DNA from: Burkholderia plantarii
GTDB taxonomy: Bacteria > Pseudomonadota > Gammaproteobacteria > Burkholderiales > Burkholderiaceae
Direction: 5' to 3'
Length of the DNA stretch: 64,000 nt
NCBI RefSeq assembly: GCF_001411805.1
Contig: NZ_CP007212.1
Coordinates: 2,418,001-2,482,000 of the forward strand
Part shown: piece by piece, positions 1 to 64,000 of the stretch
Numbering within the stretch: the first letter of the stretch is position 1
How the letters are laid out: every line of letters starts with the position of its first letter
The notes under the pieces: generated by a model
What the model saw: the letters and a program-made list of their open reading frames with translations, nothing else
Told to the model about the DNA's origin: nothing
Database searches by the model: none
Position numbers and translations under genes: made by a program

Positions 1-188
1 TGTCGTTGCCAGTGATCGTAGCCATGCCCCAACGGTAAAGGTTGGGCGACGATGGGAAGCGCGGCATTTTCCGGGTCAGGATGGACGCGAGCCGCTCGCT
101 TTGCTAAATTCAGGGTGTCAGCCGCGCCCACGGGCTGCCTCTCTCGTAGAGTCCCGTGCGTAGCCCCGCCAGCGATGGCGGATGTCAC
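1..188 (-). CDS. Partial phage gene running off the left edge
   Basis: A minus-strand frame stays open from about position 318 to the window edge. The first usable start in it is a GTG at 186-188, and the visible product reads toward ...HGYDHWQR at the edge. No Shine-Dalgarno sequence stands before this GTG, so the start is uncertain and the gene may begin elsewhere or be spurious. The position, directly after the nuclease-like gene and in the same direction, fits another prophage gene. In GC-rich DNA open frames of this length occur by chance, so confidence is low. Product not recognised. Confidence 0.3.
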   Translation of the reverse strand, partial: MTSAIAGGATHGTLRERQPVGAADTLNLAKRAARVHPDPENAALPIVAQPLPLGHGYDHWQR

Positions 189-291
189 CGGCGGCCACGA
201 TGGCGCACCCTTGCCGAGACGACGTTGTGTAGGCTCCGCAAGCGTAGGCCGGGGTGCGTCAGCCCCCGCCCCCGGCGCACCGCCATCACCC

Positions 292-756
292 TTAATCCTG
301 TTCGATGAAGACCGTCAGCGCCCAAGCATTCGAGCCCGGCCGCTTGATGAGATGGACTTCAGTGCCATCCCGGCCGACGATGATGCGCTCCACGCTCTTC
401 ACCGAGAACCGCCCGGTCTCCGCACCCTCGGCTATGGTCCGCACCATGCGATGAAGCGTCGCCAGGGCCTGTCCGGCTGTCATGCCATCCTTGCGCGGCC
501 TTGCCTCCAGCACGTGCGAGATACCTTTCTCTCCCTTGCGCCTGCCACGCGCATCCGGCGGCCATCTCCCCTCGGTGCCCCACACGAAATCCACCCAGCC
601 CAAGCCCTCTCGGTACATGGCACGGTGAACCGTGGTTCTTTCCTTCAGGGCCTTATCGATCGCAGCCAAACCACGCTTGATATTTGCCGGTCCAGTCGGT
701 ACCGCATCCAGGAGTACCGGATGAAGAATGGCCCTATATTCATGTAGTTGCAGCAT
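292..756 (-). CDS. PBECR-type phage nuclease domain protein
   Basis: A 154-residue protein consisting of little more than one domain. It resembles the phage-encoded Barnase/EndoU/ColicinE5-D/RelE-like (PBECR) nuclease fold family: a WVDFVWG segment near residue 54, then KGISHVLE near residue 75, a helix, and a C-terminal ALTVFIEQ strand. Members of this family are predicted RNases found in phage polyvalent proteins and toxins. Here the domain stands alone just after the tail lysozyme gene, whose stop is 3 bases upstream of this start. The function is inferred from sequence pattern only; catalytic residues are not assigned. It could act on host RNA after delivery, or protect the prophage. Confidence 0.55.
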   Translation of the reverse strand: MLQLHEYRAILHPVLLDAVPTGPANIKRGLAAIDKALKERTTVHRAMYREGLGWVDFVWGTEGRWPPDARGRRKGEKGISHVLEARPRKDGMTAGQALATLHRMVRTIAEGAETGRFSVKSVERIIVGRDGTEVHLIKRPGSNAWALTVFIEQD

Positions 757-759
757 CGC

Positions 760-3270
760 CTACGCCCCCAATCCGCCAGTCACGATATGCGCGATGCCAC
801 GCTCGCGCAGGTCTTGATTGACGTCCGACGGCGCTGGCGTAACGACCACGGGCTTGTGGCGGTCGCCGGACGCAAGCGGCACATCGATCCTTGGCGCTTC
901 GGCCACGGCCGGCACAGCTGGCACACTCGGTACCGCCGGCACACGAGCCGACGCCACGATTGGCATCCCTGGTGCCGCGATGCCCACCGGCGCAACGGGC
1001 ATCGGCGCCGCGGCGACGACGGCCGGCGCGGCCGGCTTCGGACTGCGACTCGCCCCGACGTCCGCAACCGAGATCTTGTCCTGTGCCTGCCGGACATCCG
1101 AAGCGAAGGCATCGCCTCGTCGCATCATCTTCCCCATACGGGCGTATGCCTCGGCGGCAGTCACACTGCCGTCGCCATACAAACTCTTGTTGCCCGATAT
1201 GACCGCCTCAACGCGAGCGCGTTGCTTGTCGTTCCTCGCACCCTGCAACAGCGCATCGCGGACGGTCATACTGGGATCGCGTTGCATCCCCTTCAACAGG
1301 TTCTTGGCGTCCCTGTCGCCGAGATTGTGGAAGGCGTAGACGTTCGCATCATCGTCGGCGCCACCATATTTGCGCCCCTTCTCGATGTTCTCTCTCATGA
1401 ATTCGGCCAGCATGCCAGCCTGGACCGTCTTGTCGCTCCGGTACTTCGCCGCCTGATCCCGCGTCAACCGGCCTGCTCCCGCCACGCCATACTTCGCGCC
1501 GTACTTGTTGAGCATGTCCGTCCACGTGCCGTCGAGGAACTGGCCGTAGCCGTGCGCCGACGAAATGCGGGTGCCGTCCTCTCGGATCGGCGCCGCCTCC
1601 GCATTAAACCCGCTCTCGAAGTTGGCGATCTTCGCGACCGTACCAGCGTCCACTCCCGCCTTTTCGGAAGCGCCGAGCAGATAGCGTTTGGCGTCGCGCC
1701 ATCGAGCCGCAATGCCGCCGCCTATTGACTGCGCGCCATGCAAGAGCGTCGAGACACCACGCCCGGCCGTTGAATGCGTCGCGGCCCATTGCGCGCCATG
1801 CCTGATCCCGTTCACCGCCTTGCGCTCAACGACGGTGCCGAAATCCTTGACTGTCTTCGACACCGACGACCAAACACGCGACGCAGCGCCCTTGATGTCG
1901 ACGCCGGTCTTGTCCTTGACGAAATCGTTGGCGGCGTCTCCCTGCGTCGCGACCCAGTTGCCAGCTTTCTGCCCGGCTTTCTTGACGCTCTGCCATCCCT
2001 CGGACAACCGGGCGAGTGCGCTGTCCCACGCTTTTCTCAACGTCTCAGTTGTTGCATCCCAAGCGGCGGTAATCTTGCCGGGGATGTCGGCCTCACGTAG
2101 CTCCGTCACCCACTCGCCGACTTTGTCGCCAATGATCTGGCCTGCCTGGTCGCCAAAGAACATGCCGGCCGCCCCACCCACAGCACCACCGATAGCGGTG
2201 CCGATCGGGCCGGCGAAACTACCGAGCAGCGCCCCAACCTTCGCACCAGCGAACATCCCGCCTACCGTGCCGGCGAATCCCCCAACGGCGGCGCCATCGT
2301 GCTTGTCTTTCTCGCGACGCGACATCGCATCGTCGGTCTCGGTATCGTAAATCTCGGACGCGGCGCCGATCCCACTGAGCAGCGATCCGATGAACGGCAG
2401 ACGGCGCAGCATTCCCTTGCCGAATCCAAGCACGCCTCGCGCCACGCCTGCCAGGAGACCACCGCCACCGGACAGGAATTTCCCGGCACCGGCCGTCAAT
2501 GTGCCTACGCCGGGAATCCGTTTGAGCATGGCCCCCAGAGTGCCAAGCCAACCTGAATCGCCGCCTGCTTTGGCGGCCGGCTTCTCGTCGAGGGATTTGA
2601 GGCGCTTGGCGGCCGCCTTGCTGAAGGCGCTCTCGTCTTTGCGGAAACCCGTCAGCGACGCGTAGATACGTCGTAGCCACCCCTCCTGCCGCTTCTGCTT
2701 GTCGCCACCGCTCAGCAGTTCGTAGCCACGCGCCATCGGCTGCGCGACCTCCCGAAAGGCTTTGATGGCCGGGTCCGCCTGCTCCATACCGACGCTCGAC
2801 TCCTTGATCGCGCCGACCAGCCGCTCCGCGAAATCGTGCAAGCGGCCGTCGTCCTCGTCTTGCCCATCTCCCGCACCAGCACCGGGCGCCGTTCGTGAGC
2901 GCTGTGGCGGTTGCGCCTTCGGACGGCCTGCATTGCCGATAAAACGTCCGCGACTGTCACGATTTCGTGGCTGAGCCACCGCGCGATGCGTCGTCGTGCG
3001 GGCGGCATCCGCCTCAGGCTTGGTCGGCACCGCCGGACGACGCAGTTCGGGTTGCACGCTCGCAGGCGTCCGCCCTAGATCTGCGTCTGGGACGAGTTGC
3101 GGCACGACCGGCGCTCGCGGCCTGACTCGAGGCACGGTCTGCGCATGGGCCAGCAACGACGCGATACCCGCGACACCGGCATGGATCGCCCGCACATCGT
3201 TACGCATCGCGACCAACGACTTGCTTCTTTCCAGTTCGATGGCATCACCCACCAGAAATCCCCGGGGCAT
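760..3270 (-). CDS. Phage tail-associated lytic transglycosylase
   Basis: An 836-residue tail protein that probably cuts peptidoglycan during DNA entry. Residues 535-690 form a lysozyme-like transglycosylase domain: the expected catalytic Glu552 in FESGFN and a GYGQF motif at 574-578 followed by a YAFHNLG segment. Residues 329-384 are a glycine-zipper region rich in GxxxG spacing, typical of proteins that insert into or cross a membrane. The first 140 residues are Pro/Ala/Arg-rich, and the C terminus is again Pro/Ala-rich with low complexity. It lies between the 301-residue tail protein gene and the PBECR nuclease gene. The family call is well supported; which virion part carries it is inference. 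Confidence 0.8.
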   Translation of the reverse strand: MPRGFLVGDAIELERSKSLVAMRNDVRAIHAGVAGIASLLAHAQTVPRVRPRAPVVPQLVPDADLGRTPASVQPELRRPAVPTKPEADAARTTTHRAVAQPRNRDSRGRFIGNAGRPKAQPPQRSRTAPGAGAGDGQDEDDGRLHDFAERLVGAIKESSVGMEQADPAIKAFREVAQPMARGYELLSGGDKQKRQEGWLRRIYASLTGFRKDESAFSKAAAKRLKSLDEKPAAKAGGDSGWLGTLGAMLKRIPGVGTLTAGAGKFLSGGGGLLAGVARGVLGFGKGMLRRLPFIGSLLSGIGAASEIYDTETDDAMSRREKDKHDGAAVGGFAGTVGGMFAGAKVGALLGSFAGPIGTAIGGAVGGAAGMFFGDQAGQIIGDKVGEWVTELREADIPGKITAAWDATTETLRKAWDSALARLSEGWQSVKKAGQKAGNWVATQGDAANDFVKDKTGVDIKGAASRVWSSVSKTVKDFGTVVERKAVNGIRHGAQWAATHSTAGRGVSTLLHGAQSIGGGIAARWRDAKRYLLGASEKAGVDAGTVAKIANFESGFNAEAAPIREDGTRISSAHGYGQFLDGTWTDMLNKYGAKYGVAGAGRLTRDQAAKYRSDKTVQAGMLAEFMRENIEKGRKYGGADDDANVYAFHNLGDRDAKNLLKGMQRDPSMTVRDALLQGARNDKQRARVEAVISGNKSLYGDGSVTAAEAYARMGKMMRRGDAFASDVRQAQDKISVADVGASRSPKPAAPAVVAAAPMPVAPVGIAAPGMPIVASARVPAVPSVPAVPAVAEAPRIDVPLASGDRHKPVVVTPAPSDVNQDLRERGIAHIVTGGLGA

Positions 3271-3288
3271 CGTGTTTGAGCGTCGCCA

Positions 3289-4194
3289 TCACGGCCTCAT
3301 GAAGGTATCGAGTTGCGAGAACGTCATGTGCACCTCTGATAGTCCATCCTCCCGGCGCGACAGGCTCAGGTCGAGATTGGCCGGACGGAACAGGCCGATG
3401 TCCTCGTAGCCCCCGCGGTTGCTACCTCGCGTGATGAACGCATGCACGACCTTGAACGTGATCGCGAACGAGTCGGGAACGCCGACCGTGCCGTCGCGCG
3501 CGGCAGCTGCGCCGTGATGGGCCGCGAACCACCGCTTCAAGGAACCGTGCTGATCGTCGAGCGTCGTGATGCGCAGCTCCACGGGCTCGGCGCCCTGAAC
3601 GACGTCGATCACCGCGCCGCCGACGCGGCGCTTGTCGCTGGTCACGATGAAAGGGGAATACTCGACCTCCGTGGCAAAGAGGTTGAATCGCTGCGACATG
3701 TCGCCGGCCAGCCGGCTCGAAACCTCGATCAGCCACAGATTCCGCTTGGCCAAGCGCTCACCGCGCATCTGGTCATAGATCTGACGGGCTTCGGTGGGAC
3801 TGATCCCGCCGAACAGCGGCGTCGGCGAGCCCCAGAACATCGTCTGCGCGGCAACGCCGCTCATGCCGGGCAGCAGATCATTCAGCAGCCCGGAGTCGAG
3901 CAGACGCATGCCGGCGGCGTTCCAGTCACCGTTCAGCAGATCGCCCAAGGCGCCGGCCCCCACATTCGCGGCGCGCTGTGCCTGAATCGGCACGTACTTG
4001 TTCACCAGATTCATGCCGGCGTTGACGCCCATGCTCTGGCCCATGCCCGTCACGGCCTGCGCGAGCTTGCCCCCGCCCAGGACGCCGGCCGCCGCGTCGG
4101 TCACGCCGCTGATGCCGGTGGTCAGGCCGAAGCGAACCGAGTCGATCAAGCCGCGGCTCGACAGCGTGTCGGCGATGTTGTTGTAGAGGCTCAT
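3289..4194 (-). CDS. Phage tail/baseplate-associated protein
   Basis: A 301-residue protein whose ATG overlaps the portal gene stop by four bases (ATGA), so the two are translationally coupled. The N-terminal 120 residues are Gly/Ala-rich and weakly hydrophobic. The C-terminal half, from about residue 155 (WLIEVSS, RFNLFATEVEYSPF), is beta-rich and ends with SEVHMTFSQLDTF. Such a tail-tube-like C-terminal half is seen in tube initiator or baseplate-tube junction proteins of contractile phages. That assignment is an inference from pattern and from its place next to the tail lysozyme gene; no diagnostic motif is visible. Confidence 0.5.
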   Translation of the reverse strand: MSLYNNIADTLSSRGLIDSVRFGLTTGISGVTDAAAGVLGGGKLAQAVTGMGQSMGVNAGMNLVNKYVPIQAQRAANVGAGALGDLLNGDWNAAGMRLLDSGLLNDLLPGMSGVAAQTMFWGSPTPLFGGISPTEARQIYDQMRGERLAKRNLWLIEVSSRLAGDMSQRFNLFATEVEYSPFIVTSDKRRVGGAVIDVVQGAEPVELRITTLDDQHGSLKRWFAAHHGAAAARDGTVGVPDSFAITFKVVHAFITRGSNRGGYEDIGLFRPANLDLSLSRREDGLSEVHMTFSQLDTFMRP

Positions 4195-5786
4195 AGCGGC
4201 TCCCCTTCACGATCCTCCATCGCGCCGAACCTGCCGCTACTGGGATCTCGGCCGCCGTCTGGCGGTTTCGCATCGACGATCGTCGCGTACAGCTTCGCCT
4301 GGTCCTCGTCGAGCATCATGGCCTTGGTCAGGAACTCGATCATCACCTCCTTGCTCGCGCCCATCTCGCGCATCATCTGCATGCCCTGCGCGAGCAGCAT
4401 GCCGGCATTCATCGAATCGGTGCGGGTGCGCTGCTTCTCGGCCTCCAGCGCCGAGATCGAGCCGAAGAAGTTGATGGCCCAGGGGCGATCGGACGGATTG
4501 AACACCATGCCGTAGCGGCGCATGGTGTGAATGTCGATGACGTGGTTGAAGAACTCGGCGAGCGCCACCCGGATGATCCTGGCACGCTCCGCGGCCTGCG
4601 CCGAGGTGCGAAAGAATCCGCCCTCGCCGAGGCCGCCCGCCATTTGATCGGCGAATCCGATCATGGACAGATCGACGCCGATGGTCCCCGACAGCAACCG
4701 GGCATGCAGCAACACATCCTCGATGCTGATGCTGCCGGCCCGGCCGGGCTGGCCGCCGTTGGCCGGCCCCACGGTCGTCAATTGCTTCTCGCCGAACACC
4801 GGGATGAGGTGGCGGATCCGCTCCATCACAGGCCGACCCCGCTTCACGGCTTGCTCGGCGTAGCTTTTCGAGGCCTTGAGCATGTCCGTGAGCGAATCGA
4901 CGAACCGCTTCTGCTGCTCCAGCGTCATGGACTCGAGGTTGACGGCCACCATCTGCTCGTCGATGGAATCCATCCAGCGCTGCCCCACCAAGCCCAAGAG
5001 CGATGCGGTCAGGTTGTCGTATGCCTCCTCGGCGTTGTAGAGCAGCGATCCGCCCGCCATGCTGGGCATGATCGGCAGGTTGTCGAGGTTGTCCTCGGTG
5101 ATCGCCAGACGAAGCGCCTTTTCAACCACGCCATACTGCGGCACCCATTGCGTGCGCGGCATCTTCAAGCGCGCCATCTGCGAGACGTCCAGGCGCTCGA
5201 AATTGCGTTCGCCCGTATAGACGGCGAATCCCACCGTGCGACTGCCGCGCTCGTAGGGCTGCACCAACGGTGGCCGCACCATCTCGTCGACGTACAGATC
5301 GCTCACCCCCCGAGAATTCGCGTAGATCCGCGCATAGGCGTCTCCAAACGTCGACCCGGTATAGGCCATCTGATGCGCCACCCGGTTGAAGAGTGGCGTC
5401 AGGTCGGCCGCGATTTCCTGGCTGATCGCCGACAGGCTCCGGTTCTTCTTGGCTGCGGCGGTCTGCTCGATGAACACGAGGTCGCCGCTGGTTTCGTGGC
5501 CACCGAGCGCGGCGGTCACGAGCAGCCCCACCGCGGTGGAGACGATGGGGCTGCCCTCCATCAAGGACCACTTTTCGTAGATGATCTGCCGTGCCCGCGC
5601 GCCGCGACTGCCCGAGCCGAGCAGCGACGCGACCGTGGTGGTACCGGCACCGTAGAGAAACGTGTCGGACTGGTCGATTTCCTTGACCGGCTCGACGTTC
5701 GTGGAAGTCCATCGCTTTCGGGACAAGCCGAAGCGCGCCAGGAAACCCGGCTTGCTCGGGTTGGAAGGGTGTTGTGTATCGGCCAT
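4191..5786 (-). CDS. Phage portal protein
   Basis: A 531-residue protein with the features of a phage portal, the dodecameric ring through which DNA enters and leaves the head. Visible are an N-terminal clip-like region, a central stretch with GRPVMERIRHLIPVFGEK, and a C-terminal helical part (ARLLSGTIGVDLSMIGFAD, then FFRTSAQAAERARIIR) that resembles the stem and wing of large portal proteins. The length fits myovirus portals of about 500-560 residues. It is unusually far from the capsid gene (about 15 kb) and lies just after the giant polyvalent gene. No terminase gene is seen in this window. Confidence 0.75.
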   Translation of the reverse strand: MADTQHPSNPSKPGFLARFGLSRKRWTSTNVEPVKEIDQSDTFLYGAGTTTVASLLGSGSRGARARQIIYEKWSLMEGSPIVSTAVGLLVTAALGGHETSGDLVFIEQTAAAKKNRSLSAISQEIAADLTPLFNRVAHQMAYTGSTFGDAYARIYANSRGVSDLYVDEMVRPPLVQPYERGSRTVGFAVYTGERNFERLDVSQMARLKMPRTQWVPQYGVVEKALRLAITEDNLDNLPIMPSMAGGSLLYNAEEAYDNLTASLLGLVGQRWMDSIDEQMVAVNLESMTLEQQKRFVDSLTDMLKASKSYAEQAVKRGRPVMERIRHLIPVFGEKQLTTVGPANGGQPGRAGSISIEDVLLHARLLSGTIGVDLSMIGFADQMAGGLGEGGFFRTSAQAAERARIIRVALAEFFNHVIDIHTMRRYGMVFNPSDRPWAINFFGSISALEAEKQRTRTDSMNAGMLLAQGMQMMREMGASKEVMIEFLTKAMMLDEDQAKLYATIVDAKPPDGGRDPSSGRFGAMEDREGEPL

Positions 5787-5863
5787 GCTGGCAGGGTAGG
5801 CCCCCGACAGCAGCCGACTTCGATCGATTTTCCGCTAACGCTCCGAACCGACATGCCCAAAGG

Positions 5864-8800
5864 CTATTCGGCCAAGGCTGTCGCGCTCCCTGCCATCTCG
5901 GCGTCGCCGAAGATCGCGTCCAGCAGCGCAGGATTGCTCGCCGCCTTCTCGAACACCTGCCCCTCGGCGATCGCGCCGAACAGTCGATCGAAGGCCGCAT
6001 TGATGCGGGTACGCTCGTCGCCTTCGGGATACGGCTTCCATTCGGTGCCGAACAGTGGATCGACGTGATACTGGTTGTCCGCGTAGACGCTCAGGTAGTC
6101 GTTGCGGCGATCCAGGCTGGCAAGCTTGTCCTCCAGCCAGGATTGGAAGCCGCGCGCGGCCATTTCCTCGTGACTTGACCAGTATTTGCCGTAACTTCCG
6201 TTGTCCAGGATAGCCGCTTCCTTGGCGAAGCTCGACACTGCCTGTCCCGTCTTCAGATGTGCTGATGTCTCACCAGGCGTCGCATAGAAGGCCGCGGCGA
6301 GCTTGCGCCAGCTCTTGCGGTTCTTCAGGCTGCGCGGATCGCTTCGACTGCCGAAGTAGGCGTCCACGGCCAGCACCGCCGCTTCGGCCCCGCCAGCGTC
6401 CTTGATGGCACGCGCCAGTGCATTGCGTGGCGAGTCGACATTGACGTGGGCTACCCGGACGTCCTGCTCGGAAAAGTCGATGCGCTCGGTCAGGCGGTTG
6501 TCACCGGTCAGCATGGCCTCGCGCAGCTCGACCACCGCGTCTCGAATCGGGCCAGGTGGCAGCAAATCCGGATTCATTGTCACGAAATCGTTCTTTCCTC
6601 CGCTGGCCTCCTCCTTCACCAGTTCGTGCAGGATATTATCGATGGCGTGGAACAGTTCATGGCCAAGACATCCCCCGCCGCCCATCTTAGTCAGGTTGAC
6701 AACGCGATGGACAGGCTCGTAGTGCGCCCGCGCCGCGTTCTTGCCACCCGTTCCGCGTGCGCCGAAGGCCATGCCGAGCCGGCCGCCGAGGCTTAGCGCG
6801 GAAACCTCGATACCGAGCATGTCGGCCAGATCGGACATCGCGGCGGCGGTCTGCTCCACATGGAACTTGGCGCTGTTCGGGTCTTTCAGCACCCAATTGC
6901 CTGACTGCACGTCGCGCAAGCCCAGCATGTCTTTCAGCGCCTGCGTCGAATTGACCGACACGGGCGCGCCGCCGCGCCGCTCGAACTGGTCGGCCACCCG
7001 CAGTTGGAAGTTCACTTCCTGCCTGGTGGCGTCCCTCGGCGCGGTCGGCCGCTCCTTGTCGGCCCAAGACCAATCCGGGATCTTGCCAACCTTGGCATTG
7101 GTGACGTGTCCGGCGAAGGAACCAGAGCCCCGGAAGCTCCGGTAGTGGACGAGCTTCACGAAGCGCTCGCCGAAGGTCAGCCAGGAACGCGTCGTCTGGT
7201 TCTCGACGAGATTGCGCGTCCGCGCCGCCTTCACGAGAGCTTCACGCTCGCGGCTCATACCGGTGATCTGCTCGCGCAGCGCCTCGATCTTCGGATTCAC
7301 GTCCGCGCGAATCGTACCGAACTGAGACCAGAGCCCATCGGCAAGCGTCTTCGCCTCGTCCACCGTGCGCTGCTGCTCGTCGCTGATGGACCAGCCGCGC
7401 CGCTTGCGCTGCTCCAAGGCCCGCTCGGCGGTGTACAGGGCGCTCCGTGCTTCCTGGGCCTCTTGATGGACGGCGTTACTGGAGCCGTCCAGCGCCCGGA
7501 CCTGGGTCGACATCTCCCGCATCTGCTCGGTCAGCAGTTCGTACTGCTCGGCCTCGTCCGGGCGAAGCATCGTCCCGTTCAGTTCGTCACGGATCTCCGC
7601 CACGACTTCCAGCACCTGGGCCACGGTCTTGACCGATTGCAAGCGGTCGCGAATCGACTCCAGACCGATGGCGTAATCCCGGCGTGCGCCGGGACTGTCT
7701 TCGGCCGGCGCCGGCGCGATGCTGGCGTAGATCTTGTCGATCAGGAACCCGGCAGCCGGCTCCATGCCGGCATCCTGCAGCGCTTGCCAGTCAGTCTTGC
7801 CGAATAGGTTGGCCTTGACCAACATTTCCTTCGCTTGGCGCGGGTTGTGCTCGATGGTGTCGAAGTCGATGTCGCTCGCACGCAGCCGCTGTCCGGTCTT
7901 GCGCGCGCTGAAGATCAGGTTGGCCGCCTTCTCCTTGCGGCTGTCGGCGATGTAGCCGGTGTCGCGGTAACGGTAGTTCGGGCTGTTTGGGTCGTCGGAC
8001 AGGCCGTCATCGTCGGTCGCAGTATCATCCGACGCCCCCAGCGCATTCTCCGCGTCGGCCTGCGCGGCAGCAGAAGCAGGGAGGACATCGACAGCCTCAT
8101 CGCCGACGATGAACAGGTTGAGCACCATGTCCCCACCCTCATCGTCGGCGGAATCCAGAGTCTTGACGCTGCTATCAACATCGGCTAACGTATTTTCGTC
8201 GCCATCCCCCGAATTGTGATCGGGGATCGATTGCGGCACAAAAGCGGCGCTGGAGCTATCCAGTGCCGTTTTTGTTTTGGCCTCGCCCCGGTCAATCAGA
8301 AAGTCGTAGTACAGCGTCCCGCCCTTGTCTTCCTCGATGACCAGTTGCAGCGCCAGCGGATTTCCATTCAGGACAGCCGCCGATTCGAGGTGGTAGTACG
8401 CATCCACGGTGGGCTTTGCGCCGAGCTTGTGGTTTACCTCGCGCACCGGGTTCTTGCCCGCACCAATGATCTTCTCGATCGCCGCGATCAGCTTCAATTT
8501 ACGCGGATCGGCACTGAAGGCCAACGTTTCCTTGATGCCACGCTGGCGAATCTCCACCGGCTTGCCCAGCGCCGGGCAAGGAACGAGCTTGCCACGCAAG
8601 GAGCGGAGATATTCACGCGCAGCGGCGCGCAACTCAACCTTGCCTTCCTCGGTATCGGGGAAATCTCCCAGCTCATTGCCGGCGACCACGACAGGCACGT
8701 CCGCCTCGGGACTCACGTCAGGCGCCTGCGCGCGGCGTGCGGCCTCGACCATTGCCTCTCCGTCCACCTCGCCCGCGTGCTGCTCGGGCGTCGTCGGGTC

Positions 8801-10825
8801 AAAGTCGTCGGAGGCGGCTGGCGCGCTCGGCAGCTCGAATTTGCCCTCAAACGGCTTGAACTTGTCCGTGGCCTGGTGCAGCACCTTGATCGGCTTCGCC
8901 GCATCGACGCTGCCGCCCCAGCGGCGATACAGCTCCACCTGCACCTGGCCGCCCCGCATCGCGTCGCGCAGCTCGTCCACTTGGTCGGCCGTGGCCTCGG
9001 TGGTGGTCATGCCATCGGGCGAAACCGCTTCCACCTTGCCCGTCTCGACGCGGAACGCATCGGGCGCCCCGGCCACGATGCGGCCCACCACGCGGTAGCC
9101 GGCCGTCATGTAGTCCGTCGTGAGGCCACCCCAGGCCGCCAGGAACTGGTCTACCTGCTCGTCCGACACCACCGACTTCTCGGCGGCCATCGCGGCGCGC
9201 TGCTGGTCGGGCGTCATCTTGTGGAACGGAATCTTCGCGTCGACCGAGCTTGCGTCCTCGGTGTCCGGTTGAACGACTTGGGATTTTGCCGAGACGGCTG
9301 ACGCTTCGTCGCGGCTTGCAATCGCGTTCTCTTCCTCATCGATGAACAGGTTGAGAACCAGCGCACCCTCGACGACGGAATCCAGAGCCGCCTCGTTGAC
9401 ATCGATACCTTGGCTATCTATATTGGAAGCGTCCGGATGCCAAGAATCGTTGTCTTGGGAACGTTCGGGCACAAGGACGGCGCTCGAGGAATCGAGCGTC
9501 GTTTTTGTTTCTGCACGGTCCACAAGCAGGTCGTAGTGAAGGAGCCCGTTACTGTCTTCTTCGATCAGCACCGCGACCCGCACGGTCTCTCCGTCGAGCG
9601 CTACCGTATTTTTCAGGAGGAAGTACCGGCGCACGTCCGGCTTGCTGCCCCTTTTGTGATTGGGCTCTTCGACACTCTCCTGCGCCGTCTCGATCAACCT
9701 CCTGATCGCCGGGATCAGCTTCAGCTTTTTCGGATTGGCGCTGAAGGGGATCGTCTCATTGATGCCGCGCTTGCGAATTTCGACCGACTGCTTCAGGACA
9801 GCGCATTCGATCCACTCGCCGCGCATCGCCATCAAGAAGTCCTTCGCTGCAGCTCGCAAAGCCGTTCGCCCCTCGTCCGTGTCGGGAAAATCGCCGAGTT
9901 CATTGCCCCGCAAGGTGATCGGCTCAGCAGAAGCAGTGAGCTCTGTGTTCGGATGTGAGACGTCGGCCGCCGCATCTCCATCACCACCCGGCTCGTGCGG
10001 CTGGTTTGGCACATCGAGCTCGGGCTGTTCGGGCTCATGGGGCTCGTCAGTGTCGATCCCACTCTCTCCGGGCGACGCCTCGATGTCCGTAGCGGGCGCG
10101 TGCCGCACTTCCTGCTCATCGCGTTCTGCCTGGGCTGCTGCGAGTGCCCGCGCACGCGCCGCGTCCTCGGCCGCCACATGCGCCACCTCAAGATCGTGCT
10201 GCGCCGTGTCCAGCTCGTTCTCAAGCTCGGCGATTTCGCCTTTCAGCGACCGGATGCTCTCCATGCGCTCGGCGCGCTTGGCGTTGACGCGTTGGAACGC
10301 CGCACTATTCCTCTCGGCCAGCCGCATGATCCGGCGCGCCACATCGCGCAGGTTCAGGTCGATACCGCGCTCGGGTGCGACGACGATCGTGATGTCGCGC
10401 TTGTTCAGCAACCACTTCCACGAGATCACCTCGTCGGCGGGCGCCATCTTGTTCGGCGTCACGTCCGGGTTGTGGAAATAGATGCTCACGGTCTGGCCGT
10501 CGGACAACTCGAAGATCGCCGCGACATTGGCAACCCCGCGCTGCTTGAATGGCTGCGTGATCTGTACCGCGAGCGGCTTGACGTCATGGCCGGTCCGCTC
10601 CATCACGACGCGCAATAGCTCCATCTTGCGCGGCAAGCGTGCGTAGGGCGACGCGAGCGCATCGAGCGTCAGCAGCCCCTCTGCATCCTCGATGACTTCC
10701 TGCTCGCTCACCGAGTCCAACAGCAAGCCGTCAAGCGCGTCCGAGCATCGGATCTCGTAAAGCACTCGATCAAGGGTTCTGTCGACGGGCAGCGCGTCGC
10801 TGCCCCACTGCACTTTCTGGCTCAC
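5864..10825 (-). CDS. Giant polyvalent phage protein (LPD3-like x2, LPD1-like)
   Basis: A 1,653-residue multidomain polyvalent protein. The start is the GTG at 10825, preceded by a strong Shine-Dalgarno sequence (AGGAAGGA); the frame is open further upstream but without a better start. Order: an N-terminal domain with coiled coil to about residue 260; an LPD3-like module at about 307-465 (NELGDFPDT...KTTLDSSSA); a spacer domain; a second LPD3-like copy at about 713-858; a helical region; then an LPD1-like region with HELFHAID at about 1388-1395, an HExxH metallopeptidase signature. Such proteins are usually injected with phage or plasmid DNA to counter host defences; that role is inferred. 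It sits between the portal gene and baseplate genes. Confidence 0.75.
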   Translation of the reverse strand: MSQKVQWGSDALPVDRTLDRVLYEIRCSDALDGLLLDSVSEQEVIEDAEGLLTLDALASPYARLPRKMELLRVVMERTGHDVKPLAVQITQPFKQRGVANVAAIFELSDGQTVSIYFHNPDVTPNKMAPADEVISWKWLLNKRDITIVVAPERGIDLNLRDVARRIMRLAERNSAAFQRVNAKRAERMESIRSLKGEIAELENELDTAQHDLEVAHVAAEDAARARALAAAQAERDEQEVRHAPATDIEASPGESGIDTDEPHEPEQPELDVPNQPHEPGGDGDAAADVSHPNTELTASAEPITLRGNELGDFPDTDEGRTALRAAAKDFLMAMRGEWIECAVLKQSVEIRKRGINETIPFSANPKKLKLIPAIRRLIETAQESVEEPNHKRGSKPDVRRYFLLKNTVALDGETVRVAVLIEEDSNGLLHYDLLVDRAETKTTLDSSSAVLVPERSQDNDSWHPDASNIDSQGIDVNEAALDSVVEGALVLNLFIDEEENAIASRDEASAVSAKSQVVQPDTEDASSVDAKIPFHKMTPDQQRAAMAAEKSVVSDEQVDQFLAAWGGLTTDYMTAGYRVVGRIVAGAPDAFRVETGKVEAVSPDGMTTTEATADQVDELRDAMRGGQVQVELYRRWGGSVDAAKPIKVLHQATDKFKPFEGKFELPSAPAASDDFDPTTPEQHAGEVDGEAMVEAARRAQAPDVSPEADVPVVVAGNELGDFPDTEEGKVELRAAAREYLRSLRGKLVPCPALGKPVEIRQRGIKETLAFSADPRKLKLIAAIEKIIGAGKNPVREVNHKLGAKPTVDAYYHLESAAVLNGNPLALQLVIEEDKGGTLYYDFLIDRGEAKTKTALDSSSAAFVPQSIPDHNSGDGDENTLADVDSSVKTLDSADDEGGDMVLNLFIVGDEAVDVLPASAAAQADAENALGASDDTATDDDGLSDDPNSPNYRYRDTGYIADSRKEKAANLIFSARKTGQRLRASDIDFDTIEHNPRQAKEMLVKANLFGKTDWQALQDAGMEPAAGFLIDKIYASIAPAPAEDSPGARRDYAIGLESIRDRLQSVKTVAQVLEVVAEIRDELNGTMLRPDEAEQYELLTEQMREMSTQVRALDGSSNAVHQEAQEARSALYTAERALEQRKRRGWSISDEQQRTVDEAKTLADGLWSQFGTIRADVNPKIEALREQITGMSREREALVKAARTRNLVENQTTRSWLTFGERFVKLVHYRSFRGSGSFAGHVTNAKVGKIPDWSWADKERPTAPRDATRQEVNFQLRVADQFERRGGAPVSVNSTQALKDMLGLRDVQSGNWVLKDPNSAKFHVEQTAAAMSDLADMLGIEVSALSLGGRLGMAFGARGTGGKNAARAHYEPVHRVVNLTKMGGGGCLGHELFHAIDNILHELVKEEASGGKNDFVTMNPDLLPPGPIRDAVVELREAMLTGDNRLTERIDFSEQDVRVAHVNVDSPRNALARAIKDAGGAEAAVLAVDAYFGSRSDPRSLKNRKSWRKLAAAFYATPGETSAHLKTGQAVSSFAKEAAILDNGSYGKYWSSHEEMAARGFQSWLEDKLASLDRRNDYLSVYADNQYHVDPLFGTEWKPYPEGDERTRINAAFDRLFGAIAEGQVFEKAASNPALLDAIFGDAEMAGSATALAE

Positions 10826-11028
10826 GGCTTCAGTCCTTCCTGGGTAGGGTATCGGCTGAACGCGTGGCACTAGCCTATCCGCTGCAACGAAGCGAAAACC
10901 ATGCGATCGAGCCTTTCCGGCCGCACTCACTGCTGATGCGGCCTGCCAAGGAAATGGTATGGCTCGGAGGTACGAGGAATGTGCGGTGTTTTCCGCCCTA
11001 CGACTTCACGCAGCGTGGGCCCACCCTG

Positions 11029-11505
11029 CTACGTCAGATCCAGCGCGGCAATCTGCATGCGCACCTCAGCGATGGCCGCTTTCAGCGCGTCGCGCTTCTC
11101 GACCAGGATCTGCTCCATCTTCGGCACCGCCGTACGAATGCCGACCGGCGGCCGCACCTTCGCCGCGGCCAACAGTTTCTGGAAGCGTGAGCGTCCCGCA
11201 TCCATCATCTGTGCGATCTCCGCGATCGCCCGGACGTGATCGTCCTGGTTCTTGATCGGCAGGACTCTGCCGTTGAGCAGCACCTGGAAGATGTCGCCCG
11301 TCTGCTTGATGCGAAACGTCACGCGCTGCGAGTCGGCGAACGTCAGATCCATCTCACGGTAGGTCACGCCCGAGGTGCGCTTCAGGCCGGACACGATGTC
11401 CTGCTGAACGACGGTGGCGCCCGCTCGCGTGAAGTAGCGTACGACCTGTTTCGCCGCGGTCGACTTTGCCGAGAGATCGCGAAAACTGAATAGCAGATTC
11501 TTCAT
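11029..11505 (-). CDS. Phage protein related to polyvalent N-terminus
   Basis: A 158-residue protein. The ATG at 11505 is chosen because AAAGGAT lies just before it; an upstream in-frame ATG lacks a ribosome site. Residues 50-100 (FADSQRVTFRIKQ, AIAEIAQ, RSRFQKL) follow the same pattern as the N-terminal domain of the giant polyvalent protein encoded next (LSDGQTVSIYF, VARRIMRLAERN, AAFQRVN), and both continue into a charged helix. The two probably share a domain, perhaps by duplication. No known catalytic motif is seen. It follows the spike gene by 10 bases, and a 203-base gap without clear signals separates it from the polyvalent gene. Confidence 0.5.
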   Translation of the reverse strand: MKNLLFSFRDLSAKSTAAKQVVRYFTRAGATVVQQDIVSGLKRTSGVTYREMDLTFADSQRVTFRIKQTGDIFQVLLNGRVLPIKNQDDHVRAIAEIAQMMDAGRSRFQKLLAAAKVRPPVGIRTAVPKMEQILVEKRDALKAAIAEVRMQIAALDLT

Positions 11506-11515
11506 GGTTGATCCT

Positions 11516-12136
11516 TTACGTTGGGCCATCGGTCGTGCCGCCACCACGCTTCACGCCAGGATGCTTGTGCTCGCTGCCGACGTTCTTGCCGTTGTGCGTC
11601 AGTTCGCCCCCGGTGATCTGGAAGTTGCCGTGAATCCTCGACGTGCCGCCGCTACCACCGCCCTTGACGTTCAGACCGCCATCCACTGTCAGGTTGCCCG
11701 TGCAGGTCGTCTCGGCCGCATCGACGGTCACACTGGGCGCCTTCACGGTCACGTGCGAGCCCGACTTGACCAGCACGTCGCCGCCTGCAATCAGGTTCAT
11801 CAGCGTGTCGGCCAGCAACTCCAGGTTCGCGTGATGCCAGCGGCGCCAGTCCACCGCATTGCCGGCCTGCGGGTTGCGGTATCCGGTGATAATCGGATAC
11901 CGCGGATCACCTCCAATGAACGCGATCCACACTGCATCGCCCAGCGTGATCTCGAGCTCGGTTGAATGCGCGCCGTCGCGGGATTTATCTCCGATGGGGT
12001 ATTCGATTTCCGCCTCGGGCAGTACGTCACCGCCATCGGTCAGCCCGGGGATTTCGACGCGGCACGTCCTGCGGCCTGCGTGATAGCCGCGCACGATGGC
12101 CGGATAGCGGCCAGGCATCAGGCCATACTCCATCAT
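11516..12136 (-). CDS. Baseplate spike protein (gpV-like)
   Basis: About 206 residues; forms the membrane-piercing spike at the tip of the contractile tail. The N-terminal part (YPAIVRGYHAGRRTCRVEIPG, split by the OB-fold strand, then LGDAVWIAFIGGDPRYPIITG) is the gpV/gp5 OB-fold. The C-terminal part is a run of short beta-strand repeats (VTVKAPSVTVDA, NLTVDGGLNVKG, HGNFQITGG) expected for a triple-stranded beta-helix needle. The start overlaps the stop of the hub gene (ATGATGG preceded by GGAGG), so it is translationally coupled to its structural partner. The ending HKHPGVKRGGGTT is rich in His and Gly, compatible with a metal-binding tip. Confidence 0.75.
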   Translation of the reverse strand: MMEYGLMPGRYPAIVRGYHAGRRTCRVEIPGLTDGGDVLPEAEIEYPIGDKSRDGAHSTELEITLGDAVWIAFIGGDPRYPIITGYRNPQAGNAVDWRRWHHANLELLADTLMNLIAGGDVLVKSGSHVTVKAPSVTVDAAETTCTGNLTVDGGLNVKGGGSGGTSRIHGNFQITGGELTHNGKNVGSEHKHPGVKRGGGTTDGPT

Positions 12137-13032
12137 TCCTCCACGCTGCCCAGCCACAACCGGCTGTAGGTGTCGCTCGCGCCGCCGTCATCGGTGCCCG
12201 AGACGAAGGCATGCGCCGCCGTGATGACGACCAGCTTGGCACCGCTGGCAAGGGCGACGAGATCACCGGCACCGATGCTGCCGTTGTAGGCCATCCGCGG
12301 CGTCTTGCGATGCACGAGACAGCGCGTCATGTTGCGCAGGCGCTGGACATCCTTGAATGGTGAGAAGCGCACGACGCGGGGCTTGCTGCGGTTGCCGAAG
12401 ATGGCCGCGCCGGCGGCGTCCAGCGAGAAGAACCAGGGCACCTCATGCCGCTCCATGAAACCGCTGTCGATGTCATCCGCCGCCACGTCAGGCAACGTCA
12501 TCACGGGCGTCTGCTTCAGCAAATCCGGCAAGCGGACGAACTGAAGCCTGCCCCTGCGCCACCGAACCACGCCGCCCTCTTCCTGCAGGACTCGCGCGAT
12601 CTGAAACGTCGGCGTCTCTCCCACTGGGCAGTAGAACCGCGGCACTGGGAAATCCGCATCGACGGCTTTGATCGTCGCCCCGGCGGCTCGGTAGATCGCC
12701 GATAGCGCTGCGCTCTCCTTGAGAATGGCGCGGCTGCGCACGTACGCGGCACCCTGGCACGCATCGAGCAGCGCGATAACTCGGAACGCCACCATCTCGC
12801 GTATGCCCTGAGCAACCCGGCTGCCCACACGCACCGACTTGACGATGCGCAGCACGTCACCGCCGCCCGTCGAGAGCGTCTGCCCTTCCTTCAGCAGTTT
12901 CTCCAGGCTGTCGTCGCCGGCCCGGATCTCCGCCTCCAGCGTGACCGGAATGGGCGCGAGATCAGAGCGCAGCGTCGCGGACTTGATCAAGTCGCCGCGA
13001 ATCTGATTGCCATCGGACAGGAGCAGGATCAT
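12133..13032 (-). CDS. Baseplate hub protein (gpD-like)
   Basis: A 299-residue protein likely to form the baseplate hub above the spike. Seen: an N-terminal beta-rich part (LRSDLAPIPVTLEAEIR), a central segment AVDADFPVPRFYCPVGETP followed by an RWRRGRLQFVRL strand, and a C-terminal barrel-like part (GDLVALASGAKLVVITAAHAF). This order matches gpD/gp27-type hubs, although the motifs are weakly conserved. Coupling with the spike gene supports the call. The product of the next gene upstream ends seven bases before the start. Confidence rests more on context than on motifs. Confidence 0.6.
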   Translation of the reverse strand: MILLLSDGNQIRGDLIKSATLRSDLAPIPVTLEAEIRAGDDSLEKLLKEGQTLSTGGGDVLRIVKSVRVGSRVAQGIREMVAFRVIALLDACQGAAYVRSRAILKESAALSAIYRAAGATIKAVDADFPVPRFYCPVGETPTFQIARVLQEEGGVVRWRRGRLQFVRLPDLLKQTPVMTLPDVAADDIDSGFMERHEVPWFFSLDAAGAAIFGNRSKPRVVRFSPFKDVQRLRNMTRCLVHRKTPRMAYNGSIGAGDLVALASGAKLVVITAAHAFVSGTDDGGASDTYSRLWLGSVEE

Positions 13033-13039
13033 GGCGCGT

Positions 13040-13423
13040 CTAGACGGTCACGATCGGCTGGCAAAACGCCTTGCGCGGCATGTCCGCCTCGATCTGCGCG
13101 ATTTCCGCAGCGACCTCGCTGGCTGAGCGGCCGAACGGATCGATGCCCAAGCCTCTGGAGGCCTCCAGCTGCAGCGCCGTCTCGCGCTCGACGTAAAGCA
13201 TGAACAACGGACGGATCAACGCCCATTCGGAATCGTTGAGTTCCGTGTCCTTGCCGAGCTCGGGTACCGGCGTTGCGGTCTCGAATGAGCGGATCGCCGC
13301 GAATCCGGCATAGAACCGGGTCGCGGCCAGCAACTGCGCCAGCAAGGTGCCCTCGTCCAGCAGATTACCGGCCGGCCGCTCCTGCGACGCGAAGCGCTCC
13401 GCCAGTTCGACCAGCGTCGCCAT
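13040..13423 (-). CDS. Phage tail protein of unknown function
   Basis: A 127-residue mostly helical protein with no recognisable motif. Its ATG overlaps the stop of the tube-like gene (TGATG), so the two are coupled. It lies between the tube and hub genes, a place where contractile phages often carry small neck or baseplate-wedge proteins. An aromatic patch (FYAGFAAIRSF) and an acidic middle (ELGKDTELNDSE) are visible. Function unknown. Confidence 0.6.
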   Translation of the reverse strand: MATLVELAERFASQERPAGNLLDEGTLLAQLLAATRFYAGFAAIRSFETATPVPELGKDTELNDSEWALIRPLFMLYVERETALQLEASRGLGIDPFGRSASEVAAEIAQIEADMPRKAFCQPIVTV

Positions 13424-13923
13424 CAGCGGTAATCGCCCGAGTTCCCCGGCAGCGTTTCGCCGAAATAGTGGAAAAACAGCGTGCCGGAGAACACCAGCAC
13501 CTGCGAGCGGTTTTCCCAGTCACGATCCGGATTGTCCATCTGCATGAAGCAGTCGACGATCCGCTTGGCGCGCAGGTACTTCTGCGGCGTACCCTCGTAC
13601 ACCTTGGCGTTGAAGAGACCGCCGCGGGCGATGATGTCGATGAGCATGTTGTCGACGCTCCCGGCCACCGTCTCCTGCATGGAAATCTGGCCTTGCTGGG
13701 CGATCTTGATCTGCTGGGGTTGCCACATGTTGGCGCCGAGCGGCATGGGGACTTCAACTTCCCCGGTCGGCGAGATCTCGGGCCACGGGCATTGCTTCGC
13801 CAGAAGCCAGTTGGCCTCGAAGCCCTCGATCTCGAAGGCGAAGTCGGAAGAGATGACCTTCGCGCCGAGCGCGCGGGTCGTGTCGTAGTGCCCCTTCAGG
13901 AGGGAGGCGGTCGAGACGGTCAT
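13423..13923 (-). CDS. Probable tail tube protein
   Basis: A 166-residue protein; the ATG at 13923 follows an AGGA ribosome site, whereas the open frame upstream of it is not coding-like. The sequence is beta-rich with an alternating pattern (DFAFEIEGFEANWLLAKQ, QPQQIKIAQQGQISMQE) and a C-terminal strand (QVLVFSGTLFFHYF), as in tail-tube family proteins of contractile phages. Gene order (tube, small protein, hub, spike) supports this. In most myoviruses the tube gene follows the sheath gene directly; here it is separated from the sheath by about 4.5 kb, so another tube-fold protein, for example a tail completion protein, is possible. Confidence 0.5.
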   Translation of the reverse strand: MTVSTASLLKGHYDTTRALGAKVISSDFAFEIEGFEANWLLAKQCPWPEISPTGEVEVPMPLGANMWQPQQIKIAQQGQISMQETVAGSVDNMLIDIIARGGLFNAKVYEGTPQKYLRAKRIVDCFMQMDNPDRDWENRSQVLVFSGTLFFHYFGETLPGNSGDYR

Positions 13924-14133
13924 GGCGTGTCCTGTCGATGTGCGGCTGAACTGACTGCACAGTAAGACAACGCCCGCGGGCGACCAGGGCCGGTTTTCCG
14001 ATCTCGAACGATCCATCGCCGCCTCCGATGTTCGAATTTGATGCCGCCGACCTAGAGGCAAAAATCCTGACAGCCACGGCAAGTCGAGGGCTCCCCTGCG
14101 ACGAAGTAGCTCCCTTGGCACGCTGCCCATGCA

Positions 14134-14162
14134 TTGACGAAAAGCCCTTTAGGGGCTAGATT
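14134..14162 (+). promoter_or_regulatory. Sigma-70-type promoter for small plus-strand genes
   Basis: TTGACG at 14134-14139 and TAGATT at 14157-14162 are separated by exactly 17 bases. It lies in the gap upstream of the tube gene and points to the right, toward the HTH gene at 14262, against the direction of the late prophage genes. The flanking 13,924-14,261 stretch has no other gene that looks real. Confidence 0.5.
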
Positions 14163-14261
14163 AAATCGCATTGGGTAACGCGTCGCGTAGCCCGCTACCT
14201 CCGAAAAGGAACGACATGACGAATATGTTCGTATTCGCGCGGAATCGGCGCGACCATACCT

Positions 14262-14528
14262 ATGGTTCTCAAATATTTTCCTCCGACGCCGGAGGATCTG
14301 CGCGCGCTGAAGACGGAGCTCGGCTTCACCGGCGAGCAGATGGCCCAAATGTTCGGGTTGGCCGGCAACAATCAGTGGCGGAAGTACACGGGAGGCGCCG
14401 ATCCGCGGCCGATGGCACTCCCAATGCTGTTTCTCGCCTTGGCGCTCCAGGACCGTGCTGCCACGGTGGAACAGGTTCTCGAGAAGTGCCGCAAAGTCGG
14501 TGCGTCGATCGAGATTACCGACGAGTAA
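14262..14528 (+). CDS. Small HTH-type phage regulator
   Basis: An 88-residue protein with a helix-turn-helix-like segment at about residues 12-40 (LKTELGFTGEQMAQMFGL, then QWRKYTGG), as in Cro/CI-type DNA-binding proteins, followed by a helical C terminus. It is encoded on the plus strand, opposite to the structural genes, downstream of a good sigma-70 promoter. No ribosome site stands directly before the ATG; an AAAGGAAC site 50 bases upstream serves a different frame that could be a short leader. Probably a lysogeny or late-gene regulator of the prophage; target unknown. Confidence 0.55.
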   Translation: MVLKYFPPTPEDLRALKTELGFTGEQMAQMFGLAGNNQWRKYTGGADPRPMALPMLFLALALQDRAATVEQVLEKCRKVGASIEITDE

Positions 14529-14691
14529 GCGCATCTGCTGACCGCTTGATCCCATCCACTGGGCATCTCGCCTCGATTGCTCGCGACGCCCTGAGAGCCG
14601 TAGTGCTCGCCCCCACCGATCGCGGCGCTCTCGATGTTGTCGGCGAGGCACTCCGCAGGCTTGCTGAGTTGACAAACGAAAAGGTGTCCAC

Positions 14692-15009
14692 ATGAGCGAG
14701 AACACCAGCGTCACCCTCCGAGCTGCGGATGAGCTGGATGCGGACATCCGCGCCTTTCGCTACGTCAGTGCGATCTTCGACGCGATTTCGCATCATTTGA
14801 CGGCGGGCACGCCAGATCCGAGCAATTTGATCTCGTTGTGCGGCGCAGGCCACGAAATCGCCGTGTTGTACGGCAAACGAGCCGTCGAGGCTTCATGGCA
14901 GGTTCGTCACGCGCTCGCTGCTGCCGAGGCGACAGACTGCCCCGATCAACAACTGCGTCAATCGAACCAGGAACCTGCCCCGGATCGTGCTCGATCCGCA
15001 CGACATTGA
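14692..15009 (+). CDS. Small plus-strand phage protein
   Basis: A 105-residue protein that starts at an ATG preceded by AAAAGG. Residues 20-70 are amphipathic helix (AFRYVSAIFDAISHHL, HEIAVLYGKRAVEASWQV); the last 25 residues are polar and rich in Gln, Arg and Asp. It follows the HTH gene in the same direction and is probably co-transcribed from the promoter at 14134. No family recognised; 163 bases separate the two genes. The 15,010-15,185 stretch after it holds no gene I can support. Confidence 0.45.
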   Translation: MSENTSVTLRAADELDADIRAFRYVSAIFDAISHHLTAGTPDPSNLISLCGAGHEIAVLYGKRAVEASWQVRHALAAAEATDCPDQQLRQSNQEPAPDRARSARH

Positions 15010-15185
15010 TCGAATGGAATGCCCTCGCCGGTTCGTTGTATCCGGACGCGAAGCTCAGTGGCGGATGGGCCTCAGCCAGCTATACGGCATGAGCGCTCAT
15101 CTAGTGCTCCGAGGGCATCGTCTTGCTGTTTGTGGCCGTCCGCGCAGCAGGACACTGATGAGCTCAGCCTTGTAGCTCAGGGCGT

Positions 15186-15476
15186 TTATGCCGCCTGAGC
15201 CAGCTCCGGAAACACCTTGATTTTTCGATGTGGCTTCTGCTGAGCCTGCCATAGGTCGTAGCGCGCCTGCATGATGACCCACATATCCGGTGACGTGCCT
15301 AGAGCAGCACCAAGCAATACCGCCATGTCAGGCGAGATACCCGCGCGGCCATTGAGAACGCGCGACAGCGCTGCACGCGTAATACCGAGTCGCTCGGCTA
15401 CCATCGTGACGCTGAGATCACCCAGGTACTCGCGCAACACCAGTCCGGGGTGCGCCGGGTTATGCATTGATGTCAT
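15186..15476 (-). CDS. higA: HigA-family antitoxin
   Basis: A 96-residue antitoxin of the HigA/XRE type. It begins with HPGLVLREYL, the hallmark of HigA proteins, and has a helix-turn-helix at about residues 25-50 (SVTMVAERLGITRAALSRVL) and the segment GRAGISPDMAVLLGAALG. The ATG at 15476 follows AAGGAG; upstream in-frame ATGs lack one. The gene lies 10 bases after higB, the usual toxin-first order. HigA should neutralise HigB and repress the operon, probably through the palindrome at 15791-15811. Confidence 0.88.
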   Translation of the reverse strand: MTSMHNPAHPGLVLREYLGDLSVTMVAERLGITRAALSRVLNGRAGISPDMAVLLGAALGTSPDMWVIMQARYDLWQAQQKPHRKIKVFPELAQAA

Positions 15477-15486
15477 CGTCGACTCC

Positions 15487-15783
15487 TTAGTGATAGTCCT
15501 GATAATCCACAAGAACAGCATCCGTTCCCTCAAAGAAGAACGTCAGACGCCAGTTCCCGGTTATCCAAATAGACCAATGACCGTCGACGTCCTGCCCTTT
15601 CGGATTTTTCCCGGAAAGCGGGTGCAGTTTCCACGAGGCAGCGTTCATGTCCTCGGGGCCGGTGGCAGCGTGAAGAGCGGTCAAGCGAAGCTGGAGTTTC
15701 GTGGCGTGCGCAGCCACGATCCCCTTCTTGGTGCCTTTCAAAAAGAACTGCTCCAGCCCTTTATGTCGGAAGGTCTTGATCAT
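15487..15783 (-). CDS. higB: HigB-family mRNA interferase toxin
   Basis: A 98-residue RelE/ParE-superfamily toxin of HigB type, expected to cleave mRNA at the ribosome. The opening MIKTFRHKGLEQFFLKG, the middle LHPLSGKNPKGQD and the end WRLTFFFEGTDAVLVDYQDYH are characteristic. It is the first gene of a two-gene operon with higA and is embedded in the tail gene region, between the putative tail chaperone genes and the plus-strand regulator. It may stabilise the prophage or act in defence against other phages (inference). Confidence 0.88.
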   Translation of the reverse strand: MIKTFRHKGLEQFFLKGTKKGIVAAHATKLQLRLTALHAATGPEDMNAASWKLHPLSGKNPKGQDVDGHWSIWITGNWRLTFFFEGTDAVLVDYQDYH

Positions 15784-15790
15784 CCGTATA

Positions 15791-15811
15791 GTGTATCGCT
15801 ACACGATACAC
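15791..15811 (-). promoter_or_regulatory. HigBA operator palindrome
   Basis: A perfect inverted repeat, GTGTATCG-ctaca-CGATACAC, ends eight bases before the higB start codon. The position over the promoter region and the 8-base arms fit a HigA dimer binding site, giving autorepression of the pair. Confidence 0.6.
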
Positions 15812-15894
15812 GGCACAAGATACCGTCTTTGTCGCATCTTCTTGGGATGAGAACTGGAGCGAGCCTACCAAGAAGGTAGCTGGCAAGATTAATC

Positions 15895-16119
15895 CTATCG
15901 CGTCTTGGCCATGAGCTTCGCCACAACCCCGGTGGCGCGGATCACGTCATTGAGCCGGCTCACGATCGCCGCCTGCGTCTTTTGCTCGGCTTCCCTTGCC
16001 TGCTTCCAGATCTCGAACGGCTTTCCACCGAAGAACGCTCGCACAACGCTCGGTGGCATGGCCATGGCGTCGTTCAAGGACGTGGCGGAATACAGCGTGA
16101 GGCTGGACGCCAACGCCAT
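15895..16119 (-). CDS. Small tail protein, possible chaperone extension
   Basis: A 74-residue helical protein with GGKPFEIWKQAREAEQK in the middle. It begins five bases beyond the stop of the 249-residue gene upstream, and its frame is open back across that stop, so it could be made either from its own ATG (weak ribosome site GGAT) or as a frameshifted extension. Two short overlapping genes in this place, ahead of the tape-measure or lysozyme genes, are usual for tail assembly chaperones. The reading-frame relation would need a +1 or -2 shift. Function is inferred from context. Confidence 0.5.
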   Translation of the reverse strand: MALASSLTLYSATSLNDAMAMPPSVVRAFFGGKPFEIWKQAREAEQKTQAAIVSRLNDVIRATGVVAKLMAKTR

Positions 16120-16123
16120 CAGA

Positions 16124-16873
16124 TTATCCGACCAGTTCGCGCGCGATTCCGGAGAGACAGGTACGTGCCGGAAATCGGGCGGGCGGCAGATCGGCTGCCG
16201 CCCCTCCTTTCGGCATCGCCACGATACCGTCGCCCGTCAACTCGATCCTGAATAGATGGTGCAGTTTCTCGCGCCCCGAGAAAAACAAGCCCATGAGGAC
16301 CGCGAAATCGGTCTCGGGGAAGCCGCTCAGGATCCGCATCCGCCCGACCAGAAACTCGTCGAACGCGCCTTCCCCGTCCGAGGCGTCGGGCACGCTCTCG
16401 CCGGCACGGACCATCTGCGCGGCCATTGCGCCGAGCAGCCAGTGAAGTCGCGCGCCAATGCCAGCGACCTCGCCGACCATGCGCTCGATGGACTCGGCCA
16501 TCGCCCCAGTCAGGTGGCGGATGTGCCAGACATCGCCGCCAACTTCGCCCAGTTCGAGCATCGGCGCCGCCGTCTGAATATCCGTGCCGCCGTCCAGGTA
16601 GTCCGAGTAATGCCCCTCGCCGACGGCGAAATCCGGACCATCTTCCGCCGTCGCGGCAAGGTAATGGCACACCACCAGCATGCGCTCCTGGACCGTCCAC
16701 CGGGCCGGATCGTCGAGGCCCTTGGCCGACTGGACAGCCGCGCGCAGGAACGCCGTGCATTCAGCCTCCGCCAGATGCGGCGGCATCGACGCCACGGCGA
16801 TCGAGTCACTGAACGACAGTTCGCGCAGCTGCACCGTCAGGCGCCGCGTGCGCAGCGGGGGAAAATGGATCAC
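16124..16873 (-). CDS. Phage tail protein, putative assembly chaperone
   Basis: A 249-residue protein that starts at a GTG with a strong upstream AAGGAAC site. The N-terminal RRLTVQLRELSFSDSIAVA and the helical middle (ECTAFLRAAVQSAK, ERMLVVCHYLAATAEDG) resemble tail-assembly proteins that are translated before the tape measure. It lies downstream of the 273-residue baseplate-like gene and is followed by the possible frameshift partner. No catalytic motif is seen. Confidence 0.5.
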   Translation of the reverse strand: MIHFPPLRTRRLTVQLRELSFSDSIAVASMPPHLAEAECTAFLRAAVQSAKGLDDPARWTVQERMLVVCHYLAATAEDGPDFAVGEGHYSDYLDGGTDIQTAAPMLELGEVGGDVWHIRHLTGAMAESIERMVGEVAGIGARLHWLLGAMAAQMVRAGESVPDASDGEGAFDEFLVGRMRILSGFPETDFAVLMGLFFSGREKLHHLFRIELTGDGIVAMPKGGAAADLPPARFPARTCLSGIARELVG

Positions 16874-16883
16874 GTTGTTCCTT

Positions 16884-17705
16884 CTAGAGAGACGTCACGG
16901 CCGCGTTGCTCCAATCCTTGCGGTCTATCGCGGTCAGCGTGCAGAGGGTCAGCGGGACGGCCAGTTCGACGTACCGGCCATTGACGTCCACCGGGGAATT
17001 CAGCGGCATGCCGATGGACTCGATCACCAGCGGGGAGAACGTGCGCCCCTTGTAGCGCATGGCGATGCGCGTCGGCGACCTCGACGGCATCAGCGCCTCG
17101 ACGGCGCCCATTCCTCCCTTGAGCGTTTCAGCTGCACGCGCCAGCACCGATCCGTCCTTCGATAGCTCGATGGGGAGCGCCCATTCCATCAGCTTGTTGA
17201 ACGGCGCCTCTACCTCGCTGGCCGTGTCTCGCCACGCCCTGAAAAGCGCCGTCACCGTGATCTTGACCGGCGGCATGCCGTTGAACACCTGCGTGGAGTT
17301 CAGCTTCGTGATGCCGGTGCGCCCTTCGAACTGCCGCAGGAAATCGCTGGACTGCTGCTGCGCGCCTTGGTCGGCTGCGTCATGCTTCTTCCCGACCACC
17401 GCCTCGATGATTGGCTGCAGCGCACCGGATTGCAGCATCGCCATCAAGGTCGGTGCCCGGGATTCCGGGCCGGCCTGCTCGAACGGACTCTGCCAATTCA
17501 ACACCATCTCGAGACTCGCGTCGCCGAGCGGGGCCAGCACCGTCACCGGGTCGGTCTTCTCGGGAATGCGGCCCCAACTGTCCTCCCCCGTCTTCGCCAC
17601 CTCGTAGAAGCTCGCGATCAGGTGCGGCGAGAGGCCGTCCCAGATCGAGGTGAGCGCGCTACCGTCCAGACTGGGCGAGACGCCAATGGCGGGAATGGTT
17701 GGCAT
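16884..17705 (-). CDS. Phage baseplate/tail structural protein
   Basis: A 273-residue protein with alternating beta and helical segments. A stretch near residue 130 (RTGITKLNSTQVFNG, VKITVTALFRAW) and a C-terminal strand set (YKGRTFSPLVIESIGMPL, YVELAVPLTLCTLTAI) look like a tail-tube or baseplate fold in which membrane-like residues alternate. It sits 10 bases upstream of the GTG of the next gene and follows the EF-hand protein gene. Not recognised at family level. Confidence 0.5.
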   Translation of the reverse strand: MPTIPAIGVSPSLDGSALTSIWDGLSPHLIASFYEVAKTGEDSWGRIPEKTDPVTVLAPLGDASLEMVLNWQSPFEQAGPESRAPTLMAMLQSGALQPIIEAVVGKKHDAADQGAQQQSSDFLRQFEGRTGITKLNSTQVFNGMPPVKITVTALFRAWRDTASEVEAPFNKLMEWALPIELSKDGSVLARAAETLKGGMGAVEALMPSRSPTRIAMRYKGRTFSPLVIESIGMPLNSPVDVNGRYVELAVPLTLCTLTAIDRKDWSNAAVTSL

Positions 17706-17738
17706 GGTCGAGAGATGAGCCGCAACGACAGCGAATTG

Positions 17739-18425
17739 TCACAGGCCCGACTTGCGGCGCAGGCGCATCGACTTCATCCGGCGCATCATCGCCGACGCCG
17801 AATGACTCTTCATCCGCGCCTTGCGAATCGCCACCTTCTGGGCCGCGGACAAACGCACCTTCCCGGAGATCCGCTTGTTGATGCGCGTTTTCTTGCCACC
17901 GCGCACCACCAGCGTCTTGCGATACACGGCATCCAGAGCCGGCGCCTGATCGTCATCCGCGAACACGAAATCGTCGATGCCGGCGCTCGCCGCGTCGTCG
18001 CCTTCCGGCAGCGCGGACGCCACCAGATCACGGACGCGATCGGCCGTATCGCTGTCCCAGTCGTTCAGGAGCGAGCCGGCATCCGCCTCCGTCACGCCGA
18101 GCCCAACGAGATAGTCCCACGCGGCGTTGAGCGCGACCTCCAGCACGCCCTGCTCGTCGTCGGTGATCTCGCCGTCCTTGTTCGCGTCGGCGATCCCGAT
18201 GAACAGTGCCATCAGGCGGTCCGCGTTGGTCTCGCCGTCGCCGAGGTCCTCGGTTTCGGCCCATTGCTGGACCACCGCCACCGCCGACATGCTGATATCG
18301 GACACGGTATAGTCGCCCGCGCCAGCCATCGTAGAATCGTCGGCATCGTTGGTGCTATCCAGCACCGGCTTGGGCGCAGACTCGCGGCGCGCCATCGCGC
18401 TGCGCAACAGTTCGGTCATGCTCAT
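17739..18425 (-). CDS. Phage protein with EF-hand and basic tail
   Basis: A 228-residue protein, start supported by AAGGAATTC. Residues 80-91 (DANKDGEITDDE) form a canonical EF-hand loop: D80, N82, D84, E86, T88 and E91 occupy the calcium-ligand positions. The flanking region is acidic, whereas residues 168-228 are strongly basic (RGGKKTRINKRISGKVR, ending MKSMRLRRKSGL), which suggests nucleic-acid contact. The gene directly follows the sheath gene in transcription order, where a tube gene would be expected. A head- or DNA-associated structural role is possible; the family is not recognised. Confidence 0.55.
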   Translation of the reverse strand: MSMTELLRSAMARRESAPKPVLDSTNDADDSTMAGAGDYTVSDISMSAVAVVQQWAETEDLGDGETNADRLMALFIGIADANKDGEITDDEQGVLEVALNAAWDYLVGLGVTEADAGSLLNDWDSDTADRVRDLVASALPEGDDAASAGIDDFVFADDDQAPALDAVYRKTLVVRGGKKTRINKRISGKVRLSAAQKVAIRKARMKSHSASAMMRRMKSMRLRRKSGL

Positions 18426-18453
18426 CTTGAATTCCTTGTCTGAAGAGTAGCGG

Positions 18454-20121
18454 TTAGCGCGTCAGCGTCTGGGTCACGAACGTGGCGCGGTTCGTCCCGT
18501 CGTAGCGGAGCCAGTACGACACGTCCATCGCGTCATAGGGGCGCTGCGCGTTCGGACGAACATCGAAGACCCAGGACCGGCCGTTCATCGATGGCTCGCT
18601 CGACGGCACCAACCACTTCGATGCGTCGGCCGCCTCGAACAGCGTGGTGAGAAAGTCCTGCGTCTTCTTCACCGAGACGGCGATCGGCAACTGCAGGTAG
18701 TCCTTCGCGGTGCGCGTCACCGCGTCGTCGATGCTGGTCGACATGTCGGCCACCGAAATCAGCTTCTTCAGGCTCGAGTCGACCTGGGCACAGGTCAGCG
18801 AGTCGAGGAATACGTAACGGCCGCCGCCAGTGTAGGTTTCGTACACGACCGGGTTGATCTTCGCCCGCGCAAGCGCGTTCTTGTCCTGGTCGCGCAGCTT
18901 CACCATCTGCGCCACGCCCGTGCGCTGGATCGGCCACTCCCGGCCGGCGATCGGGTAGTTCTTGCGCGCGAATCCCTTGGCGTTCTTTGCGGCGTTGCGC
19001 AGACAGGCGTAGGCGATATTCAGCGTGGCGGTGCCGAAAAAGCCTTTCGGGTTCACGCCGGTCGGATCGTCCGATTTCAGCGGCGCCCAGAACGCGTGCA
19101 GCAAGTGCGCGGTTTCGCTCGCGCCCATGTTCAGTTGATCAACGAATGCCCGGGCGGCATCCACCGACAGATCGCCGGGCACGTCGAATTTCAGCTGACG
19201 GTTCGTATCGAATGACAGCTGCGCCAACTGCGCGAGCAGTGCCGGGGCTTCGGTCGCGCCAGACGAGAGGTAGGCGTAGTCGAACTGCGTGTATTGCAGC
19301 TTCTCGCGCGCCGCCATGTAGTCCTGCGTGGTGTACGACGTGCCGCCTTCGTCGAAGCACCGCAGCACGCCCGACCTAGCCCATTGCTGCTGTCCGGTCG
19401 GGCCGTAGCCGTAGGCCTCGGAATCCACGGCGATCCGGGCATCGATACCTTGAGCACCGACTGCCACGTCCACGGCATCAGTTTGCGACGCCACGACGTC
19501 CGGCAAATATGCAGAATTGCCATAGTCGTCCTTGGCATCCTGATTCAACGATCCCGAGAACTCGTACAGTAGGCCGCCTGCCGTATCGCGCAGACGAAGC
19601 GTGATGCGATCGTTGGGTGCCAGGAAACTGCTGCCGATCGTTTTCTCCTCGGCATGGAACTCGAGCACGATGCCGTCGTTGAAGCATTCGAGATGCCGGA
19701 CGGCGAACAGGAACCGCGCGGACGGCAGGACCTCGTCGACCGAGTAGGTGAACTTTCCCGTGGGCATCGACTTGGCGTCAGGTGTGCGCTCGACCGTCAC
19801 GATCGCGTAGCTGATGCGCGCCGTGGATGGCACCAGGCGTTGCACGACGGCCTGATAGGCGCCCTTGTTCAGGGCCTCCACGACACACACCCAGGCCTCG
19901 TTCAGCGCGTTCAGCCGCACCTGCTCCCCGCTGCCCAGTCGCTTGAAGACGTTGCCCTTGTCCACGACGAACGGCTTGTCGATGCGCCCGCGCGTGGCGC
20001 GCATCACGATGCCGAAGATCTGGTCCGAATTGTCCGTGCTCGGGATCTCGGAGTCGTCGCGCAGCGGGTTGAGCTGCACGCCTGACTCCGCACCGAGCTG
20101 TCGCGTGAAAGCGGTGGTCAT
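18454..20121 (-). CDS. Contractile tail sheath protein
   Basis: A 555-residue tail sheath subunit. The ATG at 20121 follows AAGGAG, while the longer open frame upstream encodes an Arg/Pro-rich stretch that is not coding-like. The N-terminal domain starts at MTTAFTRQLGAESG; the C-terminal sheath domain shows the family pattern with AYACLRNAAKNAKGFARK, INPVVYETYTGGGRYVFLDS and a terminal strand around SYWLRYDGTNRATFVTQTL. The length fits myovirus sheaths (about 450-600). It marks the element as a contractile-tailed phage; with capsid and portal present it is not a tailocin or T6SS locus. Confidence 0.8.
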   Translation of the reverse strand: MTTAFTRQLGAESGVQLNPLRDDSEIPSTDNSDQIFGIVMRATRGRIDKPFVVDKGNVFKRLGSGEQVRLNALNEAWVCVVEALNKGAYQAVVQRLVPSTARISYAIVTVERTPDAKSMPTGKFTYSVDEVLPSARFLFAVRHLECFNDGIVLEFHAEEKTIGSSFLAPNDRITLRLRDTAGGLLYEFSGSLNQDAKDDYGNSAYLPDVVASQTDAVDVAVGAQGIDARIAVDSEAYGYGPTGQQQWARSGVLRCFDEGGTSYTTQDYMAAREKLQYTQFDYAYLSSGATEAPALLAQLAQLSFDTNRQLKFDVPGDLSVDAARAFVDQLNMGASETAHLLHAFWAPLKSDDPTGVNPKGFFGTATLNIAYACLRNAAKNAKGFARKNYPIAGREWPIQRTGVAQMVKLRDQDKNALARAKINPVVYETYTGGGRYVFLDSLTCAQVDSSLKKLISVADMSTSIDDAVTRTAKDYLQLPIAVSVKKTQDFLTTLFEAADASKWLVPSSEPSMNGRSWVFDVRPNAQRPYDAMDVSYWLRYDGTNRATFVTQTLTR

Positions 20122-20125
20122 GTCG

Positions 20126-20560
20126 TCACTCCTTGGCAGTGGCGCCGGACTTGCTCTCACCGGCCGCCGGCCGCGCGTCGTCCGTGCCGGCGTCCGCCGT
20201 CGGCGCCTTGCCCTTCTTGCCCTTGGCCGCGGTATTCGCATCAGTCGAGGCTGCGCCTTCGACCTCCGTGAAGGTCAGCGCATGCGGGTAACCGTTGAGC
20301 TCGGCGATTTGCTCGATGCTCGAAGTGACACGGTGGAACAGATCGAGGTTGACGATCTCCACCACGGCCCGGCTCTCCGCCGTGTTCGCCACATGCTTCA
20401 AGAACAGGCCCGGCACTTCGGGAAACACGACGTCGCGCGGCATGAGGTTCTGCGCGAGCACTTTCAGTGGGAATGCGGCATCACCGAACACTTCGGTCAC
20501 CGCGTCGTTGGCGTCCTTCCCGGTCAGGGACGGAGCGCCGATTTCGATACTGCGCGTCAT
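20126..20560 (-). CDS. Phage structural protein of unknown function
   Basis: A 144-residue protein with an AAAGGAG ribosome site before the ATG. Residues 1-100 are a compact mixed domain (FPLKVLAQNLMPRDVVFPEVPG, read in two parts; then VVEIVNLDLFHRVTSSIEQ). The last 40 residues are a disordered Lys/Ala/Asp-rich tail. It lies between the capsid and sheath genes, 4 bases before the sheath start. Possibly a head decoration or head-tail joining protein; no motif decides. Confidence 0.55.
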   Translation of the reverse strand: MTRSIEIGAPSLTGKDANDAVTEVFGDAAFPLKVLAQNLMPRDVVFPEVPGLFLKHVANTAESRAVVEIVNLDLFHRVTSSIEQIAELNGYPHALTFTEVEGAASTDANTAAKGKKGKAPTADAGTDDARPAAGESKSGATAKE

Positions 20561-20587
20561 GATGAAGGCTCCTTTCCTGGCTTGGGA

Positions 20588-22264
20588 TTACCGCATATCG
20601 GTGACGTTGATGATGGCGCACCCACGCGCAGACGGCTCGTGCGGGTTGGTGGAGGTGAAGTTGCGGGCATAGAAACCAGCTCCCTCACGGAGGTCGTCGC
20701 CGGCCAGCAGCGGCTTGACGGTCGGCGGCACCGCATCACCGAGCACGACCGGATTGCGTGCCACGTCGGTCGCGCGTCCCACGCACAGGATTTCGCCGCC
20801 CTGGGGGCTTTCCTTCACCTGTTTCGGGCTGTAATACACCTCGTACTGGCCGAACAGCCGCCCCACGCGAAAGATGCCGGGCCGCACGGCGATGCCCGAC
20901 GGCTCGAAAATGTCGTTGGCCAGCGTCAGCCACTGCGATGCGATGTCCTTCCCGACGTACAGGTGAGTGATGCCGTGGTTCATCGTGTCGACGGCCATTT
21001 GCTGCGACGCCTTCGCCAGGGCAGGCCCGAAGTCATGCCAGATGTCGTTGCGCTTGAGCTGTGCCGAACGGTTCTTCCAGTCGAAGTTGTAGTCCGACTG
21101 GTTGTTGCCTGCCAGACGGCGGGCCTTAGCCAGCACGTTGTAGTGCCGCTCGTTGGCAAACTGGTTCTGGATCGCGATGACCGATTCGCTGTACGGGTCG
21201 AGATTCAGTTCGTTTGCCATCTGGGTGCGGCCGTCGATCGATTGACGGGTCAGCACACGCCACGGGTTCGCATACAGGCTGAACATGTTGACCGACGTGA
21301 TGATGGTCGGCGTCAGATTCGGGCTGCGCTCGAAATCGATGAAGCCTTCGACCGACACGGGGATGCTATCGGGCATCTTGGGCGTGGTCGTCAAGGCGTA
21401 CACACCGGTGTCGGTATTGACGGTGCCGCCGATCACGAAAGTGGTACCCGCCAGGGTGATCGAGCCATTGACTGGCGAATTACCCGAGCCCGCGCTATCG
21501 ATGGGCTCCTTTGCCGCGAGGATGCCGTTGACGTACACCAGCGTGCGGCCACGCAGCAGCGGGACACCATCTGCTTTCTGGTCGCATGTGTCGCTGGTAG
21601 TTTGGCCTACGCTCAGTTTTCCGGAGACGGTGCCGTCTGCGCCAGGCGTGGTGGTGTGGATGCGCGCCGACGACACATAGGAGTCGCCTGAATGGGTGCC
21701 ATCAAGCAAGTCGTTCTGCGCGTAAGCGCCAAAGCTGCTTCCCGCGTTGTGGCTCACGATGGCCAGCTTGGCTTCGTTCGACCCGATGTCGGCGGGCAAA
21801 TAGTGCGCCCAGGGGACCGCTTCGGCGAAGGCCGTCAGAATCGAAACGACGGCTCGATTCGGTTGCAGCGAAAGCGGATCGTGGTGGACCGACGATGCGG
21901 AATCGAGAATCGAGCCATACTTGCGTCGGGCCGCCTCGGTCGTGGCATAAGCCAGGTGCAGCGCCTGTTCGGACACGTCGGCGGGCACGGACGTGCCGTG
22001 CTGCTCTTCGTAGACTCGTACGCCATCGAGAATCGCCTTGGTGACGAGCTCGCGCTGACCGTCGTCGGCACAATCGTCGAGAACGGCTTGAAGCTTGTCC
22101 GGAACCGCGGTGGCATTCTGGTTCAGCGCACCCGACATGAAGTCGTTGGCGGCAGCGGAATCGAAGACGCCGCCCTTGGTGGCGCCCTCCTTCAGGTTGT
22201 CGATGAATTTGGCTACTTCGGCCGTCTCGCGCTTGAAGTAATCCTGCTTGATGCGCATCGTCAT
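20588..22264 (-). CDS. Major capsid protein
   Basis: A 558-residue protein, start at the ATG 22264 with AAAGGA upstream. The N-terminal 130 residues are helical and resemble a scaffolding-type delta region. Then comes the HK97-like body (AHYLPADIGSNEAKLAIVSH, followed by an inserted domain with LVYVNGILAAKEP), the spine helix QFANERHYNVLAKARRLAG and the terminal strand set IFRVGRLFGQYEVYYSPK. Size and order fit a large myovirus capsid protein. Call based on overall pattern, gene size and context. Confidence 0.7.
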   Translation of the reverse strand: MTMRIKQDYFKRETAEVAKFIDNLKEGATKGGVFDSAAANDFMSGALNQNATAVPDKLQAVLDDCADDGQRELVTKAILDGVRVYEEQHGTSVPADVSEQALHLAYATTEAARRKYGSILDSASSVHHDPLSLQPNRAVVSILTAFAEAVPWAHYLPADIGSNEAKLAIVSHNAGSSFGAYAQNDLLDGTHSGDSYVSSARIHTTTPGADGTVSGKLSVGQTTSDTCDQKADGVPLLRGRTLVYVNGILAAKEPIDSAGSGNSPVNGSITLAGTTFVIGGTVNTDTGVYALTTTPKMPDSIPVSVEGFIDFERSPNLTPTIITSVNMFSLYANPWRVLTRQSIDGRTQMANELNLDPYSESVIAIQNQFANERHYNVLAKARRLAGNNQSDYNFDWKNRSAQLKRNDIWHDFGPALAKASQQMAVDTMNHGITHLYVGKDIASQWLTLANDIFEPSGIAVRPGIFRVGRLFGQYEVYYSPKQVKESPQGGEILCVGRATDVARNPVVLGDAVPPTVKPLLAGDDLREGAGFYARNFTSTNPHEPSARGCAIINVTDMR

Positions 22265-22372
22265 GGTTTTGTGTCCTTTCGGCTGTTCAAACACTGGGCG
22301 CCGGCAACAGCCGACTCACAGGTATTCTCGAAGGGGCACGACAGCGTCCCGAGGGCGTTTTTCCGTCTTTCG

Positions 22373-22876
22373 CTACTCGCCTTCGCGCAGGTGCAGATCG
22401 TCGCGGCGGTTCGCGACGTAGCGGGTCGTGTACGGCGGGATGTTGGAGGTGGTTTCCGTGCCGACGATCTCGAACGCGAGCCGCGCCGGCTGTGGCCCGA
22501 TCCCGAGCAGCAGGTACATCACGTCGTGCTTGCGAACGTCGAACCATTCATCGCTGCCCGACTCGCCCTCGGGCTGGATCAGGAAGCGGAACTCGTCTTC
22601 GGTCGACAGGGAGGCATCGTGTCGGCTCACGACGGGAGCCGGCGTGAACGGCTCGGCCAGCAGCGCGTAACCGTTGCCAACGAATTCGTACTCGAACTCC
22701 TCCTCGTCCATCGTGTCGAGCACGCCCAAGCCGCCCAGTGTCGGATTGCCGCCCACCGTCTCATCCGCCTTGCGCGTGATGACCTTGCGGAAGAGCTGAC
22801 AGTTGAAGGTGTTGGGGTGGTTCATGATGACGTTGCGCGTCATCCGGTTCACTGCATCGGGCACATTGGTCAGCAT
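22373..22876 (-). CDS. Phage head or neck protein
   Basis: A 167-residue protein that starts three bases after the SWIM-like gene stop, with GGAG before the ATG. Motif-poor; a stretch near residue 60 (EFEYEFVGNGYALLAEPF) and a central acidic-aromatic segment (DEWFDVRKHDVMYLLLGIG) are visible. It precedes the capsid gene by 108 bases with no clear promoter. Placement suggests a head-tail connector or completion protein. Confidence 0.5.
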   Translation of the reverse strand: MLTNVPDAVNRMTRNVIMNHPNTFNCQLFRKVITRKADETVGGNPTLGGLGVLDTMDEEEFEYEFVGNGYALLAEPFTPAPVVSRHDASLSTEDEFRFLIQPEGESGSDEWFDVRKHDVMYLLLGIGPQPARLAFEIVGTETTSNIPPYTTRYVANRRDDLHLREGE

Positions 22877-22879
22877 CGG

Positions 22880-23959
22880 TTACTCCACCCTTTTGTCGAT
22901 ACGGCGAGCGATTTCGGTGTCGGTCATGCCGAACCGACGGAAGACGTCGAGATCCTGTTGGTTCACTCTGCCCGCCGCCATGGCAGCCTGGATCTTCCGC
23001 GTGGCCGGGCTCGCTCGCTTCGGCGGGCTCGCGCCGCTCGCCTTCGCCGCCCGCGTGAGCGCCGCCTTCTCCCGAGCGCGCTGTCGCTGACGCATGGTGG
23101 TTTCCACGTCGCGGATGCGGCTGGCCGGCTTGCTCGTCAGTTGCTCGGCCTCTTTCTGGGATGTCTGAACACGCACGCGGTTCTCGTCTTGGGCGCGCGC
23201 CTTGTCGATGAGACGGGCCAGGAAGGTTGGAACCGAGCTCGCGGACTCCACCTCCGCCATCACCCGCAGGATGTGCTTGCAAGCCACGCCGTGCAGGTTG
23301 GGGTTGCGGATCTTCGGATAACCTGTCTCGTCGCGGCCGGCGTTGAACTTCCCGATCGTGGCGATATAACGGAACCAGAATCGCCACCTTCCACAGTCGC
23401 ACTCGATCTTCAACGGCTCGCGGCGTAACCACGCAGCGGACTTCTTCGCGTCCCCGCGCGCCCCCGACGCGGCCGAGGCATAGGACAGGAACTCAACGGT
23501 CACGTTGTGGTGCTGCACATCGGATTCCGGCCCGGCGTTCGTCATGAAGCGCACACGGCCGCCATAGGCCGCCACGGGCACCGCGAAACGAATTTGCTGG
23601 TTCGCCCGCGATCGGTCGTCGGGCAAGGACAGGTCGAGCACCTGCCGGGCGCGAATACCGCCCTTGTACTTCGCCTGCGCCGTGCGCACGTTGTGCCGGA
23701 AGGTCGCAAGGTCATCGTGCGTGAGCGGCCGGACCTCGCCACCCATGGTGGTGAACAGCAGCCGGTGCGCGTCGTAGTCGCCCTGGACGTCCTTGGCGTT
23801 GAGGATGACGGACTTCGGATGCCGACCGGCGGCCCGGCGCTCGGCGGCGTCTCGTGCGGCTCGGGCCTTGGAGTCAGCGGCAGAACCGCGCAGCTTCGGT
23901 AACCACCCGCCCGCGCCTGAGCCGCCCGGAGGCTTCTTACCGACCATCGCCAGACCCAC
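22880..23959 (-). CDS. Phage protein with SWIM-type zinc-binding motif
   Basis: A 359-residue protein. C187-x-C189 (ECDCGRW) and C227-x-H229 (GVACKHI) form a CxCx(n)CxH motif of SWIM zinc fingers, which bind DNA or protein. The preceding region (residues 90-180) is beta-rich; the last 110 residues are highly basic and helical (RQRQRAREKAALTRAA), ending in a small segment RFGMTDTEIARRI that looks like a helix-turn-helix. The start may be the GTG at 23959 or the ATG at 23947; both overlap the upstream small gene. Role in head assembly or DNA contact is inference. Confidence 0.55.
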   Translation of the reverse strand: MGLAMVGKKPPGGSGAGGWLPKLRGSAADSKARAARDAAERRAAGRHPKSVILNAKDVQGDYDAHRLLFTTMGGEVRPLTHDDLATFRHNVRTAQAKYKGGIRARQVLDLSLPDDRSRANQQIRFAVPVAAYGGRVRFMTNAGPESDVQHHNVTVEFLSYASAASGARGDAKKSAAWLRREPLKIECDCGRWRFWFRYIATIGKFNAGRDETGYPKIRNPNLHGVACKHILRVMAEVESASSVPTFLARLIDKARAQDENRVRVQTSQKEAEQLTSKPASRIRDVETTMRQRQRAREKAALTRAAKASGASPPKRASPATRKIQAAMAAGRVNQQDLDVFRRFGMTDTEIARRIDKRVE

Positions 23960-24086
23960 TCTCGATTTGCGTCTTCATAGCTCCAAACTCTAAAATCAAT
24001 GCGTCAGCGTCGTCTGGGGTAGCTGTTGTCGGCCCAGACCCATTTATCCACTGCCGCCGAACTACCTTTGGATACGCGGCCCTCAC
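23937..24086 (-). CDS. Small phage protein (49 residues)
   Basis: A short gene between the LysM-like gene and the SWIM-like gene. The GTG at 24086 is preceded at good distance by AGGAG, and the frame runs 49 residues (VRAAYPKVVRRQW..., ending SGSGDGR) before TAA, overlapping the next gene by 23 bases. Overlap with coupling is usual in this operon. No family recognised. The 71 bases upstream of it, to the stop at 24158, show nothing else. Confidence 0.45.
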   Translation of the reverse strand: MRAAYPKVVRRQWINGSGPTTATPDDADALILEFGAMKTQIESGSGDGR

Positions 24087-24157
24087 ATCAAGTTCTCCTG
24101 GCCGCACTCTGCGTCAAACCAAACGAGATGGCGTGCCATTCCTGGATGTCGGCATGG

Positions 24158-24496
24158 CTATCCCTGCGCCCACGTGGGCGCATAGTCCTCGCGATAGTCA
24201 GCGATCGACTCGAAGCCTGTCCGCCGCTTGATGGCGAGCAGCCGCCCTTCATTCGGCAGCACGATGCGCTTCTGCGGTAGCGGCTGAAACGCCGAGTCGA
24301 GTCCGGCAGCCGCCATGACGGCCAGGAACTCGTCGCGCCGCCCGTAGACGCGCCGCGACACCAGCGTCAGATCGAAAGCTTCGTCCGGTCGCGTCTCATA
24401 GAAGATGGCTGCGGTGTCCCAAGCCTTCGCCGTCTCGGCGAACTTGCGCACCTCGCGATAGAAAGACTTCGCCGCCCGGGTGTCCTTGTCGAGCAT
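24158..24496 (-). CDS. LysM-like tail protein X
   Basis: A 112-residue protein, start at the ATG 24496 after GGAGG. The pattern DEAFDLTLVSRRVYGRR, then AFQPLPQKRIVLPNEG is that of phage tail protein X, a LysM-like domain that helps tail assembly. It is followed by a short C-terminal extension (FESIADYREDYAPTW). It lies 10 bases after the stop of the 162-residue gene. Its presence among the first genes of the operon is unusual for P2-like order. Confidence 0.6.
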   Translation of the reverse strand: MLDKDTRAAKSFYREVRKFAETAKAWDTAAIFYETRPDEAFDLTLVSRRVYGRRDEFLAVMAAAGLDSAFQPLPQKRIVLPNEGRLLAIKRRTGFESIADYREDYAPTWAQG

Positions 24497-24506
24497 CGGT
24501 CCTCCG

Positions 24507-24995
24507 TCAGATGGTGACGATGCCGCCCAGCGCCAGCCGCCGGAAATGGTCGGCGAGCTCGACCGCGCGCTCGACCGTTTCCGAGCGCAGCGCGTATTGG
24601 CACGTCGCGAGTGCCGCCACCTGGGCGCAGGTGATCGCGGCCGAGATCCGATACCGCGGCCCGCTCGCCTCGATACCGTCCTGCTCAATGGACTGCTCCG
24701 GGTTCGCGCGCGCTGCACGCTTTGCGAACACCAGTCGTGAGCTCTTGCCGTCGGCGGCAACGCCGGCTTTCAACGCGTAGAAAGCACCGATGGCGGCCGA
24801 CAGATCCTCCTCGACAAACAGTGAATCGCGCGGCAGGTCGGGAATGTTGGTCAGCACGATGCAGTGATCCCGGCGCTCGGTGCGGTAGTCCGCTTCGGCA
24901 CCGACGACCAGTACCCGCGCGTCTGCGTCATAGGCCGAAAACAGCGAGCACGCCTTGTCGCCGTAGCCGGCGAACGTCGCTTGGATCTGGATCAC
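24507..24995 (-). CDS. Phage structural protein of unknown function
   Basis: A 162-residue protein whose ATG overlaps the previous stop by four bases (ATGA). It contains a beta-rich part to residue 60 and a helical C terminus with CAQVAALATCQYAL and ADHFRRLALGG. The family is not recognised. Placement near other virion genes suggests a neck or tail completion role. Confidence 0.5.
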   Translation of the reverse strand: MIQIQATFAGYGDKACSLFSAYDADARVLVVGAEADYRTERRDHCIVLTNIPDLPRDSLFVEEDLSAAIGAFYALKAGVAADGKSSRLVFAKRAARANPEQSIEQDGIEASGPRYRISAAITCAQVAALATCQYALRSETVERAVELADHFRRLALGGIVTI

Positions 24996-25780
24996 GTCGG
25001 GCCGCCTTCGTCTTCGGTGGATTCCGTGTAGGTGCGGATTTCAGCCTCACCGCCCCGCGCGCTGCCCTCCGCGCTATCTACGGTAATGGTCTGCACCAAC
25101 GGGTATCCGGCTGGATCGTCTGTTCCTGGCACGCCCCTTCCGTCGTTCGGCTCGCCCGCAGCCGGCGCATCGAACAGCGGAATCTCGGCGTGGAGGTTCA
25201 GGTCGATCGCGAGAATCGTCAGGTTCTTTGCCTCGGTCTGGATCGACATGGCTGAGACGTCCGGCAGTTCGACCTGCACCGGCCAATAGACGTCATGCCC
25301 GGCAAAGTGATAGCGCGCCGTGAATCGGCGATTGGGTGCGGCGTCGAGGAACAGCGAGAACTGCGCAGCCAACGAATGCGCCGAAGGCTCGTCCGTCGCG
25401 AAGATCGCGATCTGGGCCCGGATGTCGCCGGCTACCGCGCGCAGGCCGAAGACACGCTCCTTCTCGTCACCGGGGATCGTCACCAACTCTCGATCGGCCA
25501 CCTGGCGGGTGTAGTCTCGGTTCGTCGGCGCGTAGTCCTTCGCCATCGCCACGATGATCACCGGCAGTTCTGGCGGTTGGGTCACGGTGCCGGTGAGATC
25601 GCTGCGCATCAGCAGCGCGAGCATTTCCTCGGCCATGTCGATCATGCGGGACGGCGCCCAGAGAATGCTCGTGGCCAGGCCCCGTGTCACATACTGCTCA
25701 AGTGGCTTCGTGGTCGGTGCGAGAATCGCGTAGTAGCGCCCCATGAACGCGCCAAACGCGGCCTTGACGGATTGAAGCAT
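24992..25780 (-). CDS. Phage tail-end or neck protein
   Basis: A 262-residue protein beginning 8 bases after the preceding stop. Visible: a helical N terminus (LQSVKAAFGAFMGRYYAILAP, split at residue 15), a beta-rich centre with RFTARYHFAGHDVYWPVQVE, and a disordered acidic C terminus (about residues 215-262). A tail terminator or baseplate wedge is possible; no decisive motif. Confidence 0.5.
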   Translation of the reverse strand: MLQSVKAAFGAFMGRYYAILAPTTKPLEQYVTRGLATSILWAPSRMIDMAEEMLALLMRSDLTGTVTQPPELPVIIVAMAKDYAPTNRDYTRQVADRELVTIPGDEKERVFGLRAVAGDIRAQIAIFATDEPSAHSLAAQFSLFLDAAPNRRFTARYHFAGHDVYWPVQVELPDVSAMSIQTEAKNLTILAIDLNLHAEIPLFDAPAAGEPNDGRGVPGTDDPAGYPLVQTITVDSAEGSARGGEAEIRTYTESTEDEGGPT

Positions 25781-25788
25781 GGCGGCGA

Positions 25789-26610
25789 TCAGCGCGAGAA
25801 CTTGCTGAGCAAGCGCCCGTATGCCGGCACGGTATCCGCCGGCCCGGCCACCTGCGGCTTGACGAACCCCGGCAGCGAGCCGGCGCCGCGGAACTCGGCA
25901 GCGTCGCGGCGCAGGCGCTCGAACGGCTCGACATCCACCACCATCGGCCTCACGGCCGCAGCGTCAAGCACCGCACCGCCGTCGATGCCCTTTGCCGCCA
26001 GCATGGACAGAAGTTGCTCGTTCTCGGCGCGCAGGTGCTCGATTGCCTCGCTGGCCTGGTCACGCTCGGCGTTGACCGAATCCAGCAGGCGCAGCACGCC
26101 GCGCAGTTGCTCGTCATAGATCGCCGCCTCGATGTCGTCGGGCGTCATGTCGTTGACGTCATCCAGCGTGTAGCCGCGGTTGGTCGAGTAGTTCGGCTCG
26201 AGGACGTAGTCGAAGCCGAAGAACTCCGGCCGCAGCGGATCGATGGCCGAGCTGAAGCCACCAACGCGGCCGGCGTACAGCTTGGCGGCCACTTGGCCGG
26301 GATCGTTGTTCAGGAACTCGGCTTGGTGCTCAATGGTGCCGTCCAGGCTCGCGCGCAGCAGCGTGGTCACGAGGGCGGGCTCGACAAGCGCCGGACGCCC
26401 ATCGTCGAGACCGCCTTCGGCTGGGTTCATGCCGAACTTGATGCGCGGCCAGTGCCCGTAGTAGCCCGTCATGTCGCGGCTCTTCACGCGCTCCTGACAA
26501 GCAGGGCCGTTGATCGCATCGACGATTGAGCGGATGTCGAAGCTCCGCTCTTTACCGCGGAACTGCCGTCCGCGCTCCTTGAGGTTGTAGCTGATGATCG
26601 AGGTTTGCAT
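25789..26610 (-). CDS. First gene of prophage late operon, unknown function
   Basis: A 273-residue protein with a very strong ribosome site (AAGGAGG) before its ATG. The N-terminal half contains RSIVDAINGPACQERVKSRD and a WPRIKFGMNPAEGG segment; residues 170-215 are a helix with heptad character (ERDQASEAIEHLRAENEQLLS), which suggests a coiled coil. No upstream prophage gene is intact on this side, so this is the first complete gene of the region. A prohead scaffold or core role is possible; not recognised. Confidence 0.5.
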   Translation of the reverse strand: MQTSIISYNLKERGRQFRGKERSFDIRSIVDAINGPACQERVKSRDMTGYYGHWPRIKFGMNPAEGGLDDGRPALVEPALVTTLLRASLDGTIEHQAEFLNNDPGQVAAKLYAGRVGGFSSAIDPLRPEFFGFDYVLEPNYSTNRGYTLDDVNDMTPDDIEAAIYDEQLRGVLRLLDSVNAERDQASEAIEHLRAENEQLLSMLAAKGIDGGAVLDAAAVRPMVVDVEPFERLRRDAAEFRGAGSLPGFVKPQVAGPADTVPAYGRLLSKFSR

Positions 26611-26736
26611 CGAGTAAGCCTCCTTGACTCACAAGATGCTATGCCACCCGAGAATCTCTCCGAGAGCTCGTTTTCCAAGTACCAGTTGCAAGCACATAGC
26701 AGCCGGAAGTAAGCACTGCGCCCGAGTGCAAATAGT

Positions 26737-26761
26737 CGAGGCGAAAATACATCCCGCCTCG
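26737..26761 (-). terminator. Short hairpin, possible terminator
   Basis: A perfect 7-base stem, CGAGGCG-11 base loop-CGCCTCG, lies downstream (minus strand) of the decayed gene at 26788-27096. No clean T-run follows, so it would be weak or Rho-assisted. Confidence 0.3.
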
Positions 26762-26787
26762 GCTATTACCCTACACTCAGTACGCCC

Positions 26788-27096
26788 TTAGTGCTGAATC
26801 ACCTCCATCGACACCGGTCGCGAGAAATCGAGATCCTCGCCGTTGTCGGCGCGCACCTTCATCAGCTTGTCGTGATCGACCGTGCCGCTGAATGTCGCTA
26901 CCCGGTCGTACGCGAAGTTTGGACGGTCGGACAACCGCACTGCCACGCCCGGATCGGCCTGGACGAAGACGTACTGCCCCTTAATCCACGCCGGCAGCTA
27001 CTGGACCGGTTGCTGGCCGGCAGGCAGGCAGTACTTCTCCGCCGAATCAAGGCTCACGATGCAGCCGAGCGGCTTGCTGTTCAGCGTTACGCGCAT
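26788..27096 (-). pseudogene. Decayed small phage gene with internal stop
   Basis: A minus-strand frame that starts at the ATG 27096 (MRVTLNSKPLGCIVS...), meets an in-frame TAG at 26998-27000 after 32 residues, and then continues open for 69 residues to TAA (...YDRVATFSGTVDHDK..., ending MEVIQH). The two halves read as one coding sequence of about 102 residues, so the stop is likely a mutation, or an amber codon read through. An IS3 element begins about 40 bases upstream, so the gene has probably lost its promoter. No family recognised. Confidence 0.6.
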
Positions 27097-27137
27097 CGCG
27101 TTCTGTACCGACCCAGTGAAAACCTGCTCAAGTCATA

Positions 27138-27467
27138 ATGGATGAAAAGACGATGAGCACGAAGATGGACGAAGACATCAAACGATGGACGGCCAAGCGC
27201 AAGAGCGCGCTGGTGATGGACATCATTCAGGGCAAGACGACGGTTGCCGAAGCCAGCCGAACCTATGACCTGTCGCCCTCCGAGGTCGAGAACTGGGTGG
27301 ACGACGGCAAGCGAGGCATGGAGAACGCGCTTCGCGCCAATCCGCTGGACGTCAAGGAGCAGTACGAGCGGCAGATCAAGGAGTTGCAGGAGGCCTACGG
27401 CGAAGCCATGCTGGAGTTGCGCGCCAGAAAAAAATTGCAGTCCCTGCTGGGCGAGGACGAGAAGTGA
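27138..27467 (+). CDS. IS3-family transposase OrfA
   Basis: A 109-residue OrfA with a helix-turn-helix of IS3-family type (MDIIQGKTTVAEASRTYDL) that binds the IS ends, and a C-terminal leucine-rich helix for dimer formation. Its stop overlaps the OrfB start (four bases, at 27464), the usual arrangement for programmed frameshifting. OrfA is intact but OrfB downstream is broken, so the element is not expected to move by itself. Confidence 0.8.
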   Translation: MDEKTMSTKMDEDIKRWTAKRKSALVMDIIQGKTTVAEASRTYDLSPSEVENWVDDGKRGMENALRANPLDVKEQYERQIKELQEAYGEAMLELRARKKLQSLLGEDEK

Positions 27468-28289
27468 TCGAAACGATCCACCAGGGACTGAAAGAAGAAG
27501 GCGTTGTCGTTTCGATTTCCAAGCTCTGCAAGTGGTTCGATGTGCCGCGCCGAACCGTGTATTACCGGCCAGTCAAGGCAGAACCCGTCGTGCAGGCGCG
27601 TTTCTCGGAACCGATCAAGGCCATGATCGAGGAGTCGCCATCATTCGGCTATCGGACAGTGGCGCACCTGCTGGGCTTCAACAAGAACACGGTGCAACGC
27701 GTGTTCCAGTTGATGGGCTGGCAAGTGCGCAAGCGGCCAGTTGGCTTTCGGCCACGGGTGCAATCGATGCCATCGGTTGCGCTCAAACCGAACTCGCGCT
27801 GGTCGACCGACATGTGCCGTATCTGGGCGGGGCGAGACGGCTGGGCAACCTTGGCCCTGGTCATCGATTGCTACACGCGCGAGTTGCTGGGCTGGCACCT
27901 GTCCCGAAGCGCAAAGGCGACGACCGCGGCCAGCGCGCTGGAGCACGCGTTGATTGCTCGGTTCGGCACGCTGGGTCGAGTATCGACGCCATTCCTGTTG
28001 AGGAGCGACAACGGCCTGGTTTCACGAGCCAAAAGTACACGAAGCTGGTGCGCGATTACGGCCTGAAGCAGGAGTTCATCACGCCGCATTGCCCGCAACA
28101 AAACGGCATGGTGGAGCGAGTGATCAGGACGCTGAAGGAGCAATGCGTACACCGGCAGCGCTTCGAATCGCTACAGCATGCGAGCCCGCGCCCATCGCCC
28201 GACTGGTCAGCTTACTAACCCACCCCGGCCGAGCGCATCAGTCGCTGAAGATGAAGACCCCGGCCGAGGCGTTTGCTTTAGCCGCTTAA
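27464..28289 (+). pseudogene. IS3-family transposase OrfB, frameshifted
   Basis: Carries the DDE integrase core: Asp in WSTDMCRIW, Asp in LLRSDNGL, and Glu in MVERVIRTLKEQ. The frame breaks near 28,017-28,023, where the DNG segment loses one base; it continues in another frame (FTSQKYTKLVRDYGLKQE) and breaks again near 28,180-28,210 before the ending HQSLKMKTPAEAFALAA. Two separate frameshifts mark it as inactive. Confidence 0.8.
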
Positions 28290-28420
28290 CCTGTGCAGGT
28301 TTGGCTGGGTCATTACAGCCATGCCAAGAGGTGGGATTACCCGTTTTGATAGAGGTGCGAATCTTCATCAAAACAGCGCGCAAGCGCCAAGGAGTAACCC
28401 CGTGAGTAGTCTCAACCAAA

Positions 28421-28600
28421 ATGTCATCCGCCTATCTGCCGCTGGCGGAGCTGCAGGTCGATCTCGATACTTGGCTGATGTACTACAACGGCGAGCGAAC
28501 GCATCAAGGTAAGATGTGTTGTGGTCGCACGCCTCTGCAAACGCTCATCGCGGGCAAGGAGGTGTGGAAGGAGAAAGTGAGCCACCTGAATCTGATCTGA
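28421..28600 (+). pseudogene. C-terminal remnant of IS481-type transposase
   Basis: A 59-residue frame reads LDTWLMYYNGERTHQGKMC...GRTPLQTL...WKEKVSHLNLI and then stops. This is the terminal part of IS481-type integrase-core transposases. No catalytic core remains upstream. It lies between the IS3 element and the end of the RTX operon. The short spacers on either side (28,290-28,420 and 28,601-28,718) hold no gene I can support. Confidence 0.6.
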
Positions 28601-28718
28601 CAGTCACGCACCGTCGGAACGGGTAACTGCCAGATCGGGTCGCGACTTCTACAACTAAATTGATAATAGCGTCTCGGCCACTTCATTTCTTCGCCGTCGT
28701 TTCTTTCGAGAACGGACT

Positions 28719-29819
28719 TTACGCCGTTAAAGTACCAAACTCACGGAGCATATTTGATTTCAATTTTCCTTCGAGTTGTTCTATGTCCTCAAGCGTTTGC
28801 ACCCGGTCTATTTGAGCTTCTATGAGATCCTTCAATCGCTCAGTCTGAGAAAGAATCTGTGCTGTATTTGCCATTTCTTGTAAAATCCGGCTGGCTGCAG
28901 CCTCCATTGTAATTCCTCGAGCGTCCGCCAAGTTCTTCAGCAGGCCTACTCCTGCCGGCGCGTCCCCTACAGGTGACAAGACCCAAGCGGCGCCCTTGAT
29001 TTTCAAACTCAAAATGTCGTCGTGTCGGAGATAGCCGTCATCAAGTTTGCTGCGAACATCGTTGATATGCTCCCGCAACCGGGCCCTTAGGCGGCTGATT
29101 TCGTGAACTCGATGGTGGTCGGTCAAGCATTTTTGGGGTTGGTGTGGCTCGATATTGGGATGCGCGAATTTCAATTTGCGCGACAACTCAGGATGAATTT
29201 CCTGAATCAGGATCGCACGCAAACGCAGTAGCGCTTCCTCGGAGTTGGCCTGCGCGATCAGCAGCGTGAAGCGTTCGCGCATCCGTTCAGTTGCGAGCAA
29301 AGCCTGCCGTGTCTGCTCTGCCCGCTTGCATATCAGATCGGCAGCCTCCGCCATGGAGATCCCGCGCGACAACGCCACTCCCTCAAGGACACCGAAATGC
29401 GCCCGCGAAGACGGATCCTCTGAAAACGCCCGTGCCTCATCGGCTTTCATCTGGCGGAGTTCGTCACCGAGTTCGCAATTTGCCGCATAGGGGCGTCGTA
29501 GCTCATTGATTTTATCGTTTAGGATACGCTCCAGCGCACGACGATTATGCTCGATCATCGCCTCGGCCCTGTTGGGATGTCTGGCCGGAGGTGCCTCAGC
29601 AAAGTCGCTGCCATTGAATCGCCACGACCAGCAATTACCCAGCGTCATGCTTGGTGGCAGGTCCCCGCGATAGGTACTTGCGAAATACCAGTCGCCATCG
29701 GCGGACGGAACATAATCGGAATCATCGGTGAAATAGATCACGCGCGTAGATTTGACCTGAGTCACGATCGTATAGATAGGCGTAGTCGTGCCGTCACAGC
29801 CGGATTGAAAGGCGCTCAT
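28719..29819 (-). CDS. Unknown protein with duplicated tail-chaperone-like module
   Basis: A 366-residue protein, last gene of the RTX operon; its ATG overlaps the upstream stop by four bases. It has an N-terminal Trp-rich part (residues 20-80), a linker, and two related modules at about 143-202 and 293-350: both begin with a small hydrophobic turn and the pattern ARGI(S/T)MEAA or SRGISMAEAA, then a long helix containing TERM or TERLK. Modules of this type occur in phage tail-fibre assembly and hinge proteins. In a secretion operon it could assist folding or handling of the giant RTX protein (inference). Confidence 0.5.
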   Translation of the reverse strand: MSAFQSGCDGTTTPIYTIVTQVKSTRVIYFTDDSDYVPSADGDWYFASTYRGDLPPSMTLGNCWSWRFNGSDFAEAPPARHPNRAEAMIEHNRRALERILNDKINELRRPYAANCELGDELRQMKADEARAFSEDPSSRAHFGVLEGVALSRGISMAEAADLICKRAEQTRQALLATERMRERFTLLIAQANSEEALLRLRAILIQEIHPELSRKLKFAHPNIEPHQPQKCLTDHHRVHEISRLRARLREHINDVRSKLDDGYLRHDDILSLKIKGAAWVLSPVGDAPAGVGLLKNLADARGITMEAAASRILQEMANTAQILSQTERLKDLIEAQIDRVQTLEDIEQLEGKLKSNMLREFGTLTA

Positions 29820-31510
29820 CGAGACTCCTCGTAATGCAGTGAAATTTGAAACACCTTGAGACCATCGTCGTTGCTGGCCGCCGCGAGCAACCCAGCAGAG
29901 ACGGCCGGAGGCTGGCGATAGCGACCGCCGATTTGTCCTTCCCAGATCTTGATCTCACGGTCCGGATCGAACACCGCCAGCTGTCCTTCAGAGGACAGCA
30001 CGACCAGATGACTCCCATATTCGATGGGGCATCCGCAACCAGGCGCGCGCAGCCTACTAAGCCAGCGCAACGCGCCGGTGGCAGTATCGAAGGCAAGCAG
30101 ATGCCATGTCCCGTCGAGCACATACACGACCCCGGCGCGGACCAGTAGGAACTGATTCGCTAGTGGTTGTCCGTAGCGCCGCGTCCAGAGCGACTCACCC
30201 GTGCGGATGTCGAAGCACTCAAGCTCACCCCGCTCAGTCGCCCAGATCACGCGGCCCGAACAGATGCCGGGCCGGCCGCGCACGAGTCCACGACTTCGCA
30301 CTGTCCAGCGCAGTTGCCCGTCACCGGCATCGACGCAATGGACGGTGCCGTCGTTGCACGGTGCGATGACTAGGTCGAGCTCAGCATCGTGGGCGACCGT
30401 TGCGGGAGGCCAGTAGCTGTGCCTGAAAGACCAGATCTGCCGCCCTGTCTTCCAGTCGAGCGCTTGCAAGTGCCCGTACGGCTTGCCCTCGTTCCATTGC
30501 TCGGTGTTCACGAACAGGCGGTCGTGCTCGAGATCAAGCACCGGCGTGGCATGGACACTCGAATCCTGCCGCCAGCGCCAGATAATCGAGCCATCCCGCG
30601 CATCAAGACGCGTGATCGTGCCGTCGTAGCACCCGAATATGACGCTCTGCTGGGCAAACTGGAGGCGCTGCACGATCCCCTTGGCAGGTCGCGTCAGGCT
30701 CTCGTAGCACCACTGAATAGCGCCGTCGGCCGCATTGTGCCGCCAGACTCGGCTCGAATCGTCAGCCACGAAAACGGCGCCGTCTGCGATTGCGGGGCTG
30801 CTCTTCCAAGCGTGCCTCTGCTGCACGTTCAACTCGAAACGATGCCAGAGTGGAGTGGTCACGAACGGCGGAAACGATCCCTGCATACGTGGTGGGCGAG
30901 CGTCGAAGCAATCGCGCGACAGCCCGATATCGTGACGCCTGAACAGCGAGACGACGGGAAAGCGCCTCAAGGAGAGTTGCCGGGAGCCGAGCGGTTGCCA
31001 CATGTCGAATAGGAGAGCCGCGCCACGGATATCGAGCGCGTGTCCGTCGGCGGCCAGCGCGTCGTCCACCAGCGCGACGGCGGAGCCCTGCTTCATGAAA
31101 TCGTCGATGATGACCGCGCGGCTGCCGGGGGCCGCAGCCGCGCCCTCCACCCAGCGCTTGCGGTTATGCTCTTTGCGCTGGTCGCGCACCATCAACGTGT
31201 GCAGTCGGCGGCCGTCGCGGAGTGCCGCCAGCGCCGTCGAAAACAGCAGCGGCGCCGCACCGAAGCCCGGGCCGATCAGCACGGTGGGCTCAAACGGCTT
31301 GACGAGGCGCCACATGAGTTGCCCGGCCATCTCGATATAGCGCGCGTCGCTGAGCAGATCCCGGAAATCGAACTGGAGCCCGTCGGTGAAATGAATGGCC
31401 CTCGTATAGATCTGGCGGCGCAGTGTTTCCCAGTCCGGGTTCTCGCGCACGGCCATCGTCGCGCGCGAGATCTCGTGCGCAGCATCAGTCGGCCTGGTAG
31501 ATTGGTTCAT
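29816..31510 (-). CDS. Phosphoribosyltransferase fused to PQQ-like beta-propeller
   Basis: A 564-residue two-domain protein. Residues 1-200 resemble a type I phosphoribosyltransferase: the PRPP loop at 132-144 (AVIIDDFMKQGSA) matches the consensus of this family, with the glycine-rich GPGFGAAPLLF at 80-90. Residues 230-555 are repeated blades with AFDTATGALRW and CVDAGDGQLRW motifs of a PQQ-like (WD-type) beta-propeller. It lies between the glycosyltransferase and the duplicated-module gene and has no export signal, so it probably acts in the cytoplasm. Substrate unknown; the fusion is unusual. Confidence 0.65.
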   Translation of the reverse strand: MNQSTRPTDAAHEISRATMAVRENPDWETLRRQIYTRAIHFTDGLQFDFRDLLSDARYIEMAGQLMWRLVKPFEPTVLIGPGFGAAPLLFSTALAALRDGRRLHTLMVRDQRKEHNRKRWVEGAAAAPGSRAVIIDDFMKQGSAVALVDDALAADGHALDIRGAALLFDMWQPLGSRQLSLRRFPVVSLFRRHDIGLSRDCFDARPPRMQGSFPPFVTTPLWHRFELNVQQRHAWKSSPAIADGAVFVADDSSRVWRHNAADGAIQWCYESLTRPAKGIVQRLQFAQQSVIFGCYDGTITRLDARDGSIIWRWRQDSSVHATPVLDLEHDRLFVNTEQWNEGKPYGHLQALDWKTGRQIWSFRHSYWPPATVAHDAELDLVIAPCNDGTVHCVDAGDGQLRWTVRSRGLVRGRPGICSGRVIWATERGELECFDIRTGESLWTRRYGQPLANQFLLVRAGVVYVLDGTWHLLAFDTATGALRWLSRLRAPGCGCPIEYGSHLVVLSSEGQLAVFDPDREIKIWEGQIGGRYRQPPAVSAGLLAAASNDDGLKVFQISLHYEESR

Positions 31511-31528
31511 ATTGAGGGCTCGTACGGA

Positions 31529-32755
31529 TCAGCGTCGGCGCAGAACATGTTCGATGAGGCCGAGCTGCGCAGGCAGGCACACCCGATGCAGATCGTACTT
31601 CTCGACGACGGTGCGTCGGGCCGCCGCGCGCAGCCCCGTATGCCGGCTCGGATCGCGAAGCGCATCGAGCACGCGCGCGGCCACGGCATCGGGCGAAAAG
31701 AAATCGACGAGCCATCCATTCTCCCCGTCGGAGATGACTTCCTGCACCGGCGGCGTCCGCGACCCGACGACGAGGCAACCTGCGCTCATCGCCTCAAGCA
31801 TCGACCACGAGAGCACGAACGGGTAGGTCAGGTAGACGTGGACGCATGATACCTGGAGGATCCGCAGAAACGCCGAATAGGGTACGCGTCCGAGGAAATG
31901 GACACGCGACAGATCGAGCGACGCACCGAGCTCGTCGAGCATGGCCTGCCGATGGGTCTGGCCGTCGGGCAGGCGCGCGCCGTAGCTTACGCCGTCGCCG
32001 CCCACCACGATGACGCGCGCGCGCGGCCGCTCGGCTAGGATCGGCGGCAACGCGCGCATGAAGGTCTGGAATCCGCGGTGCGGTTCGAGATTGCGCGCCA
32101 CATAGGTGACGACCTCGTCTCCCGCGCCAACCACGCAATTGCTATCCGGTATCGCAAAGCGCGCCGCGGCATCGGGTATCACGCGCGGCGTGTCGACGCC
32201 CTCGTGCGCGACGCTGATGATCGGCTGATAGAGCGCGGGATAGAGCGAGCGCTGCCACTGGGTGGGGGTCTGCCCCCAGTCGACAGCCTCGAGTCCGAGC
32301 AGGTTGCCGATGTTCTTCGTCCGGATGCGCGGCGCCGTATCGAATACCTCTGGCTCGCTTCGATCGAAACCGATGTCCGCGCCGCGAAAACGATAATAGA
32401 ACTCGAAGTAGCCGATCAGCGGCGCGTGCGGAAAAACGTCCTTTAGATACCAGATTTCGCCCCACCCGTTGTGCCCGAGCATCAGGTCAGGTTCGAAGCC
32501 GGCCTGACGCAATTCGAGCGCCTGGCGTGCCACTTCCTGCCCGTTGAGGATGGCCGCCTCCACATCGCCGATGTAGTGGTGTATCTCCCGCGTCACATCG
32601 CGCTTCGGGCGATAGGCCATGACTCGCACGCCCGCCATGACCAGATCCTGGCGCTGCGTGATGAACACCACCTCGTTTCCTTCGATGGCAGCGAGATGCC
32701 TGGCGAGATGCAGATACTGTCCGGGCGCGTTCTGATGGATGAAAAGGATTTTCAT
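31529..32755 (-). CDS. Family 4 glycosyltransferase (GT-B)
   Basis: A 408-residue protein (start at the ATG 32755, MKILFIHQNAPGQ; the frame is open 17 codons further upstream). The N-terminal half has the Glyco_trans_4_3 features: ILFIHQN, PDLMLGHNGWGEIWYLKDV, LIGYFEFYYRFRGADIGFD. The C-terminal half has the donor-binding segment SWSMLEAMSAGCLVVGS followed by TPPVQEV. It should transfer a sugar from an activated donor. In this operon the acceptor could be the secreted RTX protein, which is Ser/Thr-rich, or a cell-surface glycan; this is inference. Confidence 0.8.
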   Translation of the reverse strand: MKILFIHQNAPGQYLHLARHLAAIEGNEVVFITQRQDLVMAGVRVMAYRPKRDVTREIHHYIGDVEAAILNGQEVARQALELRQAGFEPDLMLGHNGWGEIWYLKDVFPHAPLIGYFEFYYRFRGADIGFDRSEPEVFDTAPRIRTKNIGNLLGLEAVDWGQTPTQWQRSLYPALYQPIISVAHEGVDTPRVIPDAAARFAIPDSNCVVGAGDEVVTYVARNLEPHRGFQTFMRALPPILAERPRARVIVVGGDGVSYGARLPDGQTHRQAMLDELGASLDLSRVHFLGRVPYSAFLRILQVSCVHVYLTYPFVLSWSMLEAMSAGCLVVGSRTPPVQEVISDGENGWLVDFFSPDAVAARVLDALRDPSRHTGLRAAARRTVVEKYDLHRVCLPAQLGLIEHVLRRR

Positions 32756-32795
32756 GACGGATGCTGTGGACTTGGCGATTGCCCCGGTTGGGCGT

Positions 32796-34235
32796 TCATT
32801 GCTCACTCAACTGCCACATACCGAGATGCCCCAGCTTGGCAGCAAGCTGAAGCCGTGCATTGCGCCAGTCCGTGATGGCCTGAATGCGCTGCTTGCGTGC
32901 ATTGGCGAGATCGGACTGGGCGCTCAGCAGCTCGAGAATGCCGCCCACGCTCTTGGCATAACGGCGTTCGGCCGCAGTATACGAAAGCGCGGCAGCATCG
33001 AGCAGCGTCGCGCTGTTGTTGACATTGCGGGTGGCAGCATCGAGCGCGTAGTAGGCGTTCCAGACGTCGATGGCCACCTGCCGTCTGGCCTCGTCGAGCA
33101 CCGCCTGCTGCATTTCCGATTGCGCCTCGGCCTCGCGCACCTGATATACGCGTGAAAAGCCTTCGAAAATGGGGATGCTGATCTGGAAGCCGATGAACCA
33201 GTCGTGTCCGGTCGCAGGGAATTGCGGAATCCCGAGCCCCAGCGTGGCGGGCTGATTATTCGTGCTGTACTTCGCGGTCAGGCTCAGCGTGGGCAGCCCC
33301 TGCGCACGGATTTGGCGCGTCTTGGCCAGCGCCGCATCAAGCTCGGCCTGAGCCGCCCTGACGCTCGGGTGAGTTCGTCTCGCTTCGTCCATCAGTGCCG
33401 CCACCGAATCACGGAATTCGTCTACGGGGCCGACATTCTCGGCCACGCTGGGCAGGGAGATCGGCTGATCCGGCGCCAGATTCATGTCGGAGGCCAGTGT
33501 GCCGATCGCCGTCTCCCACTCGCCTTGCGCCTTCGTCCGATTGAAGACGGCCTGCGCATACGCCGTTCGCGCTTGCAGTTCGTCGCTGCCCGGCACGATG
33601 CCGCGCTCCGCGCGCGCCGTCGCGGCGGCCAGGCTGTCGCGCGCAGTGCCGACCACCTCGTCCGCCGCCTCGAGCGCGCCTTGCGCCGCCTGCGCGCCGT
33701 AATAGTCGTGAGCCACGTCCGAGAGGTTTTTCTGCAACTGCGCTTCCTGGCTGGCCTGCGCGGCGTTCAGCAGCTCGCTGGCATTGCGCAGCGCTGCCGA
33801 CCTGCCGCCGAAGTCGTAGAGCACCCAGCTCAGCGATATGTTCTCTGAACGAATGCTCGATCGGTTTGCGGAACTCAGGTCCGGGTGCCCGGTGATATCC
33901 GTGACCGAATCGTCATGCACGGCCTGCCATTGGGCTGAGACGGTCGGCAGGAACGCGGCGCGCCCCTGCCCGACCTGCGCGGCGCGGAGTTTGACGTCGA
34001 TCCACGCCTGGCGCGTCTTCGGGCTCGTGCAGAGAGCGCGCTCCACGGCCTCGTCCAGACGCAGCGGCTGGCCGACGGACTCGAACACGCATAGCGCCGG
34101 GTTGCTGATCACCGGACTCGCTGGCCCAGCCGGAATGCTCGTCTCCGCCCGCAACGGATCGAATGCGCGCGCGGGTGCCGATACGGCCAGAACTGCCGCA
34201 CACAGAATGCCGGAAGCCCATCGCTCACCGCTCAC
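32796..34235 (-). CDS. TolC-family outer membrane protein
   Basis: A 479-residue outer membrane channel for type I export. A signal peptide ends near residue 25 (VLAVSAPARAF). The body has two TolC-type repeats with long helices (residues 60-230 and 280-450) and strands such as SLTAKYSTNNQPA. The GTG start overlaps the hlyD-type gene by 11 bases, so expression is coupled. With the HlyB- and HlyD-type proteins it forms a complete tripartite exporter. Confidence 0.85.
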   Translation of the reverse strand: MSGERWASGILCAAVLAVSAPARAFDPLRAETSIPAGPASPVISNPALCVFESVGQPLRLDEAVERALCTSPKTRQAWIDVKLRAAQVGQGRAAFLPTVSAQWQAVHDDSVTDITGHPDLSSANRSSIRSENISLSWVLYDFGGRSAALRNASELLNAAQASQEAQLQKNLSDVAHDYYGAQAAQGALEAADEVVGTARDSLAAATARAERGIVPGSDELQARTAYAQAVFNRTKAQGEWETAIGTLASDMNLAPDQPISLPSVAENVGPVDEFRDSVAALMDEARRTHPSVRAAQAELDAALAKTRQIRAQGLPTLSLTAKYSTNNQPATLGLGIPQFPATGHDWFIGFQISIPIFEGFSRVYQVREAEAQSEMQQAVLDEARRQVAIDVWNAYYALDAATRNVNNSATLLDAAALSYTAAERRYAKSVGGILELLSAQSDLANARKQRIQAITDWRNARLQLAAKLGHLGMWQLSEQ

Positions 34236-35655
34236 GCAGGCTCTCCTGCGAGGTTTGCACGAGCGGATCGAGGAAATATCGCGCGACGCTGCGCTTGCCG
34301 GTCCGGATTTCCGCGGTCACTTCCATGCCGGGCGTGAGCCGCACTCGGCTCCCGTTGATCAGCATCGTGTCCGACGGCAGGCGGATGCGCGAAACGAACA
34401 CGAGGCCCAGCTTCTTGTCCTGCGCCGCATCGTTGGACACCGATTCGACCGTGCCGGTCAGATAGCCGAAGCGCGTATACGGAAACGCCTCCACCTTGAC
34501 GATGGCGGTCTGCCCGGCGCGCACGAAGCCGATATCCTTGTTTTCGATACTGACCTCGGCCTCGAGCGCGTCATTCGGCACGATCTCCATGAGTGCCTGC
34601 GCAGTGGTAACCACGCCGCCCACCGTATGCACCGACAACTGCTGGACCGTGCCGGACACCGGCGCATAGAGGCTCATCAGCTTCTGGCGCGTCACGGCCT
34701 TGGTCTCGTCGTCCTGATTCTGCGAGAGCTGCGCGCTCGCCTTGTCGAGCGCGTCGAGCTGCTCGCGGCGAAACGCGGAAATCGTGGCCTCGATATCGGC
34801 CTTCTGCTCGGCCACGCCGGCCGCCAGCTCGCGGGCATGACTCTGTTGCGCGGCAAGCTCATGCTCCTGCTCGCGCGCGGCCTGCTCCTTGGCCAGGTAA
34901 TCCTGCCGCGCCACATAACGGTCCTTCACCAGCGCGCCGAAATCGTCCGCCTGCTGCCGTGCCAGCGGCGCGGTGGATTTCAGCTTCTCGATCTCCTGGC
35001 GCGTCGTCTCTCCTTCGGCCTCGCGCTTGGCGAGCTCCGAGCGCGCGCTCGACACCTTGTCCTCGTACTCGCGGAACTGCCCGTCGGCAAACGACTGCGC
35101 CTGCCGTTGCTCGTCCGCGCTCGCGCCGTCCGTGACGGCCACGCGCGGCGCGCTGCCGCTGGCCTGCGCCGCCAGCAACGCGCGCGAACGTGCGATGGTC
35201 AGCGCGGCATTGACCTTCGACGAGCGCGCCTTGTCCGAATCGGCCGCCGCCTGCGATGGATCGAGCTCGACGAGTAACTGCCCCGCGTGAACGGCATCGC
35301 CGTCCCGGACCGCGATCCGGCGCACGACGCCGGTGATCGCGGGCTGCACGATCTTCACGCGCACGTCGGGCTGCAGCTTGCCCTTGGCGGTCGCGACGAT
35401 GTCGAGCTGCCCGATCAACACGATTGCCAGCGTCACGGCCGCGATCAGCACGATGATGCGCATGGCCCAGTGCGGGGCGGGATGCACGGGTGTCTCGACG
35501 AGTTCGAGATGCGACGGCAGGAACGCGAGCTCGTGGGCGACCCGGGGCGGTATGTCCAGTTCGCGCCGGACTGCCCACGCGGCGCGCAGCACCGACGCGT
35601 AGCGCAGCATCAGATCGGCGAGCGCCCGCACGCGGAGAAATCTGGTGGATGCCAT
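34225..35655 (-). CDS. HlyD-family membrane fusion protein
   Basis: A 476-residue periplasmic adaptor of the HlyD type. A cytoplasmic N terminus (about 63 residues) is followed by one membrane helix at about 65-85 (MRIIVLIAAVTLAIVLIG), a biotinyl-lipoyl-like segment VVRRIAVRDGDAVHAGQLLVELDP, a long coiled coil at about 130-320, and the beta-barrel with DKKLGLVFVSRI and LTPGMEVTAEIRTGKRSVARYF. It lies 13 bases after the HlyB-type gene. Confidence 0.88.
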   Translation of the reverse strand: MASTRFLRVRALADLMLRYASVLRAAWAVRRELDIPPRVAHELAFLPSHLELVETPVHPAPHWAMRIIVLIAAVTLAIVLIGQLDIVATAKGKLQPDVRVKIVQPAITGVVRRIAVRDGDAVHAGQLLVELDPSQAAADSDKARSSKVNAALTIARSRALLAAQASGSAPRVAVTDGASADEQRQAQSFADGQFREYEDKVSSARSELAKREAEGETTRQEIEKLKSTAPLARQQADDFGALVKDRYVARQDYLAKEQAAREQEHELAAQQSHARELAAGVAEQKADIEATISAFRREQLDALDKASAQLSQNQDDETKAVTRQKLMSLYAPVSGTVQQLSVHTVGGVVTTAQALMEIVPNDALEAEVSIENKDIGFVRAGQTAIVKVEAFPYTRFGYLTGTVESVSNDAAQDKKLGLVFVSRIRLPSDTMLINGSRVRLTPGMEVTAEIRTGKRSVARYFLDPLVQTSQESLRER

Positions 35656-35668
35656 GGTGATGGGCCCG

Positions 35669-37822
35669 TCAGGTGTTTTGCAGTTCGATCAGGCGCGCGT
35701 AATAGCCGCCGGAATCGAGCAGCGCATCATGTTTGCCCCGCTCGACGATCTGCCCCCGGTCCATGGCGATGATGTGATCCGCCTGCCTGACCGCCGTGAG
35801 CCGATGCGCGATGACGATGACGGTGCGTCCCTGGCATATCGCGCGCATGTTTTTCTGGATGATGCGTTCGGTCTCGAAGTCCAGCGCGCTCGTGGCCTCG
35901 TCGAAGATCAGGATGCGCGGATTGGTCACGAGCGCCCGGGCGATCGCGATCCGCTGCCGCTGGCCGCCCGACAGGTTCGAGCCATGCTCGCCGACGAGCG
36001 AGTCATAACCCTCGGGCAGATCCGAAATGAATTCGTGCGCGCCCGCGAGTGTCGCCGCGCTGATGACGGCCTCGAGCGGCAGGCCCGGATCCGTCAGCGC
36101 GATGTTCTCGCGGATCGACCGATTGAAGAGCATGTTCTCCTGCAGGACCACACCGATCTGCCGGCGCAGCCAGGCCGGGTCGGCCAGCGCGAGGTCGATG
36201 CCGTCGATCATGACCCGGCCGTGCTCAGGGAGGTACAGGCGCTGCAGCAGCTTGGTCAGCGTGCTCTTGCCGGAACCGGAACGGCCGACGACGCCCACCA
36301 TCTCCCCGGCCCGGATCTCGAGCGATACGCCGTCAAGAATGACGGGGCCGTCCGGCTTGTAGCGGAAGCGCACATTCTGGAAGCTGATGTCGCCGCGCAC
36401 CGCCGGCAGCGCCTGGCGGCTCGCGGGCAGCTCCGTGCGCGCATTCAGGATGTCGCCGAGCCGGCCCATCGAAATACCGATCTGCTGGAAGTCCTGCCAG
36501 ATCTGGGCGAGCCGCAGCACCGGCGCCGCCACGCGCTGCGACATCATGTTGAACGCGATCAGTTGCCCCACCGACAACTGTCCGTCGATCACGAGGCGCG
36601 CGCCGAAATAGAGCGTGCTGACGGTCACGAGCTTTCCCACCAGCTGGATCAACTGCTGGCCGACGTTGCCGAGCACGCTAACGCGGAATCCCGCCGATAC
36701 GTAGGCGGAGAGCTGATTGTCCCAGCGCTTCGTGAACTGCGGCTCCACCGCCATGGATTTGACCGTCTCCATGCCCGAGACGGCCTCGACGAGGAACGCC
36801 TGATTGTCCGCACCGCGCGCGAACTTCTCGTTCAGGCGCTGGCGCAGTATCGGGTTGAGCACGGCCGACACGAAGGCATACAGCGGCAACGACACCACCA
36901 CGATCAGTGTGAGCCTGACGCTGTAGAAACACATGACGGCGATGAAGACGATCGAGAAGAACAGATCGAGCACGGCGGTCAGCGCCTGCCCGGTCAGGAA
37001 GTTGCGGATGTTTTCCAGCTCGCGCACCCGCGCGACTGAATCGCCGACGCGCCTCGCCGCGAAGTAGGCGAGCGGCAGCGTCAGCAGGTGGCGGAACAGA
37101 CGCGCCCCCAACTCGACGTCGATCCGGTTCGTGGTGTGCGCGAACACATGGTTGCGCAGCCCGGACAGCAGAACTTCGAACAGCGAGCTGGCCAGCAGCG
37201 CGACGCAGACCACGTTCAGCGTGCTGAACGCGCGATTGACCAGCACCTTGTCCATCACCACCTGGAACATCAGCGGGGAGACGAGGCCGAACAGCTGAAG
37301 GACGGCCGAGACGAGCAGCACCTCGAGCAGCAGGCGCCGATACTTCACGATCGCGGGAATGAACCACGAGAAATCGAAACGGGCGAGCTCGCCGGCCAGC
37401 GACGCACGCGACGCGAACAGGAACATCACGCCGCTGGAGCGCGTGATGACCTCGTCCACCGGGCAGGTGGTGGGCGACGCGGCGCCCGGAAACAGCACGA
37501 GCGCCTTCGCGCCATCACAGCCGGCGAGGATGAAATGCTCGCCGTTGGCATCGCTGACGAGTGCCGGGAACGGCGTGCGGGCGAGCCGCTGTGCCTGTAC
37601 CCGCACCCGGCGTGCCTTGAGGCCGATCGCGCGGGCCGCCAGCAGCAGGTCGTCCTCGGTGAAGCGCCCGGATTTCAGCCCGGCGCCGTGCCGCAGTTGC
37701 GAGGCATCCGCCGCGATCCCGTGGAAGCGGGCGATCACCACCAGTGCCTCGACACCGGCATCGTCCGAGACCTGTGTCGGGCCCGGCTCCGCCCCCGCTC
37801 GTGTTTCCTGTCGTTCTTGCAT
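35669..37822 (-). CDS. HlyB-type T1SS ABC transporter, degenerate C39 domain
   Basis: A 717-residue inner membrane ABC exporter; the ATG at 37822 is chosen because the open frame upstream of it is not coding-like. Residues 18-135 are a C39-like domain without the catalytic Cys (SDDAGVEALVVIARFHG), so it binds rather than cuts the substrate, as in HlyB. Six membrane helices follow. The ATPase domain has Walker A GRSGSGKST, signature LSGGQRQR, Walker B ILIFDEATSALD and an H-loop IVIAHRLTAV. It exports the giant RTX protein encoded immediately upstream. Confidence 0.92.
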   Translation of the reverse strand: MQERQETRAGAEPGPTQVSDDAGVEALVVIARFHGIAADASQLRHGAGLKSGRFTEDDLLLAARAIGLKARRVRVQAQRLARTPFPALVSDANGEHFILAGCDGAKALVLFPGAASPTTCPVDEVITRSSGVMFLFASRASLAGELARFDFSWFIPAIVKYRRLLLEVLLVSAVLQLFGLVSPLMFQVVMDKVLVNRAFSTLNVVCVALLASSLFEVLLSGLRNHVFAHTTNRIDVELGARLFRHLLTLPLAYFAARRVGDSVARVRELENIRNFLTGQALTAVLDLFFSIVFIAVMCFYSVRLTLIVVVSLPLYAFVSAVLNPILRQRLNEKFARGADNQAFLVEAVSGMETVKSMAVEPQFTKRWDNQLSAYVSAGFRVSVLGNVGQQLIQLVGKLVTVSTLYFGARLVIDGQLSVGQLIAFNMMSQRVAAPVLRLAQIWQDFQQIGISMGRLGDILNARTELPASRQALPAVRGDISFQNVRFRYKPDGPVILDGVSLEIRAGEMVGVVGRSGSGKSTLTKLLQRLYLPEHGRVMIDGIDLALADPAWLRRQIGVVLQENMLFNRSIRENIALTDPGLPLEAVISAATLAGAHEFISDLPEGYDSLVGEHGSNLSGGQRQRIAIARALVTNPRILIFDEATSALDFETERIIQKNMRAICQGRTVIVIAHRLTAVRQADHIIAMDRGQIVERGKHDALLDSGGYYARLIELQNT

Positions 37823-37842
37823 CTCGTATCCGAACCTGACGC

Positions 37843-37892
37843 GGCCCCGTGCCGGCCGCCCCTCGTCCATCACGGGGCGGCCGGCACGGGCC
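37843..37892 (-). terminator. Strong hairpin between RTX gene and transporter genes
   Basis: A near-perfect inverted repeat of 19-20 bases (37843-37862 and 37873-37892) with a 10-base loop, almost entirely G and C, lies in the 95-base gap after the RTX stop. No T-run follows, so it could act as an attenuator or mRNA stabiliser: high RTX mRNA, lower transporter expression. Confidence 0.6.
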
Positions 37893-37917
37893 GACTTCCT
37901 CAGTGGGTCATACCTCG

Positions 37918-40900
37918 TTAATGCCAGCTCGCCGCCAGCGTCGGCGCCAGCTCGCTCTGCAGCGTCGCGGGAAGCGCCGTGGTGCCGGCACCGGGAGGCG
38001 CGAACGCCGCCATCGCGCTGACGAGCGCGTTGACCTGCGCGCCGCCGATCGTCTTGCCATCCGACGCGACGATCCCCGCGTACCCCGCGCTCGCGCCGGC
38101 GAACCAGTTGGTCAGGTCCACCTGCTCGTGGGTGCCCAGCACGGAAACCAGCAGGTCGTTGCCCGACTGCGTCATCCACAGCTGATTGCTGGCGGCCTCG
38201 CTGAACAGCACCTCATTGGCCTTGCCCGCGACGCCCGCGGCCGGCAGCTCGACGCTCGTGAGCGCGCCGTCCGATGCATCGCCGGCCGCGGCGGCCACCA
38301 CCACCTTGTCCCCGAAGCCCGAGGTCGCGTTCAGCGTGACGACGTCGCTGCCGCGCCCGGCCACGACCGTGTCGTTGCCGGTGGTCGACGTGTTGACGGC
38401 CTCGGTCCCGTCGTTGGCGATCAGCGTCTGGGCGGCCTGACTCAGCTCACCGTTGAGCACCGTGACGCCGGCCGCGCTGACGTAGTTGCCCGTCCACGTA
38501 TCCACCACGTTCGACAATGCGTTCGCATCGGCCACGATCACGTCGCCCGCGTTCGTCACCGCATACGTGTTGTTGCCGAGCCCACCGATCATGGTCACCG
38601 CGACCTTCGACGGCGTCGCTGGGTTCGTCGAGTCGTTCAGGCGCGTATTCACGTCGTTCGCCACCAGCTTCGTCGTCGTCACGCCGTTGCCGGTCAGCGT
38701 CACGGCCGCGTCGCCGATCGCCGTCATGGTCTCGATGTTGGCGCTCGCCGTGTAGCTCGTTGCCGCCACCACCGTGTTGTCGGCGCCGGCCAGCGCCTGG
38801 ATCACGTCGGCGCTCTGGAACACTACAAACGTATCGCTCCCGGTCCCGCCCGTCAGCGTGTTGACGAACGCCTGGCTGGAGACCAGCGTGTCGTTGCCCG
38901 AGCCCGCGACGAGCGTATCGAGGGCCTCGTTGGCCGTCACCATGTCGTCGAGCGAATTCGCACCGAGCGTGATGCTGGCGAGCCCCGTGCCGTAGAGCCG
39001 GTCGATGCCCGCGGCGGCCGTTACGCTCACGCTCGAATATTCGACGTTGTCCACGGGGTCGTCGGTGCTGCCGCCCGAGATCTGGATCACGTCCGCGGCG
39101 TTGTTCACCACGAAGGTGGTCCCCGCCGCGCCGACCAGCGTGGCCACGCCCGTGCCGGCCACCAGCGTGTCGCTTGCCGAGCCTGCGACCAGCGTGTCGT
39201 GGCCAGCATTGCCGGTAACGATTTCGCCCTGCCCGTTGCCGGTCAGCGCGAGATCGGCGCTGCCGGTACCCGTCAGCCGCTGGACGTTGGCCGGGCCCGT
39301 CAGGCTCACGGACGTCTGGATCACGTTGCTGCCGCCCGCCTGCGCCTGTACCACGTCGCCGGCGTTGTTGACGACGAACGTATCGTTGCCCGCACCACCG
39401 ATCAGCGTGTCGATGCCGGTCCCCGACACGAGCGTGTCATTGCCCGAGTTCGCGGTCAGGGTCTGGGCCGTCGCACCGCCCGTCAGCGTGATGGCGGCCG
39501 TGCCTTCGCCGGTCAGATACTGCACGTTGGCGGGCGACGTGTAGCTGACGGCGGTCTCGACCGTATTGCTGGCCGCGCCCGCCTGCGCCGCCACGATGTC
39601 CGAGGCGTTGTTGACGATGAACGTGTCGTTGCCGGTGCCGCCCACCAGCGAGTCGACACCCGTCCCCGACACGAGCGTGACGTTGCCCGAACCGGCCACG
39701 AGCGTGTCCGCCCCCGAATTGGCGCGGATCGTCTGCGTCTGGGCGCCGCCCGTGAGCTTGAGCGCCGCGGCACCGGTCGCCATGAGCACCTGCATGTTGT
39801 CGCCCGTCGCGTAGGTCACCGAACTGAGCACCGTGTTCAGGTTGCCCCCGGCCTGCGCCTGGACGACATCGGCGGCGTTGTTCACGACGAACACGTCGTT
39901 GCCCATCGTGCCGATCATCGTGTCGATACCGGTGCCGGCGACCAGCGTGTCGTTGCCGGCGCCCGCCACGAGCGTGTCCTGGCCGCCATTGCCCGTGATC
40001 GTCATGTCGCCGGGGCCACCCGTCAGCACGATACCGGCCGAGCCGGTACCCGACAGCGCGGCCACGTTGGCCGAGGCGGTGTAATTGACGGACGACTGCA
40101 CCGTATTGACGTTGCTGCCGGCCTGGGCCTGCACGACATCGGACGTGTTGTTGACGACGAACGTGTCGTTGCCGCTGCCGCCGACCAGCGTGTCGATCAC
40201 CGCGCCCGCGACGAGCGTGTCGTTCCCCGCGTTGGCCGTGACAAGCTCCGAGGTGGCGGCATTGCCGGTCAGCACTAGGTTCGCGCTGCCGGTGCCGGTC
40301 ATGGCCTGGACGTTGGCCGCCCCCGTGAAGCTGACCGCGGTCAGTATCGTATTGGTGTTGCCGACGCTCTGGGCGCTGATGCTCGTCGCGGCCGAGGTCA
40401 CGACAAACGTCTCGTTGCCCGCGCCGCCCACCAGGTTCGCGCCGCCGGCCCCCGTGACGAGTGTGTCGTTGCCGGCGCCCGCCACGAGCGTGTCGTGCGA
40501 GGCATTGCCGCTGATCGTCTGGTCGCCGGTGCTGCCGGTCAGCGTGATCGCCGTGGTGCCGGTGGCGGCCAGGAACGCGATGTTGCTGCCGCTCGTGTAG
40601 CTCACCGACGACTGGACCGTGTTGATGCTGCCGCCGCCCTGCGCGATCACAAGATCGGCCGTACTGTCGATCACGAACGTATCGTTGCCCGCGCCGCCGA
40701 TCATCGTGTCGGCCGTCGACTGAGCCCCGGCCACCAGCGTATCGTCGCCCGAGCCCGCCACGAGCGTGTCCTTGCCGAACTCCGCCGTGATGATCTGGTT
40801 CCCGACGCTGCCCGAGAGCTCGATCGAAGCGGACGAGATGCCCACCATCGACTGGACATTGGCCGACGCGGTATAGCTGATCGAAGTCTGGATCGAATCG

Positions 40901-43900
40901 ATGCCGCCCGCCTGGGCGATCACGACGTCATCGGCATGCGAGACGATGAACTCGTCGTTGCCGGTGCCGCCGATCATCGTCGCGGCACCGGTCCCCGAGC
41001 CCAGCGTGTCGTTGCCGGAGCCCGCGATCAGCGTGTCGTGGCCCGCATTGCCGAGAATCTCCTGATTGCCGCTCCCGGTACCGGTGAGCGTGAGATCGGC
41101 GCTGCCCGTCGCCAGCGCGAGCCCGATGCCGCTGCCTGCGGAAAAGCTGACCGACGTGTTGAGCGTGTTGCCGCCGGTGCCGGGGTTGTTGAACTCGATC
41201 ACGTCCGCCGAATTGTTGACGACGAAGAGGTCTCCTCCCACGCTGCTGCCGATCAGGGTATCGACACCCGCGCCGCCCACCAGCGTTTCGTCGCCCATCG
41301 TGTCCGTGAGGGTTTGCGGCCCGTTGCCGCCCGTGAGCATGATTTTCTGCGCGGTGCCGTTCAGGAACTGGACATTATCTGGGCCGACGTAGCTCACCGA
41401 CGTGTTGACGGTATTGATGTTGGATCCGGCCTGCGCTTCGACGATGCTGGTCGTGCTGCCCACCACGAACGTATCGTTGCCGCTGCCGCCAACCATCAAT
41501 GCCCCACCTTTCAGCGTGTCGTTGCCATTGCCTGCTACGAGCGTTTCGAAGCCGGAAGTCGAGGTCAGCGACTGATTACCTGTGGTGCCCGTCAGCGTGA
41601 TGCCAGTTGCTGTGCCCACGACAGTCTGCACAGTCGCGCCCGCGGTATAGCTGACACTAGAATCGACCTCGTTGCTGGCCCCGGCCTGCGCGACGACGAC
41701 ATCACCCGCGTTGTTGATGACGAACTGGTTGATGCCAGAGGTGCCACCGACCATCGTATCGACTGCGGTTCCCGCCACGATCCGGCTGCCAGTGGCGTAG
41801 GCGTTTAGCGTCGCCGAGGTCACCCCACCCGTTAACGTCAATCCCGCTGCGGTCGCCGTCATGATCTGTACGTTTGCCTGATCGACATAGCTGGTCGACG
41901 CTAGGATCGTGTTGATATTCGAGCCGGCCAGCGCGGTGACCGAGTCCGAAAGGCTGGTAACAATAAAAGTATCGTTGCCCGTGCCTCCGAACATGAAATC
42001 GGCATGCCCCGTCATCGAGGTCAACGTGTCGTTGCCGGACCCCGCATACAGCGAGTCGTTGCCTTGGTTAGCCACGATCGTTTCGTCGCCGCTGCCACCC
42101 TTGAGCGCGATGTTCGCTGTGCCCGTGCCGACCAGATTCTGTACATTTGCCGATGCTGTGTAGCTCACTGTCGACTGGATTGTGTTGGACAGAGCGCCAC
42201 GCTGGGCGATCACTACGTCGGTCGAGCTCAGCACTTTGAAGTTATCGTTGCCCATACCGCCGACCAGTGTGTCGCCATGACCGTTCGAGATCAGCGTGAT
42301 GTCCTGGTTGTTGGCCGTCAGTGTGATGGCCGCCGATCCCGTGCCATCCAGGGTCTTCACGTTCGCCGATGCGACGAAGCTCGCGCTCGCGTTCACCTGG
42401 TTGAAGGTGCCCGCCGCCTGCGCGATCACCACATCGGCCGAGTTGTTCACGTCGAAGACATCGGCCCCCGTGCCGCCGATCAGCGTATCGACGGCCGCGC
42501 CGGCAATCAGATCGGTGACACCGGAATTGGCCGTCAGCGTCTGCGAAATCGAGTCGCTGCCGGTGAGTGAGAGGGTTGCCGTGCCGGTGCCCGTCACGTT
42601 CTGGATATTCGCGCCCGACTTGTAGCTCACCGACGTGAGAACGGTGTTCGTCCCGCCGGCCTGCGCGTTGATCACATCGGACGTGCTGTTGATGACGAAG
42701 GTGTCGTTGCCCGTGCCGCCGTTCAGCGTGTCGGGGCTCGCTCCGGCAATCAGCGTATCGTTGCCTGTGCCCGCCGTCAGCGTGTCGGAGCCGGAGTTCG
42801 CGGTAATCGTCTGGTCGCCGGTGCTGCCGCTCAGCGCGATGCTCCCGCCTCCCGTGCCAGTGAGAGTCTGCACGTTGGCCGATGCCGTGAAACTGAGCGA
42901 GGTGAGGATCGTATTCGTGCTGCCGGCCTGTGCGACGACCGTGTCTGCCGTGTTGTTGACCACGAACGTATCGTTGCCGACGCCACCCACGAGCGTATTC
43001 TTGGCGGCGCCCGACACCAGCGTGTCGTTGCCGGTACCAGCCGTCAGCGTATCGAGCCCGCTGTTGGCCGTGATCGTCTGGTTGCCGGAGCCGCCGGTCA
43101 ACGCGATCGCGGCCGTGCCGGTGCCCGTAATGCTCTGGATATTGGCCCCCGACGTCCAGCTCGACGACGCTTGTACGACGTTCGTCGTGCCGGCCTGTGC
43201 CTGGACCACATCGCCCGCGTTTGTCACGACGAACGTCTCGTTGCCGCTGCCGCCAATCAGCGTGTCAGCGACTGCTCCGCCAGTCAACGTGTCATTGCCA
43301 GCGTTTGCGATGATCGTCTCCGACGTCGTCGCATTGCCCGTCAGTTGCAGATTCGCACTACCCGCGCCTTGCAGCGTCTGGACGTTCGCGGCACCCGTGA
43401 AATTCACCGACGTCAGGATCGTGTTGGTGTTGCTGCTGGCCGTGGCCGTAACCGTGTCACCGATGCTGTTCACGACGAACGTGTCGTTGCCTGTGCCGCC
43501 GTTGAGCGTGGCCGCGCCGCTCCCGGCAATCAGCGTGTCGTTGCCGGCGCCGGCCGTTAGGGTGTCCCGGCCGCTGTTGCCCGTGATCGTCTGATTCCCG
43601 CTCGAGCCGCTCAGCGCGATGCTGCCACTACCGGTGGCGGTCAGGAACTGCACGTTCGCCGGGCCGGTGAAGCTCACCGATGCCAGCACCGTATTCGTGC
43701 CGCCAGCCTGCGCGATCACCGTATCGCTCGTGTTGTTCACCACGAACGTGTCGATGCCCGCGCCACCCACGAGCGTATTCTTGGCGGCGCCCGACACCAG
43801 CGTGTCGTTGCCGGTACCAGCCGTCAGCGTATCGAGCCCGCTGTTGGCCGTGATCGTCTGGTTGCCGGAGCCGCCGGTCAACGCGATCGCGGCCGTGCCG

Positions 43901-46482
43901 GTGCCCGTAATGCTCTGGATATTGGCCCCCGACGTCCAGCTCGACGACGCTTGTACGACGTTCGTCGTGCCGGCCTGTGCCTGGACCACATCGCCCGCGT
44001 TTGTCACGACGAACGTCTCGTTGCCGCTGCCGCCAATCAGCGTGTCAGCGACTGCTCCGCCAGTCAACGTGTCATTGCCAGCGTTTGCGATGATCGTCTC
44101 CGACGTCGTCGCATTGCCCGTCAGTTGCAGATTCGCACTACCCGCGCCTTGCAGCGTCTGGACGTTCGCGGCACCCGTGAAGTTCGCCGAAGTCAGGATG
44201 AGGTTGGTATTGCTACCGGCCCTGGCCGTCACCACATCGGCCGCGTTGTTCACGACGAACGTGTCGTTGCCCGTGCCGCCGTTGAGCGTGGCCGCGCCGC
44301 TCCCGGCAATCAGCGTGTCGTTGCCGGCGCCGGCCGTTAGGGTGTCCCGGCCGCTGTTGCCCGTGATCGTCTGATTCCCGCTCGAGCCGCTTAGCGCGAT
44401 GCTGCCGCTACCTGTGGCGGCCAGGAACTGCACGTTCGCCGGGCCGGTGAAGTTCACCGATGCCAGCACCGTGTTCGTGCCGCCGGCCTGTGCGACGACC
44501 GTGTCTGCCGTGTTGTTGACCACGAACGTGTCGTTGCCGACGCCGCCCATCAGCGTATCGAGGCCCGCACCTGACACCAGTGTGTCATTGCCGCTGTTGG
44601 CCGTGATCGATTCGGCCGTCGCGCCGACGCCGCCCAGCGTGAGGTCGGCGGCGCCCGTGCCGATCAGTTGGTCGATGTTCGCCGCCGCGCTCAGCGATAC
44701 CGACGTGTAGACGACGTTGACATTGCTGCCCGCCAGCGCATTCACCACGTCGGCGGCGTTGTTGATGATGAAGGTGTCGTTGCCGGTCCCGCCGTTCAGC
44801 ACGTCGGCGCCGCTGCCGGCCACGAGCGTGGTGTTGCCGCTGCCGGCATTGAGCGTGTCGTTGCCGGCGTTCGCGGTGACCGTCTCGGCCTGCGCGTTGC
44901 CTGTCAGCACCAGATTCGCACTGCCCGTCGCCGTCAGCGATGCCGTGTTGGCCGGCCCCGAGAAACTGACCGAAGTCAGGACGGTATTGACGTTGCCGCC
45001 CGCCTGCGCATTGATCACGTCCTGCGTGTTGTTGACGCTGAACGTATCGTTGCCGGCGCCGCCCACGAGCGTGTCCACGCCCGCGCCCGACACCAGCGTG
45101 TCGTCGCCACCGCCCGACACGAGCACGTCGTTGCCCGCGTTGGCCGTGATGGTCTCGGTCTGCGCGCTGCCGGTCAGCGTGATGTTGGCCGAGCCGGTGC
45201 CGGTGAACGTCGCCACATTCGATACGTCCGTGAAGCTCGCGCTCGTGAGCACCGTATTGCTGCCGCCTGCCCGCGCCACCACCGCGTCGCCGGCGTTGTT
45301 CACGACGAAGGTGTCGTTGCCCGAGCCGCCGACCAGCGTCGCGATGCCGGTACCCGCCACCAGCGAGTCGTTGCCGCTGCCCGCCACGATACTGGCCTCA
45401 CCGCCCCCGCCTTGCAGCAGGTCGTTGCCATTGCCCGCGAAGATCTGGATCGCGCCGGCGCCCGCGATCACGGTGTCGTTGCCGTTGCCCACCTCGACGA
45501 CATCGCTGCCGTTGCCGCCATACACCACGTCGTTGCCGTTGCCGGCGAAGACGATATCGTTGCCGCCGCCGAGAAACACCGCATCGGCGCCGTTACCGAT
45601 CATGATCACGTCGTTGCCGGAGCCGGTGTAGATGACGTCGTTGCCGTCGCCCGCCGTCACCACATCGTTGCCGTTTCCGGCATAGATCAGATCATTGCCC
45701 TTGCCGGCCTGGATCGCATCCTTGCCGTCACCCGAAAAGACGATATCGTTGCCGTCGCCGGTCTTGATCAGGCTGTCGCCGATATTGCCGACCAGGACGC
45801 CATCGCCCGAGATCACCGACGTCGCCGGCTGATTGGTCGGCTGCGTCACGATCGAGGTGCTGCCGTCGGCGCCGCTCACCTCCACGGCGCTCGTCACGGG
45901 CAGCGTGATCTCGTCGGCCGCGACCTGGCCGCCGCTCGTCAGGCTGACCGAGAAGCCGCCCGTGACAGTGCTGCCATTCAGCACGCCGCTCGCGCCGCTC
46001 TCGGCCAGCGAGATCGACGCGATGCCGGCCTGCGCGAGCGATTGCACCTCGCCCGGATCGACGACGCCGCTCGAATTGGCATCGTCCCAGACAAACAGGT
46101 CGCCCCAGATGGCGTTCGATGCATTGAGCACGCCCGCGTGATTCGTATCGAACGAGGCGAGCGCGCCGAGCTCGGAGGTGGCGCCGGCCACGTAGTTGGT
46201 CAGGTTGAGCTGCTTGCCGTTCGTCAGTTGTCCGGTGCCGGTCGGATCGATGAACAGGAACGCGTCCTGATTGCCGACCCAGCCGACGTTGTGCCGGTAT
46301 CCGTCGCCATTCAGATCGAAGTAGACGTTGCTGTTCTGCGCCGCCACGGTGGTAATGCCCAGATGGTGCAGATCGATCACGACCGGATCGCCGCCGCCAC
46401 CTTCACCGCCACCGCCCCCCTCGCCGCCACCACCCTCGCCTCCTTCGCCGCCTTCTCCGTCGCCGAAATCCTCGCCCTCACC
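37918..46482 (-). CDS. Giant RTX-type T1SS substrate, C-terminal part
   Basis: Together with the N-terminal part (46478-49948) this made one protein of about 4,009 residues; a single extra base at 46481-46483 separates them. This part (about 2,854 residues) begins with Gly/Glu-rich spacer, then FDLNGDGYRHNVGWVGNQD and a TDPTG-like domain, a block of about 13 canonical RTX nonapeptides (GNGNDVVYGGNGSD type) that bind calcium, about 28 repeats of roughly 87 residues (NDTFVVNN..., then NTVLTSVSF..., then GNDTLVAG) and a C-terminal domain with DLTNWFAG and a type I secretion signal ending LAPTLAASWH. A surface or matrix adhesin-like role is inferred. Confidence 0.85.
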   Translation of the reverse strand, partial: GEGEDFGDGEGGEGGEGGGGEGGGGGEGGGGDPVVIDLHHLGITTVAAQNSNVYFDLNGDGYRHNVGWVGNQDAFLFIDPTGTGQLTNGKQLNLTNYVAGATSELGALASFDTNHAGVLNASNAIWGDLFVWDDANSSGVVDPGEVQSLAQAGIASISLAESGASGVLNGSTVTGGFSVSLTSGGQVAADEITLPVTSAVEVSGADGSTSIVTQPTNQPATSVISGDGVLVGNIGDSLIKTGDGNDIVFSGDGKDAIQAGKGNDLIYAGNGNDVVTAGDGNDVIYTGSGNDVIMIGNGADAVFLGGGNDIVFAGNGNDVVYGGNGSDVVEVGNGNDTVIAGAGAIQIFAGNGNDLLQGGGGEASIVAGSGNDSLVAGTGIATLVGGSGNDTFVVNNAGDAVVARAGGSNTVLTSASFTDVSNVATFTGTGSANITLTGSAQTETITANAGNDVLVSGGGDDTLVSGAGVDTLVGGAGNDTFSVNNTQDVINAQAGGNVNTVLTSVSFSGPANTASLTATGSANLVLTGNAQAETVTANAGNDTLNAGSGNTTLVAGSGADVLNGGTGNDTFIINNAADVVNALAGSNVNVVYTSVSLSAAANIDQLIGTGAADLTLGGVGATAESITANSGNDTLVSGAGLDTLMGGVGNDTFVVNNTADTVVAQAGGTNTVLASVNFTGPANVQFLAATGSGSIALSGSSGNQTITGNSGRDTLTAGAGNDTLIAGSGAATLNGGTGNDTFVVNNAADVVTARAGSNTNLILTSANFTGAANVQTLQGAGSANLQLTGNATTSETIIANAGNDTLTGGAVADTLIGGSGNETFVVTNAGDVVQAQAGTTNVVQASSSWTSGANIQSITGTGTAAIALTGGSGNQTITANSGLDTLTAGTGNDTLVSGAAKNTLVGGAGIDTFVVNNTSDTVIAQAGGTNTVLASVSFTGPANVQFLTATGSGSIALSGSSGNQTITGNSGRDTLTAGAGNDTLIAGSGAATLNGGTGNDTFVVNSIGDTVTATASSNTNTILTSVNFTGAANVQTLQGAGSANLQLTGNATTSETIIANAGNDTLTGGAVADTLIGGSGNETFVVTNAGDVVQAQAGTTNVVQASSSWTSGANIQSITGTGTAAIALTGGSGNQTITANSGLDTLTAGTGNDTLVSGAAKNTLVGGVGNDTFVVNNTADTVVAQAGSTNTILTSLSFTASANVQTLTGTGGGSIALSGSTGDQTITANSGSDTLTAGTGNDTLIAGASPDTLNGGTGNDTFVINSTSDVINAQAGGTNTVLTSVSYKSGANIQNVTGTGTATLSLTGSDSISQTLTANSGVTDLIAGAAVDTLIGGTGADVFDVNNSADVVIAQAAGTFNQVNASASFVASANVKTLDGTGSAAITLTANNQDITLISNGHGDTLVGGMGNDNFKVLSSTDVVIAQRGALSNTIQSTVSYTASANVQNLVGTGTANIALKGGSGDETIVANQGNDSLYAGSGNDTLTSMTGHADFMFGGTGNDTFIVTSLSDSVTALAGSNINTILASTSYVDQANVQIMTATAAGLTLTGGVTSATLNAYATGSRIVAGTAVDTMVGGTSGINQFVINNAGDVVVAQAGASNEVDSSVSYTAGATVQTVVGTATGITLTGTTGNQSLTSTSGFETLVAGNGNDTLKGGALMVGGSGNDTFVVGSTTSIVEAQAGSNINTVNTSVSYVGPDNVQFLNGTAQKIMLTGGNGPQTLTDTMGDETLVGGAGVDTLIGSSVGGDLFVVNNSADVIEFNNPGTGGNTLNTSVSFSAGSGIGLALATGSADLTLTGTGSGNQEILGNAGHDTLIAGSGNDTLGSGTGAATMIGGTGNDEFIVSHADDVVIAQAGGIDSIQTSISYTASANVQSMVGISSASIELSGSVGNQIITAEFGKDTLVAGSGDDTLVAGAQSTADTMIGGAGNDTFVIDSTADLVIAQGGGSINTVQSSVSYTSGSNIAFLAATGTTAITLTGSTGDQTISGNASHDTLVAGAGNDTLVTGAGGANLVGGAGNETFVVTSAATSISAQSVGNTNTILTAVSFTGAANVQAMTGTGSANLVLTGNAATSELVTANAGNDTLVAGAVIDTLVGGSGNDTFVVNNTSDVVQAQAGSNVNTVQSSVNYTASANVAALSGTGSAGIVLTGGPGDMTITGNGGQDTLVAGAGNDTLVAGTGIDTMIGTMGNDVFVVNNAADVVQAQAGGNLNTVLSSVTYATGDNMQVLMATGAAALKLTGGAQTQTIRANSGADTLVAGSGNVTLVSGTGVDSLVGGTGNDTFIVNNASDIVAAQAGAASNTVETAVSYTSPANVQYLTGEGTAAITLTGGATAQTLTANSGNDTLVSGTGIDTLIGGAGNDTFVVNNAGDVVQAQAGGSNVIQTSVSLTGPANVQRLTGTGSADLALTGNGQGEIVTGNAGHDTLVAGSASDTLVAGTGVATLVGAAGTTFVVNNAADVIQISGGSTDDPVDNVEYSSVSVTAAAGIDRLYGTGLASITLGANSLDDMVTANEALDTLVAGSGNDTLVSSQAFVNTLTGGTGSDTFVVFQSADVIQALAGADNTVVAATSYTASANIETMTAIGDAAVTLTGNGVTTTKLVANDVNTRLNDSTNPATPSKVAVTMIGGLGNNTYAVTNAGDVIVADANALSNVVDTWTGNYVSAAGVTVLNGELSQAAQTLIANDGTEAVNTSTTGNDTVVAGRGSDVVTLNATSGFGDKVVVAAAAGDASDGALTSVELPAAGVAGKANEVLFSEAASNQLWMTQSGNDLLVSVLGTHEQVDLTNWFAGASAGYAGIVASDGKTIGGAQVNALVSAMAAFAPPGAGTTALPATLQSELAPTLAASWH
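42981..44540. repeat. 780-bp tandem duplication inside the RTX gene
   Basis: Two adjacent copies of 780 bases (three 87-residue units). About 400 bases (roughly 43,000-43,400 and 43,780-44,180) appear identical, with more differences outside. This marks recent duplication or gene conversion in the repeat array. Confidence 0.8.
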
Positions 46483-49400
46483 CGCCGCCGCCGCCACCAC
46501 CACCGACGCCGCCCTCGCCGCCTTCTCCGCCCTCGCCGGCATCCGCTGCCGCGATCGCGGCGGCCTCCTCGTCGAACGCGACCGCTTGCGAGGCGAGCGC
46601 TTCCATCGCCGCGAAGCCTTCGGACTCGGCGGACAGCAACGCGGCCAGCGCGTCGCCGTTGTTGCTGAGGAGATTGCCGGTCGAATCGAACGTGAAGCTT
46701 TCCGCGTCGCCCGTGACCGGATCGACGGTCGACATGATGAAGCCCGACCCGTTGTAGGAGAAATCGATGCCGCTGCCACCGCCGCCCACGCCGCCGCTCC
46801 CACCCGACGTGCCGCCCGACGTGCCGCCCGCGCTACCGGTGATGGGAGGAAGCTCCGAACCCATCGCGGCGATCGCCGCGCCGAACGCGTTGCCGGCGGC
46901 CAGATCGCCCGCCACGCCGGGATTGCTGAAGCTCGTGCTGGCCGCCACGCCGCTTGCCGTGGAGCCCGCAGCATCGGACCCGCCTAGCCCGCCGAGCGGC
47001 GTGTCCGACGACCCGCCGCCGCCCCCGCCCGAATGGGACGTCCCCTTTTCCTTGCTCTTGCCATGACCCGTGTCGAAATCGGGCAGGTCCCAATCCTTGT
47101 CGAGCTTGTCGAGCAAATCCTGCAGATCCTGATCGGCATTGGCGAGCGAGCCGAGATCGCCCATAGCGTTGCTGCCGTTGCCGGGCGGCAGTTTGGAGTC
47201 CGACGCCTTGCCGGTGTCGAGCCCCGCCTGGGCGGCCAAGCCGCTTGCCTGCGATGCGAGCAGCCCGTTGGCGGCCTGATTGGCCGCAGCGATCGAGTCG
47301 AAACCGTCCGGCGCACTGGTGGTGGTGGTCACGGTGCCGTCGGCCGACTTCGACGTCGTCACGTCATTGCCGTTGCTGTCTTTCGTGGTGGACGACGTGC
47401 CCTGCACGCTGCCGTCCGGCGCCGTTGAGACGGATGTCGACTGATTCGGATCGCCCGCGTCGAAGCTCGTCTTCGTCGTCGAGCCGTCTGGCTGGGTCAC
47501 CGTGACGGACTGCGGATCGTTGTTCGCGTCGTAGCTGGTTGTCGTGGTCGTGCCGGACGGATCCGTGGCGGTCGAGACCCGCCCGGTTTCCTGGCCGTTC
47601 GCGTCGTAAGTCGTCGTCGTGGAGGTCACGACGCCATCGGGATCGGTGCCGGTGGTCGTGAGGCTCTCGGAGATCGGCTTGCCGGTGGGATCCACAGTTA
47701 TCGTGATCGTGCTGCCCGGAAGCGCGCCTTCCACAGTGGTCGTGGTGCTAACGACGCCGCCGTTCGCGGCGGTCGTGACAACCGACCCGAGCGTAGTATT
47801 GCCTGGTGTCGAATAGGTGGTCGTAGTAGTCGATCCGTCTGGCTGCCGGACCGAGACCGACTCGAGTTGCCCGCCGTTCGTCGAGACGCTGGTCGTGGTC
47901 TGCCCGTTGGCCGTCGCCGTCGTGACATAGCTGCCGTCGGACGACTGCGTCGTCGTCGTCACGCCGAGCACCGTGCCGTCCGGCGCTGTGGAGACGATCG
48001 AGGTCTGCTTCGGATCGGCCGGATTATTGAAGGTCGTCTGTACCGTCGCCCCGTTGGCTGCGATCACCTTATGTGAGATGTGGTTGCCGTCGCCGTCATA
48101 TACATCGATTGTGGTCGCTCCCGAAGTCCCAGAAGGCGTCGACTCGACGTTTGTGCCGACGACGCCCCATCCGCCACCGCTACTGCCGACCGGGCCGTAG
48201 GTCGTTGTCGTAGTGGTATTGACGCCGTTTGCCTGCGAGGTCGCGACGATCGTCAGTGGCTCGCCCTCTCCATCGCTCGCCGTGGTCGTATAGCTGCCCG
48301 GAGAGCTCCCGGCCACGGTTTGTACAGTCTTCGTGACATCGCCGCCAGGATCTATCGTCGTGACGGTGGTCAGCTTGGGATCGCTCGGGCTGTTGAACGT
48401 TGTGGTGACCGTCGTGCCGTCGGACGCCACCGTGGTAGTAGATTTGGGCGAGCCCGTGCTACCGACGGCGTTGCTGCCGAGGAAAGTGCCATCGGGACCA
48501 TAGGTAAACGTGTCGGTCTCGCTTGGATGCCCTTCCGGGTCGAAGAGGATCTCGCTCGTCATGCGCCCGCTCGTGTCGAAGAACGACTTGGAAACCGGCA
48601 CGAAGTCGTTCGTGAACACCTCGACGACGATCTGGCCCGATGGCTCCACCAGGGTTGCCGTCATCTGGCCGCTGGGGTCTGACGTGATCTGGGCCGTGGC
48701 GTTCCAAACGTTGAGGACAGGGCCATCTTGCGCAACACTGAGAGTGCCTGGCACCGCTGCGCCGAAAAAGGTCGTGATGAGTTTGGTCAGGCGCTCTTGG
48801 CCAACCGCGTTTTGCCATACTTCCAATTGCGCGTTCGGATCGCCCCCCGCCAAAGCCAAGTTCGGGTAAATCGAGGACGCGATAGCGGTAGCTGTAGTAT
48901 TCGAGAAGGTCGCCACGACTGGAGTAGCCGATATCGGTGCCCCCCCTACAATCGCGCCAATAGGATCAAAGATTATTTGGGGCGGTTGTGCGGTGCTTCC
49001 TTGGATCGTGGATGGCCCATCCGCATTGATGTTAACTGATGCCCCGGGTGGATAGTATTCAACGTGCCCTTTGGAATCAATCAGAGAAATCGAATCGTTC
49101 GGATGATACGTAACGGTTCGATTGCCGGTCAGTGCGAACACCAAATCGCCATTGGCGATCTTCGTCTCCGAAACAATCGTTCCCGATTCGAAATATCCTA
49201 GAAAATTTCCTGTTGCCCCGTCTATCACCGTGACACTGCCGGGATCGGCCACTGATGACTGCGGAGGCGTCACAAAGGCCTTCCCGGTGGCAATATCATA
49301 GGTATAGGTCTGGGAGCCAGACAAAGCTGCAGGAAGACCGACGCTGAAAGGGGTATTGTTGACATCGAAAGCAACGAGCGCCCCAGCGATCATCGATTTT

Positions 49401-49948
49401 GCGTTTAACGGATTATTTCCGAATAGGCCGTGGGAATTGATATTTTTATTAATAATCCCCCTTGCTGCGTTGTATAACCCGCCAGCGGTTTCTACTGTCA
49501 GCAAGCCAATCCCTGATGCCGCGCCGACAAATCCGATATGAAATGACGCTGCGTCCCGAAACGCTGTAACGAAACTCTGATTTGTTTGGTCTGACGTCGG
49601 GTAGCTCCTTTGCAGATCCTGCGGGCCACCTGCCTTAAAGGCATTGAACATGGCAAGATAGGCGCTGATTTTATTTTGAAGCGTTTCGGCACCGCCCTCA
49701 TAGAGAATTGCGTTAATGGAGGAGGAAAAATTCTCTGCCTTGTCTATGCTATAACCTTCTGGTACTACCAAATAACCGTTCGGATTGGCGTTAGGCTGGG
49801 CAACAATTGTGCCATTAACCATTTGAAATATTTCAATGCTTTGAGCATTTGTCTTATTTGGGTCAAGCACCGGCTGCCCGTTAAACTCGAGAAACTGGGC
49901 TGGAACAAAATCGTGATTTTTATCTTGAACATAGAAAATATCAGTCAT
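46478..49948 (-). CDS. Giant RTX-type T1SS substrate, N-terminal part
   Basis: A 1,156-residue reading frame that starts at ATG 49948 (MTDIFYVQDKNHDF) and ends in a run of glycines at TGA 46478, where one extra base shifts the frame from the rest of the protein. After an N-terminal domain of about 250 residues, a middle region has many Thr/Ser-rich repeats of YD-like character (TTTYDANGQETG, TTTTTSYDANNDP, QPDGSTT). Then come a Gly/Ser-rich region and an Ala/Glu-rich helix (AFDEEAAAIAAADAGEGG). The gene starts just after the small membrane protein gene. Fragment or functional protein depends on whether the frameshift is real. Confidence 0.8.
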   Translation of the reverse strand: MTDIFYVQDKNHDFVPAQFLEFNGQPVLDPNKTNAQSIEIFQMVNGTIVAQPNANPNGYLVVPEGYSIDKAENFSSSINAILYEGGAETLQNKISAYLAMFNAFKAGGPQDLQRSYPTSDQTNQSFVTAFRDAASFHIGFVGAASGIGLLTVETAGGLYNAARGIINKNINSHGLFGNNPLNAKSMIAGALVAFDVNNTPFSVGLPAALSGSQTYTYDIATGKAFVTPPQSSVADPGSVTVIDGATGNFLGYFESGTIVSETKIANGDLVFALTGNRTVTYHPNDSISLIDSKGHVEYYPPGASVNINADGPSTIQGSTAQPPQIIFDPIGAIVGGAPISATPVVATFSNTTATAIASSIYPNLALAGGDPNAQLEVWQNAVGQERLTKLITTFFGAAVPGTLSVAQDGPVLNVWNATAQITSDPSGQMTATLVEPSGQIVVEVFTNDFVPVSKSFFDTSGRMTSEILFDPEGHPSETDTFTYGPDGTFLGSNAVGSTGSPKSTTTVASDGTTVTTTFNSPSDPKLTTVTTIDPGGDVTKTVQTVAGSSPGSYTTTASDGEGEPLTIVATSQANGVNTTTTTTYGPVGSSGGGWGVVGTNVESTPSGTSGATTIDVYDGDGNHISHKVIAANGATVQTTFNNPADPKQTSIVSTAPDGTVLGVTTTTQSSDGSYVTTATANGQTTTSVSTNGGQLESVSVRQPDGSTTTTTYSTPGNTTLGSVVTTAANGGVVSTTTTVEGALPGSTITITVDPTGKPISESLTTTGTDPDGVVTSTTTTYDANGQETGRVSTATDPSGTTTTTSYDANNDPQSVTVTQPDGSTTKTSFDAGDPNQSTSVSTAPDGSVQGTSSTTKDSNGNDVTTSKSADGTVTTTTSAPDGFDSIAAANQAANGLLASQASGLAAQAGLDTGKASDSKLPPGNGSNAMGDLGSLANADQDLQDLLDKLDKDWDLPDFDTGHGKSKEKGTSHSGGGGGGSSDTPLGGLGGSDAAGSTASGVAASTSFSNPGVAGDLAAGNAFGAAIAAMGSELPPITGSAGGTSGGTSGGSGGVGGGGSGIDFSYNGSGFIMSTVDPVTGDAESFTFDSTGNLLSNNGDALAALLSAESEGFAAMEALASQAVAFDEEAAAIAAADAGEGGEGGEGGVGGGGGGGG

Positions 49949-49959
49949 TTTTTGCAATC

Positions 49960-50526
49960 TCAGAAACTAGTCGAAAGATCTTCGGAAAATGTTACAAGAT
50001 AAAAATTTCTGCCAAGGGGTTGTGCTTCAAAGCCAATTATTCCAAATGGGGCCTTGCTTTGTATAGAGAGAGCGGCTTTTACCCACGCGGAACTGTAATG
50101 TCCTGATTTTGATGCAATCTCACCGCTAGAATCATAGACGAGTGCTTCACTAAAACCCCAGTGATCCATGCGAGAGTCCATCCAGCATACACTCAACTTC
50201 TGATTGCCATCGAATCTCTCCGAATTCCGGATGCATGCGGAGTAACTTGCTGAATTAAACCGAATGTCCAGCATAGACGTCCAATGCCAATAGCGGTTTG
50301 AAAATAGCAATGCCAAGGGCACGATAACAAGTAGAACTGAGGTCAGCCCCAAAAGCGCGCCACGGAAGTTCTCGGTGTCATAGGCGCGCAGAGCTGCCGA
50401 AATGCTCACGCACAGTAGGATGAAATTAACAACAAGGTGGCCCCAAAACAAGAAAACATCATATTTTGTATATCCGAGTGCGCACGCAGATAGCAAGCAT
50501 ATCGAAAGGATAAATATAATTTTCAT
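49960..50526 (-). CDS. Small membrane protein, first gene of RTX operon
   Basis: A 188-residue protein starting at ATG 50526 (an in-frame TTG six codons upstream is less likely). The N terminus has a lipobox-like LLSAC followed by YTKYDVFLFWGH, and residues 1-80 carry about three membrane helices (VVNFILLCVSISAAL, SVLLVIVPLALLFSN). The C-terminal 100 residues form a small beta domain with Cys-Ile-Arg and VCWMDSRMDHW. It ends 11 bases before the RTX start. Composition is more AT-rich than its neighbours. Not recognised; an inhibitor or assembly factor for the RTX protein is a possibility. Confidence 0.55.
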   Translation of the reverse strand: MKIIFILSICLLSACALGYTKYDVFLFWGHLVVNFILLCVSISAALRAYDTENFRGALLGLTSVLLVIVPLALLFSNRYWHWTSMLDIRFNSASYSACIRNSERFDGNQKLSVCWMDSRMDHWGFSEALVYDSSGEIASKSGHYSSAWVKAALSIQSKAPFGIIGFEAQPLGRNFYLVTFSEDLSTSF

Positions 50527-50947
50527 TTGGTTGATGAGTTTCAATGGCGACCTGTGCCATTCCCGTAGTGAAGAGAAAAATCATCATGCCGTCATGCGCA
50601 AAATTGATTGACGATGCGCATGAAATTCGGATCTTAGCGGCGAAAAAAATGTAAATAATTTTTTACGGCTATTGATCGCTCAGTAAAATAAGGCGGCCTT
50701 CAAATGTATTTTTTGATGAGCCAGTGGCCATCTGCGGGATTTTAACAAAATGCATTCAGCAATCTTTCTTTTTGTTGTCGATTTCATTTCAAAACCCCCG
50801 AGTATGTAATTATTTGAGTCGACTAGCGATCTTGTGCTCTTTTGCGTGTAATTAGAGCAGTCTTTCTAGGTCTTGTCGATCAAAACCCGGGGGGCGGTAA
50901 AATTCTTGTTCCCCTTCTCGCTGAATAGCGTGCTGGTGCTGAAATTC
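50527..50947. other. AT-rich intergenic region upstream of RTX operon
   Basis: About 420 bases with low GC compared with the surroundings and many A/T runs. It must carry the promoter of the minus-strand RTX operon, but I cannot identify a convincing -35/-10 pair. No gene is supported here. Confidence 0.6.
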
Positions 50948-51109
50948 ATGCCGTGGATTCACGAATCTAGTCTCGAGAACTGGCTCGCGAGCCTGCCTCA
51001 TGCCAAGGTACTGATCGAGGCATGGCGACGAGAGTACAACGACGCGGTTCGCAATGCGGTAGCTGACGGTCGAACCTTAATTGCTGCCGTTCACCTAGTG
51101 TGGCGTTGA
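50948..51109 (+). pseudogene. IS3-family transposase C-terminal remnant
   Basis: The frame MPWIHESSLENWLASLPHAK... continues with VLIEAWRREYNDAV, the end of an IS3-family OrfB integrase domain (usual form: ...HWFxSLxxAKxxIEAWRxDYN). Only the last 50 residues remain and the DDE core is missing. Confidence 0.6.
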
Positions 51110-51228
51110 GCGGCGGACACGGGTCGCAAGCCGGCAACGGCCTTGAGCTCGCTACTCGTCGGAATCACGCGATGACTGGCGGGCTCTCCAGGAGTGAGGT
51201 CGATCACCAGTCGCTCAATGTGAGTCAC
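51091..51228 (-). CDS. Short minus-strand reading frame beside TetR-type palindrome
   Basis: A 45-residue frame from GTG 51228 to TGA 51091 (VTHIERLVIDLTPGEPAS..., ending SAAQRHTR). It overlaps the end of the IS3 remnant. It begins one base from the palindrome at 51230-51247, as would the first gene of a TetR-controlled operon. May be a truncated remnant. Not recognised. Confidence 0.3.
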   Translation of the reverse strand: MTHIERLVIDLTPGEPASHRVIPTSSELKAVAGLRPVSAAQRHTR

Positions 51229-51229
51229 A

Positions 51230-51247
51230 AACGAACGGTCGTTCGTT
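51230..51247. promoter_or_regulatory. TetR-type operator palindrome
   Basis: AACGAACG-gt-CGTTCGTT: two perfect 8-base arms around a GT centre. Palindromes of this form are usual binding sites of TetR-family repressors. The nearest genes are remnants, so it is likely a leftover; a regulator is not seen in the window. Confidence 0.45.
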
Positions 51248-51286
51248 ACCTAACTTAGATTTATGTCAAATTAGTTGTATGCACAA

Positions 51287-51953
51287 CTATTGAGGTGACA
51301 TGGCTACTCCCGGTGAGCGGCCGATGAGCTTGCCGCCGCCGCCCGGCGCAGGCTCTACGCCGGGCCCGGGACTCGCTGCCAGCGCCGATTGTCGCAGCCG
51401 ATCGGTGGTAAGCGGCCCTTCGACCTGATGCGGGTGCTGTTGGCCAGTGCTGACGCGCGCCAAGATTTCCCGAGACAAGCCCTTGACGATCGTATCGACG
51501 CCTTGTTTGCCAACACACTGTCCCGCGTAGCCGTGCTGGCGAACCTTCGACTCGCCTTCGCCGTAAACCTTCACGCCAGTACTGTCGATCACCAGATGCA
51601 GCGACTCGCGGCTGCGCACGACCGGCAGCTTTACCAGCAGCGTCTGGGCGCAACGGCACACGGTCGTGTAGTTCGGTATCGGCAAATCGGCGAAAGCCAG
51701 GTCACGCAGGCTTTGTGCGAAGCCTTGCAGGGCACGCAACGGTCTTCAGTCCGAGCAAGGCCTGAATCAGCGCATCGCTGTACAGCCGCGGACGACCCCG
51801 CGTGGGCGCGGTGTCGGGCATGTTCGCAAGAGCGTCGTCGTCAATCCACATCGTGATGTTGCCTCGATTGATCAGGCCGGCGTTGTATGCCGCCCAGTTT
51901 CTGACACGGTATTTCGCGTTCGGCTCCTGCGTCCCGCTCTTGTCCTTGCGCAT
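51287..51953 (-). pseudogene. Degenerate IS5-family transposase
   Basis: The N-terminal part (RNWAAYNAGLINRGNITMW, then PRLYSDALIQALLGLKTV) and the middle (YTTVCRCAQTL, LHLVIDSTGVKVYGEGE with the first catalytic Asp) are IS5-family. A frameshift near 51,740 separates them and the C-terminal half is disrupted, with the remaining catalytic residues absent. Confidence 0.75.
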
Positions 51954-52246
51954 TTTCTCGCACTCAAAGATCGAGAATCTACGCAGGATGCCGAATTGTT
52001 AACAGGGGCATCGCTCCGGCTGTTGCGCGCAAACGTCATCGCCACGGGCAGGATTAATGCAACAACGCCGCGCCGAGACGACTTCCCGTTCGTTTCGCCG
52101 GCAATAATTGAGGTCGAATTTATTTCAGCCGGCATGGAAGATTGTTTCGATTTATAAAATCTACCGCCATTGAAAATTCGTCGACAGCAGAAAGTAAAAC
52201 AATCGTCGAGTCAAATTTTCCGAGTTAATTCGGGTGCTAGGTAAAA
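51954..52246. other. Region between IS5 remnant and bcm promoter
   Basis: GC falls steadily from left to right across this stretch into the AT-rich leader of the bcm operon. No gene, repeat or IS end is clearly seen; the change in composition marks the likely left border of the acquired cluster. Confidence 0.5.
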
Positions 52247-52275
52247 TTGAACAATTTCTTACTTTGCAATATATT
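52247..52275 (+). promoter_or_regulatory. Candidate promoter of the bcm operon
   Basis: TTGAAC at 52247-52252 and TATATT at 52270-52275 with exactly 17 bases between them, in AT-rich DNA. Transcription would start near 52,282 and leave a leader of about 177 bases before bcmA. The leader holds a small stem (ACCTC at 52386-52390 with GAGGT at 52398-52402). Confidence 0.45.
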
Positions 52276-52458
52276 ATTTCTTGATATTTTTGTGAAATTT
52301 ATCTAGCTTTACTATGTTTTCATTTTTCCATCCACTTCATTGCAAATAATTTTCTTTGGTGATTATGTCTGCGGATCACCTGATAACCTCCTGCGCCGAG
52401 GTCTGGATTGCTTTAGCCTAAAAAGCTGATCGATTATTTTAACCGGCAACGCGAAATA

Positions 52459-53211
52459 ATGAGGCTGAAAGTGACAATAGATGAAACTTTGATCGGAAAT
52501 CTTCCAATATCCTCTATACCTGGAGCGCGCTACAAGGCAAAAATTGACTTTGTTTCCCCCCAAAGTCGACGCGATAATTTTCAGCTTGAGCAACAATGTT
52601 TTCTAGGGGTCAGCCTCGAAAATCGAAATTTTGAACCAGCGCGATTTCATTCGCAGCTTGAATGGGTATCACGCCGCTTCCCGAAATGCACGATCCTGAT
52701 TGGCGACAGCATTCATCGACTCACACTCGAGTCCCGTTCAGGCATGCCGGCTCAGGAGGCATTTGACAGAGCTCTGCAGCTCGGCCAAGAATTCATGGAG
52801 GAGAGCCGCGACATCGTTACTGACTATCGGGCCACCACACGTTTCGAATTTATTACCTGTCATGAAATTCAGAAGACGCAAGAATATTTGATGCATCACC
52901 GCAATATTAGCGATTACTTCTTCCAATCACGGAAATTTCGAGAATCTGTGGAGAGTTTCGGTCTCCGATATCATCGGAACGATTGGGATACTTTGACCAG
53001 GGCAGAGCAGGATTCTCGTCTGAGAAGCTCGTCGAATTATTTCATTGAAGAATTCGCGATATTCGCGTGTCTTGTGAAGCGTGGCTTTTCCGTGATGGTG
53101 TACCCCGGATCGTTCAGTACACTCGCTGAAATCGCTGACCATCAATTTCCTGGCGTGTCGAAAGAACTCGAATCTCTCTGTGTCGTATCCCTTCATTTTA
53201 AGGGGCGCTAG
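52459..53211 (+). CDS. bcmA: Cyclodipeptide synthase (BcmA-like)
   Basis: A 250-residue tRNA-dependent cyclodipeptide synthase. It matches the family around the catalytic serine: FLGVSLENRNF (Ser52, equal to Ser37 of AlbC; Asn55 equals Asn40), then QLEWVSRRF. The second signature is NYFIEEFAIF, with Tyr194 and Glu198 equal to Tyr178 and Glu182 of AlbC, and VYPG with Tyr215-Pro216 at the position that divides the NYQ and XYP subfamilies. In the bicyclomycin pathway this enzyme makes cyclo(L-Ile-L-Leu) from Ile-tRNA and Leu-tRNA. The gene is more AT-rich than its neighbours. Only 2 bases separate it from bcmB, and AAGGGGCG near its stop is the bcmB ribosome site. Confidence 0.88.
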   Translation: MRLKVTIDETLIGNLPISSIPGARYKAKIDFVSPQSRRDNFQLEQQCFLGVSLENRNFEPARFHSQLEWVSRRFPKCTILIGDSIHRLTLESRSGMPAQEAFDRALQLGQEFMEESRDIVTDYRATTRFEFITCHEIQKTQEYLMHHRNISDYFFQSRKFRESVESFGLRYHRNDWDTLTRAEQDSRLRSSSNYFIEEFAIFACLVKRGFSVMVYPGSFSTLAEIADHQFPGVSKELESLCVVSLHFKGR

Positions 53212-53213
53212 AA

Positions 53214-54179
53214 ATGAATAAAATGGTCGATCACAACGAATGGACTTTGGATCCCGGAAAAATTTACCTGCGAGAAGTGCATAAACGAGTCGATGAAAGG
53301 CCTGCTGCATCGGAGGCGCGGCTTGAGCGTGCGACTCTGGAAGAGCAACAACTAGTTTTTGAATCATTAGCCGGGCGGGATCAAGCACTTCACGATGGCA
53401 TATTCCTACTAACAATTCCAGACTCGATTGATTTTTCCGCTTGCGATCATTTCTCCCGTCAGTTTTTCACCGGCGACGACGCACTGCCATACGGGCGTTA
53501 TCGCACCATGACTGGCATTCGTTTCGGCGACCCGCTCCTGGGCTACCACGAGCGTGTTAACCAAATTGAGCAGTTCTTGCTCGAGCGTCGCTTCTGGCAG
53601 AAGGTTTATCCAGCCGAAATAGAAGCATGCGGGCTAGCTTTAACCGGCATCGCAGGGCGCGTGTTGCGTGCGATCCTGATGTTGACAGACGTTCCAGTGC
53701 GCGATTGGGATGAAGCGACGGGCGGGTGTTCGGCCGAAGCCGGTTCTTACCACCTGACGTTCAATCACTATCGCCCGTCGCTACCCGGCATCGGTCTCTC
53801 GTCGCACAAAGACGATGGCTTCATGACGATTCTCAGAATCACGTCCCCTGGGCTCGAAATCAACCGTCACGATCGCTGGGAGGCCGTCACTCCCGATCCC
53901 GCTTGCTTCATCGTCAATTTCGGGCTATCGATGGAAATCCTGACGCGCCGGTCCTCACGTCCCGTTAGCGCGATCATGCATCGCGTCCAACACCAGACAG
54001 CCGATCGTTTTAGCTTCGGTCATTTCAGCTCAAGCTTCTGTGAGCCGGGTGCCGAGGCCGGCATCCATGGCTACGACAGCGAGTCCGGCCTGCGGCGCAT
54101 CTGCTCGTCGCGCGAACTGATCGATGCAAACGACAACGAGATCTATCAGGGCACCCAGGGCGGGGAGGCCGCGTCATGA
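53214..54179 (+). CDS. bcmB: 2-oxoglutarate/Fe(II) oxygenase (BcmB-like)
   Basis: A 321-residue isopenicillin N synthase-type oxygenase. Iron ligands are His198 and Asp200 (SSHKDDGF) and His256 (IMHRVQH); Arg265 and Ser267 (DRFSF) hold 2-oxoglutarate. Length fits the family. Its position as first oxidase after the synthase matches bcmB, reported to close the bridged 2-oxabicyclo ring. The specific reaction is taken from gene order in the known pathway, not seen in the sequence. Its stop overlaps the bcmC start by four bases. Confidence 0.85.
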   Translation: MNKMVDHNEWTLDPGKIYLREVHKRVDERPAASEARLERATLEEQQLVFESLAGRDQALHDGIFLLTIPDSIDFSACDHFSRQFFTGDDALPYGRYRTMTGIRFGDPLLGYHERVNQIEQFLLERRFWQKVYPAEIEACGLALTGIAGRVLRAILMLTDVPVRDWDEATGGCSAEAGSYHLTFNHYRPSLPGIGLSSHKDDGFMTILRITSPGLEINRHDRWEAVTPDPACFIVNFGLSMEILTRRSSRPVSAIMHRVQHQTADRFSFGHFSSSFCEPGAEAGIHGYDSESGLRRICSSRELIDANDNEIYQGTQGGEAAS

Positions 54180-55066
54180 GCCTGAAGACATTTCACCCCT
54201 ACCTTGCCGAGATCGCCGGTGAAGAACTCAGATTCCTATCTGGCTCACTCCGCGAGGCTATCGACAATGGCTGTTTCGCGCTCGCTATCCCCGATGATCT
54301 CGACCTTGCGCCTGGCATCCGCCTCGCGAACGAGTTCCATCTTGCCCCTGAGGATGAGCCTTCCCAGCAAGGCGCAGGGTATCGTGGCTTTCGCTTACGC
54401 GAAGGCATATATTTTGACCGGGACCACTATCAGACTGAGCATATCCTCATCGACGAACCACGCCGCAGGGTTGAATTCCCCGATCCTGCAAATGCAATGT
54501 GCGAACGGATGTATCTGATCGGACGGATGGTGCTGCGTACCATCCTGTCCGCAGTGGGTATTCCTTCATCGCTCTGGGAGCGCGCAACCGACTACTGCGT
54601 GACCAACGGGGGCGTCCAATGGTTCGCGGTCAGTCGTTACCGGTCGGGTCGGAACGCCCCTGGCGCTCCCGAACACAAGGACACCGGATTCGTCACAGTC
54701 CTTTATTACGAACAACCCGGCCTCGAGGCGTTCATTGACAACATCTGGTGTGACGTGCCGCCCGTGCCCGGCCACTTCCTCATCAATTTTGGCGGTGCAC
54801 TCGAAGCCTTGACGGCCCGTCTGCCCGACCGCGTCAGGGCTGTCCGCCATCGCGTCCGTCAATGTGGGCCGGGCAGTGGCTCACAGGGTGATCGGTTTTC
54901 ATTCGCAGCTTTCCTGAACCCTTCTGCTACGAGCGAGGCCTTCCAGATTGCAGACGACGGTGGCAGCCTCGTATCGCTGGGTTCTGTCGATACGTTCTTA
55001 CGTGATTTTAACCGGACAACCTGGCGCGATGGCTACGCCGAATTCGGTATCACAAAACGCCCCTAA
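54176..55066 (+). CDS. bcmC: 2-oxoglutarate/Fe(II) oxygenase (BcmC-like)
   Basis: A 296-residue oxygenase of the same family. Ligands: His167 and Asp169 (PEHKDTGF), His225 (VRHRVRQ); Arg240 and Ser242 (DRFSF) for 2-oxoglutarate. It is shorter at the N terminus than BcmB. In the bicyclomycin pathway BcmC is one of three regioselective hydroxylases. Assigned by order in the operon; the start ATG overlaps the previous stop (ATGA). Confidence 0.82.
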   Translation: MSLKTFHPYLAEIAGEELRFLSGSLREAIDNGCFALAIPDDLDLAPGIRLANEFHLAPEDEPSQQGAGYRGFRLREGIYFDRDHYQTEHILIDEPRRRVEFPDPANAMCERMYLIGRMVLRTILSAVGIPSSLWERATDYCVTNGGVQWFAVSRYRSGRNAPGAPEHKDTGFVTVLYYEQPGLEAFIDNIWCDVPPVPGHFLINFGGALEALTARLPDRVRAVRHRVRQCGPGSGSQGDRFSFAAFLNPSATSEAFQIADDGGSLVSLGSVDTFLRDFNRTTWRDGYAEFGITKRP

Positions 55067-55079
55067 GAGTGACAGTCCC

Positions 55080-56519
55080 ATGACAATCCCGACACTTATA
55101 CCGCCCTCGCAGCATACGCGCGCCGTGCCGTTTCCCGGGTTGATCGCACACGCGCCCGGTCCCGATACCGACACCGAGCACGGCGCCGCGTTTCGCGCAG
55201 CCGTTATCGAGGGTGGTCTAGATGCGTCCGACTATTTCGCCCGTTCAGGCGTGGCCGAACTTGCAAGCCGCTCTGGTGGCCTCTGCACACTCTGGATCGA
55301 CAACGACCTGGCCATCTATCAGAACACAAACGAGCCACTCGTCGAGGACGATGACCTGATGCCGTCCATCAATACAAATGCAGGGTTGTTCGGCTCGTTC
55401 ATGGGCGGACTCGATGCGAACGATCCGGTCCGCGTGGCCAAACGCGAATTCGTCGAGCGGATTCTCGGGAATGCCCGATTCGTCTACGGCCTGTCCGACG
55501 AGATAACCGCCGCAACCCGTGCATATTTGGATTCACCGCTGTCCCAGGACACATCGCTCGATACATTCTGTCTGAATCTCACCGCCTATGTCGACAGCGT
55601 GATCCCGGGCATTCTGGATCTGCAGATTCGTCCTTTGACTGACTATCTCGCGGAGCCGATCTTTGGCAGGATCGCTACGAGCTTTTTCGAAATCGCCTCG
55701 GAGGCCATTAGCAAGCTGAACGTTGCCGCCATTCAGGATGCCGACCTGATTGTCGATCTGACGATGCGGATCTTACTCGACAACTACCAGTCGATCGAAG
55801 CGGCTCCGCAGGGCAACTTGATCCGTTCGCAGTTCGGGAATTTTGGAATTCCATTTTCGCGACAGGGCATTGCGACACTGACCGATGCGCAATTGAAGGA
55901 ACTCGGTACGCTGATCGTCGCGACCTACGATACAACGGCACTGAGTTTGCTCTGGACGATCGCCTATCTGGAGACGACGCCCGGCGCGCGTGACCGGTTG
56001 CTTGATTCGCTTGGAGACCATGAGGTTGCGCAGCAAACCGCCACCATGATGGTGCTCGAAGCAATCCGACTCGGCGGCAGCAATCCTACCTCGCTCTGGC
56101 GCAGATCCCGGCGCCCCGTGACGATCCTGCACCGGGGCAGCTCCGTCGACATCCCGGCCGGCACGATGTTCTGGCTCGACCGCCGTCTCGCCAATCGCGA
56201 CCCACAGCGCTTCGCACGCCCCAATGTCTTCGATCCGGGCAACATCGAGGGCATAGCGAATCATGGGGGTATTGAGGCAGCATCGCTACTCGCGCGTAAC
56301 CGTTACGAAATTAACTCGTTCTCCATGATCAATACCGTGCGCAACCCTCGCAAGTGCCCGGGCCGACTCTTTTCCGTACGTGCGCAGGCGCTGATGCTGA
56401 CCGAGCTATATCGCAGCAATCGCGTCGTCGTCAGCGGTGTCTCGACCGGGTTGATGCCAGGTAGCGCTATGCCTCGCCCCGCCTGCCCTGGTTCGATCCG
56501 AGTCGAACCCATTCAATGA
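55080..56519 (+). CDS. bcmD: Cytochrome P450 (BcmD-like)
   Basis: A 479-residue P450; the ATG at 55080, 13 bases after the bcmC stop, is chosen, since the longer frame would run back through bcmC. The I-helix has ATYDTT at 281-286, the K-helix ExxR is Glu327-Arg330 (EAIR), and the heme Cys is Cys426 in RKCPGR. The usual FxxG before this Cys is not obvious (FSMINTVRNPRKCPGR), so the heme-binding loop is atypical. BcmD is the only P450 of the bicyclomycin pathway and hydroxylates the bicyclic intermediate. No redox partner is encoded here; host ferredoxin would be needed. Confidence 0.85.
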   Translation: MTIPTLIPPSQHTRAVPFPGLIAHAPGPDTDTEHGAAFRAAVIEGGLDASDYFARSGVAELASRSGGLCTLWIDNDLAIYQNTNEPLVEDDDLMPSINTNAGLFGSFMGGLDANDPVRVAKREFVERILGNARFVYGLSDEITAATRAYLDSPLSQDTSLDTFCLNLTAYVDSVIPGILDLQIRPLTDYLAEPIFGRIATSFFEIASEAISKLNVAAIQDADLIVDLTMRILLDNYQSIEAAPQGNLIRSQFGNFGIPFSRQGIATLTDAQLKELGTLIVATYDTTALSLLWTIAYLETTPGARDRLLDSLGDHEVAQQTATMMVLEAIRLGGSNPTSLWRRSRRPVTILHRGSSVDIPAGTMFWLDRRLANRDPQRFARPNVFDPGNIEGIANHGGIEAASLLARNRYEINSFSMINTVRNPRKCPGRLFSVRAQALMLTELYRSNRVVVSGVSTGLMPGSAMPRPACPGSIRVEPIQ

Positions 56520-56535
56520 CCGGAGAGCAAACCCA

Positions 56536-57423
56536 ATGTCTTCCATTCTTCCTGTTGCATACTTTCATGATCGCGCCGTGCACTTCGTCGAACCCGATGG
56601 CTTCGAACGCACCCGGACGCTCGGTGCATTCCATCTGCGTCATCCTGATGGTTTCGACTTCCGGGCCGGCATCGAACTCGCGCAGAAATACTATCTACCG
56701 GTTGGCGACGGGCCGGACGCGGCATTTCGAGGCTATCGTTCTCGCTCGCTGTCCCGATCGTTGCTCGGCTATTCTCAGACGGGTAACGACCAGGACGAAC
56801 TGCTGCAGATCGAAGCGAAGCTATGGGATGACTATCTACCCAGCGCTGCAGCGACACTACTCTGGCGTATGAACGAATTGAACCGTGGCGTGCTAACCGA
56901 CCTGTTCCTTCGCGTTGGTGTTTCGCCGGCCGACATCGATACGATCGCGGGTGGGATGTCGAAGAACGAGGCTTTGCAGTACTGCATCTTCAACCACTAC
57001 CGTTCAGAAGTTGCTGAGCCTCTCGGGCTGACCGCACACAGGGACAGCGGCTTCATCACCATGCTTTATACGACAGAACCCGGCCTCGAGTCGCAGCAGG
57101 GGCAGACATGGATCCCCTTCGATCCGATGCCGGGTCATTTCACGATTGTTCTCGGTCACTCGTTCGAAATTTTGACCCAGCGCCTACCCGATCCAGTGAA
57201 CGCCAGCTATCACCGTGTCCGACGCATGGCGACGCGCGAAGCGGGCGTACCTGACCGCTTCACGTTCGGCGTCTATATCGGACCGCGCTGGGATCAATTG
57301 CTCTTTCAATACGATACGGATGGCAAACTCTCGAACGTCGGCACCTTTCTCGAGTTCCAGCGTGCCAAGGCCGCCGAGATGGCATACGAGTTTCATCCGC
57401 GCGTCGACTCAACCGTGAACTAG
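56536..57423 (+). CDS. bcmE: 2-oxoglutarate/Fe(II) oxygenase (BcmE-like)
   Basis: A 295-residue oxygenase with His168, Asp170 (TAHRDSGF) and His226 (SYHRVRR); Arg241 and Thr243 (DRFTF) take the 2-oxoglutarate position, Thr replacing the more usual Ser. GGAG precedes the ATG. In the bicyclomycin pathway BcmE acts early, hydroxylating the leucine side chain of the cyclodipeptide. Assigned by order. Confidence 0.82.
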   Translation: MSSILPVAYFHDRAVHFVEPDGFERTRTLGAFHLRHPDGFDFRAGIELAQKYYLPVGDGPDAAFRGYRSRSLSRSLLGYSQTGNDQDELLQIEAKLWDDYLPSAAATLLWRMNELNRGVLTDLFLRVGVSPADIDTIAGGMSKNEALQYCIFNHYRSEVAEPLGLTAHRDSGFITMLYTTEPGLESQQGQTWIPFDPMPGHFTIVLGHSFEILTQRLPDPVNASYHRVRRMATREAGVPDRFTFGVYIGPRWDQLLFQYDTDGKLSNVGTFLEFQRAKAAEMAYEFHPRVDSTVN

Positions 57424-57442
57424 GGGCAATACGCCATCAAAC

Positions 57443-58399
57443 ATGGATACCGACATGTCACGCGTTGCATCTCCAACTCTCCGTCAGGCGACCGCGCTTC
57501 CACCGATGCCAGACGAACACGAGGCAAGCCAACGCTATCCCGCGTGCGAGATGGCGCGCGCTAGCTTCGATGGCCCCAGCCTGCAGTTCGATGCGGCGAA
57601 CGGTTTCGATCGCGCGTTAAGCGATGGTTTTTTCCTGCTCGCGATTCCAGATGGCGTTGCACTCGACGGCAGCGATCGCTTCGTTCGTCACTTCTTCGAA
57701 CCGCGCGCCGACGGCGACCTGGCGCCCTACACGGGATATCGCGACTGCGTTGTACCAGGTGACTACCAAGGATATTTCGATCGAGAACACGATCAGTGGG
57801 AGAACTTCTACATCGAGCGCGACAACTGGGGCATGCTGCCCGCGTCGGTTGCTCGCACCGGAGTAGCGATGTCTGGACTCGGCATCAACATCCTGCGAGC
57901 CACACTCGGCTACCTCGGTATCCCGAAGGCAGGGTGGAACACCGTGACGGGTGGGTTGACGGCGAACCAGGGACACCAGATGTTAGCGTTTAATCACTTC
58001 CGCTCCGACAAGCGTGTTCGCGGCTCGAAATTTCATCGCGATTCTGGCTGGGTCACGGTGCTTCGCTCCACCGCCCCCGGTCTGCTCGCTTTTATCGACG
58101 GCGACCTGCGCACCATCAATCCAGAGCCAGGCTATTTCATCGTCAATTTCGGAAGCTCGATCGAGGTCCTGACCGGCTGCCTGCCGAAGCCGGTGCGTGC
58201 CAATATCCATGGCGTGGCGCGGACGATACCACGCCCCGAAGGGCAAGAACGCGTGTCCTACGTGGTCTTTCTTGACAGCGACCTGCATGGTGACATCTAC
58301 CAATATCGCGACAATACGCCGGTTCGCATTCAATCAGTGACGGACTTCGCCATTCAGGAAGTCTCACGCACCTACGACAATGACGCACATCTACTCTGA
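57443..58399 (+). CDS. bcmF: 2-oxoglutarate/Fe(II) oxygenase (BcmF-like)
   Basis: A 318-residue oxygenase: His198 and Asp200 (KFHRDSGW), His256 (NIHGVAR), Arg270 and Ser272 (ERVSY). An ATG four codons further in is an alternative start. In the known pathway BcmF carries out the last step, desaturation to the exocyclic methylene that makes bicyclomycin reactive toward Rho. Assignment is by order; N-terminal extension (about 40 residues) is Pro-rich. Confidence 0.82.
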   Translation: MDTDMSRVASPTLRQATALPPMPDEHEASQRYPACEMARASFDGPSLQFDAANGFDRALSDGFFLLAIPDGVALDGSDRFVRHFFEPRADGDLAPYTGYRDCVVPGDYQGYFDREHDQWENFYIERDNWGMLPASVARTGVAMSGLGINILRATLGYLGIPKAGWNTVTGGLTANQGHQMLAFNHFRSDKRVRGSKFHRDSGWVTVLRSTAPGLLAFIDGDLRTINPEPGYFIVNFGSSIEVLTGCLPKPVRANIHGVARTIPRPEGQERVSYVVFLDSDLHGDIYQYRDNTPVRIQSVTDFAIQEVSRTYDNDAHLL

Positions 58400-58423
58400 C
58401 CGCAGCCTTTTGGAGACGCGAAT

Positions 58424-59326
58424 ATGAACGTATCTGATACATATGAGTGGGCGGCCGCGAGATTTGACAACGGGGAACTGATCTTCGATACCTCGGACGG
58501 ACTCACTCGTGCGCTCGCCGACGGTTTCTTCTTCGTACAAAAACCGGCCGGATTCGATTTGACACCGGGCGATTGCTTCGCCACTAATTTCTATCTCGAC
58601 GGCCGCGGTGATGCCAACGACACGTACCGGGGCTTTCGCGCCTGGAATGCCGAGCGGCTCGCCGAACGTGAAGGTTACTATTGTCGTGATGCTGACCAAG
58701 TCGAACAGTTTTTCCTGGAAGGTCGCTTCTGGAACGAGGTGTTTCCCGAGGCGTTGTCGCGTCAGGCGCGCGAGATGCGTGAGTTCTCCGTCGCCGTAAT
58801 CAGGGCGATCCTCGATCGGCTCGATCTGCCTCGCGAGATCCTCGAAAAAGCGACCGGTGGCATCCTCTCGGGTAATGGTACTTACCATCTGACGTTTAAT
58901 CATTTCCGACCGCAGATCCGGGCACGTGGCCTGAACACGCACAAGGATTCGGGATGGATCACGATGCTGCGGTCGCTGGAGCCCGGACTTGAGGTTCTGC
59001 GTGAGCGCGAGTGGGTGCCGCTCATCCCGCGGCCAGACGCCTTCGTCATGAATTTTGGTTGCGCGATCGAGATACTCACGCGAGATACCCGCACCCCCGT
59101 CGCGGCAGTCGCACACCGCGTGGTCGAACAGCAAGCCCGGCCCGACGGCATCCCTGACCGGTTTTCCTATGCCCTGTTCGTGGACAGCAGTCTCAATCCA
59201 GCACAATGCGAGGGATTGTATCGATTGGATCCGCAGGCCGGCCTGGTGCTGGCGGCTGATTTCAACACCTTCCTTGATGAGATCCTGGCCAACACCTACG
59301 ATCGCGATACTGAAGGGCTCTACTGA
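58424..59326 (+). CDS. bcmG: 2-oxoglutarate/Fe(II) oxygenase (BcmG-like)
   Basis: A 300-residue oxygenase: His173 and Asp175 (NTHKDSGW), His231 (VAHRVVE), Arg246 and Ser248 (DRFSY). TTGGAGA gives a good ribosome site. Assigned as BcmG, one of the hydroxylases of the pathway, from its position after BcmF. The five oxygenases share the same layout and probably arose by duplication. Confidence 0.82.
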   Translation: MNVSDTYEWAAARFDNGELIFDTSDGLTRALADGFFFVQKPAGFDLTPGDCFATNFYLDGRGDANDTYRGFRAWNAERLAEREGYYCRDADQVEQFFLEGRFWNEVFPEALSRQAREMREFSVAVIRAILDRLDLPREILEKATGGILSGNGTYHLTFNHFRPQIRARGLNTHKDSGWITMLRSLEPGLEVLREREWVPLIPRPDAFVMNFGCAIEILTRDTRTPVAAVAHRVVEQQARPDGIPDRFSYALFVDSSLNPAQCEGLYRLDPQAGLVLAADFNTFLDEILANTYDRDTEGLY

Positions 59327-59442
59327 CCGCTCTCGACCGAACGTTCTGTCGAGTATTCGTCCGCGTCGCTGCTGCACCGGCAATGCGCCAGTACCGACAG
59401 CCATTCCTTCCCGTTTCTTCGTCTTGTCAATTTCGCATTCTT

Positions 59443-60645
59443 ATGGGGAAAGGCGTGCCATCTTCAGAAACCGTTGCATGCGCGAACAATCATCGCACTT
59501 TGTTGTCCGCTCTATCTATATCGGTGTTCTTCGTCGGCGCAAGCGAGTTCATGCTCTCGGCGATGCTCAATCCGCTCAGTATCGCATTCGACACCGACTC
59601 AGTCCGCATTACATGGTTGATCTCGAGTTACGCGTTTGCCTACGCAATCGCAGCACCGTTCCTCGGCTATCTGTCGGACCGTATCAATCGTGGACGCCTC
59701 CTGCTGATTGCACTGCTGTTGTTCACAATCGATGGTATCGGTATCGCCTTCTCTCCAACGCTTGAGATTGCGATTGGGCTGCGGATATTCGGTGGTCTCG
59801 CCTCCGCAGTCATCATTCCGACCGCGTTCGCTCTGATTTCCGAAGTCGTCCCGCGCGCACGCCATGCGGCCGCGATGGGCGCCGTCATGCTCGGCATGAC
59901 GCTCGGTATCGCGCTCGGTCCCGCGATAGGTGGCCTGCTCACAAGTTGGGTCGGCTGGCGTGCACCGTTCCTTCTTATGTCGGTCGGGTGCATCGTCGCC
60001 TTTCTGATTGGCACTGCGACAATGTCTAGAGTGCGCCGCACTGTCGCTCCGTCTGACATCCGCGGCTTCCGGTGGCTACGCAATCCGCAGGTCACGCGCC
60101 CATTGCTCGCGAAAGGCCTGTGGAACGGCACCGGCGTATCCGCGTTCCTTTTGTCAGGCGAAGTGTTGCGCCACCGCTATCAGCTTGACGTCGCGCAGGT
60201 TGGGATGAGTGTGACCGCGTTCGGCATTGGGCTCGGCGTCGGCAATCTGTCGGCCGGGAGGTTGCGACGTCTGACCGGCAGCGAGGAATGTTCGTTGATC
60301 GTTGTGACGATACTGCTCACCGCTTCCATTGCGGCGTTCTATCTCCTGCCGGTTCCCATGTCAGGCGCACTTGCGTGTCTCGGGGCATGGGGTGCGGCTC
60401 TCGGAGCCGGGGCCCCTTCGGCGACGACCGTGCTGGCTGAACGCTCGAATCGCGACAAGGGCGTGGTGCTCGCCACCGCCGAGACGCTCAACAACATTGT
60501 CATCCTGTCGGTCGTCCCGCTAGCATCGATAATTCTAGCGCACGGCACCATTCCGATGGCAACTACCGTCTTTATTGTGGGCCTAAGTATCGGAGTTACA
60601 TTGACACTGTACGATGCTTTGGTTGCGCCGCGGCAGAACCACTGA
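59443..60645 (+). CDS. bcmT: MFS exporter, Bcr/CflA type (BcmT-like)
   Basis: A 400-residue membrane protein with about 12 helices. Helix 1 is LLSALSISVFFVGASEFML; motif A is FLGYLSDRINRGRLLL; motif C region GMTLGIALGPAIGGLLTSW. This is the DHA1 drug/H+ antiporter type to which Bcr (bicyclomycin resistance) belongs. The ATG 59443 is preferred over one 20 codons earlier because the added residues do not look like part of the fold. It is the last gene of the operon and should export the antibiotic and protect the producer. In published clusters the exporter is called BcmT or BcmH. Confidence 0.85.
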   Translation: MGKGVPSSETVACANNHRTLLSALSISVFFVGASEFMLSAMLNPLSIAFDTDSVRITWLISSYAFAYAIAAPFLGYLSDRINRGRLLLIALLLFTIDGIGIAFSPTLEIAIGLRIFGGLASAVIIPTAFALISEVVPRARHAAAMGAVMLGMTLGIALGPAIGGLLTSWVGWRAPFLLMSVGCIVAFLIGTATMSRVRRTVAPSDIRGFRWLRNPQVTRPLLAKGLWNGTGVSAFLLSGEVLRHRYQLDVAQVGMSVTAFGIGLGVGNLSAGRLRRLTGSEECSLIVVTILLTASIAAFYLLPVPMSGALACLGAWGAALGAGAPSATTVLAERSNRDKGVVLATAETLNNIVILSVVPLASIILAHGTIPMATTVFIVGLSIGVTLTLYDALVAPRQNH

Positions 60646-60721
60646 TTTACCTGCCACAGGGTGGAGGACCCACCTGGAGGGCGCTGTCACGTTGGCGGGT
60701 ATGGTCGCGTAAGATAGGGTG

Positions 60722-60816
60722 ATGAAACCGAACGCGCTCTACCGCGGCCATCGATCCCCCGCAGCGATCATCAGCTAGGCTGTCCGATGGTATTTCCGCT
60801 TCCAGCTTAGAGTCGC
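60722..60816 (+). pseudogene. IS6-family transposase N-terminal remnant
   Basis: The frame MKPNALYRGHRSPAAIIS, stop, AVRWYFRFQL corresponds to the start of IS6-family transposases. It has an in-frame TAG and is cut by the IS5 element that follows. The preceding GGCGCTGTC near 60,678 could be its left inverted repeat. The 60,646-60,721 spacer shows nothing else. Confidence 0.6.
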
Positions 60817-61502
60817 TAACACAAGTCATCCACGAAGCGTGAGCAGATAACTGTGGCAGCCAGGACGAGCAACGCGACATGAATATCGAGTCGGCGCTCG
60901 AAGCGAATGCGCAGTTTGCCGAAACCGGCAAACCAGGCATGCGTGCGTTCGACGACCCGTCGATGTCGCCCCAGCCGCTCGCTGCTTTCCACCCCACGGC
61001 GGGCGATGCGAGCCTTGATGCCGCGCTGCTTCAGATAACGCCGGCAACGTGCGAAGTCATAGCCCTTGTCCGCATGCAACTTGCTCGGACGTTTGCGGGG
61101 CTGGCCGCCCACGCCCGGCACTGCCGGGATGGCATCCAGCGTGGCTTCGAATGCCATCGAGTCGTGACGGTTGGCGCCCGTGACCGTGATGACCAGGGGA
61201 ATGCCATGTGCATCTACGACGATGTGCCGTTTCGACCCGAGCTTCCCCCGATCGGTCGGGTTGGGGCCGGTTTCTTGGCCCCCGCGGGCTGGAAACACTG
61301 GCGCCGTCAAGGCTCGCGCGTTCCCAATCAATCCGGTCGTGCGCACGCAACCGATGGAGCATCGCCAAATGTAGGCGCTCCCACACACCTGCGGCCTGCC
61401 AGTCTCGTAGGCGTCGCCAGCATGTCATGCCGCTGCCGAAACCGAGCTCCTGCGGCAAGTCTTCCCATGGAATACCGGTTTGCAGGACATACAGAATGCC
61501 GG
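60816..61502 (-). pseudogene. IS5-family (IS427-like) transposase, truncated
   Basis: Two overlapping frames: the first reads ALTGILYVLQTGIPWEDL, then LPQELGFGSGMTCWRRLRD; the second carries SKRHIVVDAHGIPLVITV (Asp of the DDE set), LHADKGYDF (Asp), and RRVVERTHAWFAGF (Glu). This two-frame layout is normal for the IS427 group. The N-terminal part is missing at 61,502, where IS66 begins, so it is a 5'-truncated copy. Confidence 0.7.
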
Positions 61503-61587
61503 TAAGCGCTTCCCCAGCACCGTCTGTTCATGAAGGTTCATAGGCGGCAATCTGATTCCCACCAGAATGTAGTGGGAACCAGAAAAA

Positions 61588-61950
61588 ATGGAAATCAAGG
61601 CGCAGGGCCGCCGACGAGGCTCCAAGAATTACACGAATGAGTTTCGCACGCAGGTCGTGGCGGAAACACGAGACCCGACCCGTTCACTGGCGGAAGTTGC
61701 ACGCGCGCATGGGTTGAACGCGAATCTCGTGTCGAAGTGGCGTCGGGATCAGGAGCAAGAGGCGACGTCCGCATCCGCGCCAGTTGAATTATTCCTGCCT
61801 GTTCAGATGGCATCACCGCCGATACCGGAACCGGTCAGATCATCCGGGCTGGTCATCGAATGTCGTGGCGTGCGCGCGTGTTTCGAAGGCAAGCCGGAGT
61901 CTGATGTCCTGCGGCTTGTGCTGACAAGCTTGCTGGATGTGGGTTCGTGA
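61588..61950 (+). CDS. tnpA: IS66-family TnpA
   Basis: A 120-residue protein with a helix-turn-helix at its N terminus ([37 protein letters not shown]), as in IS66/IS3-like DNA-binding accessory proteins. The stop overlaps the start of tnpB by four bases, indicating coupled translation. Confidence 0.82.
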
Positions 61951-62297
61951 TGCTGGGCCTTCCCGCTGGGCCGCGGGTGTGGCTGGCTGCTGGTGTGACC
62001 GATATGCGTTCCGGCTTCAATAGCCTGGCCGCGAAGGTGCAGACCGTGCTCGAGCGGGACCCGTTCAGCGGACACGTGTTTGTGTTCCGCGGCCGACGCG
62101 GCGATCTGGTCAAGGTGCTGTGGTGGAGCGGTGACGGCATGTGTCTGCTGATGAAACGGCTTGAACGCGGCCGCTTTGTCTGGCCGCGTGCGGATGGGGG
62201 CGTCGTCAGCTTGAGCCAGGCGCAGTTGTCCATGTTGCTGGAAGGCATCGACTGGCGGCAGCCGGTGCGCACGGCGGCGCCGACCTCAGCGTTGTAA
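61947..62297 (+). CDS. tnpB: IS66-family TnpB
   Basis: A 116-residue protein with the family signature: [39 protein letters not shown] and [17 protein letters not shown]66 TnpB is required for transposition; it is unrelated to the RNA-guided TnpB nucleases. It starts within the tnpA end (ATG overlapping). Confidence 0.88.
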
Positions 62298-62326
62298 ACC
62301 CGCCCACCGGCGCGTAGACTGCGGGC

Positions 62327-63889
62327 ATGACGACGGCGAACGCGTACCCGGACGACATCGAAGCGCTCAAGGCTCTACTGCTCGAGCGCGATGCCCGCAT
62401 CGGGCATCTGGAAGACGTGGTCGAATCGCACAAGGCGGCGACGGCAACCGACAAGGCGGAGATCGAGCGTCTCAAGCTGCTGATCGCAAAGCTGCGCCGC
62501 ATGCAGTTCGGCCGCCGCTCGGAGAAACTGGACCGCCAGATCGAGCAGCTCGAGCTGCGTCTGGAAGAACTCGAGGCCGACGAAGGCGCTGCCCCCATCG
62601 AGATTCCCAGGACGCCACGCACGGCACCGGAACAGGTACAACGCAAGCCGTTGCCGGATCACCTGCCGCGCGAGATCCAGATCCATTGGCCCGAATCACG
62701 TGAAACCTGCACGGCGTGCGGTGCGCCGATGAAGCAGCTTGGCGAGGACGTCGCCGAACAACTCGAGTATGTGCCGGCGAGCTTCCGGGTCATCCGCCAT
62801 GTGCGGCCGAAGCTGGCATGTTCATGCTGCGATCACATCGCCCAGGCTGCTGCGCCGAGCCGTCCCATCGAGCGAGGCATGGCTGGCCCGGGACTGCTGG
62901 CTCACGTACTGGTCGCGAAGTTCGCGGATCACCTGCCGCTCTACCGGCAGTCGGTGATCTATGCGCGGGAAGGTGTCGAGCTGGATCGCTCGCTGCTGGC
63001 GAAGTGGGTTGGTCACACTGCGGCGCTGCTGCAACCGCTCGTCGACGCACTGCGTCGCCACGTCATGGCGGCGACGAAGCTCCATGCCGACGATACGCCA
63101 GTGCCGGTGCTTGCGCCAGGGAACGGCAAGACCAAAACCGGACGCCTGTGGGTGTATGTGCGTGACGATCGGGCGTCCAGCGACGCCGCTCCGCCGGCCG
63201 TCTGGTTTGCCTATACGCCGGACCGCAAGGGCATCCATCCGCAGCAGCATCTCGAATCGTTCAATGGCACGTTGCAGGCCGACGCCTACGGCGGCTACCA
63301 AGCGATTTACGAAACGGGACACGTTGCCGAAGCAGCATGCTGGGCCCACGCACGGCGGCAGTTCTACGAATTGCATGCGGCTCGCCCAAATGTATTGAAC
63401 ACCGAGGCGCTGGAACGTATCGGCGCGCTCTACAAGGTCGAAGAGCAGATCCGTGGCAAACCGCCCGATGAGCGGCGAGCGCACCGACAAACTCGCGCCA
63501 GGCCCTTGCTCGATCAACTCCATGCGTGGCTGAGCGCCACACTGGAGACGCTCTCGCGCAAATCCGACACGAGTCGGGCGATCCTCTACGCGTTGAACCG
63601 GTGGGAAGCGCTCACGCGCTACTGCGACGACGGGCATCTCGAAATCGATAACCTGCCGGTCGAGCGCGCGTTGCGCGGAGTGGCTATCGGGCGCCGAAAC
63701 TACCTGTTCGCCGGCGCGGACTCAGGTGGGGAGCGTGCTGCCGCGATCTACAGCCTGATCGGGACGGCCAAGCTCAACGGCATCGATCCCGAGGCGTATC
63801 TGCGCGTCGTGCTTGCGCGCATTGCAGACCATCCGATCAACCAGGTCGAAGGCCTGCTGCCCTGGAAAATGACCACCCCAGCATCGTAA
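62327..63889 (+). CDS. tnpC: IS66-family DDE transposase TnpC
   Basis: A 520-residue transposase. The N terminus has a coiled coil (residues 20-90) and a zinc-binding segment CTACGAPM with a later CSCCDH pair. The DDE core includes KLHADDTPVPVL (Asp), QADAYGGYQAIYE (Asp), and the late ALRGVAIGRRNYLFAG segment of the C-terminal part. It appears intact, so this copy may be active. Confidence 0.88.
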   Translation: MTTANAYPDDIEALKALLLERDARIGHLEDVVESHKAATATDKAEIERLKLLIAKLRRMQFGRRSEKLDRQIEQLELRLEELEADEGAAPIEIPRTPRTAPEQVQRKPLPDHLPREIQIHWPESRETCTACGAPMKQLGEDVAEQLEYVPASFRVIRHVRPKLACSCCDHIAQAAAPSRPIERGMAGPGLLAHVLVAKFADHLPLYRQSVIYAREGVELDRSLLAKWVGHTAALLQPLVDALRRHVMAATKLHADDTPVPVLAPGNGKTKTGRLWVYVRDDRASSDAAPPAVWFAYTPDRKGIHPQQHLESFNGTLQADAYGGYQAIYETGHVAEAACWAHARRQFYELHAARPNVLNTEALERIGALYKVEEQIRGKPPDERRAHRQTRARPLLDQLHAWLSATLETLSRKSDTSRAILYALNRWEALTRYCDDGHLEIDNLPVERALRGVAIGRRNYLFAGADSGGERAAAIYSLIGTAKLNGIDPEAYLRVVLARIADHPINQVEGLLPWKMTTPAS

Positions 63890-63928
63890 GGCGATAATGC
63901 CGCTGGCTTCCCGTTCCCCGGAGATCAG

Positions 63929-64000
63929 ATGGCGAAATCGTTCCAGCGCTTTACCCTGCACGTGCAGCTTCAACACATCGAGCCGCCCATCTGGCGTCGG
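63929..64000 (+). CDS. pRiA4b ORF-3-like protein, 5' end only
   Basis: Twenty-four codons are visible: MAKSFQRFTLHVQLQHIEPP followed by IWRR, the start of the plasmid pRiA4b ORF-3 family, commonly carried as a passenger next to IS66 transposases. The rest is outside the window. Confidence 0.6.
   Translation, partial: MAKSFQRFTLHVQLQHIEPPIWRR

Follow-up and report, generated by a model that had tools for sequence, protein, structure and literature searches.

Gene Content and Organization of the Operon

The analyzed window comprises 64,000 nucleotides of the genome of Burkholderia plantarii ATCC 43733T, a rice-associated bacterium, and its positions 52459–60645 contain eight open genes in one tight array on the plus strand. 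According to their reading frames and Pfam matches, these genes encode a cyclodipeptide synthase (CDPS; bcmA, 52459..53211), two 2OG/Fe(II) oxygenases (bcmB, 53214..54179; bcmC, 54176..55066), a cytochrome P450 (bcmD, 55080..56519), three further 2OG/Fe(II) oxygenases (the fifth gene, 56536..57423; the sixth gene, 57443..58399; bcmG, 58424..59326), and an MFS exporter (bcmT, 59383..60645). The same gene content, in a tight plus-strand operon of a Burkholderia-like host, had been proposed from the letters of the window alone (hereafter, the sequence-only reading) and is confirmed here. The P450 start was corrected to 55080, and the exporter probably starts at 59443, since the corresponding database protein, at 400 aa, spans 95% of the frame of 420 aa.

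None of the eight reading frames contains an internal stop. The intergenic spacings, from the first to the eighth gene, are 2, -4, 13, 16, 19, 24, and 56 nt, bcmB and bcmC being the only overlapping pair (4 nt). All eight proteins score above the Pfam cut-offs: CDPS (PF16715) at 36.6 bits for BcmA (cut-off 27), 2OG-FeII_Oxy at 33.7–45.4 bits for the five oxygenases (cut-off 23), p450 at 35.9 bits for BcmD (cut-off 22.8), and MFS_1 at 156.9 bits for the exporter (cut-off 33.4). In NCBIfam, BcmA matches the tRNA-dependent cyclodipeptide synthase family TIGR04539 at 125.3 bits (cut-off 45); the five oxygenases have no match, the P450 has two matches, both below their cut-offs, and the exporter has none above cut-off among the matches listed (25 of 70). 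PADLOC gave no match for either the exporter or an RHS-like protein. The claim that all oxidase ligands are intact also held, as every one of the five oxygenases has its HxD...H iron ligands (HKD...H in BcmB, HRD...H in the fifth-gene product), and the P450 carries EAIR and the heme-Cys motif NPRKCPGR, the latter common to all four compared homologs.

The GC content of the array is 57.3% versus 64.0% in positions 1–46000 of the window; the genome paper of B. plantarii ATCC 43733T gives 68.55% for the whole genome (PMC4422320). Within the array, bcmA has a GC content of 47.3%, below its neighbor genes at 56–59%. The three longest families of direct repeats in positions 49900–64000 reflect likeness among the paralogous oxygenase genes.

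Functional Assignment of the Biosynthetic Genes

The best solved relative of BcmA is 9j61 (E 1.7e-75), which is labeled just ‘Cyclodipeptide synthase’. Residues Ser52, Tyr194, Glu198, and Tyr215, whose catalytic roles we take to be those of the corresponding positions in AlbC, are invariant across 25 aligned sequences, and BcmA is 44–72% identical to the CDPSs encoded at 11 loci that also carry genes B to G. For the P450, the closest of the solved relatives found is 9xho, named ‘BcmD’ (E 8.9e-146), the other being 9xhp, a ‘P450 oxidase’; a strict search for its EA(I/L)RLGG helix motif retrieved two of the four other BcmD stretches. The exporter is 77% identical to its counterpart in the Paraburkholderia humisilvae cluster and has homologs in Tistrella mobilis, Pseudomonas, and Photorhabdus.

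The oxygenases were assigned by a phylogenetic tree of 40 rows representing the window and seven clusters picked from the loci with all of A to G (see below), in which the P. humisilvae fifth-gene row was cut before the sixth gene. The tree resolves five clades with support of 99–100 on both measures, each containing one protein from the window. The position-B protein clusters with other position-B proteins (100/100); its closest solved relative, 7v2t, bears just the generic label ‘dioxygenase’ or ‘Fe/2OG dependent dioxygenase’, so that the name BcmB is inferred, the role being assigned by orthology with S. cinnamoneus (PMC6934819). The sixth gene groups with position-E proteins of actinobacteria and Pseudomonas fragi (100/100), and the fifth gene with their position-F proteins (100/99). 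Thus, the fifth gene, bcmE by position, is of the SsBcmF type by orthology, and the sixth gene, bcmF by position, is of the SsBcmE type. Such an exchange of E and F in Gram-negative clusters was reported by Vior et al. (2018; PMC5930311), and the arrangement in the window, where the E and F types are exchanged and bcmT follows bcmG in the same orientation, fits the Gram-negative bcm subtype described there. The sequence-only reading had equated the gene order with that of Streptomyces and P. aeruginosa; with respect to Streptomyces, this is correct for A to D and G only, the E/F types being swapped and the exporter lying downstream.

Comparison with solved structures agrees with these assignments. 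The best relatives are 8xhq and 8xhp for BcmC, 8xhy for the sixth-gene product (412.7 bits, 61% identity), and 8xht for BcmG (402.7 bits, 63% identity); in PMC12089406, 8XHY is SsBcmE, 8XHP is SsBcmC, 8XHQ is SoBcmC, and 8XHT/8XHX are PaBcmG. That paper also names substrate-surrounding residues of SsBcmE, SoBcmC, and PaBcmG, which we mapped with the residue register taken as the best fit within ±12. All 12 named residues of SsBcmE are kept in the sixth-gene product (the crystallized mutant has Ala at position 307 in place of the wild-type Thr), as are all seven of SoBcmC in BcmC and 10 of the 11 of PaBcmG in BcmG; the eleventh is printed as R281, where the chain has Asn and the window has Asp, so that its number does not fit the chain numbering, which leaves 10 of 10 usable residues conserved.

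The fifth-gene product has no close solved relative, the nearest being 8xhp, a BcmC, at just 133.4 bits. It is the most diverged member of the array, with 37–42% identity to its counterparts in 10 clusters with the other gene order, versus about 44–61% for B, C, D, the sixth gene, and G, and in the tree the fifth-gene rows of the window and of P. humisilvae sit on a long branch (1.24). The last step of the pathway is therefore assigned from the weakest homology.

Distribution and Selection

A single-protein contig scan matched 39 stretches, none of them confirmed, and an alignment scan yielded 34 loci. All of A to G were found at 11 of the latter, one of which (L030) has D and F each in two pieces. 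Ten of these 11 loci have the Streptomyces gene order; the order seen in the window recurs at one, in P. humisilvae LMG 29542 (L002), which has all eight genes with 72–81% amino acid identity and differs from the window in that its fifth and sixth genes form a single uninterrupted frame in a draft assembly. In pairwise comparison with P. humisilvae, dN/dS is 0.08–0.18 in seven of the eight genes (bcmA gave no dS); by this measure, these seven genes are under purifying selection.

BcmA was detected in one of 299 family-level genomes, namely that of the window itself; this sample misses carriers, because P. humisilvae, found by the alignment scan, has the cluster. At the genus level, three of 65 genomes have BcmA matches at E ≤ 0.001, with a credible BcmA only in the window’s own genome; two weak CDPS matches were rejected as BcmA at 19–20% identity (E 1e-4 and 5e-4). 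In the protein database, an entry assigned to B. gladioli is a BcmA with 98% identity. The distribution of bcm is thus patchy.

Mobile Elements at the Flanks

The operon lies between genes of insertion sequences. Upstream, an IS5-type transposase remnant is encoded on the minus strand (51287..51739; PF13737 DDE_Tnp_1_5, 69.7 bits). Downstream, an IS5-family element on the minus strand has its transposase in two frames (60806..61509; PF01609 at 64.1 bits, DUF4096 below cut-off) and is related to stretches elsewhere in the genome (79–83% for the longest); it is followed on the plus strand by an IS66-family element (61502..63889; HTH_Tnp_1 at 42.4 and DDE_Tnp_IS66 at 353.4 bits), whose left 59 nt have 100% copies at two other sites on chromosome 1. 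A composite transposon with matching ends is not supported, since the upstream remnant differs in its Pfam match from the downstream IS5-family element and has no second genomic match among the 40 of 71 candidates scored.

With the left flank (46500–50600) as query, no empty site was seen in same-genus genomes: 51 of 65 genomes were matched, the own genome included, and the matches outside it were pieces of at most 71 nt, as judged from 4 scored candidates per genome out of 153 to 412, so that a longer match could escape. The lower GC content, the insertion-sequence flanks, and the patchy distribution suggest that the operon was acquired by horizontal transfer.

Proposed Pathway and Alternative Explanations

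Based on these data, we interpret positions 52459–60645 of the window as an intact bicyclomycin operon that has its full gene set and belongs to the Gram-negative subtype, carried by B. plantarii ATCC 43733T, with a probability of about 0.93. The bicyclomycin-type pathway, already suggested by the sequence-only reading, is supported by the orthology of the tailoring genes (the five oxygenase clades and the BcmD structure 9xho) and by the kept contact residues. In S. cinnamoneus, the enzymes act in the order BcmE, C, G, B, D, F (PMC6934819). By analogy, BcmA would couple Ile and Leu from their tRNAs to cyclo(L-Ile-L-Leu), which the SsBcmE-type enzyme (57443–58399) would hydroxylate at the Ile C-delta (C-7); BcmC is the expected hydroxylase of the Leu C-gamma (C-2') and BcmG that of C-3'. 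BcmB would then form the ether-bridged bicycle and add a hydroxyl, the P450 BcmD would introduce the next hydroxyl to give dihydrobicyclomycin, and the SsBcmF-type enzyme (56536–57423) would carry out the final desaturation (vinylidene) to bicyclomycin, which BcmT would export.

A cyclodipeptide pathway that merely resembles bcm is a very improbable alternative. There are CDPS relatives with no further bcm genes detectable in the stretch examined, e.g., at Vibrio and Nostoc loci; however, the window encodes orthologs of all seven biosynthetic genes, and the contact residues are kept in all three genes compared, so that the residue and tree tests largely refute this explanation. It is somewhat less improbable, though still unlikely, that the product is a bicyclomycin congener, such as the dihydro form, the fifth gene having drifted from the known last-step desaturase. 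The low identity of this gene to its counterparts, relative to that of the other tailoring genes, and its long branch favor such a drift, and altered chemistry of the diverged oxygenase might then be shared by the Burkholderia/Paraburkholderia branch, to which we likewise assign a low probability. On the other hand, the iron ligands of the fifth-gene product are intact, the gene is under purifying selection (dN/dS 0.14), and the cluster of P. aeruginosa SCV20265, which has the same swapped types according to Vior et al. (2018), yields authentic bicyclomycin, as proven by NMR and optical rotation (PMC5930311).

The bicyclomycin operon might also be intact in sequence yet silent in its host in ordinary culture, a possibility that is compatible with the main interpretation and to which we give even odds. 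In its own cultures, P. aeruginosa SCV20265 yielded no detectable bicyclomycin although its cluster is functional (PMC5930311); for this reason, the suggestion that B. plantarii is an antibiotic producer remains a prediction, as does native bicyclomycin output of the strain. A scan of positions 51800–61000 for sigma-70-type promoters gave eight sites versus 5.0 ± 2.5 in shuffles, three of which overlap just upstream of bcmA, and the scan of eight flanking proteins, all from the larger frames, found no regulator; both results would fit a silent operon. Against silence, the open frames and the purifying selection speak for use of the pathway at some time.

Self-Protection and Rho

Bicyclomycin is an antibiotic that targets Rho. 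The host has one rho above the family cut-off (out of six matches), and its product is 100% identical (rounded) to Rho in 11 of 12 other same-genus genomes and 99% identical in the remaining one; all 12 of these genomes are without BcmA. A comparison with E. coli Rho at 20 positions shows 17 that are the same and three (182, 186, and 326) that differ. The replacement of Leu320 by Met in Rho confers bicyclomycin resistance on M. tuberculosis (PMC8828861); the host Rho has Leu at this position. A target change is therefore not supported as the means of self-resistance, the single rho being ordinary with Leu320 kept.

Because this single rho gives no indication of a bicyclomycin-resistant form, export by BcmT is the likely means of self-protection. 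BcmH, a distantly similar transporter of Streptomyces, confers resistance in E. coli, yet it is reportedly dispensable for export (PMC6934819). In B. plantarii, an intact betaproteobacterial operon coexists with a Rho that has no visible change, and self-protection should thus depend on export.

Comparison With Known bcm Clusters

The cluster has been known at the species level since 2018, because Vior et al. (2018; PMC5930311) name B. plantarii among the carriers of bcm-like clusters, describe integrases, transposases, and other mobility genes adjoining the Burkholderia cluster, and place bcmT downstream in Gram-negative bacteria. The window agrees with that description in species, in bcmA to bcmG followed by bcmT, and in the adjoining mobile elements; we found no difference from the published description, the match being at the species level. 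In the full-text literature, nothing besides this report was found to pair bicyclomycin with plantarii, and no bicyclomycin product data were found for the strain, the word being absent from the main texts of PMC11858073, PMC11153758, and PMC4422320. The B. plantarii copy thus adds little to the 2018 report, beyond modest additions concerning intactness, residue conservation, and the ordinary Rho.

As described by Vior et al. (2018), the cluster of P. aeruginosa SCV20265 shares with the window the order A to G followed by T and the swapped E/F types, and PaBcmG has 63% identity to the BcmG of the window; the P. aeruginosa cluster adjoins glmS/attTn7 (PMC5930311), whereas the window cluster lies between IS-type genes. 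The Streptomyces loci of S. cinnamoneus and S. sapporonensis, where the Bcm roles come from deletions and in vitro assays (PMC6934819), have the same seven biosynthetic functions by orthology; they differ from the window in the opposite order of E and F and in an upstream, oppositely oriented, and only distantly similar exporter.

Another Gram-negative bacterium, P. fragi D12, has all eight functions in the actinobacterial gene order; bicyclomycin and this species were found named together in two papers, once each. The B and F types pair with Actinokineospora (99/96 and 97/84) in clades to which no protein of the window belongs. The C and E types have no resolved placement in the tree, and the G type is not with Actinokineospora but in a seven-member set without inner resolution that includes the window (97/95). 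Provided that its gene order and the placements of its B and F types are upheld, the P. fragi cluster may represent a second, separate transfer into Gram-negative bacteria, contrary to the simple Gram-negative/Gram-positive split described by Vior et al. (2018).

Bicyclomycin-type clusters and BcmA-like loci in other genomes

The bcm cluster of Pseudomonas fragi D12 (locus L034 of the alignment-based BcmA scan; NZ_CP104861.1 165582-186262, with the cluster at 9935-18035 of this stretch) is complete, and a distantly related MFS gene is located downstream. Its gene order is of the actinobacterial type, with the SsBcmE-type oxygenase gene placed ahead of the SsBcmF-type gene. On the oxygenase tree, the B and F types of P. 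fragi D12 cluster with those of Actinokineospora; no such grouping is resolved for the C, E, and G types on the same tree. The actinobacterial gene order, together with the placement of the B and F types beside Actinokineospora, suggests that the P. fragi D12 cluster represents a separate transfer of the bcm genes to Gram-negative bacteria. The complete eight-gene cluster of Paraburkholderia humisilvae LMG 29542 (L002; 10001-18206 of the extracted stretch) shares the gene order of the cluster in the window; in this draft assembly, a single unbroken frame, 620 aa long when counted from 14079, spans its fifth and sixth genes.

In three Okeania loci (L015, L017, and L019) and one Symploca locus (L012), the gene for a BcmD-like P450 (40-48%) comes after that for a BcmA-like synthase, and no match to the five bcm oxygenases was found in the examined stretches of these loci, those of L012 and L015 being short contigs. 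These loci perhaps constitute a two-gene cyanobacterial pathway.

Several other loci are partial or possibly decayed. In Photorhabdus khanii NC19, a partial cluster comprises a sixth-gene-type oxygenase, bcmA, and bcmB, in this order, on contig NZ_AYSJ01000007.1, which is the accession listed for a fragmented Photorhabdus cluster by Vior et al. (2018; PMC5930311). Position B of the Williamsia herbipolensis ARP1 locus (L020) contains an in-frame stop within the stretch read, and the D and F matches of Streptomyces somaliensis (L030) are each split into two pieces; both cases possibly reflect decay, or else sequence errors. A partial BcmA match in Cupriavidus necator (62% identity, 42% of the query covered), located on a 1.19 Mb replicon at NZ_CP068436.1 99584-99901, where no gene is annotated, is a possible cluster remnant.

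Other features of the window

The window contains a phage region (760-25780) that presumably resembles phage P1, encoding portal, tail sheath, PmgG-like head, and tail proteins, as well as a 1688-aa protein with a DarA-type antirestriction domain; PHROGs matches were obtained for seven of the eight proteins scanned. On the minus strand, 35669-49957 encodes a C39-type ABC exporter and two large proteins, one of 3018 aa with 21 RTX repeat stretches and the other of 1159 aa with an RHS repeat. Comparison of 46500-50600 with other genomes of the genus, with four candidates scored per genome, yielded short matches only. Within the bcm operon, the GC content of bcmA (52459-53211) is 47.3%, and that of the other seven genes is 9 to 12 points higher.
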